Shown here piece after piece: positions 1-64,000 of a DNA stretch of 64,000 nucleotides. Source of the DNA: Perkinsus olseni (taxonomy: Eukaryota > Perkinsozoa > Perkinsida > Perkinsidae); contig JABANP010000221.1 in the NCBI GenBank assembly GCA_013115135.1, positions 17,736 through 81,735 of the forward strand, read 5' to 3'. Made by a program: the position numbers and the translations under genes. The first letter of the stretch is position 1; each line of letters begins with the position of its first letter. The notes beneath the pieces were generated by a model. The model saw only the letters and a list, made by a program, of their open reading frames with translations, was not told where the DNA came from and did no database searches.

Positions 1-102
1 ATCCGTCCCGGTGCAATGTGACGCCATGAGAGCACATGCATTTTTTTGCGTTGAGTTCCACCAGTCGGGCAGAATCCTGGCGAGGAGAGGAGAGCTGACG
101 TT

Positions 103-2277
103 TTGGAAGCTTTTGTTGTCTTGGTCGTCAGTATGCAAAAAGCGTCAACTTATCATCCCCAGACGGCGGCTCTATTACCGGCTTCTTCCGACGGGAACCC
201 GACTGAAACAGCAACAGTCGGAGCGGATCAGACCACCCCTTTAGCGATGCCCTATGCGGCCAATAGCCGGGCGACTGCATCTCGGCTGAGGGATGCGCAA
301 AACGAGGGGGTTACTGTACCAGGGTTACAGCATTTACAAGATGATGGAGGGTTCGACGAAGGAGAAGGGCTCAGTAATCCGGCGTCAGGAGGGTATGATA
401 GCGATGGCCAAGGGAATGCACAGGGAGATCAGGAGGAGGAGGAAACGCAGAAAGGAGAACAAGGAGAGCAACAAGGAGAGGGGACACAGGGGCCGATGCT
501 TGTTCCACAGCAGCCACAACAACAGCAGCAGCTCCAAAATGGAGACCAGCAAAGGATGATCATAGCACAGCATCAACAGCAAATACTAATGGTGTGTCCA
601 GCTGCCGTTCCACCCGGGCCTTCACTTTACGTTCCATTGCTGTCCAGATGCAACATCAACAACAACAACAGCAATTAGGAGGGACTCAATCGTACGGAGC
701 ATCTCTGGATGGACAGATGGCGATGCAACAGCAACTCAATGCTACTGCTGCTGCTGCTGCAGTGCGGGGGTTCGATCGCCAGCAACAGCAGCAGCAGGTG
801 CCCTCTGCCGGGATGACGTACTCAGAAGGAGCAAGAGGTGGGACAGGGAATGAAGGGAATAAATGGTAGTGTTGGTGTTAATCTAGGGTCCTTACCACAC
901 CATCATCATCAACAGCAGCAGCAGCAGCATCATCATCATCATGGTGGTGCTGGTCCGGGTTTTGGTACAATTGACCCGAGTACTACTGCTGAATCCGAAA
1001 AGGCTAGGCAGACGGAGGGTAGCTGGCAGTGTGAACAATGCGGCAATATCAATTACGCCAATCGACTCTTTTGCAATATGCATAAGTGTCAGGTAGGATT
1101 ATGATACGGTCATCATCATCATCACTTGCACGCATGCACATGGGGAATGGTATCTTATTGTTGATTTAGGCACCAAGACCCCTGAGCGAGTGGAGATGTG
1201 TTTGTGGTAACATCAACTATCGGAATCGGTTTGTTTGCAATATGCGAAAGTGTGGCCTGCCTCGGCCAATGGACTCCCAAACGCAAGCTTTGCTTTTCAA
1301 GTAATACGTCACGTTCTTCGCGAATCGGTAATTCTACTCGTCATGCTGTTGCAGTCGGAGAGCTGCGGAGCTGGCACAACAACAGAATCAACAGCAACAA
1401 CGACAGCAAGTTGGAGTTTATGATCAAGGTGAGGGTCGCTTCGCTCTTGAATAGTGGATTGCGATGTGCTACAGGGGGACCGAGGGCAAAGGCGTCGATG
1501 ACCCCATCAGCAGCAGCAGCAGCACTGGCTCCTATGGTCATGCCAGGCAGTACTCAGTATGGCCAAAGCGGCCTTAATTTCCCTCTACCTCAACAGCTGC
1601 AGGCTGCGTTACCAACGGGAAGAGGAGGATTAGCTCAGCAGCAAGGCCAACAGCAGCAAGCAGCACCAAGTAGTAGCATCTCGTTGTTGCCTGATGTTCT
1701 TCGGTAGATTTCCTTTACTCGTTCAGTGAGTGGCAGCTGGGTCTGTTCAGCTTGTAACAATGTCAACTACCCCCACAGAGCCTTCTGTAACGGTCATCAC
1801 TGTAAACGACCACGTCAAGAGGTATTTACAGCAATTTAGCAACTCGTTAAAAACAATAAGTAAAGGTATCTTAGGTTGACCCAGCGTATGCTCAACAACT
1901 TGCGATGAGCAGTAGTGTACCCACACTATCATATACTAGCGGGGGCCAATCCCCATTGGTTGTGGCCACCGGTGCAGCAGCACAGATGATCCCTTCTTCT
2001 ATCCCTACTACTACTTCCAGTGGTCCTGGTATTGATACCATACCTGAGCATCACGGGTCGGAGCATGCCCGGGGCAGGGGGACAGCATCAGCTGCAGGGG
2101 CAGCAGCAGCACCGATACCGGAAGGTTGCTGGACGTAAGTGGAGTTCTCATATCTGGTTGCTTGAGACTTACCGCATCTGCAGGTGTTTAGAGTGCGGCA
2201 ACTTAAATTATCCGCGGAGGACTTTCTGTAACAAACGAGGTTGCGGAGCACCAAGGCCGGAAGGTCGCGGGGAGTAG
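103..2277 (+). CDS. RanBP2-type zinc-finger protein, four fingers, Gln/His-rich
   Basis: Multi-exon gene. Four fingers of the W-x-C-x2-C-x-N-x-N-Y-x10-C-x2-C type are visible: GSWQCEQCGNINY (about 1018-1092), WRCVCGNINYRNRFVCN (about 1188-1257), GSWVCSACNNVNYPHRAFCN (about 1738-1812) and one ending CGNLNYPRRTFCNKRGC, whose Trp and first Cys are separated by an intron (about 2130-2250). Each finger sits on its own exon, followed by Gln- or Ala-rich linkers. The N-terminal exon (103-591) is Glu/Gln-rich and a poly-His/Gln tract precedes finger 1. Supported introns are 592-647, 1093-1169, 1301-1354 and 1429-1474; the junction near 866-888 is unresolved. Fingers of this family usually bind single-stranded RNA (ZRANB2-like) or ubiquitin; the Asn-containing core fits RNA binding, which is inferred. 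The start at 103 is the first ATG of the open frame and could be internal. Confidence 0.75.
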
Positions 2278-2458
2278 TTGTAGTAGTGAAGTGGTGTCAT
2301 ACCCCGTTATCCCCGTTATGTAGCCTACCCCTTATGTGACCTTCTCTGAGACCTCCATTTCTAATAACAATAATATCAGCATGATAATGATGATTATACA
2401 GTATCCTCCTTGTTGTTCAATAATAGACTTTATCGGTCTCTGCCATAACATGGCTTCC

Positions 2459-3104
2459 TCATGGATGTTCTCGTCGACCACCGCCACCATTCACTACCTT
2501 TTTCGACGCCCAATAGTTTTGCATTGGGCTCTGCTGCTGCCGCTGCTTCTGCGAGAAATGAAGGCTGCTCTTGTCGTCTTGGTCATCTTGGTCGTCGTCG
2601 TCGTCGTTGGTATCGTTAAGATTGTCTTGGCATTCTTGAGGCCTAGCGCTGGTTTGCGAGTATTTCCTCTGTATACTTCCCCAAACCATCGCTGATGGCA
2701 GTTCTGGTGCTTGTTCTCCCTGCTTCTTGATGATGTTGATGGATGCTTCTACCGCTGTTCTAGTGGTGTGAACCCTACCATTTCTTCTGCTCCAAAAACT
2801 ACTTCTACTTGTGTGACTAGTAGATTTCCGCTGACGTGTCGAGGTCGTAGAGGGATGAATTCATGAGCGAGTAACATTATCAACATCAGCATCATCATCG
2901 TTGTTCTCCTCTTCTTCTTCTTGTTGTAGTATTCCGGGCTGCGGTACTTGTGGTCAAAGTGAGCCATCGTAAAGTGATAATAATATGGAACACAAAGCGC
3001 GGAGTTTCGCTACTTCCAATTGAAGCGTCATCATCATTATTATTATGATATTTGTCGTCGTCGTCGTCGTCGTTGCGGTCATGGTGGTGGTTCCGTCCGT
3101 AGCT
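2459..3104 (-). CDS. Unidentified Asp/Asn/Gln-rich protein, 3' exons
   Basis: Three exons join in frame on the minus strand: 2994-3104, 2876-2938 and 2459-2830, with GT...AG introns of 55 and 45 nt. The product carries runs of Asp (encoded by GTC/ATC triplets on the + strand), a Glu-rich patch, a Ser/Arg-rich stretch and a Gly run near the C-terminus. No domain is recognised. Upstream minus-strand exons probably lie in 3105-3430 but cannot be placed. It ends 182 bp from the convergent zinc-finger gene. Low-complexity coding could be fortuitous, but the consistent splice phases argue for a gene. Confidence 0.4.
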
Positions 3105-3588
3105 CTGTCGTAGTCGATGTTATGGAAGTCTGGAGAGCCTGTTGTCCTTTGTGCTGTATGGTCGTAATGCTTTTTATCGCATTTATCGTTTTGTGACAGT
3201 AATGTGTAGTCTGAAGAGTAAGATGTTGGTTGTTGAAGAAGTTCACACTCTGATGGCATCTTGCTCTTGCAAAGAGAGCTGCAGCAGCAACAGCAGTAAT
3301 AACAGTTCCTCTGTTACAACTGTCATAATGAAGTAACAACTTCAACACCAACTCATAACATCTCAATACCAACTCATTCATTACTACTACTCCTACTACT
3401 TCTACCACCAAGACCTCCTCCACAGTTCTGGTGGGCAGTAGTCATTGTAAAATCTTCATCATAATCATCATTATCAGATTATCCCCTATAGTAGATGATC
3501 TTACACGTTTCCTTATACCCCTCTTTGCGTTCCACGTTTGCTAATAGCCTTCCTGTGTATGCGCACAGAGCCATTTACTTAGCCGGCG
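3105..3588. other. Unassigned stretch, possible 5' exons of the 2459-3104 gene
   Basis: Triplet-rich sequence with open frames on both strands and no supportable splice chain. It probably contains the 5' end of the minus-strand gene and the promoter of the plus-strand gene starting near 3589. Confidence 0.3.
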
Positions 3589-5032
3589 ATGTCGTCTGCC
3601 CCGGCTGCTGTACTCAGCTTTGAGGATGTCGTCAAAGTGGAATTCGATTTTGCTGTCAGAACAGTTAAGCGGGCAACCGTCAAGTTTTCAGCATCAACGA
3701 CGAGAGGTGAGGAGAGGCTCCGGCTAACTCGGACGAGGATGGAATTGTTACTGTCATCGGCTGCTCGACGCAGATTTTGTGGACACGCTGGCCGTGCTAG
3801 TCTACTTGACCCTATTTCTAGTCCTACTTCGAGTGCAGCTTCATCAGCCCTCTTTCGATTCTCGCAGTACCTGCATCTGCCATTGACACACCTGGGTATC
3901 ATTCCACTACACTCTTCTTCAGACATTGATGAGGAAGATAACGACGGCGGCTCGTTGGCAGGAGTCCCTCCCGGCAGCCATCACCTCGGTAAAAGCAGTG
4001 TTTTCTCTTTTCCAAGTGACCCCTTTCTGCAGGTACATTAATACAGGCTCTGATATTCGAGTTGAGGGGGCGGAAACCCCACGCTGGACGCGAGCTGCTT
4101 CGATCCGTCAGTCATGAGTTGGTTCTTTACGGCCATTTGCAGTGCCCGGAATTTTACGAGGGACTCGGCAATTGCGTGACGAATCGACAGAAGATGCAGT
4201 TCATATGTCTTGGAATGAAGGACCCCAGCTTCGATGGCGACTTTATTGAGATATTCGCTGATCTGGTCGGCTCTGGTCTGGTGAGCGTGAAAGATTGCTC
4301 TCTCCATACTTTGCGAGACCAGCCGTACAACCTGTCGGCAGAGGAGGCCAGGAGACTCGTGTTTGAGCTCGTTGAGAATGCCTGCGATAACGTGGAAGAT
4401 GTTGTGGCGATGACGAGGCGGATGTACCATCCGTCCGAGGAGACCGAATCTAATGCTTGTCTTGGTGGGTCATGGTCTTAGGCTGATGAACTCACGAATG
4501 TCTCCTGTCTCAGATGCGATACTGAAGAGCAATTTCTTCGACGACATTGTTGGGGGTTCGGTGCTTCAGGAGAAGGATAGAGTCCGTCGTGCTATATGTG
4601 ATGTTTTCCCGGCAGCCAAAAAAGTAGGGTCGCCAGTTAACCGACTGTATCACCGTTTGAATGGGTTGTTAGGTAGTGGACGGCTGGATACAACGGCACG
4701 AGGAAGAGGGTGATAGTGATGATTCTCTGGACTCCTTCGTTGTCTCCGATCGGGAGATTGACGATGAATTCGATGATGACAGTGATACAGATGCTACTAC
4801 TGCCTCTGAAGGCGAGGGTTCCGTCAACATTGAGGAGGTTGACGATGGTGATGATTCTATGAGTGTCGACGAGGAGCAAGCAGCTGAAGCACCAGCTGAG
4901 GGGCATGGACGGCTGAGGAAGGCTCGGGATATGGCAGACAGAAGGGACAGTTGTGATCTCTCCCCAACCGCGCCAGCGACGGGCGACGAGACGCGATCCA
5001 ATAGTGATAACGATGATGATAATGATGGATAG
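3589..5032 (+). CDS. Unidentified protein, helical N-terminal part and acidic C-terminus
   Basis: The best supported exons are about 4053-4464 (a helical stretch containing HELVLYGHLQCPEFYEGLGN), 4515-4622 (starting DAILKSNFFDDIVGGS) and 4672-5032. They are joined by introns beginning GTGGGT and GTAGGG in matching phases. An exon ending near 3991 and the segment 3589-3990 are likely earlier coding sequence. The C-terminus is strongly acidic, with DDSDTDATT and DDDNDG-type runs, as in many nuclear proteins. I do not recognise the family. A minus-strand open frame over 4038-4430 is also protein-like, but it has no splice partners and is treated as a shadow. Confidence 0.5.
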
Positions 5033-5463
5033 TATTACCGTTCATTACCTTCTTAGCCGCCATTAGAATGATGATGATGATGATTGTTAGTATTCCCTAT
5101 TGCCTGTAACGTACACAAACGTTTTATTACGCCCCTCTCGAGTTCGACTAGTGGGTAATATTGCACGAGACATTCATGCACCTCGCTAAACACCGAGCTC
5201 GAGAAGCACGGGTCGAGTAGCAGCACGCGCTAGCTGATCGAACAAAAAGTGCGACGTGGCGTCACGAGGGCGGAGCGAAGCAAAATCAGACCTAAAATTG
5301 CGCGAGTCTTCGCTGCCCGAGTTCACATGTCGATGCAGAACGCCCCTCCTACGACATCAATAAGGCGAGACGGAGTACTATGCTGCTGCCGCTGCTGTCT
5401 TTGCTGCTGTTCACTGAACGTACATTCAGCCGTTGTCCGTTGATGGACGGAAGCCAATGAGAG
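5033..5463. other. Intergenic, nothing assigned
   Basis: Contains a GAT-repeat just after the acidic ORF and a short CTGCTGCCG-type repeat near 5380-5410. No coding or RNA signal could be supported. Confidence 0.4.
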
Positions 5464-8400
5464 GTGTGGATGATAACGGAAGGACCCTTGGTAGTGTGCA
5501 GTCCCTTCACTGTGCTCTATCCCAACAGTAGTCTCTTACTAGGCCGAATGGGTACTCCCTTCTTGACTGAAGAGCAGTCCGCTGCTGATGATGATGATAA
5601 CTATGCTTCCAGTGGCAAGGCTTCGTCGTCATCGTCATCAGGGGTCCCCTCTGTAGTGGACCCTTCCTGCTGCCTTGTGATTGCTCCGTGTTTGCTAGGG
5701 TTCGGGCTCAAGCTATTTCCCGGAGGAACCGGACTATCTCAAGAAGTGATGGAGAGTACTTGTCCGTACGATGAGCTGTCGCCAAGTTCAGATATCATCA
5801 GTTGAAGGTTCTGATGCATGAAAGGGATAACGAGCTGAGGAGCATACAATCCTCATTGGTCAAGAATGGTGTGGTACTAGGCCATGATGGTAGACTCTGA
5901 CGCCAGGGCCGTGCAGCGGTCAGGGGGTATCTTTAGGTCAACTTGGTTACCAAACCGATGACGGCCGCTTATTGGCCATACAGATGTGATAGCTTCAGCA
6001 TGCCTTTTACCGAATCATTCGACCCCTTTTCAGAAACCCACCGGGGCGCGGAGGTCTACCAGGGGTAGTAAAGGCTGGGCTGCGATAGTCTTCGATGATA
6101 TGGTCAGGTCAGCATCGGCGTCCACATGGATACCGCCGAGTTCAAAGCAAAGCAGCGAGCCCTTTGGTGGAAGAAGTTTATCTTCTTGGTGAGGCAAGCT
6201 TGAAGAGTCTTCAACTCGATGAGTGTAATGGCAGGTGATCATGTTCTCAATATCATGTGCAGTGCCACTCCTTGTTAAAGATATGCTCATTTAACGGCGT
6301 CATAGTCGTCGATGGACATGCTTTACCCTTCTGATGCGGCTTTGCCTGACAACTTTTGGATGCTTGCGTTGGAAGGGGAGTACGACTCGGCACATCAGGT
6401 CTTCTATTCTCACTCGTAACGATGGCAGCACATTATGACCGCCGCCAGAAGACGACATCTGCCTTCTGGACGCCTGTTGATGGCAGGGCCTCCTGCTGTG
6501 CGAGGTATTACTCAGTTTCTCGTGTTGGTTAACGATGATCTCGGAAAATGTAGAACTTCATTTATTCGACTTCAGTTTCTAGCTCGTTGGGTTCACTGCA
6601 AAATCATTCTTGTAGCAATTGGACGATCTGATTCAGTTGAGACGTGGAGTAGATCCCATTCGGCGTTGGATGGTCGCGCACCGCTCCACGCTCCAATCCC
6701 TACCGCTTAGAACGAACTCCGTGAACTTAGCTCTGTGATTGGGGTCGTTGTAGGGGAAGGACTCTTCTCCAGCTACTGGTCAGTCCTCAGGTTGCCATCA
6801 GATTTTAGCGCCAACCGAGGGGCCCGAGTGAGTGCTCATCTATTTTCCCCAACCTGTGGACTGCGGAGAGTGCAGTAGCTGCTAAAGTTTCGAGTAATAC
6901 CCCTCTCCGTTGCGCCTTCTCCGATGATCCCTGAGGAGCATTTCTTACGACAAATTTTTGGTCTTTACGGAAAGTCCTCAGTCGAAGCTCGCCATCGGGA
7001 GCATTGTTCGGGGCGATCTGAAGACCGTCTTGCTATCAATGGCCCCTTGCACTTGTACCCTTGGCACTCTTCCCCTGTCTGCCACTCCTCCGACCCAATC
7101 GTTGCCTAATTATCCTCTGTTGGATCCCCTCGATCGCCGCGGGAAGGGCCGTATCTTCCCCGTTGTACTATTCTTTGTGAAGCTGCTTGTTATTGGACTC
7201 GCTTGTTGTATGCGCCTGCGCCTTCGGGTGGCGGTTGAGCGGTTGTCTGTCAGTGGGAGGAAGGAGAAGGGTTGACAGAGAGGTTATAAGACACGAACGA
7301 CCGACGCTCACCTTTACACGAGTGGGGTCGTCTGCTTCGACGCTCCGCGGTAGTGTTGTGCGAAATACTCCGATTCTTCAGCACGCGCAGAACAATGCTC
7401 GGCACCGCAAGTTCGTAGACGTTGGCCATTTGGCACGACTGCGGGCAAAGACCAGCGGAGCGAAGCGGTTTCAACATTCGCATGAGATTGCTGGTCCTTC
7501 CAGTAACCGGCTTGTTCTGACAGCAACGTCTTCCCATCTTTGGGTCTCCTTCAGGCTACTGCAGTCTTGCCCGAGGCGGAGTATACAGCGAACCGACGAT
7601 ACCAACTCTGGTCGAGTGCCCCGGCGATGGCGCAGGATATCATCATCAGATGCAACATTATACCACTACCAATTTCAGGTGAGAATCTTATCACTCATGG
7701 GTTGCACGAGGGATCAACTCGGTCGGCAGAAAACGTAGATCGAGAAATGTGGAAAATGAGCATATTGGTATCGCTACTGTTGATGAGTTTGAGTGACAGA
7801 GGTTTGTGTCTCAAGGCACAATCAACCGTTGACGGCTGTTGATGATTCGGTCATCATCATCGTAGTGGTGTAGGTATGGTAGCTTCGCCTACCCCTCACT
7901 ACCCAAGTCACAGGATGGTCTCCTGCCATTGAACAATGGGGCTCGGCCTCCTCAGAGGGAAGTGCATTTCTCAAGTGTATACGATTCTGGGAGGCTGAGG
8001 AAAGGTGAGAGGACTGCTGTAGGGACGGGTCCTCCCATGCGAGGGAACTGCTGGGATTTGCCTGTTGCCTACCTGTCGAGCTGCACGAGCTTCGGCGGCT
8101 CGATAGGCAATGCCTCCCGATCGGTAGCTCGACTAGTGGCCTACACTGCCCGTTCGCGGCTCTCGGAATGTGCGAAATTACCGTACCTCAGGTTGGACAC
8201 GTCGCGGCAATGTATCCTGCAAGACCCAAGAACATTACGAGGCAGCAGCCCCTCGAGTTTTCAGTTCAACCCTTTGCTACGGCCGATGATTTACCATGCT
8301 CGTTGTCCATCAGTATTATTATCATCTGTTGAGTCCATCGATCCTGTCTGGGGCATCGGCAGGGGTAGTCGGGCTTAACCGGTTGGATAGAGGTGGTCGA

Positions 8401-8981
8401 GGGAGTCATGTTGGGGTTTTATATGCTCTGCACTTCAATTGTTTGTTGAATAGGGGCACTCCCTTTCACGATCTCTGATACTCCCTCGCCGTAGGTGGCT
8501 GCGGGCATTCATTGGCCTAATTCTCTCCATGTAGTAGCCTTCTATCATTGTTGTTGTCGTCGTCTTGGTTCTAATGCATGCCTTGCTGCTGCTAGAGAGC
8601 GAGTGGCTTCGACCCATACTAACGACAGTTCTCACCGTTATTATTTTAAAGGTCTGTCGGAAACTCTGGCCGCAGCCCAAAGCTCATACCATAATTTCCG
8701 AACCGGCTGATGACTTCGAAGAAGACAAGAAGGAGCAGCAGCAGCAGCGGCGGAGTACAGCGGAAACTGGAAGCCGCCCAGAGCGGCGCCAGCATGCACC
8801 AGAGCCAACCTCTGGATGCTTTGCTTTTATCACGGCTGCTAACCCCTGCAAGAGTGTGGATGGCAAGATAAGGTATCACCGAAAAGGTCATGTCGGCCGG
8901 GGTGAGCAGAAGTCCGACAGAGAGAAGCGGGCAGCAGCCCGTGGCGAGGCCGAGCTCGAGCGGTTTATGCTGGGATATTGA
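5464..8981 (+). CDS. Unidentified exon-rich region, one or two genes
   Basis: Several plus-strand segments look coding: 5464-5744 (Ser/Asp-rich), about 5801-5865 (an amphipathic helix containing HERDNELRSIQSSLVKN), about 6101-6190 (ending KAKQRALWWKKFIFL before a GTGAGG donor), 6314-6406, about 7535-7680 and 7953-8006. A terminal frame ends at 8981 and includes TSGCFAFITAANPCKSVDGK and a basic helix ending ERFMLGY. Donors and acceptors of the usual short-intron type separate them. No domain is recognised and the full splice chain could not be built, so the extent and the number of genes are uncertain. Confidence 0.3.
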
Positions 8982-9288
8982 TGATAGGCCCTGTCTTTTG
9001 TACTGCCCTCTCTGAGTACCCTTCCGAGAGTTTACCTCGTACAGTTGCCTCCTACCACTACCACCGTGCCGGCTGTCTGAGGCCCGCCGGTTGTCCTGTT
9101 CATAGTTTTTTGACCCGCGTGAGGGCCGCTATTGCAGCTACTGCAACCTGATGCGGTTACAAACTGATACACTTGAAAGCACTGGTGATGCTATTACTAC
9201 TTATGGTCAGTCTGGGAGGCTTGCGTTGGAGTTGTGTGGAGCCTGATGATGGTGATGCTCATATTAGTTGCTGTCCTTGAGCGTGGTG
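8982..9288. other. Intergenic or 5' flank of CDC73
   Basis: No supported ORF or RNA. Probably the promoter and 5' leader of the CDC73 gene. Confidence 0.4.
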
Positions 9289-10825
9289 ATGGCAGGGCAC
9301 ACACCGGAATGGATGAAGGCTCCTGTTAAGCTGAGCGTTCTACGGAAATACGAGGCGGAGTTGCAGAGCAATGGCCGGCGCATCCTCACTAATAGGGTGG
9401 GCCTTTTCGGAGTACGGCTGAGAGGCACACGTCGCATGTCAGGACGTGAAGCAAGACTTGGCCGTCCGGTACGGTCGTGAGGAGCTGGGGCTCTCGACGG
9501 AGGACCTGCCCTCGGTGGAGGTCTTTCTCGGTCACCGTGCTCGACTGTCACCAGAGAAGTTGAAGGAGAAGCAAACTCATCATATACAGCAAAACTCGGC
9601 AGCAACAGCAGGCAAGGGTTTGAGTATTCGGTGACTGCCACGCAGCTGCTGGGAGCAGGCCCATCACGGAAGGGCACCAGAGGGGCGATGCAAGACGACG
9701 AGAATCCGGCGAAGAAGCGGCCTCGGAGCCACTTGTCGTCGGTTCCCCACGCATCGGTCCCGAAGGCGCGACCGTTGATTGAGGAGATCAACGACATCGC
9801 GCAGAAGAAGTTCAAACCCACTATAGTGAGCCTTCGACGGTCGTCACGCTGGGGATCATTGTTTGCGTTTGGTGTGGTATAGGTTGTGCCTTCAATCAGC
9901 AGCAGTGCTTCCCGCATCAACATCCTCAATGCGAAGAAGTTCCTTGAAGAAGGCGTGTATCAGGAACCAGACCCGAGTGAGCCCTGCGACGAGGGTCGTT
10001 GTTATTGTTATGATGGTGACGTCATGTAGGGAGGATGGCTCGACCAGAAGGCCCGGTGACGTTCAGCAAGAAGATCGGAGGCTTCACTTGGGAGTTCAGG
10101 ATCGTCGACAGTGTCACCACATTCCGAAAGTGATGATAAGCTGTGTCTGCTGATGATGGAGTCAATCATTCGTGCTGCTGGCCTTGTGCCTTGGAGGAAG
10201 CCATCTTCCCCTCCCACTCCTTACTGTTGGTTGAAGAGTAACACATGCAAAGAGGAGGCCGGTGCGGCCACTTGATGGCGCGATGACGGCGGCCGAGCAG
10301 TTGAAGCGTTCGCTTGCTTGCTGCTGCTGGTGCCATGTGGCGTAGTGGCCCCCTCCTCCTCCTCCCATCGTGGTTATTACAGACTGTCTATTGATATTGG
10401 CCTTGTTGGTAGGAATGATTGGAAGTCGTGCGTGGCGATCATCCTGGATGGTAAGAGATGGCAGTTGAAGCACTGGCCCTTCAAGTCTGAGGCAGACCTC
10501 TTCCATAGTGTCTTGGGAGTTAGCATACGGTGAGGGGGTGGTATCATAGGTTGATCCATGCACAGGGCGAGTTGTGTAGATACGAGGATGATGTGGCGGA
10601 TCCCCAGACGGTTGGCGGTACTTGGAACGTGAAAACGTTGAAGTTGAAGAAGAATCAGCGCCATACCGATGCCGCGGTTCAGGTGTTGTTGACTGCGAAG
10701 GGGGGTCGTCATGGAGAGGATCATCATTTTCTGATCATCATCATCAGGCCGCATTCTGGCGGGACGTGGAGGCCTTCCTTGCACAGCCCAAAGTCCGTCG
10801 ATTCGCCAACGGACCGAGACTGTGA
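9289..10825 (+). CDS. CDC73: Paf1-complex subunit CDC73 (parafibromin)
   Basis: CDC73 is a subunit of the RNA polymerase II-associated Paf1 complex, which couples elongation to histone modification. The C-terminal Ras-like domain is recognisable exon by exon: KPTI/VVPSISSSASRINILNA matches the family's I-I-V-P-x(n)-S-x-I-x-x-x-N-A strand; WEFRIVDS matches the YRVVD strand; NDWKSCVAIILDGKRWQLKH matches the QDW-x-R-V-V-A-V-F-x-x-G-x-x-W-Q-F-K-x-W-P motif; YEDDVADPQ...TWNV and FWRDVEAFL complete the fold. Supported introns are 9826-9882, 9995-10047, 10130-10382, 10530-10579 and 10683-10747. N-terminal exons contain LSVLRKYEAEL and a basic KKRPRSH segment. At roughly 300 residues it is shorter than animal orthologues, mostly through a reduced N-terminal and central region. 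The start at 9289 is the first plausible ATG but is uncertain. Confidence 0.85.
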
Positions 10826-10867
10826 TATCACCGCTTCCTCCGGCTGATGTTGTGTTCTTAACGTCGG

Positions 10868-11303
10868 ATGGGCGTCTCATCGATCAAGCATTATCGAGCT
10901 GAAGTCATGATGCTCGGGGGGCTTGCGGGGTCGCACCTTCACGGGGAGGGCCGGCATCTCCAGGCAAAGTGACTACATACTCACTTCCCTCCCACGGAAT
11001 ATACAGACACACCTGGATGCTGTCGAGATCCATCTCGAGGATCATCACGGTTGTTACTCGGCACCCGGCCGAGCGGTCATGGGAGCTCGAAGGGACCTCT
11101 CGACCTCGTGAAAGCACCGACGCTTCATTGTGGGACCGTTGGCGGCATCCGAATGGACTTGCGTTGATCAACTTAGAAGGCCTCCTGAAATTGCTTGGTG
11201 GGCTCTCAAAGGCCGAGCTCGATATGCCGGAATGGCCCGTCAGCATATCTGTTGCCCATTTTCTCTCATCTTGATAAAACAGCACTGCCATTTAACGACG
11301 GTT
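10868..11303 (+). CDS. Unidentified small gene or exon cluster
   Basis: Segments beginning MGVSSIKHYRAEVMMLGG (10868), then about 11010-11108 (containing HLDAVEIHLEDHHGCYS) and about 11178-11250 (containing RPPEIAWWALKGRARYAG) are flanked by GTGACT/GTGAAA donors and AG acceptors. It follows the CDC73 stop by 42 bp on the same strand. No family is recognised, and it could be non-coding downstream sequence. Confidence 0.3.
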
Positions 11304-11622
11304 CAGACGTTGGCTTAGGACCACCATCAAATTGCAGCAGTTTCTGATGCTCATTCTGAGATCTCTAAGTTGAGTTGAAAGGCGTCGACATCACCTGCTC
11401 GACAACCGCCGTGGCAAGCTTAGATTTTGGTAGAGGATCTGATAACCGCGCGTGCCAGGTAGCGCACAGTGAAGATTCGTTTCGTCTTCGAGAACCTCAC
11501 TTTACCATCCCGCGAGCGCCCTGACGTTGAATACCTTTCCGAGCCCCCCCCAGAGCCCTCGAAACTCGTTCACTTCCCCTCTACTAATCGCCTGGTTTCT
11601 CCAGCCTGATCCGTTCTCGATC
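11304..11622. other. Intergenic, 5' flank of sterol methyltransferase
   Basis: No supported ORF. Includes a C-rich stretch near 11545-11580 just upstream of the methyltransferase start. Confidence 0.4.
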
Positions 11623-13409
11623 ATGTTCTCTCTCGAGTCCGCTCCCTTATGGGCTGCTGGGACAATTTTCGTCCTCGTCGCTGCCGTTTTCCTCGGTCCC
11701 GTTATCCGAAGCAGCGACAGCATCATGGCTATAATTAGTAAGCCCACCACCTCTTCAAGATATTCTCTCGCCACTGCCAGCTCATCATTCATTCTACTCA
11801 GGCCAAGATCGAGGAAGTATTTTCGAATCTTATGATTCTAAGTTCGAGGGCAAGCCCGAAGCAAGCACACTCTCGCATGATGATAAAGCCTGCACAGACG
11901 AGTGCGCTGTTCATTGGTCCCCTTCGTCGCTTCTTCTTCGTCTAGATACTACAAAATCGCCACTGATTTCTACGAGTATGGTTGGGGCCAGAGTTTCCAC
12001 TTCGCCCCCGCAGAAGATCAGAAACAAGGGAGGCCTCCATAGCCAGGCTTGAGTAGGTTCAGTGCTTTTCGTTGTTAGACGAGCGGGGCCTCAGTCGCCT
12101 CTCAGGCATCTTATTGCCCTCAAGCTAGGGTTGAAGGATGGGATGAAAGTCGGAGACCTCGGTATGGGGGTGGGAGGCCCCTTGAGGTCTGTTGTTGGGT
12201 ACGTGGCAACCTCTGGATACCATTCGACTGCTCCGACTAGTCAACCGTCGCTCACAGGATGGGATGTAGATTCCTCTCCGTTGCTGTCCTAGGTTCTGTG
12301 GTGCCACCGTCACTGGAGTCACCATCAACCAATATCAGGTGAGCACCACTGCTGACGGCCGGCTCTGGTCCCGTTATGTACTTCTCGCATGCTACCATCG
12401 TGATAAGGGGGAAGTATCAGCAAGCGCCTGCTGGTCAGGTCGAGAGGGCGAAGCGTCACACCCGTCCACTGTCCCAGTGGATGAAGGATCGATGCCATTA
12501 TGTACAGGGTGACTTCACTGAGATCGTGCCTAAGGTTTTCGAACCGGGAAGCCTTGATGCGGTGTAAGGCATTCGCCATCTCTCAATTAACGCGATACGT
12601 TCGTATCAGGTATTACTGTGAATCATCCGTGCACACCCCCGATCGTGTACCGACATTCACGGAGGCGTTCAAAGCTCTGAAGAAAGGAGGCAAGCTGCTC
12701 ACCTACGAGTGGGCCATGACCGACAAGTAGGCGACATCGTGCGGGGAAAAACTCGCTTGAGTCCGACATTCGCGTGTAGATACAACCCGAAAGATCCATG
12801 GCACCAGAAGGTGAAGAGGGCAATTGAAAGGGGAAATGGTGGGAGCGATCTAACGGATGCTCAAGTTAGCGCGGCGCGTTGTAGGTATCGCCAATGTAAT
12901 ACCCGCTAGAGATGTGGTCAAACAGCTGAAGAGTGTCGGTTTCAAAGTCATTGAAAATTATGATATGTGCGATGCTGCCAAGACCATCAACGGCGAGAGG
13001 GACATCCCGTGGTATGAACCTCTCGCGAGTAAGCCACGCAGCTATGTCGTTGTTGACGGCGACAGCGCTTTCCGCAATGTGTTCAGACCCATGGTCCCTG
13101 CAAGGCATGCAAATGTCCACACTGGGCCGTGCATTCAATAAGTGACATACCGTTCATTATCCCCGCCGTATCACTCTCAACTTTCTCAGCGCCTTTGTTG
13201 CTCTACTTGAGATTCTTCGTATCGCTCCCAAGGGTGCGTCTGGGACTGCTAAGATGCTGGCCCACGGCGCGGAAGGACTCGTCGATGGAGGAAGATCTGG
13301 AATCTTCACGCCTACGTAAGCTGAGGCCTGTGTGGTCCTGTGTGTTGCGTCCTGTTGATATCGGTACAGTATTTCTCGCAGATATTTCATACTTGCGGAG
13401 AAGATATAA
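11623..13409 (+). CDS. ERG6: Sterol 24-C-methyltransferase (ERG6/SMT)
   Basis: Transfers a methyl group from S-adenosylmethionine to C-24 of the sterol side chain. An N-terminal hydrophobic segment (residues about 9-29) would anchor it in a membrane. Family blocks across the exons are [20 protein letters not shown] (11946-12010), [18 protein letters not shown], the SAM-binding loop [59 protein letters not shown], a C-terminal PWYEPL and [11 protein letters not shown]. Supported introns begin at 11738, 11902, 12053 and 12840 and average about 50 nt. Two oddities: the usual L-D-x-G-C-G of motif I reads G-D-L-G-M-G, and around 12028 the frame shifts between FAPAEDQKQ and REASIARLE with no room for an intron, consistent with a missing A in an A/G run. 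Start chosen at the ATG directly before the hydrophobic anchor. Confidence 0.9.
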
Positions 13410-14075
13410 TCGTATACCCATTATTCAAGTAAATATAAGTGTCAGACGACTATGAATGTCTATGTAAACAACTTCGTTACACATGTAATGAGGAAGGCTT
13501 GAGTTTCTAAAAAGGGGGGACTTACGTCATATCTGATCCCCTTCCGTTAGTGAGGAAAAGTGATGAGGTGATCATCGTCGCGGTGCACCCCTCGAGGCGG
13601 ACACAAGAGGTCAAAAAAATTGGGTTTAGGGAGGAAGATTGGCCACCTTCAATCGCAGGAAGGAAACAAATAAAAATATTGAATTTAAGGCGGAGATTGA
13701 CGCACCTCCCGCGGCGGCAAACTTGCTTGGCTAGACCAGAACAACAAGGGCTTGCTTACTCTGAGCCAACTGAGGACGACAGGGCTTGTGTAACAGTCAT
13801 TACCACGGGCCCGGGGCCATGAATCAGCAGCTCCAACTATATTGGAAGTTACGTGAACTTTGCCAGTCAAGGAGTTATATAATGAGAGGTTAAAGGTTCC
13901 ACCCCATAGTTTCACAATACAGTCTAGGTGCCGAGTTTCACACTCGCCCGGCGCACAGGGAGCTAGTTTCTAGGATTCCAACCAAAGCTTGCACTTTCAA
14001 GAAACGCGACAAAGACATTGGAGAACTTGCAGTGTATACGGTATCTAGTCAGAGAGGGTTCTAGAAACTCGTTCT
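13410..14075. other. Intergenic between convergent genes
   Basis: Lies between the 3' ends of the sterol methyltransferase (+) and the C10-like gene (-). One 90-codon open frame (13550-13822) has no recognisable features. Nothing else seen. Confidence 0.5.
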
Positions 14076-14730
14076 TTATTCAACCTCTTCGCATTCATCA
14101 TCATCCTCTTCGAGGATCGCTGAGAAATCACCACCCATCGCCCTCATGACCTAAAACACCATTCAAACCAGCCCGAGCTGCTGACCGTCGCTCCTACCTT
14201 ATTCATCCCGTTAGCCACAACAGGGTCGGTCACAGAAAACGCTTGTAATTGCATTACGCCGTTCATGATGGACTGGGAGTCGGTCTCGAAGCCTTGAGCG
14301 ACGTGACTTGAGCGAGAGTGTTCGTTGGAGACCAGGCTTACCATAGTGTTTAATTGCATCACCAAGGACCTCCTGGACAGCCGGCAAGAGCACGGTCATC
14401 CTCTTCTGCATCTTTGCGACAGGGTCCTGCTCCTTCTCGAGCTCGGTCACTATACCTGACAATCACTCCAAACCTGACCAGCGAAACTGCTGCGGTGTGC
14501 ACGATTAACCCGGGGAAGCGAGCACTGACGACTTCAAAAGAGATACTCAACTAATTTTTGATTCCCTCACACTGGAGAAGCAGCGACGACACAGACCAAG
14601 ACGAAGGCACTCCATGCTCACCTTCGAACCGCTTCCGGTTGGCAGGTTCCCGTACCTTAGATATGACAACTTGGATGGCTTCTCGAGATTGTTCCAAGGT
14701 AAGCTTGGGGGTCGGTACAGGAGAGGACAT
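14076..14730 (-). CDS. C10 family protein (C12orf57-like)
   Basis: Small helical protein of the conserved C10 family; its cellular role is poorly defined. Exon 1 (14622-14730) starts MSSPVPTPKLTLEQSREAIQ, matching the family's opening L-x-x-E-Q-A-x-x-x-L helix and P-E-N motif (here PANRKRF). The middle exons give KMQKRMTVLLPAVQEVLGDA, matching the M-x-x-x-L-P-x-x-x-x-x-Q-x-x-V helix, followed by YG and MNGVMQLQAFSVTDPVVANG. The last exon gives an acidic tail ending at a stop at 14076. It lies tail-to-head with the next minus-strand gene, 200 bp apart. Length (about 120-130 residues) fits the family. Exon joins in the middle are approximate. Confidence 0.7.
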
Positions 14731-14930
14731 GGTGGTGGAGGAAGAACAGTCGAGTAAAGGAACTAATGGATCTTCGTCACCCGGACGAAAACAACACGTC
14801 TAATCAGAAAAAATGGAATTAGTCCATAGAAACTAATAGTACACTCGGAATTCAAGCCCATACTCACACTGACACCACAAAGACAGGAGAAGCACTCGTC
14901 AAGTTAACGTAAGGAAACAATCACAGCGGT

Positions 14931-16758
14931 CTAGTCCTCTATTGTAGGAGTGTACTCGCAGAACTCCGCGTAGGGATCAAGCTCGGCAGGATCGACGATC
15001 GAAGTGAAGCCGTAACAGTACTCGAACCAATAGTGGTCACTGACACCAAGCGGTAGCCTGAAGTTATGATGAACGAAGAGGACGACGAGGAGTAGTTGCT
15101 GAACTCACTTGGCCCAACGACTGTCGTACTTTGATGAGGTCGATATCCTCTTCTCATGGTGCCCCGTCGATTCAAAGTGATGGAGGTACTCGCCGAGAGA
15201 TTGCTGTTTACATTCGCACAGAGGGCACCTGAGGAGGCATAGAAAAGAGCCTCCCGTGCTAGTAGGAGCATAGTGACCGAGCAATGGTACTGGAGAACGA
15301 ACGATGTGTAGAATCGAGGGCAAGTGGGAAAACGGGTATAATAAACTGTCACGTGACCTCGTCACATCAGATAAGTACACTAAGGTATAATCTGGAGTAA
15401 CTCTACCGGCAGGATTCTGAGCTTACCATAGCTGGCTCGAAGGGGACAGTATGACCGGCGCTACGTTCCCGACGAACCAAGTCATCGCCTGATCTCTCCT
15501 CTGCTCGAGATTTTGCTCCATACTCTCAAGACAATTCACCATGGTCTGCTGAGTCTGCGGCCAGTCACAAGCCTGAGCGATTATGCAGCGCAAATGCATA
15601 CCACTCCTTCAACAAATCGTGGCTCACCTCCAGAGGCGGTACCTCGCGTAGTACGTCCAGTATGGTAAGAGAGTTGCATTTGAGACAATGCTGAAGCTGC
15701 AAAATGAACCACGCCGAGCTCTCAGCGGTCACTACTTTCAATTTATCCATTAATTTATCGGGCGAAGCTTTCGGGCCGAGCGTATCCACCGGCGTGCCGT
15801 CCACAACGGCAACAATAACATCGCCAACTCTAATGTCGCGATCCATCTCCCGAGCTCTACCATTCCATCGTGCCAGCTGATAAAAGAGCGTGAATGATTG
15901 GGCATCTCCCATCCAAGCACCTACCATGCCAATCTCGCCAATCTCCTCAGCTTCCATAACAGTCTTCACTCGAAGCCCAGCGCCGTACTCGTCATCGCTC
16001 ACAGCAGGCAGAGACTTTTGAACGAGGACAGCACCAAGCTTGGAATCATCACCCTGCTTCTCGAGGTACACTCGGAACATTTTAAGCATAGAGGCGTTGC
16101 CGGGAAGTCGGTGCTGCGGTCGCTGTGTAGGGGCAACCGCCGCTGCATACGCCTGCATGCGCCGTTCAGCAGCCCTCTCGATCTCTTCCAAACCGTCACT
16201 TTCCCGACCCATACCGTAGAAGGCACCAGCGGCAACTGGAGCCCGATAGCCCGGAAAGGGGATGGGCATTTGGCGGTCGTACATGCCGAAATCTAGAGGA
16301 CGTTGCCGGGGAGGTGGGGAATGGTAGGGTCGTCCACGGTCAAGCGGAGTGTCGTAGTAGTAGTGGTTCGGGTACCCTGGCTCGGCCCGCAATGGATACC
16401 CGTGGGAAGATTCACGAGGGCCTTCGTCGTAGTAGTATTGACCTGAGTGTTGTGGTTGGTATCCAAAACCTTCATAGTGCGCAGGTCGTCCGCCCGATCG
16501 GCCCTCACTGCTCGGTCGAGAGGTTCTTCTGTCAGAGTCAGAACCGCCACCGCCGGAATCACTATAGCGCCCATCGCCGTGTATCGACGATGATCCATTG
16601 CCATCAGGGCTGCCAGGCAGCATGGGGGTATTAGAAAGGGATGGTTTCACTGCGTTTGAGTAGTGGTAGTAGGCCGTCGCTGAGGAGTCCTGTGTAGTTC
16701 GAGATGACGATGACGACGTGAAGGGTGTCCGGGAGTAGAGACCGCCGCCAGAGTCCAT
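14931..16758 (-). CDS. PDZ-like and C2H2-type zinc-finger protein
   Basis: The first exon (from the ATG at 16758) encodes about 390 residues. The N-terminal half is disordered and rich in Ser, Gly, Tyr and Pro. A PDZ-like fold follows: KSLPAVSDDEYGAGLRVKTV, then RDIRVGDVIVAVVDGTPVDT, the typical glycine-aspartate loop of PDZ domains. The reading frame hits a stop at 15565, but a GTGAGC donor just upstream (after PPLE) joins in phase to ACDWPQTQQTMVNCLE. Later exons give a compact finger CPLCECKQQSLGEYLHHFES-x-x-H (about 15105-15235) and a C-terminus ending EYTPTIED with the stop at 14931. The combination suggests a scaffold or nucleic-acid-binding adaptor; function unknown. Confidence 0.6.
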
Positions 16759-17101
16759 TAGGAGAACGACAGACTATGGAGGAGTTGGGAGTCGGGTACA
16801 ACGGTGGAACGTGATAACCAGGGAGAAAGATCTTTTTATTTGTGGGCGCGGCGGAAGGGTGCTTCGCTCCGCCGGCCAAGACGGCCATGTTTGACAATTT
16901 TCATCCGCGCTTCTTGCATCATCAGTCTGTGGTGAGGTTGTCAGATTTTGTACAGTAGTGTCATGCCAGTAACGACTAATTCATCCCCTCCGTTGCACAT
17001 GAAGAGTAATACTCACTGGGGAAGGAGGGACGGGTATCTTCGAGGTCGGTTCAGGTCCACCGCCACCACCTTCACTCGGCAGACACGCCCGAACTGACTC
17101 A
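16759..17101. other. Divergent intergenic region
   Basis: Shared upstream region between the PDZ-like gene (-) and the ubiquitin protease (+). Minus-strand GT...AG signals around 16930-17015 could belong to a 5' UTR intron. No gene supported. Confidence 0.4.
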
Positions 17102-19613
17102 GTGCCCATCCAAGGCAGCGCCGCCTTGCTGCAGAGCCGAAGTGCTGCTGCTGGTGCTGGCCACAGCGCTCCCAAAGGTGAGAACACGGCTAGCCCAGGT
17201 GCTCTGGAGGAGGACACGTCAGGTTTAAGCGCAACGGTACCCCCGGGTCGAGGGCCGTCTCATATCCGACCTCTCACGGGGCACATGCGTTCCAACTCGA
17301 GCAGCACTCGATTGGTTGGGAGAACTACTGGGGACCGATACAGTCTAGCACCGGCGTCGGACAAGTCCAGCAGCAGCAGCAGACCCGCCGCTGGATTCCC
17401 TTCAGCGTCACTCGAACGACGCTACGGCAGGGGGTGGGTTGACGGCCTTCTGGTGACTCCCAACACTCCTTTCCTCTAGACTCCAGTCCTCCTCTATCAG
17501 CAGCTCTATTGGTAGCTATTCTACAAGTGATGGTAGTTATCTCAATACTAGCCAGAAGATCACAGGCCTAGCTGGTACTAGGGTTCAGATGCGAGCTCAA
17601 TCGTCTTTTTATGGTTTTTCTATCAGAACAACACCAAACTAGCCCTCTTATGGAGCGGGCACTTCCAACCGCCAAGAAGAGCACAGATGACGATATCCGA
17701 CCCGTACGGCAGCCTATAGATCATCCTTACTTCCGCCCTTTCAGGCAGCACCTGTGGTCGCTCCTAGTGCCTCTGCAGAATCCGTCCCGAGTGATGATGG
17801 TAATGCTCTTAGACTCTCTTCACTTGGGGTCACTACGTTGCGCCAGGTGCCTCCAGTCGTGTGTTGGCGGAAGCTGCTGGGTCTGCGTCTACCCGGTTCG
17901 TCCCCGAAGGGGGGCTGGTGGGTATCCGAAATCTTGGCAATACTTGTTACATGAACGCGGTACTGCAGTGCTTGCTGCACACTACTGAGCTGTAGGTATT
18001 CTGACACCTCTAGCTGTTATGGCAATAACACTATTCATTCTTGCGCAGCGAAAGAGTCTCTGTTGTCTGACCTCAAGGTATGACAATTTCGTGGCGAGTG
18101 AGAATTCTACTGGAGAGATATGCTCAGCCTTCGGGGGCCTCATTCAAGACGCATATGGTACTCGAGGTGGGTGTATTGGGATGAGGGTGGTTAGTATAGT
18201 TCGCAGCGTAGAAACGGTAAAGCATGTGAACTTGTAGTAATTGTACAACGAGAACTTCGTTGGGAGCTAGGGCTGAGCGTGGGGCGATTGGATAGTAATT
18301 TAGGATGTTACCCGAGGATGTGAATTCGCAGATTCGCTTACCATGTTATGTAGGTAACAAGAAAACAGCGTTAGAGCCGAAAGCGTTCAAGAAAGTCATG
18401 GGAAGGTGAGGTCATCGGGATGTACGATATTGACTGCTGTCTGGTGGTACTAATGAGTATCTTTGTCATGATGGTCTGCTGAAGGTTGACCTAATCTAAG
18501 CAGCTACAAGATACTCTCAGGCGGAATAAGCAGTGGGCCGGTTACAACCAGCAGGATGCGCAAGAGCTGCTCAGTGACATTCTGGACGCCATGAATACGG
18601 AGATGGGTGGTACTACTGTCGATAAGGCAGTCGACTTCAAGACCTCTAGAAGCTCTCTCTTGAGGCTTCTGAAAAAGGAGAAGTAACGATACTGCGAGGA
18701 CGGCGCAGGTTCGATCCCGGCATGGTTCGTTTTCGTCAGGTCGCCTACTTCGTCTTCTGATAGCGTGCAAAGTGTGGTCTCTAACACTTTCCGAGGAGTT
18801 TACCTCTCCACCGTTCATTGCAACTCTTGCGGCTACAAGAGCCAAACTAAGTAGTTCTCACTTCTTGTCTTTTTCCCACTCACCCCGTCGTCTCCTCAGG
18901 GAGCTCTTCTACGTCCTTCCACTCTCCCTTAGCTCCTCTGGGGAGGGCTCGCCTTCTCTGGACGATTGCCTACAGCAGTTCAGAAAGGAGGAGCTGCTCA
19001 ACGGTACGATTTAGGGAGGGGGGTTGGCCAGCAGGTATCGCCATCAGGACATGAGCAATGGACGTGTGATAAGTGCAAACAGAAAGTGGACGCTCGGAAG
19101 AGAATGGACCTCGAGGAACTCCCGACCGTGCTGGTATAATTTACGGCGGAGGCTGCCTTCGAACAGCCTGGGCGTCACTGCTCAGGTTGTCTGTCTGCTA
19201 CGGTTCACTTGGTCGGCATCGGGAATGGCGAGGAAGATAACATATCGGGTTGACGCTCCTGTGGAGGGCTTCGTTATCGACACTGAGGCTTATGATTTGT
19301 ACGCGTCTTTCCGGGTCATGCGATCGTCACTGATCGACATAAGATACGCTACTATCGAGCACTCGGGCTCAAGTTCGATTGATTTTGGCCATTACACGGC
19401 GCATGTTAGCGGAGGAGATGGTAAATGGTGGCGGTTTGATGACTGTAAGCTGATAACCCTCTTCTGCCTTCTCCTCCCCTTCTCGCTGATAATTCTATTT
19501 TCGCTTCTTCAGCCCACGTTTCCGAGCTCTCAAGTGTACCATCAAGTATAGTAACCAACAACAGCTACCTTTTGTTTTACCGTCGACGATCAGCAGCTGA
19601 TAAGCAACGATGA
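17102..19613 (+). CDS. Ubiquitin-specific protease (USP/UBP, peptidase C19)
   Basis: Deubiquitinase with all family boxes spread over short exons. The Cys box [19 protein letters not shown] (about 17910-17965) contains the catalytic Cys. A QQDAQELL box lies at about 18548-18571. Two zinc-binding CxxC pairs are HCNSCGYK (about 18820) and WTCDKCKQK (about 19060). The catalytic His is in GHYTAHVSG followed by WWRFDD (about 19387-19443). The C-terminus is [11 protein letters not shown] before a stop at 19611-19613. The N-terminus (17102-17900) is Ser/Ala/Gly-rich and disordered. All catalytic residues seen are intact. The substrate cannot be inferred. The start is the first in-frame ATG and is uncertain. 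Confidence 0.85.
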
Positions 19614-20350
19614 TGCTGCTATTACTGCTCTCGACCATTCAACCTATTATTATCTCTTATATGTTGACGACGGGGTGCCTGTAAAATTAGCCCAAGTGCA
19701 GCAACTGTCTACATGCCAGCCATGTCACTACAGAGATTGATCTGTTGTGTTCATTTTTTTAAATGGAGTGTGCGAGGATTGAACCGGGGACCTTTCGGTT
19801 ACGAGTAGTGCGTGTTGCTTCAGCAGGCTAGACCTCAGCTGGCCATCAGCTTCTTAAGGCGTTTTATCGCGAGAGGCGTGTGGGAACACTCTTTCTACGA
19901 GGTTGAATTGCGCTAGTGCTCTCTAACGACCCTCTTTCAGTGTGTCTAGGGTAGTAGCGCGCGCCCTGCTAATCGATTATTTTCCATCGATGGTTCAAGA
20001 CTTGAAGAGCTGGAGCTCGCAGCAAGTAGGATCGTTTTCGTTCATTCTTGCCCCCGGCTTGGAGGTCTATTGGTGGCAGGTTCGCAGTCTTAGTGATAGC
20101 GGACTGCGTCAATCGTCCACGGTATTCCCTGGGGGGCGGTCAGCGGCAGCACCAGGCGGCGGCAACTCACGGCTAGGACGAAGCGACATAAATGCTACTA
20201 CCATGATAATGTAATCATCGCAATTTACGGTATGTGATTTAGCTCTCTGGCTCGCAGGGATACCAGTAATGTGGGTAATCCTTCGGTAGTGAGAAGAGTG
20301 GTGAGGAAGGTTGTTAAGGGAGTCCCTAGCCCGGTGGGGAGGTAACGCTA
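19614..20350. other. Intergenic with tRNA-like remnant
   Basis: Contains a minus-strand tRNA-like patch at about 19765-19855: a B-box-like GGTTCAATCC and an A-box-like TGGCCAGCTGAGG, but no pairing acceptor stem. An open frame at 19942-20214 has no recognisable domain and may be an upstream exon of the J-domain gene. Confidence 0.4.
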
Positions 20351-22423
20351 GTGACGTCGAGCAGGCCCATCAAGGTATCTTACTGCAGTTATAATAGTAC
20401 AGCAGCATCATCAGCTTCGGCTAATGTTTACACACCTAGCAGTAATACTACAACTACTGCTGCTGGTGGTATGGCGTGTACGGCTTCCCAGTCACCCCCT
20501 AGGGGTGGTTGGAGCCCTAAGCACTCAAATGCAGCTGCTGCTTTCACGGTGATGGGCAGTTCTATTAGGTAGACGATGATGGCATGTCTAGTGTTATTGG
20601 TAATCACTCTTAGTAACTTCCCGCCGGTGTCCCCAGCTCTACCGGGTCGGGACTGCTTGGGGTACATGGCAGCCAACGGAGGCGGCCTTGGTAGGTCCTT
20701 CAGTAGCAGCAGCAGCAGCAGAGCTACTGGTCTTGCCACCAGCGCTTCGACTATTCATTTAGTAGTAGACCAGTGAGGTGTGAGGATGGTAATTCCATTT
20801 AGCAGGTGTCGCGACCATCGTCCTTGCATCCGGGGGCGTGTAAGAGTTGCGAAGAGGGCAAGCCTGAGCGAGGTCCGCCACTAGATTCCAGTTTGCCGGC
20901 CTATGGTCCAACAAGAGGAAGTGAAGGGGGGTTGAATCGCCCGCCGATAATACGAGTGGTTCGGTCATTCACTGGGGAACGGTCGAGCAGTGCATCTCCG
21001 GTCAATCGAGTAGAGCTGGGCGCCGACTCCTCCGTGGGTGATGACGCTAGCCCGGATCGTGGCCACTCAGCGGACGTGACGCGCTTTGAACCATCGGATG
21101 ATAGCTGTACTACTAGAGTTGACAGTGCTGTGAGAAATGGCAGCCGTATGGGGGATGAGGATGATGATGGTATAGGGGTCGATGGAGAGCCCTTGGATGA
21201 GGATGATGAAGTGGATGACCAACAGGAGGAGGAGGAGGTGAGACCTTAGCGGACTTGAATGGTACTATGTCGATTTTTAGGACTCTGAGAAGGCCGAAGA
21301 GCCTGTCTGTAGTACCCTATCGCCGGTGAAGGAGGCAGCCGTTGGTGACAGAAACAGCATGGAGGTCCCCGTTGCAATAGCGTTGAAATGGTTGCTTAGT
21401 ACCGCTAAGGAGGAGGTGGAGGAGTACTAGTGAATACTGGCGCTATTGGAGTGATTATGGTGCTTGCTAGGTGGACGCTCGATCTCACTGATGTGGGGCT
21501 ACGTAATGTATTAGAAGTAGTGGCATCGCATGTGAGGAAGAAAGGACGGCATCTTGAGGAGGTGGAGAAGGAGATTAAAGACGCTAAGGGTGATCACCAT
21601 CATCATAACTACTACCCTCTCGTTTTCATTATTGCGTAGAGTGGGTGATCTCTCATCGTCTGGTCCGCTGTTGCTGTTCGCTACGAGTTTTTGGTTTTGC
21701 TTTTCGCTGGAGGGTTTCAACTGTCCAGGCAGGCGATAGATGCCAGCAGCTCATAAGAGCAAGCAGTGATGTCACTGGCGTGCATTGGTCTGCTACTTGG
21801 ATTGCAGCTGATCTTTCAGGTTGCGACGCTTTCGCTTTCTTTGGTTTGGATGAGAACTGTGATATCGCTGAGCTGAAGAAAGCGTATAAGGAGAAGTCTA
21901 GGGAGCTTCACCCTGATAAGGGTGATATTCTTGGCGGTTCTTTGTAAGGGTCATCATCTGCCACAGGCGGAGATGAGGAGGCCTTTGTGGACATGAAGGC
22001 TAAGTACGAGGATATCTTGCAGAACGCCGATAATGCCGGTAGGTGGATCGTAGAAGCGTGTCTATTCTAGTGGCGACAGTATAGGAGATGAAGAGAAGTC
22101 GCAGCAGAAGGGCTCGATTGGTTGGGACCCAGCGGAGCGAGAGTCTATGATTAAGGCATTATTCGAGCTCCGTCATCAGGTAGCATTGTCATGCTTTCGG
22201 TCTTCGCGCGCTGCTTTTGTATTTTCCAGGTTATCCTCATCGAGCGCAAGATTGACAACCTAACGGAGGAGTTGAAGCGTGTTAAGATTAGGAAGGGGAC
22301 TTCGAACAGGATGAAGGACATGCTGCCCCCTATGGCGGAGTGCGTTGGTAAGTCTGTTGACACCCGACTGAGGTTGCCGGTATGACCTTGATGATCTCAG
22401 AGGAGGAGTCCATCGCCTCGTGA
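20351..22423 (+). CDS. J-domain (DnaJ/HSP40-type) protein
   Basis: The J domain is encoded around 21820-22040: FFGLDENCDIAELKKAYKEK, then the diagnostic HPD motif in ELHPDKG (21909-21917), an intron after GD, then GGDEEAFVDMKAKYEDILQN. This would stimulate an Hsp70 ATPase. Upstream exons encode a Ser/Thr-rich region with a poly-Ser run, an acidic segment with Asp/Glu runs (about 21150-21240) and a helix containing LEEVEKEIKDAK just before the J domain. The C-terminal exon holds a coiled-coil-like IERKIDNLTEELKRVKIRK. The last intron (GTAAGT donor near 22350) joins to EEESIAS with the stop at 22421-22423. The J domain lies near the C-terminus, so this is neither a type I nor a type II DnaJ. 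Start uncertain. Confidence 0.75.
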
Positions 22424-22529
22424 TCGAGGATCGTTTTTGTATTGTCGAAGGCTAGCTGTTCATCCGGCGTCCATCTAATTAGCCGCTCAGAAGAAGAGCG
22501 CTCATTGTGGCCGAGCTGTTCACAAAAGC

Positions 22530-23470
22530 ATGAAAATTTCCGTTAAGAAATTTCTTAATCTTTGAGTATTGAGTTTTGGAGGACAACATCGTTTTGCGGA
22601 GGGAAGACTTTCTTCCGGCAGTTTATTGTCGTCAGTCGTACCATTAGTATGTGGAATCTCAAGCGAAGCGGTGCTGCTCCTGGCGCTGGAGTGCCCAAGC
22701 CGGAGAATTACGCCAAGAAGGAGTTCATCTACAAGATTCAGTAAGGAGCGATCGCTGCCAGGCCGCTGCTAGCTGCTCTTATGAGGTCTGAGGAATGACT
22801 GTTCTATCGACGGTTAGACGATTCGAGACTTCGGTCTAGGAACGACGCACTGGGAGAGGAAGTCCGCACAGTTATTTCGATCATCGCCGTCATTTTCAGG
22901 ATCGCCTCAGTTTTTCTGGTATCTGTCCGTGTCCTCCCCTGGGCGTTAAGGAAGGCCGGCGTGATGGAACCTCTGGGTATTCCGGCGACCAGAAGGTGAA
23001 GATAGCTGTTGTAGTAGAAGGCCATTAAACCAATTCCAGACTAGTACAAGTTTCGGGAAATGTTGAGGACGAGTTGTGTTACCTGAGTCATTGAGATCCC
23101 CTTCGAGCGGTTGGGCTCGCAGTTAAAGAAGGCTCCTCGGGTTCGGCTATGACATATTCGCTGCGCTCTTGCACTCTAGCTGAGTTGCTTTCCGAGTTAG
23201 ATACAACCTTAAGAATTGAGCTGTGGGTAGTAGTTATGATTGGTGTGAATAGCTAGTCCGTCAAGCCGGGACATTGCCCTACCATCAGTTTGTAACAGTC
23301 TAGGGCGCGTTAGTTGTACCGAATGACAGTGATCCGAAGATCACGAGAGGATGCAGTGAATGGGGAAGAAGCATATGAGAAGGCACACAGCGCCTTGGAA
23401 AGTAAGATCCTAAACTTTTCTCGGAGTGAGTTGAGGTACTAGGCCGGCTTTGGCATCAGAGTTCCTTAAT
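22530..23470 (+). CDS. Unidentified multi-exon gene
   Basis: Possible start MKISVKKFLNL at 22530. Coding-like exons follow at about 22650-22741 (MWNLKRSGAAPGAGVPKPEN, ending at a GTAAGG donor), about 22913-23020 (containing GYSGDQKVKIAVVVEG) and about 23322-23425 (a helix REDAVNGEEAYEKAHSALES before a GTGAGT donor). The family is not recognised. It may be joined to neighbours differently. Confidence 0.35.
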
Positions 23471-23540
23471 TCACCTTTCCTTTGTGATAGCCGCAGTTTG
23501 TTGCGCATGACGGGTAGGAATTAAGTCGTGCCGAGCTACC

Positions 23541-26240
23541 ATGTTGTCAGAGTGCCGAGATCGTGCTGCTCTCGGCAGTAGACAGTGGTCAGGTGTAGGT
23601 GAGAGACGTCCTTATTTGGAGGAAGTAAGACTGGTTATTGCCGTGAGCATGTTCTATGGTACGTGTGCTATCCTCATGGTGGTGGCCAACAAGCTGACCT
23701 TGCAAGCATATGTAATACTCTTCCACTACAGTCCAACGGGAGAGCTGTAGTAACGAGTAGTCCTCTTCCAAACTGTGGTGAGCTCTGAGGCAGAGGCCTA
23801 GAGGAAGTCCTTTGGGAAGGTCTCATCAGCTCATCCCAATTGATGAGCCCCTCGAGGCCCACACTGCACGTGGGTGCACGTCATGCACTGCATGATGGAA
23901 CCGTCGAATTGTTGGCTTCCCTTCCTTAATAGTAGCACACGTCTCGACGCTGGGGTGTCTCGGGTTGCAATACCGTACAACTATGCACACCACTCTATTC
24001 TAGTATCAACAGAGACGTCGTCCTGGGAGCGGCTCTACCGTGTCCGATGTTCTTTCACACGTCATTTGCACACCGGTGTGGTGTACTTGTCCGTCTTCTA
24101 TCAGGCTTCACCCTTCCTCTCATTATGGTTGCAGTCAGTCATCGCTGTACTCTGTTTATTGGCTGCAAGTAGTTAACCACCCGGGAATAGCGCTCTTGCG
24201 GAGGCCTCGGCTCAGATAGAGCCCACCCTCATCTGCTCGGCCTCTCTCTTTCGGCATCACCGAAATCACTACTCATTGCTATGTACGAGGTGAGCTCTGC
24301 TGCTGTCCATCGGCTGAGTCCCCCGAATCATCTTCCAGGGGCGGAAAGGTCCTCTCTGCGGCGAGTAGCAGCGAGTGTTCATCTTTGTCAGCATCTCGAT
24401 CTGTGCATTGTCAGCTCTCTGAGCTTGGTCTTTGCCTCGCTCTGTTTGATGCGAGTCGACGCTAGCAGCTTCCAAGTGAGAAGAAGCTGACCTACAGCTC
24501 CTCATCTTTTTACCTCTTCCTCCGCTCACAATCGGTTCCGCGGACGTCGGCGGGGCTATCGTCGTGGTCAGGTCGTGGCTCGTGCCTTGAACACTCCCAT
24601 GTCCCTAGGCTTGTCCTGGATGTTGTTACCGAACAGCCATCGCTCCACTACTCAACTAGAGGTGAGGGCAGGGTCTATCCCGTCGCATGGTGGATGCTGA
24701 TGAATAATACATTCTCCAACTCGCGTTGTGACGTGTGCGTTCGGCACTTCACGAAATATCATGCATGCCGGTGCGAGATCCAGCGCAGAAATTCAAACTC
24801 CTGAGCTGTTGTGCCTGAGAGCTGCTAGGTAGAGGAGTGACGATAATGGTGCTGCCTCCATTCCTGCTCTCTCATACGGCCTATTCGATGAGTCTCGATT
24901 CCGAATTGAATTTGGGAAGCTTACTTCGTAGTCAACGTCCTCTATACCCTGTAGTTTATAGAGGGCAAGTTACACTTCGAGTTTGTGCAGAGTCATTCGC
25001 CCAAGCCATTCGCTTGTTCTTGCTGACCCTTCCATTCGACCATCGTCCGTCATCTCTTCTCGAACCATCTCAGGTTCTCGGATGCACTTGTGTTACCGCT
25101 GGCTTCGTCGTCATCGTCCTATTCGACCGCATCAGCGTCTCCGCAGCGGGAGCCTTCTTCGTAGTTGCCACTCCTCGCATGCATCGCCTGTGCGTTGACC
25201 ATTCCTCAGGGCTTTCTTGCCTCTCTAGTCACAGCAGTCCATACGCTCGTTATAAAGCGGCAAGACATTCGTAATGGCTCTGAGGAGGGAAAGTCGAAGC
25301 CGAGCCTGACATCTTTCGATACAGTTCTCGTATCGAATACTGCGTGAGTGCTCCCGACACTCTCCAGACTACGCGAATCTTGCGAGACCGTGTCCGCGTG
25401 CACGGGTTTGAACTCAACGCATGAAGGGGATCGCTCTTCATTGCCGTCCGAGGAGTGATGATTGAAATAGCCGCGATGTACAGTCAGTGAAGTACACGAT
25501 CCATCGTAATCATGAGCACTCGATTCTGACTATGTCGGTTGGTACGCTTGGTGCCTTCATTGATGCTCGGGGGAAGGACTCGGCGCTCCGGACTTCTCCT
25601 TGTCACCCCTAAACACCGTTGCCGCTGCTTCGAGGCCTTGGAGCTTCTGTCCAAGGTACATCTTTTTGGGCTACCCTTCCTGTGCTTGGACGTGAAGTCA
25701 TCATTACAAGATCTTATCGCCCTTTCTCTTCACCTTGACTATCTCGTGCAAGTAATCGTCACAGGTAAGGCATCCTCTCTCTTTTACCACGGCACTGACG
25801 AGGGATATCACTTCAACGTCGCGGCTCTTGTTTCAGCCATGCTCGCCATATTGTTCAACGTGGCTGTGGTGCTGCAGATCACTCACACATCGACAGTAAC
25901 ATACAGCATAGTATCTGCCCTTCGTGGAGGGGTAGGTCTCGAGGTCGATCGCTTCAGCATCGGTCGAGCGGAGATTTGAGACTATGCGCAGAGAGGGAGA
26001 CTTTAGCTCCGCTGGTCTGTTTGCTATGGCAGCGACGACCTGTCAGGATTCTGAGCTCGAGGAATCCTACATGGGGTTGAGGAGTGGTCGAGTGGTTCAG
26101 GTCCAGATGCTCATATGCGCCTACCTGTTCGGAGAGTCGTTAACTACGGGAAGATCCTCGGGGTTTCCTGTGTTGTGTCGGGAACTTTGGTATATACTTA
26201 TTCGACACATCATCAGCTACTACACGGCAAGAAGCATTAG
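23541..26240 (+). CDS. Triose-phosphate/nucleotide-sugar transporter family protein
   Basis: Multi-spanning membrane protein of the drug/metabolite transporter superfamily, likely in Golgi, ER or plastid membrane. Recognisable segments are the first helix SMFYGTCAILMVVANKLTL, resembling the family's S-x-x-x-x-x-x-N-K opening; a helix LWLQSVIAVLCLLAAS (about 24120-24170); FLASLVTAVHTLVIKR with the later SLTSFDTVLVSN (about 25212-25340), matching the conserved L-x-K...N-N region; a late helix MLAILFNVAVVLQITHTSTV followed by TYSIVSALRGG (about 25840-25935); and the last helix YGKILGVSCVVSGTLVYTYS, ending at a stop at 26238. Many introns of about 50-60 nt separate the exons. Substrate unknown; nucleotide sugar versus phosphorylated sugar cannot be decided. 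Confidence 0.65.
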
Positions 26241-26377
26241 GTGGATGTGATTAGCTCCGCATGTCCCATGCATGACCAATAGATATTTCTGGAGACTTCA
26301 ACTCTTGCGTTGTGTTACCACGATGCAGCTCGATTCCTGTGTGTTGTCGTCAGACGAATTGGGGTATTGCCGAGCAT

Positions 26378-28560
26378 ATGGCCTTCACACTGACCAAGGA
26401 CAACTCCCAGGAGTTCCTGGTCGAGCCTAGTTCAGTTCCAACCTGGTGGATGTGTCGTAAAGCGAAGAGACAAGTGACTGATCAGGCGACAGATTCCGAG
26501 ATCACTCTGCCCTATTCGATCGACCTCGGCCATGGACAAGCATTCGACTGGCGAGTTTACGTCGCCAACCATCGTTGGCATGATGAGCTACTCGGCTTCG
26601 ATGGGATCGTCCGAGCTACTGCGAGTCGAAATGAAGTGAACCATCATTATCATTTATTCCTTCACTGTGGTAATGGTGAGAAGTTGTTGATGACTGAGAA
26701 CACCCTGAGGAGGTTCGACAAAGAAGGCGAGATGCACTGGATTAAACAGAGTCCGCGGGCAGTTCTGAAAGGCTTCGACGAGGCCCTCGGAGATCTGAGA
26801 AATAGCGGGTGGGAGCTGGAAGAGTTGGGCGACTGGTACTTCACCGGCACCCTTAATGCTACTATCAGAGACATGGTCGCCGAGTTCTTCAGTCAAGCTA
26901 TATTTGGAGTTGCTCTGGGGGACCCAAGTTCGTCCGATTGGATCCGACTACTGGAAAACCCCAATGTCATCAGCGTTAGAGAAGATCCTAACATGCTCAC
27001 TGTTCTAGACAACTGTGTGAGTAGAATCTCTCGGGCGATGTGGATTGATCTCAGATCTGAGTTCATCTCAGGATCTGCGTGCCCGATGGGTTCGATATGT
27101 TCGAGAAAATTTCAAAATACTCAAGCTCAGTAAGAAGGGGTCGAAGACACTATGCTGGTTGAAGGAGAGGCATGAGCGAACTCCTCGGCTGAATCCCTCA
27201 GTTGAACCTGTCTCGCTCAAGGTGAACTGAGAAGCTGATTTTCTCCTCTGCGTTGCATTGCCGCCCTCAGTGGGTCTGCGACCTTTGTCTATACTAGCTT
27301 CTATCGTCGCCTCTATTGAGTCGACCGTCATCGCGTTTGCCACGTTTTCAGGTACGTCGATCAGCCCTTCTCTACCCATCTCCTCAACTCAAAGACGGGA
27401 AGGAAGCTGTGGAACTGGCTACTGGGACTGTGGTGTCGCTCGACTTGATCAACGCTGATGAGCTGTTGTCATGTGACTCTGGTGCCTTCTTCTTGCGGGT
27501 CAAGACGGAGAGTCAATCGGGGTACCTTCGTGTTAGCGACGCCCCTTACGAGGAGGAACCCATACTGGTAGCTGCTTCTGGTGTTCCTCGACGCTTCATA
27601 GCGAGACGATTCACGGAAGAAGAGGTTGAAGGTAGATCGCACCGGCAACAGAGTCGACCCGCTCAACAACCTCCCGTGCGGGTTTCACAACAGAGTCGAC
27701 CTACTCAACAACAACAACAACAACCTCCCGTACGGGTTTCACAACAGGTTCGGCCAGTCTACGAAGCTTCTTCATTTGGATGGGGAGAACAGCAGAGGTG
27801 GAGTGTCCCTAGGTCGCCTTCCCTGGGAGAAGAGCAGAAGTGGACTGTTCCTAGGTATCCTTCCCCTCTGAAGATAGGCGATGTGACAGACCTGACCCCA
27901 AGTGAGATTTCTGTGCATCGAACTGACACAGGAGTTGAAATTCTCCGCCGTGGAAGACTGTGGAGGATATCGTCCTACCCCGAGTACGCTCGAGGGGAGA
28001 TACCGCCCTGGCGAGGCCTCGAAATGGCTCTTGATGATGGCCGAAGGCGGTTCGAGAATGGAAAGATCACGATGCGCATTACTGAGCTAGAGAGAATTCT
28101 GAGCATAGGTTTGACCGAGTGTGATAACGAGGGGTGTTTATGCCGATCGAAGTACCCTGGGGTGGTACAAGAGATGACCGGAAACAAGTGCCCTAATTCT
28201 ACTGGCTTTAGCAGCGCAGGAAAGCATTGGGACCGTGGACGTCTTGTTCAGGAGACTGCCTATCAGATGAAGGTTGGTGACGTAGTGTCATTGCACCTGC
28301 ATACGGATGGGTCAGGGTTGTACTTCCGCGCTCTCGAACTCTTTGTGAATGGACAGCTCTACCCGGCCACCCTGGAAGCCAAGAGGGGCGGGAGGCTGAT
28401 TCTGAAGGGGAGCGGCGCTTGGTCAGTGGCCCTACTCCTAGGAGTCGATCATATCACCACGCCTAAGCATTCGGACCACATCGTCGAGGAAGTGACGACA
28501 CCCAGTACCATGCCATCAGACGAAGCTAGAAAACTGCCCTTGAGGGACTCGTGGAACTGA
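26378..28560 (+). CDS. Large protein with possible SPRY-like C-terminal domain
   Basis: Three long exons: 26378-27012, about 27071-27220 and 27352-28560, joined by introns starting GTGTGAGT and GTGAAC in phase 0. About 660 residues. The N-terminal part is globular with a WELEELGDWYF segment. A Gln/Pro/Arg-rich linker with near-repeats of PPVRVSQQ (about 27670-27750) separates it from the C-terminal part. There, KVGDVVSLHLHTDGSGLYF followed by LELFVNGQLYPA resembles the G-D-x-x-x...F-x-x-N-G core of SPRY domains. This is a structural resemblance only. The start at 26378 is chosen because the upstream 22 codons look intronic. Confidence 0.5.
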
Positions 28561-29030
28561 GTCAGTTGAACTGACTAGGGTTCCGGGTCTGACTTTTTCT
28601 ATCGTTCTCGGGGACTCAAGTCAGAGGGAGCGAGCAAGTTGATTATGTCATCATTAGCAACAATCTCATCAGATTTTATCCGTTGTTTGTTGTTCTTTTT
28701 GTCAGTGTTAGGCGTGTCAGTGCGATCATCATGAGATCAGTGATCAGAGAGTACTGTATGAGTGAATGTTAAGTATCCTTTCTTATCTTTGCATGTCGCT
28801 GCTGCGTGAGAGTATATTCTTGTTACAGTGGTGAGATATAAGGCACTTATAAGGTTGGTGCCAAGGTTGCGTCTGTGATAGGAAACTGCAGATAAGGAGT
28901 TAACGGGCCCGACGTAGAAACTCAGCTACTCGTAACGGCGGGCGAGGCATCACTACCTGCTCAGCTACCCACAGGATACGCCATCAGCTGCACTTACTAG
29001 TCATTACACGTCTTAGACGTTGTTTCAGAG
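28561..29030. other. Intergenic, nothing assigned
   Basis: AT-richer than its neighbours, with short direct repeats of TGATCA-type words near 28725-28745. No coding or RNA feature supported. Confidence 0.4.
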
Positions 29031-30600
29031 TTGCGAATGCGCCAACCTTCAAGAGATCGTCCGTCGACTACGAAGGGTGGCGACGAGGTCCGGCAGAGCT
29101 GCTATCATTTTCAAGAATGTTTGTCCCCTATTTTCACGAATCGCACTAGTAGCACATTTCGACGTACTCACAACCATCATGCTCAGGCGTGCGTGTTGGG
29201 ACCGTGGAATATCACCCTACAACCTGACACCCCAGTCTATTGGCTCAAGTGTCCGGACCTCAAACATTACCTCGTGAAGTTCCGAGTACATGCACGGCAT
29301 GAGTTGGCAAAGAGACTCAGTGAGTGTTCTATTGTGTTGGGTAATGATTCCCACTTTGTCCGCACGTCCGTTCCACCAGTGATCAAGCCAGCTCCTGCTT
29401 TCACTATACCACAATATAGGTGTTCCTGATCTGTCTCTTCGAAATCGCCACTTGTCTCAGAAACCGGTGTTCTACTCCATTCGTCGTCAGAGTCTGCAGG
29501 AGTGCGAGGACTCGCTGTATGGGCGGAGTCGACGGGCTCTTCAGGTCGAGTGTACCGGTTAGGGGGGCGAGACCTCACCTGCAAGCCGCTCAGTGAGTGG
29601 GTTTCTCCATCTGTGGCTTATACATGCGCTTTTTCAGCGACATCTGCCTGTCTGTCCGAGTCGGGGGTGCTGGATGAGCAATGGGAGATACTCATACAAG
29701 GGAATAAAGGAGTTGCTTTTCTCGATGACCGGAAGGTAGAGGCCCTCCCCAGACTCACATTTTTGCCGGAGTTCGACTCACAATACCGCTATGGCGGTGG
29801 ATCCACATCCATTTGAAAACCGCAGATATGATGACCTCACTAAGGTACGGATCACTTTTCAAACGAGCGTCAACTCTGGAGCGATCGGCTTTTTTAACAC
29901 GTCCGGAGACCCGTCTTTGGACGTGGACTTTAATTCTGTGACAATCACTTGTGTCGAGCATGGGGCACGCCCCCTCCTCCCGAACTATCATAACAGTCGA
30001 GGGGAAGGTGAGTGTAAAATGTTCGTGTGGTAGTATAACGGCTATACGACTGCTTCGATGTTGATTGTAGAGGCAGCGTTGATCACGATATAGCATTCAT
30101 GCGAGGCCGTTAGACGAGTTGTAAGTCATCAGATCGTTGATAATGAGGGAGCTGCCCGGGAGGCCGCCTGTAAATATAACGCGATCATGGTATTGTGAGA
30201 TTGTTCTGTTGTGATTTCTCAATATCGTGTCGTATATCCCACTGTGAGCTGCGTTGTCCCTGTAGCGCTAGATGTCATTGATATTACTAGTTTGTAATTG
30301 AGACTGCGTGATTGCCGATATTCAATGCTAGTACAGGTTCGGAGTCTTCGTCTTTACGTGCGTTGGGAATGGATTCGGCGCCAGGCATCATTGAATCATC
30401 TCCGTACGAGACCGCGATGATGCATTTTAGCTTCGGAACTGCGTGGTTGTTGATGTCATTGGTGGTCAGGCGATCGCCGGGGGAAGATTCGAGAACGAAG
30501 GTAGAAAGGGTTAAGGTAACTCCTACCAACTTGCTTTGTGGCTTCGAAGACTCACATCCTCAGGCAAGGCCAGTGGGCTCTTCATTACTGCGTTTGTGAT
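29031..30600 (+). CDS. Unidentified exon cluster before the tRNA array
   Basis: Coding-like segments are 29031-29420 (containing NITLQPDTPVYWLKCPDLKH), about 29460-29580, about 29660-29810 (containing EQWEILIQGNKGVAFLDDRK), 29791-30009 (containing KVRITFQTSVNSGAIGFFN) and 30312-30599. They are separated by plausible short introns but cannot be joined into one confident chain. No family recognised; they may represent more than one gene or a decayed one. Confidence 0.3.
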
Positions 30601-31081
30601 CGCTGCGGACTCACATTTTGGATGACTCAGTGAAACAACATGTGCTGTGACTGAAGCGATCAAAGGTGTCTCAGCGGTTCCGTACCAAACGCGTTGCCTT
30701 AAATAGTCTTGGCCAAAGTTCGGCGCACAGTGGTCCGGAGGACCCCCTGATTTTCACTCGTCCCTCCCTTCTTTCTCCCCAGTCTTTGTATTACTTACAA
30801 CTCCGACAGGCTTCGAACGGCTGCTGGTAATTTCTCTACTCCCTACTACGCTATCCATCACCCACGAAAAAACGCACTTACAGCAGGAATAAACATTGTG
30901 CGGGGGAGGAGGTGAATGGTCAATTGGTCAATCGATCAGGAGATGTAAAAAACAATTTTTTGGTTTTCATATCAATTGCGGATCAATAAATCAATTAACC
31001 AGTCAACGAGTGATTGATTTCTCAGCTCCCAATGACGAAATCGTCCCGGCAATCGAGGAGGTTCACGAACTGCTCCTGGAT

Positions 31082-31155
31082 GCCCGATTAGTTCAGCTGG
31101 ATAGAATGTCTGCCTACGGAGCAGATGGTCGTAGGTTCGAATCCTGCATCGGGTA
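31082..31155 (+). tRNA. tRNA-Arg(ACG), array 1 unit 1
   Basis: Full cloverleaf: acceptor GCCCGAT/ATCGGGT with discriminator A; D-stem GTTC/GAAT; anticodon stem TCTGC/GCAGA around loop CTACGGA (anticodon ACG); T-stem GTAGG/CCTGC with loop TTCGAAT. The internal A box (TTAGTTCAGCTGG) and B box (GGTTCGAATCC) match Pol III promoters. No intron and no encoded CCA. Confidence 0.93.
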
Positions 31156-31200
31156 GGCTTTCAGCTCTGGCCGACATAGCGATAGCCCTCGAAACGATGA

Positions 31201-31282
31201 CGACACCTGAGGGATTCGAACCCTCGCGGGCATAGCCCAACGGCTTAGCAGGCCGCCGCCTTAATCACTCGGCCAAAGTGTC
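31201..31282 (-). tRNA. tRNA-Ser(GCT), array 1 unit 1
   Basis: Class II tRNA: acceptor GACACTT/AGGTGTC, discriminator G (typical of serine tRNAs), anticodon stem GCGGC/GCCGT around loop CTGCTAA (anticodon GCT), long variable arm GGGC-TAT-GCCC, T-stem GAGGG/CCCTC with TTCGAAT. This copy has one D-loop substitution (TTAATCACT on the + strand). It converges on the tRNA-Arg 45 bp away. Confidence 0.92.
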
Positions 31283-31598
31283 TCAAACACATTATGGTAG
31301 CACCAGCTGCTCAACTCATTGGAGCTTTCTGACTGAAAAAGGCGTTACTCGCTATAATATTCAGAAACTGCCTTGGCCGAAGTTAACGAGAGCCGCGGCC
31401 ACTCGACCTCCCATGTATCTACCCGCTACTATCTATATCGTACAACGCAGGCAGGCTTCGAACGGCTGCTGGTAATTTATCTACTCCCCATCCCTCGTAC
31501 GACGCTACCTACCACCCACGAGAGACCCACTTACAGCAGGAATCAACATTGTGCGGGGTAGGAGGTGAATGGTCAATTGGTCAATCGATCAGGTGATG

Positions 31599-31613
31599 TA
31601 AAAAAACTTTTTT
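31599..31613. terminator. Palindromic A7-C-T6 block, candidate two-way Pol III terminator
   Basis: Sequence GTAAAAAAACTTTTTTGGG. It gives a run of at least six T on both strands, the RNA polymerase III stop signal. The same block occurs once per unit throughout both arrays, varying in length. It is the first long T-run met by a + strand transcript from tRNA-Arg (about 450 nt downstream) and the outer boundary for - strand transcription from the next unit's tRNA-Ser. Its role is inferred. Confidence 0.5.
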
Positions 31614-31640
31614 GGGTTTTTATATCAATTGCGGATCAAC

Positions 31641-31673
31641 AAATCAATCAACCAGTTAACGAGTGATTGATTT
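31641..31673. repeat. Inverted repeat in array unit (hairpin, 10-bp stem)
   Basis: AAATCAATCA and TGATTGATTT are exact inverted copies separated by 13 nt. Most units keep it; some array-1 and array-2 units carry AAATCAATTA in the left arm, weakening the stem. It lies about 60 bp upstream of tRNA-Arg. Confidence 0.6.
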
Positions 31674-31734
31674 CTCGCCTCCCAATGACGAAAACGTCCC
31701 GGCAATCGAGGAGGTTCACGAACTGCTCCTGGAT

Positions 31735-31808
31735 GCCCGATTAGTTCAGCTGGATAGAATGTCTGCCTACGGAGCAGATGGTCGTAGGTTCGAATCCTGC
31801 ATCGGGTA
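31735..31808 (+). tRNA. tRNA-Arg(ACG), unit 2
   Basis: Same cloverleaf as the 31082 copy, no changes. Confidence 0.92.
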
Positions 31809-31853
31809 GGCTTTCAGCTCTGGCCGACATAGCGATACCCCTCGAAACGATGA

Positions 31854-31935
31854 CGACACCTGAGGGATTCGAACCCTCACGGGCATAGCCCAACGGCTAA
31901 GCAGGCCGCCGACTTAACCACTCGGCCAAAGTGTC
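31854..31935 (-). tRNA. tRNA-Ser(GCT), unit 2
   Basis: Anticodon GCT kept, but position 37 changes A to T and the anticodon stem has a G-to-T change, so it may be less stable. Confidence 0.8.
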
Positions 31936-32386
31936 TCGAACACATTATGGTAGCACCAGCTGCTCAACTCATTGGAGCTTTCTGACTGAAAAAGGCGTTA
32001 CTCGCTATACTATTCAGAAACTGCCTTGGCCAAAGTTAACGAGAGCCGCGGCCACTCGACCTCCCATGTATCTACCCGCTACTATCTATATCGTACAACG
32101 CAGGCAGGCTTCGAACGGCTGCTGGTAATTTATCTACTCCCAATCCCTCGTACGACGCTACCTACCACCCACGAAAAACGCACTTACAGCAGGAATCCAC
32201 ATTGTGCGGGGTAGGAGGTGAATGGTCAATTGGTCAATCGATCAGGTGATGTAAAAAAACTTTTTTGGTTTTTATATCAATTGCGGATCAACAAATCAAT
32301 CAACCAGTTAACGAGTGATTGATTTCTCGACTCCCAATGACGAAAACGTCCCGGCAATCGAGGAGGTTCACGAACTGCTCCTGGTT

Positions 32387-32460
32387 GCCCGATTAGTTCA
32401 GCTGGATAGAATGTCTGCCTACGGAGCAGATGGTCGTAGGTTCGAATCCTGCATCGGGTA
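32387..32460 (+). tRNA. tRNA-Arg(ACG), unit 3
   Basis: Intact; the only array-1 copy followed at once by TTTT (32464-32467), a minimal Pol III terminator. Confidence 0.92.
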
Positions 32461-32505
32461 GGCTTTTAGCTCTGGCCGACATAGCGATACCCCTCGAAAC
32501 GATGA

Positions 32506-32587
32506 CGACACCTGAGGGATTCGAACCCTCGCGGGCATAGCCCAACGGCTTAGCAGGCCGCCGCCTTAACCACTCGGCCAAAGTGTC
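32506..32587 (-). tRNA. tRNA-Ser(GCT), unit 3
   Basis: Consensus copy with all stems paired. Confidence 0.92.
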
Positions 32588-33039
32588 TCAAACATATTAT
32601 GGTAGCACCAGCTGCTCAACTCATTGGAGCTTTCTGACTGAAAAAGGCGTTACTCGCTATACTATTCAGAAACTGCCTTGGCCAAAGTTAACGAGAGCCG
32701 CGGCCACTCGACCTCCCATGTATCTACCCGCTACTATCTATATCGTACAACGCAGGCAGGCTTCGAACGGCTGCTGGTAATTTATCTACTCCCCATCCCT
32801 CGTACGACGCTACCTACCACCCACGAAAAACGCACTTACAGCAGGAATCAACATTGTGCGGGGTAGGAGGTGAATGGTCAATTGGTCAATCGATCAGGTG
32901 ATGTAAAAAAACTTTTTTTGGTTTTTATATCAATTGCGGATCAACAAATCAATCAACCAGTTAACGAGTGATTGATTTCTCGCCTCCCAATGACGAAAAC
33001 GTCCCGGCAATCGAGGAGGTTCACGAACTGCTCCTGGAT

Positions 33040-33113
33040 GCCCGATTAGTTCAGCTGGATAGAATGTCTGCCTACGGAGCAGATGGTCGTAGGTTCGAAT
33101 CCTGCATCGGGTA
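33040..33113 (+). tRNA. tRNA-Arg(ACG), unit 4
   Basis: Consensus copy. Confidence 0.92.
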
Positions 33114-33158
33114 GGCTTTCAGCTCTGGCCGACATAGCGATACCCCTCGAAACGATGA

Positions 33159-33240
33159 CGACACCTGAGGGATTCGAACCCTCGCGGGCATAGCCCAACG
33201 GCTTAGCAGGCCGCCGCCTTAACCACTCGGCCAAAGTGTC
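33159..33240 (-). tRNA. tRNA-Ser(GCT), unit 4
   Basis: Consensus copy. Confidence 0.92.
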
Positions 33241-33691
33241 TCAAACACATTATGGTAGCACCAGCTGCTCAACTCATTGGAGCTTTCTGACTGAAAAAGG
33301 CGTTACTCGCTATACTATTCAGAAACTGCCTTGGCCAAAGTTAACGAGAGCCGCGGCCACTCGACCTCCCATGTATCTACCCGCTACTATCTATATCGTA
33401 CAACGCAGGCAGGCTTCGAACGGCTGCTGGTAATTTATCTACTCCCCATCCCTCGTACGACGCTACCTACCACCCACGAAAAACGCACTTACAGCAGGAA
33501 TCAACATTGTGCGGGGTAGGAGGTGAATGGTCAATTGGTCAATCGATCAGGTGATGTAAAAAAACTTTTTTGGTTTTTATATCAATTGCGGATCAACAAA
33601 GCAATCAACCAGTTAACGAGTGATTGATTTCTCGACTCCCAATGACGAAAACGTCCCGGCAATCGAGGAGGTTCACGAACTGCTTCTGGGT

Positions 33692-33765
33692 GCCCGATTA
33701 GTTCAGCTGGATAGAATGTCTGCCTACGGAGCAGATGGTCGTAGGTTCGAATCCTGCATCGTGTA
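33692..33765 (+). tRNA. tRNA-Arg(ACG), unit 5
   Basis: 3' acceptor strand reads ATCGTGT, breaking one acceptor pair. Confidence 0.8.
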
Positions 33766-33810
33766 GGCTTTCAGCTCTGGCCGACATAGCGATACCCCTC
33801 GAAACGATGA

Positions 33811-33892
33811 CGATACCTGAGGGATTCGAACCCTCGCGGGCATAGCCCAACGGCTTAGCAGGCCGCCGCCTTAACCACTCGGCCAAAGTGTC
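33811..33892 (-). tRNA. tRNA-Ser(GCT), unit 5
   Basis: One acceptor change (GATACC on the + strand); otherwise consensus. Confidence 0.88.
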
Positions 33893-34345
33893 TCAAACAC
33901 ATTATGGTAGCACCAGCTGCTCAACTCATTGGAGCTTTCTGACTGAAAAAGGCGTTACTCGCTATACTATTCAGAAACTGCCTTGGCCAAAGTTAACGAG
34001 AGCCGCGGCCACTCGACCTCCCATGTATCTACCCGCTACTATCTATATCGTACAACGCAGGCAGGCTTCGAACGGCTGCTGGTAATTTATCTACTCCCAA
34101 TCCCTCGTACGACGCTACCTACCACCCACGAAAAACGCACTTACAGCAGGAATCAACATTGTGCGGGGTAGGAGGTGAATGGTCAATTGGTCAATCGATC
34201 AGGTGATGTAAAAAAACTTTTTTTGGTTTTTTATATCAATTGCGGATCAACAAATCAATCAACCAGTTAACGAGTGATTGATTTCTCGCCTCCCAATGAC
34301 GAAAACGTCCCGGCAATCGAGGAGGTTCACGAACTGCTCCTGGAT

Positions 34346-34419
34346 GCCCGATTAGTTCAGCTGGATAGAATGTCTGCCTACGGAGCAGATGGTCGTAGGT
34401 TCGAATCCTGCATCGGGTA
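34346..34419 (+). tRNA. tRNA-Arg(ACG), unit 6
   Basis: Consensus copy. Confidence 0.92.
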
Positions 34420-34464
34420 GGCTTTCAGCTCTGGCCGACATAGCGATACCCCTCGAAACGATGA

Positions 34465-34546
34465 CGACACCTGAGGGATTCGAACCCTCGCGGGCATAGC
34501 CCAACGGCTTAGCAGGCCGCCGCCTTAACCACTCGGCCAAAGTGTC
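34465..34546 (-). tRNA. tRNA-Ser(GCT), unit 6
   Basis: Consensus copy. Confidence 0.92.
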
Positions 34547-34998
34547 TCAAACACATTATGGTAGCACCAGCTGCTCAACTCATTGGAGCTTTCTGACTGA
34601 AAAAGGCGTTACTCGCTATACTATTCAGAAACTGCCTTGGCCAAAGTTAACGAGAGCCGCGGCCACTCGACCTCCCATGTATCTACCCGCTACTATCTAT
34701 ATCGTACAACGCAGGCAGGCTTCGAACGGCTGCTGGTAATTTATCTACTCCCAATCCCTCGTACGGCGCTACCTACCACCCACGAAAATCGCGCTTACAG
34801 CAAGAATCAACACTGTGTGGGGGAGGAGGTGAATGGTCAATTGGTCAATCGATCAGGTGATGTAAAAAAACTTTTTTTGGTTTTTATATCAATTGCGGAT
34901 CAACAAATCAATCAACCAGTTAACGAGTGATTGATTTCTCGCCTCTCAATGACGAAAACGTCCCGGCAATCGAGGAGGTTCACGAACTGCTCCTGGAT

Positions 34999-35072
34999 GC
35001 CCGATTAGTTCAGCTGGATAGAATGTCTGCCTACGGAGCAGATGGTCGTAGGTTCGAATCCTGCATCGGGTA
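34999..35072 (+). tRNA. tRNA-Arg(ACG), unit 7
   Basis: Consensus copy. Confidence 0.92.
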
Positions 35073-35117
35073 GGCTTTCAGCTCTGGCCGACATAGCGAT
35101 ACCCCTCGAAACGATGA

Positions 35118-35199
35118 CGACACCTGAGGGATTCGAACCCTCGCGGGCATAGCCCAACGGCTTAGCAGGCCGCCGCCTTAACCACTCGGCCAAAGTGTC
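35118..35199 (-). tRNA. tRNA-Ser(GCT), unit 7
   Basis: Consensus copy. Confidence 0.92.
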
Positions 35200-35651
35200 T
35201 CAAATACATTATGGTAGCACCAGCTGCTCAACTCATTGGAGCTTTCTGACTGAAAAAGGCGTTACTCGCTATACTATTCAGAAACTGCCTTGGCCAAAGT
35301 TAACGAGAGCCGCGGCCACTCGACCTCCCATGTATCTACCCGCTACTATCTATATCGTACAACGCAGGCAGGCTTCGAACGGCTGCTGGTAATTTATCTA
35401 CTCCCAATCCCTCGTACGACGCTACCTACCACCCACGAAAAACGCACTTACAGCAGGAATCAACATTGTGCGGGGTAGGAGGTGAATGGTCAATTGGTCA
35501 ATCGATCAGGTGATGTAAAAAAACTTTTTTTGGTTTTTATATCAATTGCGGATCAACAAATCAATCAACCAGTTAACGAGTGATTGATTTCTCGCCTCTC
35601 AATGACGAAAACGTCCCGGCAATCGGGGAGGTTCACGAACTGCTCCTGGAT

Positions 35652-35725
35652 GCCCGATTAGTTCAGCTGGATAGAATATCTGCCTACGGAGCAGATGGTC
35701 GTAGGTTCGAATCCTGCATCGGGTA
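35652..35725 (+). tRNA. tRNA-Arg(ACG), unit 8
   Basis: Base 26 changed G to A; stems intact. Confidence 0.9.
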
Positions 35726-35770
35726 GGCTTTCAGCTCTGGCAGACATAGCGATACCCCTCGAAACGATGA

Positions 35771-35852
35771 CGACACCTGAGGGATTCGAACCCTCGCGGG
35801 CATAGCCCAACGGCTTAGTAGGCCGCCGCCTCAACCACTCGGCCAAAGTGTC
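35771..35852 (-). tRNA. tRNA-Ser(ACT), unit 8
   Basis: Anticodon loop reads CTACTAA, so the anticodon is ACT instead of GCT; it would still decode serine AGU/AGC. One D-arm change. Confidence 0.8.
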
Positions 35853-36303
35853 TCAAACACATTATGGTAGCACAAGTTGCTCAACTCATTGGAGCTTTCT
35901 GACTGAAAAAGGCGTTACTCGCTATACTATTCAGAAACTGCCTTGGCCAAAGTTAACGAGAGCCGCGGCCACTCGACCTCCCATGTATCTACCCGCTACT
36001 ATCTATATCGTACAACGCAGGCAGGCTTCGAACGGCTGCTGGTAATTTATCTACTCCCCATCCCTCGTACGACGCTACCTACCACCCACGAAAAACGCAC
36101 TTACAGCAGGAATCAACATTGTGCGGGGTAGGAGGTGAATGGTCAATTGGTCAATCGATCAGGTGATGTAAAAAAACTTTTTTGGTTTTTATATCAATTG
36201 CGGATCAACAAATCAATCAACCAGTTAACGAGTGATTGATTTCTCGCCTCTCAATGACGAAAACGTCCCGGCAATCGAGGAGGTTCACGAACTGCTCCTG
36301 GAT

Positions 36304-36377
36304 GCCCGATTAGTTCAGCTGGATAGAATATCTGCCTTCGGAGCAGATGGTCGTAGGTTCGAATCCTGCATCGGGTA
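36304..36377 (+). tRNA. tRNA-Arg(TCG), unit 9
   Basis: Anticodon loop CTTCGGA gives anticodon TCG, an arginine isoacceptor for CGA; all stems intact, base 26 is A. Confidence 0.85.
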
Positions 36378-36422
36378 GGCTTTCAGCTCTGGCCGACATT
36401 GCGATACCCCTCGAAACGATGA

Positions 36423-36504
36423 CGACACCTGAGGGATTCGAACCCTCGCGGGCATAGCCCATCGGCTTGGCAGGCCGCCGCCTTAACCACTCGGTCAAAG
36501 TATC
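36423..36504 (-). tRNA. Ser-type tRNA body with anticodon GCC, unit 9
   Basis: Loop CTGCCAA replaces CTGCTAA, giving a glycine-type anticodon on a serine body (long variable arm, G73). The acceptor has a G-U pair (GATACTT). May be non-functional or mischarged. Confidence 0.7.
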
Positions 36505-36956
36505 TCAAACGCATTATGGTAGCACCAGCTGCTCAACTCATTGGAGCTTTCTGACTGAAAAAGGCGATACTCGCTATACTATTCAGAAACTGCCATGGCC
36601 AAAGTTAACGAGAGCCGCGGCCACTCGACCTCCCATGTATCTACCCGCTACTATCTATATCGTACAACGCAGGCAGGCTTCGAACGGCTGCTGGTAATTT
36701 ATCTACTCCCCATCCCTCGTACGACGCTACCTACCACCCACGAAAAACGCACTTACAGCAGGAATCAACATTGTGCGGGGTAGGAGGTGAATGGTCAATT
36801 GGTCAATCGATCAGGTGATGTAAAAAAACTTTTTTCGGTTTTCATATCAATTGCGGATCAACAAATCAATCGACCAGTTAACGAGTGATTGATTTCTCGC
36901 CTCCCAATGATGAAAACGTCCCGGCAATCGAGGAGGTTCACGAACTGCTCCTGGAT

Positions 36957-37030
36957 GCCCGATTAGTTCAGCTGGATAGAATGTCTGCCTACGGAGCAGA
37001 TGGTCGTAGGTTCGAATCCTGCATCGGGTA
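36957..37030 (+). tRNA. tRNA-Arg(ACG), unit 10
   Basis: Consensus copy. Confidence 0.92.
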
Positions 37031-37075
37031 GGCTTTCAGCTCTGGCAGACATAGCGATACCCCTCGAAACGATGA

Positions 37076-37157
37076 CGACACCTGAGGGATTCGAACCCTC
37101 GCGGGCATAGCCCAACGGCTTAGCAGGCCGCCGCCTTAACCACTCGGCCAAAGTGTC
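37076..37157 (-). tRNA. tRNA-Ser(GCT), unit 10
   Basis: Consensus copy. Confidence 0.92.
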
Positions 37158-37609
37158 TCAAGCACATTGTGGTAGCACCAGCTGCTCAACTCATTGGAGC
37201 TTTCTGACTGAAAAAGGCGTTACTCGCTATACTATTCAGAAACTGCCTTGGCCAAAGTTAACGAGAGCCGCGGCCACTCGACCTCCCATGTATCTACCCG
37301 CTACTATCTATATCGTACAACGCAGGCAGGCTTCGAACGGCTGCTGGTAATTTATCTACTCCCAATCCCTCGTACGACGCTACCTACCACCCACGAAAAA
37401 CGCACTTACAGCAGGAATCAACATTGTGCGGGGTAGGAGGTGAATGGTCAATTGGTCAATCGATCAGGTGATGTAAAAAAACTTTTTTTGGTTTTTATAT
37501 CAATTGCGGATCAACAAATCAATCAACCAGTTAACGAGTGATTGATTTCTCGCCTCTCAATGACGAAAACGTCCCGGCAATCGAGGAGGTTCACGAACTG
37601 CTCCTGGAT

Positions 37610-37683
37610 GCCCGATTAGTTCAGCTGGATAGAATGTCTGCCTACGGAGCAGATGGTCGTAGGTTCGAATCCTGCATCGGGTA
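37610..37683 (+). tRNA. tRNA-Arg(ACG), unit 11
   Basis: Consensus copy. Confidence 0.92.
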
Positions 37684-37728
37684 GGCTTTCAGCTCTGGCA
37701 GACATAGCGATACCCCTCGAAACGATGA

Positions 37729-37810
37729 CGACACCTGAGGGATTCGAACCCCCGCGGGCATAGCCCAACGGCTTAGCAGGCCGCCGCCTTAACCACTCTG
37801 CCAAAGTGTC
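37729..37810 (-). tRNA. tRNA-Ser(GCT), unit 11
   Basis: T-stem has one A-to-G change (GGGGG strand) and the D-arm one change (CTCTGCC on the + strand). Confidence 0.85.
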
Positions 37811-38262
37811 TCAAACACATTATGGTAGCACCAGCTGCTCAACTCATTGGAGCTTTCTGACTGAAAAAGGCGTTACTCGCTATACTATTCAGAAACTGCC
37901 TTGGCCAAAGTTAACGAGAGCCGCGGCCACTCGACCTCCCGCGTATCTACCCGCTACTATCTATATCGTACAACGCAGGCAGGCTTCGAACGGCTGCTGG
38001 TAATTTATCTACTCCCAATCCCTCGTACGGCGCTACCTACCACCCACGAAAGACGCGCTTACAGCAAGAATCAACACTGTGTGGGGGAGGAGGTGAATGG
38101 TCAATTGGTCAATCGATCAGGAGATGTAAAAAACAATTTTCTGGTTTTTATATCAATTGCGGATCAATAAATCAATTAACCAGTCAACGAGTGATTGATT
38201 TCTCGTCTCCCAATGACGAAAACGTCCCGGCAATCGAGGAGGTTCACGAACTGCTCCTGGAT

Positions 38263-38336
38263 GCCCGATTAGTTCAGCTGGATAGAATGTCTGCCTACGG
38301 AGCAGATGGTCGTAGGTTCGAATCCTGCATCGGGTA
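38263..38336 (+). tRNA. tRNA-Arg(ACG), unit 12
   Basis: Consensus copy. Confidence 0.92.
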
Positions 38337-38381
38337 GGCTTTCAGCTCTGGCCGACATTGCGATACCCCTCGAAACGATGA

Positions 38382-38463
38382 CGACACCTGCGGGATTCGA
38401 ACCCTCGCGGGCATAGCCCATCGGCTTGGCAGGCCGCCGCCTTAACCACTCGGTCAAAGTATC
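38382..38463 (-). tRNA. Ser-type tRNA body with anticodon GCC, unit 12
   Basis: Second copy with loop CTGCCAA; shares the unit-9 acceptor variant and has an extra T-arm change (CCTGCGGG on the + strand). The matching array-2 copy (56946) has the normal GCT. Confidence 0.7.
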
Positions 38464-38915
38464 TCAAACGCATTATGGTAGCACCAGCTGCTCAACTCAT
38501 TGGAGCTTTCTGACTGAAAAAGGCGTTACTCGCTATACTATTCAGAAACTGCCATGGCCAAAGTTAACGAGAGCCGCGGCCACTCGACCTCCCATGTATC
38601 TACCCGCTACTATCTATATCGTACAACGCAGGCAGGCTTCGAACGGCTGCTGGTAATTTATCTACTCCCAATCCCTCGTACGACGCTACCTACCACCCAC
38701 GAAAAACGCACTTACAGCAGGAATCACCATTGTGCGGGGTAGGGGGTGAATGGTCAATTGGTCAATCGATCAGGTGATGTAAAAAAACTTTTTTCGGTTT
38801 TCATATCAATTGCGGATCAACAAATCAATCGACCAGTTAACGAGTGATTGATTTCTCGCCTCCCAATGACGAAAACGTCCCGGCAATCGAGGAGGTTCAC
38901 GAACTGCTCCTGGAT

Positions 38916-38989
38916 GCCCGATTAGTTCAGCTGGATAGAATGTCTGCCTACGGAGCAGATGGTCGTAGGTTCGAATACTGCATCGGGTA
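38916..38989 (+). tRNA. tRNA-Arg(ACG), unit 13
   Basis: T-stem closing base C61 changed to A (TTCGAATACTGC); weakened B box. Confidence 0.8.
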
Positions 38990-39034
38990 GGCTTTCAGCT
39001 CTGGCCGACATAGCGATACCCCTCGAAACGATGA

Positions 39035-39116
39035 CGACACCTGAGGGATTCGAACCCTCGCGGGCATAGCCCAACGGCTTAGCAGGTCGCCGCCTTAACC
39101 ACTCGGCCAAAGTGTC
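39035..39116 (-). tRNA. tRNA-Ser(GCT), unit 13
   Basis: Anticodon stem carries one mismatch (GCAGGTCGCC on the + strand). Confidence 0.82.
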
Positions 39117-39568
39117 TCAAACATATTATGGTAGCACCAGCTGCTCAACTCATTGGAGCTTTCTGACTGAAAAAGGCGTTACTCGCTATACTATTCAGAA
39201 ACTGCCTTGGCCAAAGTTAACGAGAGCCGCGGCCACTCGACCTCCCATGTATCTACCCGCTACTATCTATATCGTACAACGCAGGCAGGCTTCGAACAGC
39301 TGCTGGTAATTTATCTACTCCCCATCCCTCGTACGACGCTACCTACCACCCACGAAAAACGCACTTACAGCAGGAATCACCATTGTGCGGGGTAGGGGGT
39401 GAATGGTCAATTGGTCAATCGATCAGGTGATGTAAAAAAACTTTTTTTGGTTTTTATATCAATTGCGGATCAACAAATTAATCAACCAGTTAACGAGTGA
39501 TTGATTTCTCGCCTCCCAATGACGAAAACGTCCCGGCAATCGAGGAGGTTCACGAACTGCTCCTGGAT

Positions 39569-39642
39569 GCCCGATTAGTTCAGCTTGATAGAATGTCTGC
39601 CTACGGACCAGATGGTCGTAGGTTCGAATCCTGCATCGGGTA
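39569..39642 (+). tRNA. tRNA-Arg(ACG), unit 14
   Basis: D-loop G18 changed to T and anticodon stem GCAGA changed to CCAGA (C-C mismatch). Confidence 0.7.
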
Positions 39643-39687
39643 GGCTTTCAGCTCTGGCCGACATAGCGATACCCCTCGAAGCGATGA

Positions 39688-39769
39688 CGACACCTGAGGG
39701 ATTCGAACCCTCGCGGGCATAGCCCAACGGCTTAGCAGGCCGCCGCCTTAACCACTCGGCCAAAGTATC
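39688..39769 (-). tRNA. tRNA-Ser(GCT), unit 14
   Basis: Acceptor GATACTT gives a G-U pair; otherwise consensus. Confidence 0.88.
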
Positions 39770-40221
39770 TCAAACGCATTATGGTAGCACCAGCTGCTCA
39801 ACTCATTTGAGCTTTCTGACTGAAAAAGGCGTTACTCGCTATACTATTCAGACACTGCCATGGCCAAAGTTAACGAGAGCCGCGGCCACTCGACCTCCCA
39901 TGTATCTACCCGCTACTATCTATATCGTACAACGCAGGCAGGCTTCGAACGGCTGCTGGTAATTTATCTACTCCCCATCCCTCGTACGACGCTACCTACC
40001 ACCCACGAAAAACGCACTTACAGCAGGAATCAACATTGTGCGGGGTAGGAGGTGAATGGTCAATTGGTCAATCGATCAGGTGATGTAAAAAAACTTTTTT
40101 TGGTTTTTATATCAATTGCGGATCAACAAATCAATCAACCAGTTAACGAGTGATTGATTTCTCGCCTCCCAATGACGAAAACGTCCCGGCAATCGAGGAG
40201 GTTCACGAACTGCTCCTGGAT

Positions 40222-40295
40222 GCCCGATTAGTTCAGCTGGATAGAATGTCTGCCTACGGAGCAGATGGTCGTAGGTTCGAATCCTGCATCGGGTA
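40222..40295 (+). tRNA. tRNA-Arg(ACG), unit 15
   Basis: Consensus copy. Confidence 0.92.
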
Positions 40296-40340
40296 GGCTT
40301 TCAGCTCTGGCCGACATAGCGATACCCCTCGAAACGATGA

Positions 40341-40422
40341 CGACACCTGAGGGATTCGAACCCTCGCGGGCATAGCCCAACGGCTTAGCAGGCCGCCGCC
40401 TTAACCACTCGGCCAAAGTATC
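40341..40422 (-). tRNA. tRNA-Ser(GCT), unit 15
   Basis: Acceptor GATACTT variant; otherwise consensus. Confidence 0.88.
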
Positions 40423-40874
40423 TCAAACGCATTATGGTAGCACCAGCTGCTCAACTCATTGGAGCTTTCTGACTGAAAAAGGCGTTACTCGCTATACTAT
40501 TCAGAAACTGCCATGGCCAAAGTTAACGAGAGCCGCGGCCACTCGACCTCCCATGTATCTACCCGCTACTATCTATATCGTACAACGCAGGCAGGCTTCG
40601 AACGGCTGCTGGTAATTTATCTACTCCCCATCCCTCGTACGACGCTACCTACCACCCACGAAAAACGCACTTACAGCAGGAATCACCATTGTGCGGGGTA
40701 GGAGGTGAATGGTCAATTGGTTAATCGATCAGGTGATGTAAAAAAACTTTTTTTGGTTTTTATATCAATTGCGGATCAACAAATCAATCAACCAGTTAAC
40801 GAGTGATTGATTTCTCGCCTCCCAATGACGAAAACGTCCCGGCAATCGAGGAGGTTCACGAACTGCCCCTGGAT

Positions 40875-40948
40875 GCCCGATTAGTTCAGCTTGATAGAAT
40901 GTCTGCCTACGGAGCAGATGGTCGTAGGTTCGAATCATGCATCGGGTA
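40875..40948 (+). tRNA. tRNA-Arg(ACG), unit 16
   Basis: G18 to T and T-stem CCTGC to CATGC (one mismatch). Confidence 0.75.
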
Positions 40949-40993
40949 GGCTTTCAGCTCTGGCCGACATAGCGATACCCCTCGAAACGATGA

Positions 40994-41075
40994 CGACACC
41001 TGAGGGATTCGAACCCTCGCGGGCATAGCCCAACGGCTTAGCAGGCCGCCGCCTTAACCACTCGGCCAAAGTGTC
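40994..41075 (-). tRNA. tRNA-Ser(GCT), unit 16
   Basis: Consensus copy. Confidence 0.92.
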
Positions 41076-41527
41076 TCAAACACATCATGGTAGCACCAGC
41101 TGCTCAACTCATTGGAGCTTTCTGACTGAAAAAGGCGTTACTCGCTATACTATTCAGAAACTGCCTTGGCCAAAGTTAACGAGAGCCGCGGCCACTCGAC
41201 CTCCCATGTATCTTCCCGCTACTATCTATATCGTACGACGCAGGCAGGCTTCGAACGGTTGCTGGTAATTTATCTACTCCCAATCCCTCGTACGACGCTA
41301 CCTACCACCCACGAAAAACGCACTTACAGGAGGAATCAACATTGTGCGGGGTAGGAGGTGAATGGTCAATTGGTCAATCGATCAGGTGATGTAAAAAAAC
41401 TTTTTTTGGTTTTTATATCAATTGCGGATCAACAAATCAATTAACCAGTCAACGAGTGATTGATTTCTCGCCTCCTAATGACGAAAACGTCCCGGCAATC
41501 GAGGAGGCTCACGAACTGCTCCTGGAT

Positions 41528-41601
41528 GGCCGATTAGTTCAGCTGGATAGAATGTCTGCCTACGGAGCAGATGGTCGTAGGTTCGAATCCTGCATCGGGT
41601 A
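41528..41601 (+). tRNA. tRNA-Arg(ACG), unit 17
   Basis: Acceptor GGCCGAT has one mismatch at position 2. Confidence 0.8.
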
Positions 41602-41646
41602 GGCTTTCAGCTCTGGCCGACATTGCGATACCCCTCGAAACGATGA

Positions 41647-41728
41647 CGACACCTGGGGGATTCGAACCCTCGCGGGCATAGCCCAACGGCTTAGCAGACC
41701 GCCGCCTTAACCACTCGGCCAAAGTGTC
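41647..41728 (-). tRNA. tRNA-Ser(GCT), unit 17
   Basis: T-arm and anticodon-stem substitutions (CCTGGGGG and CAGACCGCC on the + strand), the latter leaving a G-U pair. Confidence 0.85.
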
Positions 41729-42180
41729 TCAAACACATCATGGTAGCACCAGCTGCTCAACTCATTGGAGCTTTCTGACTGAAAAAGGCGTTACTCGCTA
41801 TACTATTCAGAAACTGCCTTGGCCAAAGTTAACGAGAGCCGCGGCCACTCGACCTCCCATGTATCTACCCGCTACTATCTATATCGTACAACGCAGACAG
41901 GCTTCGAACGGCTGCTGGTAATTTATCTACTCCCAATCCCTCGTACGACGCTACCTACCACCCACGAAAAACGCACTTACAGCAGGAATCAACATTGTGC
42001 GGGGTAGGAGGTGAATGGTCAATTGGTCAATCGATCAGGTGATGTAAAAAAACTTTTTTTGGTTTTTATATCAATTGCGGATGAATAAATCAATTAACCA
42101 GTCAACGAGTGATTGATTTCACGACTCCCAATGACGAAAACGTCCCGGCAATGGAGGAGGTTCACGAACTGCTCCTGGAT

Positions 42181-42254
42181 GCCCGATTAGTTCAGCTGGA
42201 TAGAATGTCTGCCTACGGAGCAGATGGTCGTAGGTTCGAATCCTGCATCGGGTA
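42181..42254 (+). tRNA. tRNA-Arg(ACG), unit 18
   Basis: Consensus copy. Confidence 0.92.
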
Positions 42255-42299
42255 GGCTTTCAGCTTTACCCGACATAGCGATACCCCTCGAAACGATGA

Positions 42300-42382
42300 C
42301 GACACCTGAGGGATTCGAACCCTCGCGGGCAGAGTGTTTAAGGCTTAGCAGGCCGCCGCCTTAAACACTCGGCCAAAGTGTC
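42300..42382 (-). tRNA. tRNA-Ser(GCT), variant, unit 18
   Basis: The variable arm is rewritten (GAGTGTTTAAGG on the + strand, one base longer), perhaps by local gene conversion from the D-arm region; anticodon GCT kept. Confidence 0.6.
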
Positions 42383-42833
42383 TCAAACACATTATGGTAG
42401 CACCAGCTGCTCAATTCATTGGAGCTTTCTGACTGAAAAAGGCGTTACTCGCTATACTATTCAGAAACTGCCTTGGCCAAAGTTAACGAGAGCCGCGGCC
42501 ACTCGACCTCCCGTGAATCTACCCGCTACTATCTATATCGTACAACGCAGGCAGGCTTCGAACGGCTGCTGGTAATTTATCTACTCCCAATCCCTCGTAC
42601 GGCGCTACCTACCACCCACGAAAAACGCACTTACAGCAGGAATCAACATTGTGCGGGGTAGGAGGTGAATGGTCAATTGGTCAATCGATCAGGTGATGTA
42701 AAAAACTTTTTTTGGTTTTTATATCAATTGCGGATCAACAAATCAATCAACCAGTTAACGAGTGATTGATTTCTCGCCTCTCAATGACGAAAACGTCCCG
42801 GCAATCGAGGAGGTTCACGAACTGCTCCTGGAT

Positions 42834-42907
42834 GCCCGATTAGTTCAGCTGGATAGAATGTCTGCCTACGGAGCAGAAGATCGTAGGTTCGAATCCTGCA
42901 TCGGGTA
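42834..42907 (+). tRNA. tRNA-Arg(ACG), unit 19
   Basis: Variable loop AGATC instead of TGGTC; stems intact. Confidence 0.88.
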
Positions 42908-42952
42908 GGCTTTCAGCTCTGGCCGACATAGCGATACCCCTCGAAACGATGA

Positions 42953-43037
42953 CGACACCTGAGGGATTCGAACCCTCGCTGGCATAGCCCAACGGCTTAG
43001 CAGGCCGCCGCCGCCTTAACCACTCGGCCAAAGTGTC
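42953..43037 (-). tRNA. tRNA-Ser(GCT) with 3-nt insertion, unit 19
   Basis: An extra GCC/GGC triplet between the D-arm and anticodon stem makes it 85 nt; probably impaired. Confidence 0.55.
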
Positions 43038-43489
43038 TCAAACACATTATGATAGCACCAGCTGCTCAACTCATTGGAGCTTTCTGACTGAAAAAGGCGT
43101 TACTCGCTATACTATTCAGAAACTGCCTTGGCCAAAGTTAACGAGAGCCGCGGCCACTCGACCTCCCATGTATCTACCCGCTACTATCTATATCGTACAA
43201 CGCAGGCAGGCTTCGAACGGCTGCTGGTAATTTATCTACTCCCCATCCCTCGTACGACGCTACATACCACCCACGAAAAACGCACTTACAGCAGGAATCA
43301 CCATTGTGCGGGGTAGGAGGTGAATGGTCAATTGGTCAATCGATCAGGTGATGTAAAAAAACTTTTTTTGGTTTTTATATCAATTGCGGATCAACAAATC
43401 AATCAACCAGTTAACGAGTGATTGATTTCTCGCCTCCCAATGACGAAAACGTCCCGGCAATCGAGGAGGTTCACGAACTGCTCCTGGAT

Positions 43490-43563
43490 GCCCGATTAGT
43501 TCAGCTTGATAGAATGTCTGCCTACGGAGCAGATGGTCGTAGGTTCGAATCCTGCATCGGGTA
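43490..43563 (+). tRNA. tRNA-Arg(ACG), unit 20
   Basis: G18 to T; otherwise consensus. Confidence 0.85.
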
Positions 43564-43608
43564 GGCTTTCAGCTCTGGCCGACAATGCGATACCCCTCGA
43601 AACGATGA

Positions 43609-43690
43609 CGACACCTGGGGGATTCGAACCCTCGCGGGCATAGCCCAACGGCTTAGCAGGCCGCCGCCTTAACCACTCGGCCAAAGTGTC
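43609..43690 (-). tRNA. tRNA-Ser(GCT), unit 20
   Basis: One T-arm substitution (CCTGGGGG on the + strand). Confidence 0.88.
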
Positions 43691-44142
43691 TCAAACACAA
43701 TATGGTAGCACAAGTTGCTCAACTCATTGGAGCTTTCTGACTGAAAAAGGCGTTACTCGCTATACTATTCAGAAACTGCCTTGGCCAAAGTTAACGAGAG
43801 CCGCGGCCACTCGACCTCCCATGTATCTACCCGCTACTATCTATATCGTACAACGCAGGCAGGCTTCGAACGGCTGCTGGTAATTTATCTACTCCCAATC
43901 CCTCGTACGACGCTACCTACCACCCACGAAAAACGCACTTACAGCAGGAATCAACATTGTGCGGGGTAGGAAGTGAATGGTCAATTGGTCAATCGATCAG
44001 GTGATGTAAAAAAACTTTTTTTGGTTTTTATATCAATTGCGGATCAACAAATCAATCAACCAGTTAACGAGTGATTGATTTCTCGACTCCCAATGACGAA
44101 AACGTCCCGGCAATCGAGGAGGTTCACGAACTGCTCCTGGAT

Positions 44143-44190
44143 GCCCGATTAGTTCAGCTGGATAGAATGTCTGCCTACGGAGCAGATGGT
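44143..44190 (+). pseudogene. Truncated tRNA-Arg, unit 21
   Basis: Ends after the anticodon stem (AGCAGATGGT) and jumps to ACGAGGACGACACC: a deletion of about 66 bp removed the T-arm, the 3' acceptor and most of the gap to tRNA-Ser. Confidence 0.8.
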
Positions 44191-44197
44191 ACGAGGA

Positions 44198-44279
44198 CGA
44201 CACCTGAGGGACTCGAACTCTCGCGGGCGTAGCCAAACGGCATAGCAGGCCGCCGCCTTAACCACTCTGCCAAAGTGTC
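44198..44279 (-). pseudogene. Degenerate tRNA-Ser, unit 21
   Basis: Several stem substitutions, T-loop flank GACTCGAACTCTC and loop CTGCTAT; likely decayed. Confidence 0.55.
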
Positions 44280-44729
44280 ACAAACACATTATGATAGCAC
44301 CAGCTGCTCAACTCATTGGAGCTTTCTGACTGAAAAAATGCGTTACTCGCTATACTATTCAAAACTGCCTTGGCCAAAGTTCACGGGAGCCGCGGCCACT
44401 CGACCTCCCATGTATCTACCGCTACTATCTATATCGTACAACGCAGGCAGGCTTCGAACGGCTGCTGGTAATTTATCTACTCCCAATCCCTCGTACGACG
44501 CTACCTACCACCCACGAAAAACGCACTTACAGCAGGAATCAACATTGTGCGGGGTAGGAGGTGAATGGTCAATTGGTCAATCGATCAGGTGATGTAAAAA
44601 AACTTTTTTTATTTTTATATCAATTGCGGATCAACAAATCAATCAACCAGTTAACGAGTGATTGATTTCTCGCCTCCCAATGACGAAAACGTCCCGGCAA
44701 TCGAGGAGGTTCACGAACTGCTCCTGGAT

Positions 44730-44803
44730 GCCCGATTAGTTCAGCTGGATAGAATGTCTGCCTACGGAGCAATTGGTCGTAGGTTCGAATCCTGCATCGG
44801 GTA
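44730..44803 (+). tRNA. tRNA-Arg(ACG), unit 22
   Basis: Anticodon stem 3' strand reads GCAAT, losing two pairs; doubtful function. Confidence 0.65.
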
Positions 44804-44848
44804 GGCTTTCAGCTCTGGCCGACATAGCGATACCCCTCGAAACGATGA

Positions 44849-44930
44849 CGACACCTGAGGGATTCGAACCCTTGCGGGCGTAGCTCAACGGCTTAGCAGG
44901 CCGCCGCCTTAACCACTCGGCCAAAGTGTC
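44849..44930 (-). tRNA. tRNA-Ser(GCT), unit 22
   Basis: Substitutions in the variable arm (CGTAGCTCAACGG) and T-stem (CCCTTGC); anticodon intact. Confidence 0.75.
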
Positions 44931-45224
44931 TCAAACACATCATGGTAGCACCAGCTGCTCAACTCATTGGAGCTTTCTGACTGAAAAAGGCGTTACTCGC
45001 TATACTATTCAGAAACTGCCTTGGCCAAAGTTCACGAGCCGCGGCCACTCGACCTCCCATGTATCTACCCGCTACTATCTATATCGTACAACGCAGGCAG
45101 GCTTCGAACGGCTGCTGGTAATTTATCTACTCTCAATCCCTCGTACGACGCTACCTACCACCCACGAAAAACGCACTCACAGCAGGAATCAACATTGTGC
45201 GGGGGAGGAGGTGAATAGTTGTAG

Positions 45225-45380
45225 GGGGTCGTGAAAGTGTCCGCGTCGGCCCTAGCCCCTTCGTGACACCGATCATTGCTGGCCTCACTACTCAGTGGAG
45301 TTTCTTGTTTTTCATGGGAGATTCGGCGCAACTTTCGATGCTGGTCTAATGACTCATGGCTCATCGGCCTCGATCCATTG
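45225..45380. repeat. Array-end block, repeated at 63783
   Basis: A 155-bp segment starting TTGTAGGGGGTCGTGAAAG replaces normal unit sequence in the last unit. The same block closes array 2. It has no similarity to the unit and no ORF of note. Confidence 0.75.
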
Positions 45381-45501
45381 AGCAATCGATCAGGTGATGT
45401 ATAAAAAAGTCATTATTTTGGTTTTTATATCAATTGCTGATCAATAGATTAATTACTTGACGAATGATTGATTCCTTACCTCCCAATGACGAAAACGTCC
45501 A

Positions 45502-46112
45502 AGGACAGGAGTTCAGTGTACTCAAAAGTGCTCACGAGGTTTTCAAACACCCTTTATTCGCACGAAGTACTTGGATGCCCTCCACGGGGTTCGTAAGCTC
45601 TTAATGCTACATTGAAAACCAGTGCTTTTCCCGCTCTATCAATAACTGGTGCCCGATGAGGGTGAGGAAGTGAGAAGAGTTCTGAGCAGGGGATCGGCAA
45701 CAACGTGTTGCCCACGGCAAAATAAGCTTCAAAAGCGACGTATTGGTGCATTTGGAGAATTGCGAGCACTATCACGTCGGTTCTTTTTGCAAGTATGAGC
45801 CGAGTCACATGAGGTGCCGCTATCCGTGAATATTTTTCTTCAGCTAGATTCACAAATCATAAAAAATTGAGTCCCAGATAGGGGATACTTCGTAGAAGCC
45901 GTTGCCTTTCAACTTGTTCTCAATGTGAAGTTCACATGAAGGAAGTCCCAGCAGACGGTGTGGAAGCGCTGCATCCTATCAGTGAATCATCGAAATGAGC
46001 CGTTCGCTGTACTCCGAGGTCTGTCACGTAAGTAGCGTCCATTTTTCTCAGGCAACTCCGGAAAACGAAGTTTTATTCGTTCATAAAGACCGTTTGGATT
46101 TGAAAGTTGAGT
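45502..46112. other. Unassigned stretch right of array 1
   Basis: A minus-strand open frame (45554-45853, 99 codons) has no recognisable features. Nothing else supported. Confidence 0.4.
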
Positions 46113-46364
46113 GGTCTACACATTTTGAAGTGTGGAATTTAGTGATATATAGATCAACCTTTTCATCGACCGGCTCAGCGCTATAGAACGCGCGACGTTC
46201 AAGTTGGGCGTCCGAAGTATGCAAGTTTCTTAGGCAAGTCCGCTGCTATAGGGCATACGACCTTCGGCCGCGCCAAATTAACGCCGCGCGCCATATAGCG
46301 TTGAAACGGTCGCTGAAACGGTTGATTTATATATCAATAAATCCCACACTTTAAAGTGTATGCA
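46113..46364. mobile_element. ~250-bp fold-back element (MITE-like long inverted repeat)
   Basis: The left arm ACACATTTTGAAGTGTGG...GATATATAGATCAACC is matched by the inverse of the right arm (GGTTGATTTATATATC...CCACACTTTAAAGTGT) at roughly 80-85% by eye. The pairing continues inward through GCGCTATAGAACGCGC versus GCGCCATATAGCG and TCCGAAGTATGC versus GCATACGACCTTCGG. The centre is near 46240. No ORF. It could be a non-autonomous DNA transposon or a hairpin RNA source. No target-site duplication is clear. Confidence 0.6.
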
Positions 46365-46398
46365 CCAGTATACACTCGTATACTGGTGTTTTGCCTAA
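46365..46398. repeat. Small palindrome beside the fold-back element
   Basis: CACCAGTATAC and GTATACTGGTG are exact inverted copies around a 4-nt loop, immediately right of the fold-back element. Confidence 0.55.
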
Positions 46399-46509
46399 TA
46401 AGAATGCACGCCCACAAACTCGCAGTAATGCAGAAATCTAACTAACGACTCAACTCAAAGCTCGGAAAGGAGGAACGAAACGTGTTACGGTGGCAGTTCT
46501 TGCGAAGAA

Positions 46510-47562
46510 CTAGTCACTCTTATTTACGTAAAACCGGGCTAGTGCGCCGTGCTCTGCCCTGGCCGACTCGAGACTTTTCTCTTCCACATCCACCTTGCTC
46601 TCACCAGCTCTCCTGCTTCGCCTCTTGCGCTCCGCTTCGCCCCGCATCTTGTTCATCCTCTGCTGACGCTTCCCAGCCTTTGACTTTCCTCGCATCTTAT
46701 GCTTAGCAGCGAAGGACTCCTCCTCCGCCTCACTCTCTTCACTATCCGATAGCGGCTTGGTGACCTTCTTCTTCGGAGCTTGCACTCGGCCAATGAAGTT
46801 GGCATCGAGAGCGATCATGTCGGGCTGTAGCTTCTCCAACAAGCTACGCACCTGAGTCTCCCGCCGCTGCTTCGTAGTCTCGTAGGGATTGGCCACATAA
46901 GAGTCGAACTGCGTGTAACCAGCTCCCGGCACGAGCATCGAGTTGAACCCAGCACTCGTGCCGACAAGAAGAAGATCCTCGTAGGGGACGAATCGGACAC
47001 TCGAAACCTGAGCAGATATACTTACGCGAACACCTAGCACCGGCCATAACGCGACGTACTTGCTGACCGTTGTAACTATTCTTCAAGTAAGTGCTGGGCG
47101 CCTTTCCACTCCGAAACACGTCTGATCCTCTGAAGACCGAGACGCTAGAGCCGAAGCCGAAAGCAAGGTCAGCGTCGCCGAACGAGATGTCCATAGATGT
47201 GGGTGCTCGACCCGAAAAGCTGCAACGCTGTAGCTCTTCAGACGGCTTCCGTAGATCGTACCTGATTCTCACTGTCGGGGGAATGACACAACGGCAGGCG
47301 CTAAGGTTGTCAACGCTTACACTTTCCACTTGCTGTCAGAACCACATGTGACGAGATACTTTCCGTCACTTGTAACATCCAGAGCAGTGACCTGCGATTA
47401 TGAGTGGTAGAAGGAGACCCCCAGTCGCTACATCAAAGCCTTTACCTGCCCAAAGGGAGCCAGCATTTTCAAGGCTGGCTCCTTGATGTTAGGAGTCCAC
47501 ATGCAGACATGACCCCGAGCGTGACCGGTGACCATAACAGCGTTAGCGGGGTTTTGCCTCAT
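46510..47562 (-). CDS. UTP7: UTP7/WDR46 (BING4) ribosome-biogenesis protein, 3' half
   Basis: WD-repeat protein of the small-subunit processome. Exons on the minus strand are about 47443-47562 (NPANAVMVTGHARGHVCMWT, matching the family's N-P-x-N-A-V-x-x-x-G-H-x-x-G blade), about 47325-47400 (VTALDVTSDGKYLVTCGSDS), about 47055-47289 (ending YNGQQ; includes SMDISFGDADLAFGFGSSVS) and 46510-47005 (BING4CT domain starting VSSVRFVPYEDLLLVGTSAG, with ANPYETTKQRR). The C-terminus is basic with an acidic SDSEESEAEEE patch, as in the family. Introns are about 40-55 nt. The exons for the N-terminal half are absent: just upstream of MRQNP the sequence changes to retroelement DNA, with a possible AG acceptor. 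The gene is either truncated or interrupted in an intron by the nested elements. Confidence 0.8.
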
Positions 47563-48813
47563 AGACTGTATCGGCTGTTGCGTGATATGCCAGTTGTTGT
47601 CGGCTCGGCGGCTATGGAGCCAACCCAGGGGGTGGCAGGGCCGGGATCGCAAGATCCGGAGCTCAGGCTGGATAAGATGATGTTGAAGAACCGTCCTCCC
47701 TACTACGCTGTAGCCGCTGATGTTATCAAGGTGAGCCATGATCTGGTATTCATGTCCTTCTTCTGTGTGCTGACTCGACACTGTCTCTGGATTGTGATCG
47801 AAGGAGCTGATAGTGGCAGCTTGGCGGAAGCTACGGCTCGAGCGCAGAAAAGAGAAGGCGGATTTCGGCACCTGTTAGCCGATGGCGCAGTGGCAACAAG
47901 GCCGTATGCGGAGGCGGTGAGGTCGCTTGGAATCACGGTGATGGCTGCAGATCCACGCGCCCCATGGTCAACAGGGGTGGAGACTCACCATAGGATGGCT
48001 CTGAAGGTGTCGAAGGTGCTGTTGCAGAGACGATTCCGGGCCCATGGGGCTTGGACGAGCACTACTAAGCAGGATTTCGCTGACGAGGTGTGTTGGATAT
48101 TGAACAGAAGACCACTCACACAGGCGGATATCACCAGTGATGGCCGGTTGGGAGTGCTAACCCCAAATCATCTCCGCTATGGCTACACTCGTGAGAGCGG
48201 CAGTTGCGTCGAGCAGGGCTTCTCATGTGACTCACTCGGCGAGCGGCGGCTGTTCTTCATGCGGTCCTTCATGTCGATCTACTGGCCATCGCAGCGGCGT
48301 CAGATTCGGATGGAGGATCGTCGGTTCGGTCGGACAGGTGGCGGATTCCTCGCAGGTGATGCTGTTATGATCTTCGCTCCGCGTTCCAAGGATAAGCCGC
48401 AGTGGCGATGTGGATGGGTGGTGAGGCCGATCAGTGACAGGCGATACTGTGTGCTGTGGACGAAGACCCATACCGATCGACCTGTTGAGAGAGTGACGAC
48501 GGAGTCTCACTATAACCTACTCCCGTTGAAGATTCGCGGAATTCCTGATGGAGATTCGATCGACTTCTCCGGTGAGGAAGGCGGGTGCGGTCCGACATTG
48601 GTGGGCGCACGTATGCGATTTCTATTGTCCCATGTCGATGGATCGAAGGAGTACCACTGGTGTACGATTGTGCATCATCGAGATACGAGAGTATTGGTCG
48701 TCTGGGACGTTGCTGATAAAGGGCAGTCGCGACTGGAGTGGCGGTGCTTGACCGAAGAAGAGTGGGACTTCGGCAGGGGCGAAATTCCCATGATGCAGAG
48801 GTTGGGAGTGTGA
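47404..48813 (+). pseudogene. Retroelement integrase fragment (DDE core)
   Basis: Open frame of 469 codons; its first ~55 codons overlap UTP7 exons in antisense and are not element sequence. From about 47600 it encodes an integrase core: D in YYAVAADVIK, second D in LLADGA, then WSTGVE 33 residues later supplying the E (DD33E spacing), followed by HHRMALKVSKVLLQRRF and ILNRRPLT...LTPNHLRYG, the pattern seen in LTR-retrotransposon integrases (BEL/Pao-like by eye). No protease, RT or zinc-binding HHCC is present upstream, so this is a 5'-truncated remnant. Its last codons (from 48780) come from the inserted tyrosine-recombinase element. Confidence 0.75.
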
Positions 48814-49010
48814 ACAGTATGTGACCGCGCTCTGACCTAATTCGGTACTTATCAGTGTCAGAGCCAGCAACCAGGTTGGAGGCTCCTGCCAGGAGCCAGT
48901 GGTTGCCGCCAACCAGTAGTTGGCTGTCACAACTGTTCAGTAGGACACTAGAGTCGCCTGACTCCATACCCGGCCTGGGTCGAGTCAGCAACCTCTAGTA
49001 TCCTACCTCC
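48780..49010 (-). repeat. Split direct repeat B2 (element 3' end)
   Basis: 231 bp from CGAAATTCCCATGATG to TCCTACCTCC. Contains a two-tier hairpin: GGCTCCT/AGGAGCC (48881-48897) inside GCAACCA/TGGTTGC (48867-48905). Confidence 0.88.
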
Positions 49011-49034
49011 ACATCCAGGGAGTGGCGGGCTGGG

Positions 49035-49236
49035 TCAAACTCGCGTCCGCCACCATCACAACCATTACTTTGTACGGTTGTTTCTCATCTAGCACCATAC
49101 TAGCTCTAGCTTTGAGTTTCATTGAAGTACTGCGATCTGGATCGCAGGACCGTTGCGCACAAATTCCTGTATTGTGCGCCTGGCCTCTGCGTGGTAATTT
49201 CGCTCACGCCTATCCTCCTACGTAGGATTGCTACCA
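49035..49236 (-). repeat. Split direct repeat A2
   Basis: 202 bp from TCAAACTCGCGTCC to GATTGCTACCA; same sequence as 55040-55241. Confidence 0.9.
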
Positions 49237-49467
49237 CGAAATTCCCATGATGCAGAGGTTGGGAGTGTGAACAGTATGTGACCGCGCTCTGACCTAATTC
49301 GGCACTTATCAGTGTCAGAGCCAGCAACCAGGTTGGAGGCTCCTGCCAGGAGCCAGTGGTTGCCGCCAACCAGTAGTTGGCTGTCACAACTGTTCAGTAG
49401 GACACTAGAGTCGCCTGACTCCATACCCGGCCTGGGTCGAGTCAGCAACCTCTAGTATCCTACCTCC
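49237..49467 (-). repeat. Split direct repeat B1
   Basis: 231 bp, same as B2 except one C/T difference. Abuts A2 directly, as expected for the copied circle junction. Confidence 0.88.
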
Positions 49468-49547
49468 CTTCACTCCCAAACTCTGTTACCGACTATACTC
49501 AAGTCAGCTAAATCTAGCATATCTTGGGATTAAAGCAAACAATGTGG

Positions 49548-50480
49548 TTATCTTACAGTCAGCATTCGACTAGAATAAAACTTCTCACGACCTAGTCGTC
49601 CACTATAGTCCCTCATGTAATTGTTCTGCACTGTACGTACATCTTTCCATCGTCCATAGTCAGCAATAGCTTCCAAACGCACCATAGCATCCGCCAATAA
49701 GCGCACTCCTGTTCTTCTCATACTATGAGACGTCTTCTTTCCGACTTCGTCACCTTCTTCCAACCGCCCAGTGAAGACCGTCGTCACCAAGTGGTTGATA
49801 TCTTTGCGAAGCTGCGAATAGGTTGCACCAAACAAAGATCCGCGCTTCTGACTATCCTTCAAGGTAGACAGCATTTGTACCATCCTATGTAGCGCACACG
49901 CATGCTCCCGGCACCCACGATGGTTCGGATAAGACACACATCCCACGTACACGGTGTGCCCTACCCCGCTCTGATCAGTCTTGGATTGCCGTATCTTAAT
50001 GGCTACATAATCACCTTCAGCACTGAGTGTGATATCAGAGAACTTCAGTGAGACCACTTCCTTCAAACGCAGTAGACCCATAGTGCCGACCAAGTATGCC
50101 ACAGTACTCCTACTCCTTCCGGACTCTGGTACAAGGTGAGCCAACAGGCGCACTTGGTCGATGTCCAAAGTAACCGTTCTCTTCGTAGACCGATTACCCA
50201 ACAGCCTCTTCGCAGCCTGAAGTGCTAGTCTAACTCGCTCATTTTCCATCTGGGTCAGCGTGTAGTCCGACAACCGACGTGACTCCAGTTTAACAGTCCC
50301 GACATAATCGGTCACAGTCTCATATTTCAGGGCCTTCTTAGTTAAACCAACCACGTAGGTGACCAAACTCTGGCCACTCACAGGAAAAGCAGTGATCCCA
50401 GATGATGCGCACATATCTTCGTAGTTCCTGATAGTATAACCCCTCTTACGGTTAGTCGAAGGAGCCCGGGCCAAAACCAT
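49548..50480 (-). CDS. Tyrosine recombinase of the YR retrotransposon
   Basis: 310 residues. Phage-integrase-type catalytic set: Arg138 in GLLRLKEVVS, Lys in the beta-hairpin after GDYVAIKIRQSK, His252-x-x-Arg255 in HSMRRTG, Trp278 at the His/Trp position (YGRWKD), and Tyr288 in VQNNYM as nucleophile. An N-terminal helical SAM-like region precedes. It would integrate the circular DNA copy at a short crossover. The frame is intact with no stop, so it is potentially active. In the same orientation as, and downstream of, RT-RNase H. Confidence 0.9.
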   Translation of the reverse strand: MVLARAPSTNRKRGYTIRNYEDMCASSGITAFPVSGQSLVTYVVGLTKKALKYETVTDYVGTVKLESRRLSDYTLTQMENERVRLALQAAKRLLGNRSTKRTVTLDIDQVRLLAHLVPESGRSRSTVAYLVGTMGLLRLKEVVSLKFSDITLSAEGDYVAIKIRQSKTDQSGVGHTVYVGCVSYPNHRGCREHACALHRMVQMLSTLKDSQKRGSLFGATYSQLRKDINHLVTTVFTGRLEEGDEVGKKTSHSMRRTGVRLLADAMVRLEAIADYGRWKDVRTVQNNYMRDYSGRLGREKFYSSRMLTVR

Positions 50481-50494
50481 ATGCTCGAAGATCT

Positions 50495-50794
50495 CTAAGA
50501 GATCATCTCTTCCGCCGACACCAGTGGCACAGTACCTCGGCGAGTTCCCGGGATGCGCCCAGGAATAGCCGGAGAACTCACACCAGGAAGCTCATCAATC
50601 ACATCCTTACCAGCATCAGGCAAGGCTTCCTCTTGGACGACTAACCAATTGTCGCGCTCCCGACAAAGCTCAGCCTCAACGGTAGGATCGAGCTTGACCA
50701 TAACAGGAAGCGGTGAGTGTCGCCAGAGAACCCGTACAACTGACAAAGCCCCCGGCGAGCAAACAAAACGGACATCCCAACACAAGGCCACCAA
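50495..50794 (-). CDS. Linking ORF between RT-RNase H and recombinase
   Basis: 99 codons in the gap between the two enzyme ORFs of the element, with no recognised domain. The segment around EAELCRERDNWLVVQEEA is helical. It may be part of the recombinase polyprotein reached by frameshifting, or chance. Confidence 0.35.
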   Translation of the reverse strand: MVALCWDVRFVCSPGALSVVRVLWRHSPLPVMVKLDPTVEAELCRERDNWLVVQEEALPDAGKDVIDELPGVSSPAIPGRIPGTRRGTVPLVSAEEMIS

Positions 50795-50870
50795 GGAAGA
50801 ACCTTTAGGGAATACAACACCCTATACGGGTCACACTGAAATACGAGCGAACAAAGTCAAGCGGCTCGAC

Positions 50871-52997
50871 TCAAGCCAGAGCCAGGACAAGTTGCTGCAG
50901 TATAGGGTGTGTATCGACTTCTCGGCCGAAGGTCCGGAGAGCATCTCCACGCTCAGCAGACGACGAACGAGACAAAAAATCTGCAAGATTGTTCATCTCA
51001 CCCTTAATGTGCTGGGATAAAACACTATATCCCAAACTCGGCCAAGCCAGGCGCAGTCGTCTCATAGTCTCATTCATACGGATAGACGTTGCACGCCTGC
51101 GATTGAGACAAGCCACCGTTGCAACATTGTCCGACAAGACGGTAACCGTAGTGAAACCGCGAGTCAGCGCTCTAACCACACCAATTACGGAAGCAAGGAG
51201 CTCAAGGGGGCCGATATCTGAACTTGTAAGAAGATCTCCTGGCACCAAAGACTCAATGAGAGGCTCGTCCGCGTAGGTAACATGAAACCACTCAACATTG
51301 TCGGAGGAAGGCCCCAAGTGTGGCGACCCCAGAGGAAAGACGACTCCGCCCAGTCCAGTCAAAGAAGCATCCGCGACAACCACTGCTCCGGAGTCATCAG
51401 GAGACACCCAACCGAGCAATTGCGAGGCAGTGGTTGAAGCCATGGACGGTAGCTGCAGAAGATCCAGGAAGACACGCGCAGATTGAACCACGGCAGGACC
51501 AACTCGGATACAGTGGAGGTGATGTTTCCGCGCGCTGGCCTGCAAGGCGTAAAAAGGGCTCAGCTCAGAACTGTACATGGGGGCAATCTGGGTAGCCCAC
51601 GTAAGTCTGCCGGTAACGCGATCCAACAAAGCTGTCTCAATGGGAGCTGTTGAGCGAGAAGTGATAACCTCGCATAAGTCAGACAGGAGCTTCGCCCGTT
51701 TATCCTCCGGCAACGTGACCGTCAAGTCACCGAGGTTCCAAACATATCCCAAATTATGAGGTGTTTGAGTAACATGGAGCTTTTCGTAAGAAATGTTGAG
51801 GCCCAAGCTACGTTCCACGAGCAAGATGCTGACCATGACCTCCAAAGCGCGCGAGGAAGAAGTAACCCATCCTACATCATCCACGTAAATCATACCAGTG
51901 CCGTTAGCCACTTGGTCAGATAAGAGTCGCTTAGTGACTCTATGAACGGCAGCGAAAAGGCGACACCATAACAACGGGGAACACCGAAGACCAAACGGGA
52001 GACGGAGATGTTTGTAATACTTACCTCCTACAAAGTTGACCAGGTACTTCTGGTCTTCAGCGTAGACAGGGATATGGCGGAAAGCTGAGGAAATGTCGGA
52101 TTCAATCCAAAGGAGCTTCTCTCCTTTGGGGGTTCGGCGGTGCATCTCGCATAAGAGATACGCCGCGGCACTCAACCCTGACAAGGCTATGGTCTCATCG
52201 CAGCGTACACGCTCATTGACACCTGATCTACGGAGATCGTCAATGAGACGAATAGCACCCGACGGCTTGACGACACAGGCTAACTTGGTAAGGACAGCGC
52301 CCGGAGGAGGTTCGTCACAAAGTTGCATATGCCCTTTGCGTACCTCGTCGTCCAAGGTTGCCATGACCTCAGCCGTGAAAGGATCGCATGACCGATAGTT
52401 CTTCCACGATGACGCCGCGGAGATGGACAAGCCGTAGCCAGTATGTTTCGGCCCGGCGTCCTTGGGCCATAAACCAGTTCCCTGGATAGGCCTGTCGATA
52501 CCTATGTGGCAACCGCGAGCGATCTCGTCACATATCAAAGTATCTTCGAGTTCATCATGTGCTTTAGTCGCCAGGAGAAGTGCACGGAGAAGATCTGTAC
52601 GGATAGAACAAGTAGAACTTGCGCTAGCCGAAACGTTTAGCTCGGCCGCCCAGGCTTGAGCAAGCACGTCCGCAGAGGAACTGATGGTCGAGGCCAGCTT
52701 ATGAAGGGTTGTAGTCTCCGCCGACTGGTTCTCGCGGGGTAGTTGAATCCAATCTAGTAGTCGACGGCGCAGACCAGGGTCTGCCAAGACGTTCCTCGTA
52801 GCATCGTGGAGGCAGGAACGTAGAGACGGCAACGGCGACTGCGGGCCATATTGTGGTGAGTAATCGGATTGGAACCAACGGCAAGCGGACGGCTTTGCCG
52901 ATCCGTCAGACAGGTCGTCCGAGCACTTATCCTTTTGATGTGTGCGAAACTCAGTTGCCGTAGTCGCGTAGAACCGGAGCAGCTTGAAGGGATCCAC
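50871..52997 (-). CDS. Reverse transcriptase-RNase H of the YR retrotransposon
   Basis: 708 residues from the first GTG. RT motifs are LIDDLRRSGVNE (about 251-262), IESDISSAFRHIPV (catalytic Asp301), LPFGLRCSPLLWCR and IYVDDVGWVT (Asp373-Asp374). The thumb contains YEKLHVTQTPHNLGYVW. RNase H follows: VVADASLTGLGG (Asp543), Glu599, LSDNVATVACLNRR (Asp623) and NLADFLSR (Asp673), so all four catalytic acids are present. The frame stays open upstream to about 53063 without an ATG and overlaps the preceding small ORF in another frame, suggesting expression by frameshift or reinitiation. No stop or frameshift inside. Confidence 0.9.
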   Translation of the reverse strand: MDPFKLLRFYATTATEFRTHQKDKCSDDLSDGSAKPSACRWFQSDYSPQYGPQSPLPSLRSCLHDATRNVLADPGLRRRLLDWIQLPRENQSAETTTLHKLASTISSSADVLAQAWAAELNVSASASSTCSIRTDLLRALLLATKAHDELEDTLICDEIARGCHIGIDRPIQGTGLWPKDAGPKHTGYGLSISAASSWKNYRSCDPFTAEVMATLDDEVRKGHMQLCDEPPPGAVLTKLACVVKPSGAIRLIDDLRRSGVNERVRCDETIALSGLSAAAYLLCEMHRRTPKGEKLLWIESDISSAFRHIPVYAEDQKYLVNFVGGKYYKHLRLPFGLRCSPLLWCRLFAAVHRVTKRLLSDQVANGTGMIYVDDVGWVTSSSRALEVMVSILLVERSLGLNISYEKLHVTQTPHNLGYVWNLGDLTVTLPEDKRAKLLSDLCEVITSRSTAPIETALLDRVTGRLTWATQIAPMYSSELSPFYALQASARKHHLHCIRVGPAVVQSARVFLDLLQLPSMASTTASQLLGWVSPDDSGAVVVADASLTGLGGVVFPLGSPHLGPSSDNVEWFHVTYADEPLIESLVPGDLLTSSDIGPLELLASVIGVVRALTRGFTTVTVLSDNVATVACLNRRRATSIRMNETMRRLRLAWPSLGYSVLSQHIKGEMNNLADFLSRSSSAERGDALRTFGREVDTHPILQQLVLALA

Positions 52998-53020
52998 AGC
53001 AGGCGCATGCTTGTCCTCAG

Positions 53021-53275
53021 CTACCGCGTCTTGTAGATCATTCCGGCGGAAATGTCGTCCCTGCGGATAGCATTACGGCGCTGTCGAGCTGCAATCGACC
53101 GGCGGTATCGACGGCGTCCGAGGGGTGCGCTGCTTTGATCCATAACGTAGGAGAGGTACAACTGCTCAGAAAAGCGAAACTGTGACTCAGAAAACCCAGA
53201 CAAGCTGCCGCCAACAACGCAGATCCGAGTGAGGCTTAGGTTTGTACAACCCAAACTGAAACAATTATGATCCAT
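53021..53275 (-). CDS. Small basic ORF between gag and RT
   Basis: 84 codons starting 2 nt after the gag stop and overlapping the open RT frame by about 40 nt. Contains a very basic stretch LGRRRYRRSIAARQRRNAIR. It could supply nucleic-acid binding to the element and lead into RT by frameshifting. No homologue recognised. Confidence 0.45.
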   Translation of the reverse strand: MDHNCFSLGCTNLSLTRICVVGGSLSGFSESQFRFSEQLYLSYVMDQSSAPLGRRRYRRSIAARQRRNAIRRDDISAGMIYKTR

Positions 53276-53277
53276 CG

Positions 53278-54330
53278 CTACTTAGCACTTCCAGTGGACG
53301 ATGACGTCTGGGTAGGTGACAGAGTCTTGGGGCCATCGTAAGGGTGTGAACGTTGACCCTTACCCTTAGCTTGGCCTTTTCCCTTACCGCGGAAGGGGCC
53401 AGAACCCCAATAAGACCCCTTACCCTTAGCTTTCCCGAACCCCTTGCCTTTACCAAAGGTGAATTCGCGACTGCTGAGGACCGATCCTATCTCCATGTCC
53501 AGACGGGGTCGAAGGTAAGTCTCTTCGCCAAAGAGCTTGTCCATGGTAATCACGCCACTAGCCACCGCCATAGCCCCAGTACGACGGTACTTGGCCTCGG
53601 CTTGTATAACAGCTTGGTACGGATGCTCCTCGAACTCAGCGCAGACGTGTGCCATATAAGAATAGAGGGTTCCGAAGTCGACTGCTTTGCGACCTCGATC
53701 AGAAAGTTGCAGGGTAACCGCGTACCGGATGAAGCATTCGCACCACTGGCCAATGTTACGGAGAGGTTCCTTCTTGCCGTCAGAACGTCGTCGTTGCACA
53801 ACTTCGCCAGTGACCGTGGTAATCGTCTCGATGTCGTTATCGAACACGTGGCTGGGAAAGAGAAACTCAGCCAAGTCGTAGTAGGCGAAGGGTTGCTCGA
53901 GGATCTTCTTCACTACGGCGGCCGGAGGCAAGGTGTTCGGGAGTACTTTAAAAGTTAGTTTAGCCTTCTGTGCTTCTGAGCAAACCTTAGTGAGGTCCAG
54001 AGCCGGTGTCTTGCGACTGCGCTCCACTTGAACGTCACGTAACTGGAATATCTCTATCTGAGCATTGGCGTTCTTGATGGCAGCATTGAGAACACCTCGC
54101 ACGAGAGAAGCCGCGGACTCCGCTGCGTCGTCGTCGCCGGGGGATACCTTCGTTGCAATCTTGCCGACAGCGGTCTCGTCTGCGGCTGCGAAGAGCGTAA
54201 GAGTATTGAGACCGAACTCGTTAACGGCCCTCTTGATCGCTTCGAGGTGGGCAGCTGCTGCGGGGGAAGCTTGCGCAATGTTGGTTATGACAGTGTCGAC
54301 CGCAGATAGTTGTTGCTCGTTGTTTGCCAT
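53278..54330 (-). CDS. Gag-like protein of the YR retrotransposon
   Basis: 350 residues, first ORF of the element. The N-terminal two thirds is helical (e.g. AHLEAIKRAVNEFGLNTLTL), with a conserved-looking core FAYYDLAEFLFPSHVFDND. The C-terminal third is a run of Gly-Lys repeats (GKGKGFGKAKGKGSYWGS, GKGKGQAKGKGQ) that would bind RNA in place of a zinc knuckle, which is absent. Role assigned by position and composition. Confidence 0.7.
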   Translation of the reverse strand: MANNEQQLSAVDTVITNIAQASPAAAAHLEAIKRAVNEFGLNTLTLFAAADETAVGKIATKVSPGDDDAAESAASLVRGVLNAAIKNANAQIEIFQLRDVQVERSRKTPALDLTKVCSEAQKAKLTFKVLPNTLPPAAVVKKILEQPFAYYDLAEFLFPSHVFDNDIETITTVTGEVVQRRRSDGKKEPLRNIGQWCECFIRYAVTLQLSDRGRKAVDFGTLYSYMAHVCAEFEEHPYQAVIQAEAKYRRTGAMAVASGVITMDKLFGEETYLRPRLDMEIGSVLSSREFTFGKGKGFGKAKGKGSYWGSGPFRGKGKGQAKGKGQRSHPYDGPKTLSPTQTSSSTGSAK

Positions 54331-55039
54331 AGTTATAAGGCGTTGAAAAGGAGGGGAGCTTTACTAGGAGAGATGACAGTCGCAACGGATTCCTTATCGA
54401 CGCTGAGCGAAGTGGTTTGTACTTATTGCTACTTCTAGTTGACCGGGCGTAACTAGCTTGCAGTACTTTATTGCAGTACTTACAATCATGGCCGGATTAG
54501 CCCAGTCCGCACACAATCCTTGTGCGCCGTGCTGACTTCGGGGAGGAGGTTATCGTTCAGGCATGGCCACCCGCGTTTGTTGTACTCGAATTCGTGCGCG
54601 GGTCGATCAAAACTTCCGTTATACATCGTGCTGTGCGTCGTATGGCCGGAACGTCTCGGTGCACGAAGGAGGGGCTGCAACGCCGTTAATACGGCCTTCT
54701 TCACACATTGTGGTTGTCTTTCGAGACGCGAATTCGCGGGGCCTCGACCCTCGGCTGTGTGCACGGTCCACTCTGACACAGGGTATGGGTTAGGAAGTAG
54801 TCGCGGCAGGACGCTCACCGCCGGGTTGCACTGGAGGCGGCTCTGACACCTTTGGCTTTGTTACGCACCGCCTCGTCGGCTCGTTGATGGGCGGATGATC
54901 ATGTGTGTGTTGTTGTTGTTGTTGTCGTGGTTTTTTTTATTCCCCCCCCAGTGACAACAAAACAACGGTCTATCTTTCAAACTCATACAGTGGGTTAACA
55001 TCTCGCGAGACCATTCATATGCCTCAATACAACTTAATA
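54331..55039 (-). other. 5' untranslated region of the YR retrotransposon
   Basis: Between A1 and the gag start. One minus-strand open frame (54486-54818, 110 codons) has no recognisable domain. Includes a T8/C8 run near 54931-54950 and a TTG repeat at 54909-54925. Confidence 0.5.
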
Positions 55040-55241
55040 TCAAACTCGCGTCCGCCACCATCACAACCATTACTTTGTACGGTTGTTTCTCATCTAGCAC
55101 CATACTAGCTCTAGCTTTGAGTTTCATTGAAGTACTGCGATCTGGATCGCAGGACCGTTGCGCACAAATTCCTGTATTGTGCGCCTGGCCTCTGCGTGGT
55201 AATTTCGCTCACGCCTATCCTCCTACGTAGGATTGCTACCA
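55040..55241 (-). repeat. Split direct repeat A1 (element 5' end)
   Basis: 202 bp, apparently identical to A2; followed on the right by AGGGCGTGTCTC, the far side of the insertion site. Confidence 0.9.
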
Positions 55242-55732
55242 GGGCGTGTCTCACCCCAGTGAGAGATAAGCGCGCTCGCCCAGTATGAGCGAAGCGCCGA
55301 TGATGATTAGTATATATTAGTATATATTCATTCATTTGTATATTGCTGAGTGACTGCGTTGATGATGTGAGGCTGTCATGCTGAAGTCCTCAGTTGCCGT
55401 TTTGCACTATTAACTCAACCCAGTATTTCTATGTCTGCGTCTGTGGAGTTAGCTGCACAGCAGAGTGAAGGGAAGAAGGGCCAAGACACTTGGTGGCATC
55501 CCGGTAGAATGTTCTTGTTCTCTGCTAACAACTCAAGTCTTCGTAAGATGGTGTAAGGTAGGCTAGGCTAGTGATATCGGTGACGACTGATGACGGGTTC
55601 ACAGCAGAGTGAACAAGAAAGGGATCAACAAAGCATCATGAGAGCTCGGCGAGGCCTCGCTCGTTAGCTATGGCACGGCGGAGCGAAGTAAAGCACGTTT
55701 CACAACTTTCCCACTTCCATCTCGGAGATGGA
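55242..55732. other. Continuation of the older retroelement or unassigned DNA
   Basis: Lies between the YR element and array 2. Starts TGTCTCACCCCAGTGAGA, has AT-rich TATATATTAGTATATATT near 55310-55330 and a 42-codon ORF starting MSASVELAAQQSEGKKGQD at about 55430. It may be the 3' part (LTR-like) of the element whose integrase lies at 47.6-48.8 kb. Not proven. Confidence 0.35.
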
Positions 55733-56173
55733 ACAGTAGCACAAGTTGCTCAACTCATTGGAGCTTTCTTACTGAAAAAGGCGTTACTCGCTATACTATT
55801 CAGAAACTGCCTTGGCCAAAGTTAACGAGAGCCGCGGCCACTCGACCTCCCATGTATCTACCCGCTACTATCTATATCGTACAACGCAGGCAGGCTTCGA
55901 ACGGCTGCTGGTAATTTATCTACTCCCAATCCCTCGTACGACGCTACCTACCACCCACGAAAAAAACGCACTTACAGCAGGAATCAACATTGTGCGGGGT
56001 AGGAGGTGAATGGTCAATTGGTCAATCGATCAGGTGATGTAAAAAAACTTTTTGGTTTTTATATCAATTGCGGATCAACAAATCAATCAACCAGTTAACG
56101 AGTGATTGATTTCTCGCCTCTCAATGACGAAAACGTCCCGGCAATCGAGGAGGTTCACGAACTGCTCCTGGAT

Positions 56174-56247
56174 GCCCGATTAGTTCAGCTGGATAGAATG
56201 TCTGCCTACGGAGCAGATGGTCGTAGGTTCGAATCCTGCATCGGGTA
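56174..56247 (+). tRNA. tRNA-Arg(ACG), array 2 unit 1
   Basis: Consensus copy; counterpart of 37610. Confidence 0.92.
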
Positions 56248-56292
56248 GGCTTTCAGCTCTGGCAGACATAGCGATACCCCTCGAAACGATGA

Positions 56293-56374
56293 CGACACCT
56301 GAGGGATTCGAACCCCCGCGGGCATAGCCCAACGGCTTAGCAGGCCGCCGCCTTAACCACTCGGCCAAAGTGTC
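56293..56374 (-). tRNA. tRNA-Ser(GCT), array 2 unit 1
   Basis: Carries the same T-stem change as 37729. Confidence 0.87.
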
Positions 56375-56826
56375 TCAAACACATTATGGTAGCACCAGCT
56401 GCTCAACTCATTGGAGCTTTCTGACTGAAAAAGGCGTTACTCGCTATACTATTCAGAAACTGCCTTGGCCAAAGTTAACGAGAGCCGCGGCCACTCGACC
56501 TCCCGCGTATCTACCCGCTACTATCTATATCGTACAACGCAGGCAGGCTTCGAACGGCTGCTGGTAATTTATCTACTCCCAATCCCTCGTACGGCGCTAC
56601 CTACCACCCACGAAAGACGCGCTTACAGCAAGAATCAACACTGTGTGGGGGAGGAGGTGAATGGTCAATTGGTCAATCGATCAGGAGATGTAAAAAACAA
56701 TTTTCTGCTTTTTATATCAATTGCGGATCAATAAATCAATTAACCAGTCAACGAGTGATTGATTTCTCGCCTCCCAATGACGAAAACGTCCCGGCAATCG
56801 AGGAGGTTCACGAACTGCTCCTGGAT

Positions 56827-56900
56827 GCCCGATTAGTTCAGCTGGATAGAATGTCTGCCTACGGAGCAGATGGTCGTAGGTTCGAATCCTGCATCGGGTA
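56827..56900 (+). tRNA. tRNA-Arg(ACG), array 2 unit 2
   Basis: Consensus copy; counterpart of 38263. Confidence 0.92.
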
Positions 56901-56945
56901 GGCTTTCAGCTCTGGCCGACATTGCGATACCCCTCGAAACGATGA

Positions 56946-57027
56946 CGACACCTGGGGGATTCGAACCCTCGCGGGCATAGCCCAACGGCTTAGCAGGCCG
57001 CCGCCTTAACCACTCGGCCAAAGTGTC
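56946..57027 (-). tRNA. tRNA-Ser(GCT), array 2 unit 2
   Basis: Normal GCT anticodon, unlike its counterpart at 38382; one T-arm change. Confidence 0.88.
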
Positions 57028-57478
57028 TCAAACACATTATGGTAGCACAAGTTGCTCAACTCATTGGAGCTTTCTGACTGAAAAAGGCGTTACTCGCTAT
57101 ACTATTCAGAAACTGCCTTGGCCAAAGTTAACGAGAGCCGCGGCCACTCGACCTCCCATGTATCTACCCGCTACTATCTATATCGTACAACGCAGGCAGG
57201 CTTCGAACGGCTGCTGGTAATTTATCTACTCCCAATCCCTCGTACGACGCTACCTACCACCCACGAAAAACGCACTTACAGCAGGAATCAACATTGTGCG
57301 GGGTAGGAGGTGAATGGTCAATTGGTCAATCGATCAGGTGATGTAAAAAAACTTTTTTGGTTTTTATATCAATTGCGGATCAACAAATCAATCAACCAGT
57401 TAACGAGTGATTGATTTCTCGACTCCCAATGACGAAAACGTCCCGACAATCGAGGAGGTTCACGAACTGCTCCTGGGT

Positions 57479-57552
57479 GCCCGATTAGTTCAGCTGGATA
57501 GAATGTCTGCCTACGGAGCAGATGGTCGTAGGTTCGAATACTGCATCGGGTA
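57479..57552 (+). tRNA. tRNA-Arg(ACG), array 2 unit 3
   Basis: Shares the C61-to-A change of 38916. Confidence 0.8.
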
Positions 57553-57597
57553 GGCTTTCAGCTCTGGCCGACATAGCGATACCCCTCGAAACGATGA

Positions 57598-57679
57598 CGA
57601 CACCTGAGGGATTCGAACCCTCGCGGGCATAGCCCAACGGCTTAGCAGGTCGCCGCCTTAACCACTCGGCCAAAGTGTC
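57598..57679 (-). tRNA. tRNA-Ser(GCT), array 2 unit 3
   Basis: Shares the anticodon-stem mismatch of 39035. Confidence 0.82.
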
Positions 57680-58129
57680 TCAAACATATTATGGTAGCAC
57701 CAGCTGCTCAACTCATTGGAGCTTTCTGACTGAAAAAGGCGTTACTCGCTATACTATTCAGAAACTGCCTTGGCCAAAGTTAACGAGAGCCGCGGCCACT
57801 CGACCTCCCATGTATCTACCCGCTACTATCTATATCGTACAACGCAGGCAGGCTTCGAACGGCTGCTGGTAATTTATCTACTCCCCATCCCTCGTACGAC
57901 GCTACCTACCACCCACGAAAAACGCACTTACAGCAGGAATCACCATTGTGCGGGGTAGGGGTGAATGGTCAATTGGTCAATCGATCAGGTGATGTAAAAA
58001 ACTTTTTTGGTTTTTATATCAATTGCGGATCAACAAATTAATCAACCAGTTAACGAGTGATTGATTTCTCGCCTCCCAATGACGAAAAACGTCCCGGCAA
58101 TCGAGGAGGTTCACGAACTGCTCCTGGAT

Positions 58130-58203
58130 GCCCGATTAGTTCAGCTTGATAGAATGTCTGCCTACGGACCAGATGGTCGTAGGTTCGAATCCTGCATCGG
58201 GTA
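58130..58203 (+). tRNA. tRNA-Arg(ACG), array 2 unit 4
   Basis: G18-to-T and CCAGA anticodon-stem changes, as in 39569. Confidence 0.7.
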
Positions 58204-58248
58204 GGCTTTCAGCTCTGGCCGACATAGCGATACCCCTCGAAACGATGA

Positions 58249-58330
58249 CGACACCTGCGGGATTCGAACCCTCGCGGGCATAGCCCAACGGCTTAGCAGG
58301 CCGCCGCCTTAACCACTCGGCCAAAGTATC
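58249..58330 (-). tRNA. tRNA-Ser(GCT), array 2 unit 4
   Basis: GATACTT acceptor and CCTGCGGG T-arm variant. Confidence 0.83.
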
Positions 58331-58782
58331 TCAAACGCATTATGGTAGCACAAGTTGCTCAACTCATTTGAGCTTTCTGACTGAAAAAGGCGTTACTCGC
58401 TATACTATTCAGAAACTGCCTTGGCCAAAGTTAACGAGAGCCGCGGCCACTCGACCTCCCATGTATCTACCCGCTACTATCTATATCGTACAACGCAGGC
58501 AGGCTTCGAACGGCTGCTGGTAATTTATCTACTCCCAATCCCTCGTACGACGCTACCTACCACCCACGAAAAACGCACTTACAGCAGGAATCACCATTGT
58601 GCGGGGTAGGGGGTGAATGGTCAATTGGTCAATCGATCAGGTGATGTAAAAAAACTTTTTTTGGTTTTTATATCAATTGCGGATCAACAAATTAATCAAC
58701 CAGTTAACGAGTGATTGATTTCTCGCCTCCCAATGACGAAAACGTCCCGGCAATCGAGGAGGTTCACGAACTGCTCCTGGAT

Positions 58783-58856
58783 GCCCGATTAGTTCAGCTT
58801 GATAGAATGTCTGCCTACGGACCAGATGGTCGTAGGTTCGAATCCTGCATCGGGTA
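58783..58856 (+). tRNA. tRNA-Arg(ACG), array 2 unit 5
   Basis: Again the 39569-type variant, so this haplotype is present twice in array 2. Confidence 0.7.
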
Positions 58857-58901
58857 GGCTTTCAGCTCTGGCCGACATAGCGATACCCCTCGAAGCGATG
58901 A

Positions 58902-58983
58902 CGACACCTGAGGGATTCGAACCCTCGCGGGCATAGCCCAACGGCTTAGCAGGCCGCCGCCTTAACCACTCGGCCAAAGTATC
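58902..58983 (-). tRNA. tRNA-Ser(GCT), array 2 unit 5
   Basis: GATACTT acceptor variant. Confidence 0.87.
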
Positions 58984-59434
58984 TCAAACGCATTATGGTA
59001 GCACCAGCTGCTCAACTCATTTGAGCTTTCTGACTGAAAAAGGCGTTATTCGCTATACTATTCAGAAACTGCCTTGGCCAAAGTTACGAGAGCCGCGGCC
59101 ACTCGACCTCCCATGTATCTACCCGCTACTATCTATATCGTACAACGCAGGCAGGCTTCGAACGGCTGCTGGTAATTTATCTACTCCCCATCCCTCGTAC
59201 GACGCTACCTACCACCCACGAAAAACGCACTTACAGCAGGAATCACCATTGTGCGGGGTAGGAGGTGAATGGTCAATTGGTTAATCGATCAGGTGATGTA
59301 AAAAAACTTTTTTTGGTTTTTATATCAATTGCGGATCAACAAATCAATCAACCAGTTAACGAGTGATTGATTTCTCGCCTCCCAATGACGAAAACGTCCC
59401 GGCAATCGAGGAGGTTCACGAACTGCCCCTGGAT

Positions 59435-59508
59435 GCCCGATTAGTTCAGCTTGATAGAATGTCTGCCTACGGAGCAGATGGTCGTAGGTTCGAATCATGC
59501 ATCGGGTA
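59435..59508 (+). tRNA. tRNA-Arg(ACG), array 2 unit 6
   Basis: T-stem CATGC and G18-to-T, as in 40875. Confidence 0.75.
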
Positions 59509-59553
59509 GGCTTTCAGCTCTGGCCGACATAGCGATACCCCTCGAAACGATGA

Positions 59554-59635
59554 CGACACCTGAGGGATTCGAACCCTCGCGGGCATAGCCCAACGGCTTA
59601 GCAGGCCGCCGCCTTAACCACTCGGCCAAAGTGTC
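59554..59635 (-). tRNA. tRNA-Ser(GCT), array 2 unit 6
   Basis: Consensus copy. Confidence 0.92.
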
Positions 59636-60088
59636 TCAAACACATCATGGTAGCACCAGCTGCTCAACTCATTGGAGCTTTCTGACTGAAAAAGGCGTTA
59701 CTCGCTATACTATTCAGAAACTGCCTTGGCCAAAGTTAACGAGAGCCGCGGCCACTCGACCTCCCATGTATCTTCCCGCTACTATCTATATCGTACGACG
59801 CAGGCAGGCTTCGAACGGTTGCTGGTAATTTATCTACTCCCAATCCCTCGTACGACGCTACCTACCACCCACGAAAAACGCACTTACAGGAGGAATCAAC
59901 ATTGTGCGGGGTAGGAGGTGAATGGTCAATTGGTCAATCGATCAGGTGATGTAAAAAAACTTTTTTTGGTTTTTATATCAATTGCGGATCAACAAATCAA
60001 TTAACCAGTCAACGAGTGATTGATTTCTCGCCTCCTAATGACGAAAACGTCCCGGCAATCGAGGGAGGCTCACGAACTGCTCCTGGAT

Positions 60089-60162
60089 GGCCGATTAGTT
60101 CAGCTGGATAGAATGTCTGCCTACGGAGCAGATGGTCGTAGGTTCGAATCCTGCATCGGGTA
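60089..60162 (+). tRNA. tRNA-Arg(ACG), array 2 unit 7
   Basis: Acceptor GGCCGAT mismatch, as in 41528. Confidence 0.8.
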
Positions 60163-60207
60163 GGCTTTCAGCTCTGGCCGACATTGCGATACCCCTCGAA
60201 ACGATGA

Positions 60208-60289
60208 CGACACCTGGGGGATTCGAACCCTCGCGGGCATAGCCCAACGGCTTAGCAGACCGCCGCCTTAACCACTCGGCCAAAGTGTC
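60208..60289 (-). tRNA. tRNA-Ser(GCT), array 2 unit 7
   Basis: Shares both variants of 41647. Confidence 0.85.
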
Positions 60290-60743
60290 TCAAACACATC
60301 ATGGTAGCACCAGCTGCTCAACTCATTGGAGCTTTCTGACTGAAAAAGGCGTTACTCGCTATACTATTCAGAAACTGCCTTGGCCAAAGTTAACGAGAGC
60401 CGCGGCCACTCGACCTCCCATGTATCTACCCGCTACTATCTATATCGTACAACGCAGACAGGCTTCGAACGGCTGCTGGTAATTTATCTACTCCCAATCC
60501 CTCGTACGACGCTACCTACCACCCACGAAAAAAACGCACTTACAGCAGGAATCAACATTGTGCGGGGTAGGAGGTGAATGGTCAATTGGTCAATCGATCA
60601 GGTGATGTAAAAAAAATTTTTTTGGTTTTTATATCAATTGCGGATGAATAAATCAATTAACCAGTCAACGAGTGATTGATTTCACGACTCCCAATGACGA
60701 AAACGTCCCGGCAATGGAGGAGGTTCACGAACTGCTCCTGGAT

Positions 60744-60817
60744 GCCCGATTAGTTCAGCTGGATAGAATGTCTGCCTACGGAGCAGATGGTCGTAGGTTC
60801 GAATCCTGCATCGGGTA
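60744..60817 (+). tRNA. tRNA-Arg(ACG), array 2 unit 8
   Basis: Consensus copy. Confidence 0.92.
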
Positions 60818-60861
60818 GGCTTTCAGCTTTACCCGACATAGCGATACCCTCGAAACGATGA

Positions 60862-60945
60862 CGACACCTGAGGGATTCGAACCCTCGCGGGCAGAGTGTT
60901 TAAGGCTTAGCAGGCCGCCGCCTTAAAACACTCGGCCAAAGTGTC
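60862..60945 (-). tRNA. tRNA-Ser(GCT), variant, array 2 unit 8
   Basis: Rewritten variable arm as in 42300, plus one extra A in the D-arm. Confidence 0.55.
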
Positions 60946-61396
60946 TCAAACACATTATGGTAGCACCAGCTGCTCAATTCATTGGAGCTTTCTGACTGAA
61001 AAAGGCGTTACTCGCTATACTATTCAGAAACTGCCTTGGCCAAAGTTAACGAGAGCCGCGGCCACTCGACCTCCCGTGAATCTACCCGCTACTATCTATA
61101 TCGTACAACGCAGGCGGGCTTCGAACGGCTGCTGGTAATTTATCTACTCCCAATCCCTCGTACGGCGCTACCTACCACCCACGAAAAAAACGCACTTACA
61201 GCAGGGAATCAACATTGTGCGGGGTAGGAGGTGAATGGTCAATTGGTCAATCGATCAGGTGATGTAAAAACTTTTTGGTTTTTATATCAATTGCGGATCA
61301 ACAAATCAATCAACCAGTTAACGAGTGATTGATTTCTCGCCTCTCAATGACGAAAACGTCCCGGCAATCGAGGAGGTTCACGAACTGCTCCTGGAT

Positions 61397-61470
61397 GCCC
61401 GATTAGTTCAGCTGGATAGAATGTCTGCCTACGGAGCAGAAGATCGTAGGTTCGAATCCTGCATCGGGTA
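61397..61470 (+). tRNA. tRNA-Arg(ACG), array 2 unit 9
   Basis: AGATC variable loop as in 42834. Confidence 0.88.
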
Positions 61471-61515
61471 GGCTTTCAGCTCTGGCCGACATAGCGATAC
61501 CCCTCGAAACGATGA

Positions 61516-61600
61516 CGACACCTGAGGGATTCGAACCCTCGCTGGCATAGCCCAACGGCTTAGCAGGCCGCCGCCGCCTTAACCACTCGGCCAAAGTGTC
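61516..61600 (-). tRNA. tRNA-Ser(GCT) with 3-nt insertion, array 2 unit 9
   Basis: Same extra triplet as 42953. Confidence 0.55.
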
Positions 61601-62049
61601 TCCAAACACATTATGATAGCACCAGCTGCTCAACTCATTGGAGCTTTCTGACTGAAAAAGGCGTTACTCGCTATACTATTCAGAAACTGCCTTGGCCAAA
61701 GTTAACGAGAGCCGCGGCCACTCGACCTCCCATGTATCTACCCGCTACTATCTATATCGTACAACGCAGGCAGGCTTCGAACGGCTGCTGGTAATTTATC
61801 TACTCCCCATCCCTCGTACGACGCTACATACCACCCACGAAAAACGCACTTACAGCAGGAATCACCATTGTGCGGGGTAGGAGGTGAATGGTCAATTGGT
61901 CAATCGATCAGGTGATGTAAAAAAACTTTTTGGTTTTTATATCAATTGCGGATCAACAAATCAATCAACCAGTTAACGAGTGATTGATTTCTCGCCTCAA
62001 TGACGAAAACGTCCCGGCAATCGAGGAGGTTCACGAACTGCTCCTGGAT

Positions 62050-62123
62050 GCCCGATGGTTCAGCTTGATAGAATGTCTGCCTACGGAGCGAGATGGTCGT
62101 AGGTTCGAATCCTGCATCGGGTA
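62050..62123 (+). pseudogene. tRNA-Arg copy with indels, array 2 unit 10
   Basis: Lacks two bases after the acceptor (CCCGATGGTTCAG) and has an extra G in the anticodon stem; decay or sequencing error. Confidence 0.55.
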
Positions 62124-62168
62124 GGCTTTCAGCTCTGGCCGACAATGCGATACCCCTCGAAACGATGA

Positions 62169-62249
62169 CGACACCTGGGGATTCGAACCCTCGCGGGCAT
62201 AGCCCAACGGCTTAGCAGGCCGCCGCCTTAACCACTCGGCCAAAGTGTC
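62169..62249 (-). tRNA. tRNA-Ser(GCT), one base short, array 2 unit 10
   Basis: One G missing in the T-arm (CCTGGGGATTC on the + strand). Confidence 0.6.
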
Positions 62250-62702
62250 TCAAACACAATATGGTAGCACAAGTTGCTCAACTCATTTGGAGCTTTCTGA
62301 CTGAAAAAGGCGTTACTCGCTATACTATTCAGAAACTGCCTTGGCCAAAGTTAACGAGAGCCGCGGCCACTCGACCTCCCATGTATCTACCCGCTACTAT
62401 CTATATCGTACAACGCAGGCGGGCTTCGAACTGCTGCTGGTAATTTATCTACTCCCAATCCCTCGTACGACGCTACCTACCACCCACGAAAAACGCACTT
62501 ACAGCAGGAATCAACATTATGCGGGGTAGGAAGTGAATGGTCAATTGGTCAATCGATCAGGTGATGTAAAAAAACTTTTTTGGTTTTTATATCAATTGCG
62601 GATCAACAAATCAATCAACCAGTTAACGAGTGATTGATTTCTCGACTCCCAATGACGAAAACGTCCCGGCAATCGAGGGAGGTTCACGAACTGCTCCTGG
62701 AT

Positions 62703-62750
62703 GCCCGATTAGTTCAGCTGGATAGAATGTCTGCCTACGGAGCAGATGGT
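62703..62750 (+). pseudogene. Truncated tRNA-Arg, array 2 unit 11
   Basis: Same deletion as the 44143 copy. Confidence 0.8.
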
Positions 62751-62757
62751 ACGAGGA

Positions 62758-62839
62758 CGACACCTGAGGGACTCGAACTCTCGCGGGCGTAGCCAAACGG
62801 CATAGCAGGCCGCCGCCTTAACCACTCTGCCAAAGTGTC
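62758..62839 (-). pseudogene. Degenerate tRNA-Ser, array 2 unit 11
   Basis: Same changes as 44198. Confidence 0.55.
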
Positions 62840-63291
62840 ACAAACACATTATGATAGCACCAGCTGCTCCAACTCATTGGAGCTTTCTGACTGAAAAAAA
62901 TGCGTTACTCGCTATACTATTCAAAACTGCCTTGGCCAAAGTTCACGGGAGCCGCGGCCACTCGACCTCCATGTATCTACCGCTACTATCTATATCGTAC
63001 AACGCAGGCGGGCTTCGAACGGCTGCTGGTAATTTATCTACTCCCCAATCCCTCGTACGACGCTACCTACCACCCACGAAAAAAACGCACTTGGCAGGAA
63101 TCAACATTGTGCGGGGTAGGAGGTGAATGGTCAATTGGTCAATCGATCAGGTGATGTAAAAAAACTTTTTTTATTTTTATATCAATTGCGGATCAACAAA
63201 TCAATCAACCAGTTAACGAGTGATTGATTTCTCGCCTCCCAATGACGAAAACGTCCCGGCAATCGAGGAGGTTCACGAACTGCTCCTGGAT

Positions 63292-63367
63292 GCCCGATTA
63301 GTTCAGCTGGATAGAATGTCTGCCTACGGGAGCACGTTGGTCGTAGGTTCGAATCCTGCATCGGGTA
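63292..63367 (+). pseudogene. Degenerate tRNA-Arg, array 2 unit 12
   Basis: Inserted bases disrupt the anticodon arm (TACGGGAGCACGTTGG). Confidence 0.6.
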
Positions 63368-63414
63368 GGCTTTCAGCTCTGGCCGACATAGCGATACCCC
63401 TCGAAACGATGACG

Positions 63415-63499
63415 CGACACCTGAGGGAGTTCAGAACCCTCGCGGGCGTAGCTCAACGGCAACGCAGGCCGCCGCCTTAACCCACTCGGCCAAAGTGTC
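63415..63499 (-). pseudogene. Degenerate tRNA-Ser, array 2 unit 12
   Basis: Extra bases in the T-loop flank (GAGTTCAGAACC on the + strand), a changed anticodon loop and an extra C in the D-arm. Confidence 0.55.
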
Positions 63500-64000
63500 T
63501 CAAACCACATCATGGTAGCACCAGCTGCTCAACTCGTGGAGCTTTTCTGACTGAGGCGTTACTCGCTATACTTTCAGAAACTGCCTTGGCCAAAAGTTCA
63601 CGAGCCGCGGCCACTCGACCTCCCATGTATCTACCCGCTACTATCTATATCGTACAACGCAGGCGGGCTTCGAACGGCTGCTGGTAATTTATCTACTCTC
63701 AATCCCTCGTACGACGCTACCTACCACCCACGAAAAAGCACTCACAGCAGGAATCAACATTGTGCGGGGGAGGAGGTGAATAGTTGTAGGGGTCGTGAAA
63801 GTGAATCCGCGTCGGCCCTAGCCCCTTCGTGACACCGATCATTGCTGGCCTCACTACTCAGTGGAGTTTCTTGTTTTTCATGGGAGATTCGGCGCAACTT
63901 TCGATGCTGGTCTAATGACTCATGGCTCATCGGCCTCGATCCATTGAGCAATCGATCAGGTGATGTATAAAAAGTCATTATTTTTGGTTTTTATATCAAT

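What the first reader, a model, noticed from the sequence alone, without database searches (positions are those of the whole stretch)
30807..45501. tRNA genes organised as a 653-bp tandem array (Arg-ACG + Ser-GCT), ~22 units
Each unit encodes two structurally sound tRNAs. Most eukaryotes scatter tRNA genes; long tandem tRNA arrays of this kind are best known from Entamoeba. Here about 34 Arg/Ser pairs lie in one window. It may serve translation dosage, chromatin or structural roles, or be a selfish expansion.
Basis: partly seen in the sequence, partly recalled or inferred. Interest (0 to 1): 0.88.

Follow-up and report, generated by a model that had tools for sequence, protein, structure and literature searches.

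The report
Tandem array of paired tRNA genes
A Perkinsus-like protist carries a 15-kb tandem array of paired arginine and serine tRNA genes, one of several tRNA arrays in its genome, and the tRNA copies in it are changing as fast as the DNA between them, which suggests that no single copy is needed.

Summary
Window 30796-45500 holds 20 full units of 652-656 bp plus partial end units, with 43 tRNA genes; a second block at 55736-64000 holds 23 more. Each unit is a tail-to-tail pair, tRNA-Arg(ACG) and tRNA-Ser(GCT), 44 bp apart. The second block is a 98.6% copy of 37172-45434 and runs off the contig end with rising differences, so its count is not trustworthy. The host carries the published Perkinsus spliced leader and has other tRNA arrays: Ser-AGA/Ser-GCT, Ile-TAT, Arg-TCT, Thr-TGT, a shorter Arg/Ser unit. 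Within the first block tRNA positions change as fast as spacer (1.42% against 1.31%), and some Ser-type copies have other anticodons. Arg copies outside the three large arrays are more often unchanged (37 of 41 against 35 of 52, p 0.012), but this fades when related loci are merged (p 0.055 or 0.24), and for Ser it is not significant (p 0.12). My reading: a recent tandem burst whose copies are individually dispensable, perhaps largely silent. No expression or read-depth data. New member of a known kind.

The parts
30796..31080 (+). left partial unit (unit positions 361-653), no tRNA, 88% identical to unit 1
   Evidence: self-BLAST of the unit
31081..44141 (+). 20 full tandem units of 652-656 bp
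   Evidence: tRNAs
31081..31156 (+). example tRNA-Arg(ACG), first full unit
   Evidence: ARAGORN; RF00005 61.8 bits
31157..31200 (.). 44-bp gap between the two convergent 3' ends; no run of four T on either strand
   Evidence: sequence
31201..31282 (-). example tRNA-Ser(GCT) with long variable arm, first full unit
   Evidence: ARAGORN; RF00005 59.5 bits
31598..31615 (.). A-run followed by T-run in the spacer (27 of 30 full units; 2 of 2000 shuffled spacers); possible two-way fail-safe terminator or bent DNA. Coordinates approximate, for unit 1
36423..36504 (-). Ser-type tRNA body with anticodon GCC (another at 38382-38463)
44142..44728 (+). unit lacking most of the Arg gene (unit 1-49 joined to 114-653)
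44729..45500 (+). last unit of block 1, with about 157 bp of foreign sequence at 45217-45373
55736..64000 (+). block 2: 98.6% copy of 37172-45434, 23 tRNA genes, runs off the contig end; differences rise to the end

Best explanation
A convergent Arg(ACG)/Ser(GCT) tRNA gene pair was amplified head-to-tail into about 22 units in one fairly recent burst (unequal exchange or a rolling type of amplification), and each copy has since aged on its own by about 1.4%. The copies made were intact tRNA genes, but no single copy matters much: mutations in the tRNA bodies, the Ser anticodon included, accumulate at the spacer rate. The array is best seen as a redundant set, perhaps largely silent or weakly expressed, kept by recombination and not by demand for each gene, with intact copies elsewhere in the genome able to supply the cell. 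Shown: the array, its units, its substitution pattern, the other arrays, the intact copies elsewhere. Inferred: the burst, the mechanism of amplification, the low expression, and that the other copies carry the load.
For: Within the 20 full units of block 1, changes from consensus are 45 of 3160 tRNA cells (1.42%), 14 of 880 gap cells (1.59%) and 118 of 9020 spacer cells (1.31%); polymorphic sites 33 of 158 against 69 of 451, Fisher p 0.11, or 27 of 158, p 0.61, without one clustered change. Mean pairwise divergence is 2.5%, close to twice the 1.36% from consensus, and is unrelated to distance along the array (Spearman 0.009, Mantel p 0.47), as a star-like burst predicts. The majority Arg sequence of C137, C96 and C968 equals the sequence of the unchanged outside copies, so the arrays were seeded by functional genes. 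Outside the three large arrays 37 of all 41 Arg pattern matches are letter-identical over 74 bases, against 35 of 52 inside (p 0.012).
Against: No expression data. The outside-versus-array contrast is weak: with outside Arg loci of similar flanks merged it is 24 of 27 (p 0.055) or 15 of 18 (p 0.24), and for Ser 12 of 21 outside against 22 of 61 inside (p 0.12; merged p 0.35 and 0.74). An earlier, smaller sample had looked stronger. Array copies are not independent either. Two Ser copies on C119, outside the large arrays, have a changed anticodon. Arg is less variable than Ser within block 1 (pi 0.017 against 0.038; spacer 0.024), and 0 of 93 Arg matches have a changed anticodon against 6 of the 100 listed of 124 Ser matches, a hint of constraint on Arg. 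All 32 genes named Arg and 27 of 31 named Ser keep a run of three T within 12 bases, so they may still be transcribed.
Confidence: 0.45

Rival explanations
1. Dosage: the array is an active supply of Arg(ACG) and Ser(GCT) tRNA, and single copies drift only because each gives a small share.
For: Most copies are structurally sound (65 of 66 over the Rfam cut-off); the majority sequence equals that of intact copies elsewhere; the three large arrays hold 52 of the 93 Arg genes with an intact anticodon arm; the outside-versus-array contrast is weak.
Against: Outside Arg copies are also many (41 of 93) and 37 of 41 are unchanged. Other arrays are for Ile-TAT, Arg-TCT and Thr-TGT, with no obvious common demand; codon usage was not measured.
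Confidence: 0.3
2. Structural or chromatin role: the array works as a boundary, replication-pause or chromosome-end element, with tRNA genes serving as TFIIIC sites.
For: Arrays recur in the genome; a human tRNA repeat is implicated as a boundary (PMC4041453, abstract and passages); 27 of 30 full units keep an A-run/T-run block.
Against: tRNA bodies, B boxes among them, are not conserved above spacer as a class; no telomere-like tandem repeat was reported in the window; contig ends inside arrays are explained by assembly breaks.
Confidence: 0.1
3. The copy number is partly an assembly product: block 2 (and possibly part of block 1) reflects another haplotype or a mis-join, not extra units in one chromosome.
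For: Block 2 copies 37172-45434 at 98.6%, differences rise towards the contig end, the downstream flank exists whole once, and C96 and C968 look like two versions of one locus (97% and 96% over stretches of about 2.7 kb).
Against: Block 1 units differ from each other by about 2.5% with distinct variants, and flanks on both sides are found whole once, so block 1 is not a repeated copy of one or two units.
Confidence: 0.1

Closest known systems
Arabidopsis thaliana SYY (tRNA-Ser/Tyr/Tyr) cluster, chromosome 1 (PMC12308677, abstract and section 7 read)
   Same: Tandem units of two kinds of tRNA gene; altered copies inside the cluster (there 13 of 54 clustered Tyr genes give only tRNA-like RNAs, against 1 of 16 dispersed); origin by tandem duplication.
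   Different: Genes here are convergent and the unit is 653 bp; here several isoacceptors form arrays; the difference between clustered and other copies is only weakly supported here; silencing and tissue-specific use are shown there, unknown here.
Entamoeba tRNA gene arrays (PMC2652664, parts 1 and 4 of 6 read)
   Same: Several tandem arrays with different isoacceptors, mixed units, retroelements near by.
   Different: In E. histolytica almost all tRNA genes are arrayed, arrays exceed 10% of the genome, short tandem repeats lie between genes, and no clear pseudogenes were seen; here many copies lie outside arrays, no short tandem repeats were found in this array, and altered copies are common.
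Human 1q23.3 tRNA variable tandem repeat (PMC4041453, abstract and passages seen)
   Same: Multi-tRNA unit in tandem, 98% identity between units, retroelements at the edges.
   Different: 7.3-kb unit with five tRNA genes and CTCF binding; boundary role proposed there.

Membership tests
Tandem tRNA gene array (general) | tRNA genes repeated head-to-tail in units of near-constant length | tested here: met
   20 full units of 652-656 bp, the other 19 being 95.9-98.5% identical to unit 1; 66 tRNA genes
Entamoeba-type genome-wide arrays | many distinct arrays for different isoacceptors in one genome | tested here: met
   arrays seen for Arg-ACG/Ser-GCT, Ser-AGA/Ser-GCT, Ser-GCT alone, Ile-TAT, Arg-TCT, Thr-TGT, and a mixed Arg-CCG/Arg-TCT/His locus; only chosen places were read, not a full census
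Entamoeba-type genome-wide arrays | almost all tRNA genes are in arrays | tested here: not met
   for Arg-ACG 52 of 93 exact anticodon-arm matches are in the three large arrays, 41 on 28 other contigs; other isoacceptors not counted
Entamoeba-type genome-wide arrays | complex short tandem repeats between the tRNA genes (E. histolytica and E. dispar) | tested here: not met
   Tandem Repeats Finder reports none inside the window's array; other arrays not tested
SYY-type redundant tRNA cluster | clustered copies more variable than dispersed copies | tested here: inconclusive
   unchanged copies: Arg 35 of 52 inside, 37 of 41 outside, p 0.012, but 0.055 or 0.24 after merging similar outside loci; Ser 22 of 61 and 12 of 21, p 0.12
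SYY-type redundant tRNA cluster | transcriptional silencing in most cells | not testable with these tools
   no RNA data at hand
Perkinsus genome (host assignment) | Perkinsus spliced leader with ATCTTGG core | tested here: met
   146 matches with up to 1 mismatch, 0 in reversed control; the exact matches equal positions 2-22 of PmaSL1 as printed in PMC3101222. Species not determined

The most novel reading that the evidence does not exclude
This protist keeps two tRNA gene populations: scattered genes that are held intact and feed translation, and many large tandem arrays across several isoacceptors that are silent or nearly so and mutate freely, anticodon included. The arrays would then be a standing reservoir of Ser-bodied tRNAs with Gly, Thr, Cys or Ile anticodons (some structurally intact, such as the Ser-bodied GGT copies on C96 and C968, 62.4 bits), which could mistranslate if switched on. 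It would be an independent origin of Entamoeba-like genome-wide arraying, in the alveolates.
Probability: 0.2. Interest if true: 0.75.

Novelty: new member of a known kind. Interest (0 to 1): 0.45.

Why it matters
Why genomes build tandem tRNA arrays is an old open question; the Entamoeba paper calls their function obscure. This genome offers a comparison inside one cell: arrayed and other copies of the same tRNA, and a one-base marker (A or C at Ser gene position 50) that separates the three large Arg/Ser arrays from most other Ser(GCT) copies read. tRNA sequencing already exists for two Perkinsus species (PMC9550989), so the question of silent reserve or active supply could be tested by re-analysis if the species is one of them.

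Tried and rejected
Total tRNA count from the B box: GGTTCRAWYCC has 4362 matches against 167 for the reversed pattern, but of 40 sites read (the first 20 listed on C1 and the first 20 on C2-C4) only 6 are ARAGORN tRNAs, so the count cannot stand for tRNA genes. The other 34 were tested as folded tRNA-like RNA (no acceptor or T-stem pairing beyond chance) and as introns (splice-site words no commoner than on the other strand); neither was supported, so they stay unexplained.

A whole-genome RF00005 search scored only 63 of 7618 first-look candidates, so no total is claimed. Other structured RNAs inside array units: the listed matches (150 of 210) are all tRNA; the 60 lower ones were not shown. 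Local homogenisation gradient: none. Excess mutation of tRNA bodies from transcription: not significant. The outside-versus-array contrast, first run on 31 of 41 Arg and 16 Ser outside copies (p 0.0018 and 0.0095), had left out copies on C38, C36, C119, C156, C599, C668 and C801; with all 41 Arg matches and 21 Ser copies it is much weaker, and the report rests. A protein search to name the host gave relatives at 37-65% identity with no organism named; the spliced leader settled the group instead. Structure prediction was not relevant and not used.
Full report
WHAT IS THERE. ARAGORN finds 66 tRNA genes in the window, all in two blocks, and 65 of them exceed the Rfam tRNA cut-off (34.7-64.9 bits, cut-off 29). 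Block 1 (30796-45500) has 20 full units of 652-656 bp, a partial left unit without tRNA, one unit without most of Arg, and a last unit carrying an insertion of about 157 bp. Each full unit has an Arg-type gene on the + strand and a Ser-type gene on the - strand, 3' end to 3' end, 44 bp apart in unit 1, followed by a spacer of about 450 bp. Block 1 has 21 Arg-type and 22 Ser-type genes. Block 2 (55736-64000) adds 11 and 12.

HOW FAR THE COUNT CAN BE TRUSTED. Block 2 is a colinear 98.6% copy of 37172-45434. The window ends at the contig end. Against block 1, indel events in block 2 per kb run 2, 1, 3, 1, 2, 6, 8, 12, then 3 in the last 268 columns; substitutions run 5, 17, 12, 6, 1, 2, 4, 26, then 7 in the last 268. 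The rise of indels fits poor consensus quality at the end of a contig, so odd tRNAs near 62-64 kb should not be read as decay. The flanks 45501-47400 and 29501-30795 are found whole once in the assembly. Whether block 2 is a true duplication, another haplotype or a mis-join is open. Block 1, with about 2.5% divergence between units, is not a repeated copy of one unit.

HOST. The pattern CCGTAGCCATYTTGGCTCAAG has 146 matches with up to one mismatch in the 61.5-Mb assembly and none for the reversed control. The exact matches are CCGTAGCCATCTTGGCTCAAG, which is PmaSL1 of Perkinsus marinus without its first base (PMC3101222, passages). I call the host Perkinsus-like; the species was not determined.

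OTHER ARRAYS. The unit search gave 151 matches. Reading some of these places shows further arrays: Arg/Ser units of about 316 bp on C96 and C968; Ser-AGA/Ser-GCT on C401; a 186-bp Ser-GCT array on C63, whose spacers hold what looks like a remnant of the Arg 3' end. Other places, chosen from the RF00005 search, show Ile-TAT on C778 (about 166 and 183 bp), Arg-TCT on C823, Thr-TGT on C179 and a mixed Arg-CCG/Arg-TCT/His unit on C607. A convergent Arg/Ser arrangement with a gap of about 41-48 bp recurs on C96, C968, C612, C668 and C38 (from the positions). C96 and C968 are 96-97% alike over stretches of about 2.7 kb, so they may be two versions of one locus.

HOW THE COPIES EVOLVE. In the 20 full units of block 1, changes from consensus are 45 of 3160 cells in tRNA, 14 of 880 in the gap and 118 of 9020 in spacer. 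Polymorphic sites are 33 of 158 in tRNA and 69 of 451 in spacer (Fisher p 0.11; 27 of 158, p 0.61, if one clustered change in unit 18 is set aside). Split by gene, pi is 0.017 for Arg, 0.038 for Ser and 0.024 for spacer. So no constraint on tRNA positions is detectable, with Arg somewhat lower and Ser somewhat higher than spacer. Divergence does not depend on distance along the array (Spearman 0.009, Mantel p 0.47), and pairwise divergence (2.5%) is near twice the divergence from consensus (1.36%), which I read as one burst of amplification followed by independent ageing.

COPIES OUTSIDE THE LARGE ARRAYS. The anticodon-arm pattern has 93 Arg matches: 52 in C137, C96 and C968, and 41 elsewhere, all 41 of which were read. 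Unchanged over 74 bases are 35 of 52 inside and 37 of 41 outside (p 0.012); the four exceptions are two on C38, one on C556 and one on C668. Merging outside copies with similar flanks gives 24 of 27 families (p 0.055) at a 75% threshold and 15 of 18 (p 0.24) at 60%. For Ser, allowing A or C at gene position 50, 22 of 61 inside and 12 of 21 outside copies are unchanged (p 0.12; merged p 0.35 and 0.74); the 21 are not all outside Ser matches, since only 100 of 124 were listed, and the C401 and C63 array copies were left out of both groups. 'Outside' includes small groups (C612, C253, C297, C38, C119), and inside copies are not independent. My first sample (31 Arg, 16 Ser copies) had left out loci that go against the contrast, so the stronger p values there are withdrawn. 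Without the pattern filter 16 of 32 Arg copies in the window are unchanged.

ANTICODON VARIANTS. Ser-bodied copies have GCC (2), ACT (1) and, in the unreliable tail, GCG (1) in the window; GGT and GCA on C96; GGT on C968; GAT (2) on C401; GCA on C36; decayed forms on C63; GGT (2) on C119 and GTT (1) on C401. Arg-bodied variants are TCG (1) in the window, and ATG (2) and GCG (1) on C96. Genome-wide, 6 of the 100 listed of 124 Ser pattern matches have another anticodon, and 0 of 93 Arg matches (p 0.03); these counts need an otherwise intact arm. From general knowledge, seryl-tRNA synthetase reads the long arm and not the anticodon, so such genes would mistranslate if expressed; that is inference. 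The GCC copies score lower than the best Ser copies (48.2 and 41.4 against 62.5 bits), whereas the GGT copies on C96 and C968 score 62.4 bits.

TERMINATION. Within 25 bases downstream a run of four T is found in 1 of the 32 genes that ARAGORN names Arg (one of them the Ser-bodied GCG tail copy) and 0 of the 31 it names Ser. A run of three within 12 bases is found in 32 of 32 and 27 of 31. Distinct unchanged Arg copies elsewhere (the 21 examined) have a run of three within 12 bases in 13 of 21 cases, against 3 of 21 upstream (p 0.004). In the 1.6-kb piece read of the Ile-TAT array on C778, most copies have no run of three further downstream. In 27 of 30 full units of the two blocks the spacer has an A-run/T-run block (2 of 2000 shuffles). 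Either short T-runs suffice here, or some arrays are read through or not transcribed.

WHAT IS KNOWN. In E. histolytica almost all tRNA genes are arrayed and the function is called obscure (PMC2652664, parts 1 and 4 of 6 read). A 2010 survey found large tRNA clusters in several unrelated lineages (PMC2888827, passages); plants have them too (PMC11700998, passages). The Arabidopsis SYY cluster is silent in most tissues but active in root caps, and its Tyr copies are more altered than dispersed ones (PMC12308677, abstract and section 7). A human tRNA repeat has 9-43 units (PMC4041453, abstract and passages). No report of tRNA arrays in Perkinsus or dinoflagellates showed in the listings of six searches (four of them listed only part of their hits) of an open-access library that lacks most subscription papers. 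Perkinsus tRNA sequencing exists and reports 50 canonical tRNAs (PMC9550989, section 8).

VERDICT. A real tandem tRNA array, of a kind known elsewhere, in a lineage where I saw no earlier report of one. The useful element is that arrayed and other copies of the same tRNA can be told apart, which makes a direct test of silent reserve against active supply possible.

Noticed in passing
genome-wide; window 18708 (+): A dispersed B-box-like motif: the 34 non-tRNA sites among 40 B-box sites read on C1-C4 have the consensus AAGGTCCC-n-GGTTCGATCCC-CGC-nnnnn-GCATT. Its first 20 bases with up to 3 mismatches occur 2166 times against 9 for the reversed control. No RNA pairing and no splice-site enrichment beyond chance. 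Possibly extended TFIIIC-type sites; unexplained.
   Followed up: partly
48780-55241: A retroelement with tyrosine recombinase, reverse transcriptase and a third open frame on the - strand and split direct repeats (48780-49010 / 49237-49467 at 99.6%; 49035-49236 / 55040-55241 at 100%), the layout of Ngaro/PAT-type DIRS elements as I recall it; it lies between the two blocks.
   Followed up: partly
46510-47040 (-): Open frame with a BING4CT domain (UTP7-like ribosome-biogenesis gene) about 1 kb downstream of block 1.
   Followed up: no
C778:307601-309200 and 264701-266100 (L046, L047): Two head-to-tail arrays of tRNA-Ile(TAT), a decoder of the AUA codon, with different unit lengths in one contig.
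   Followed up: no
C63:64135-65331 (L018): Ser-GCT array whose spacers keep what looks like a remnant of the Arg 3' end, so it may be an Arg/Ser array that lost Arg.
   Followed up: no
C268:207896-235713: Twenty exact spliced-leader matches at recurring distances, an apparent spliced-leader RNA array.
   Followed up: no
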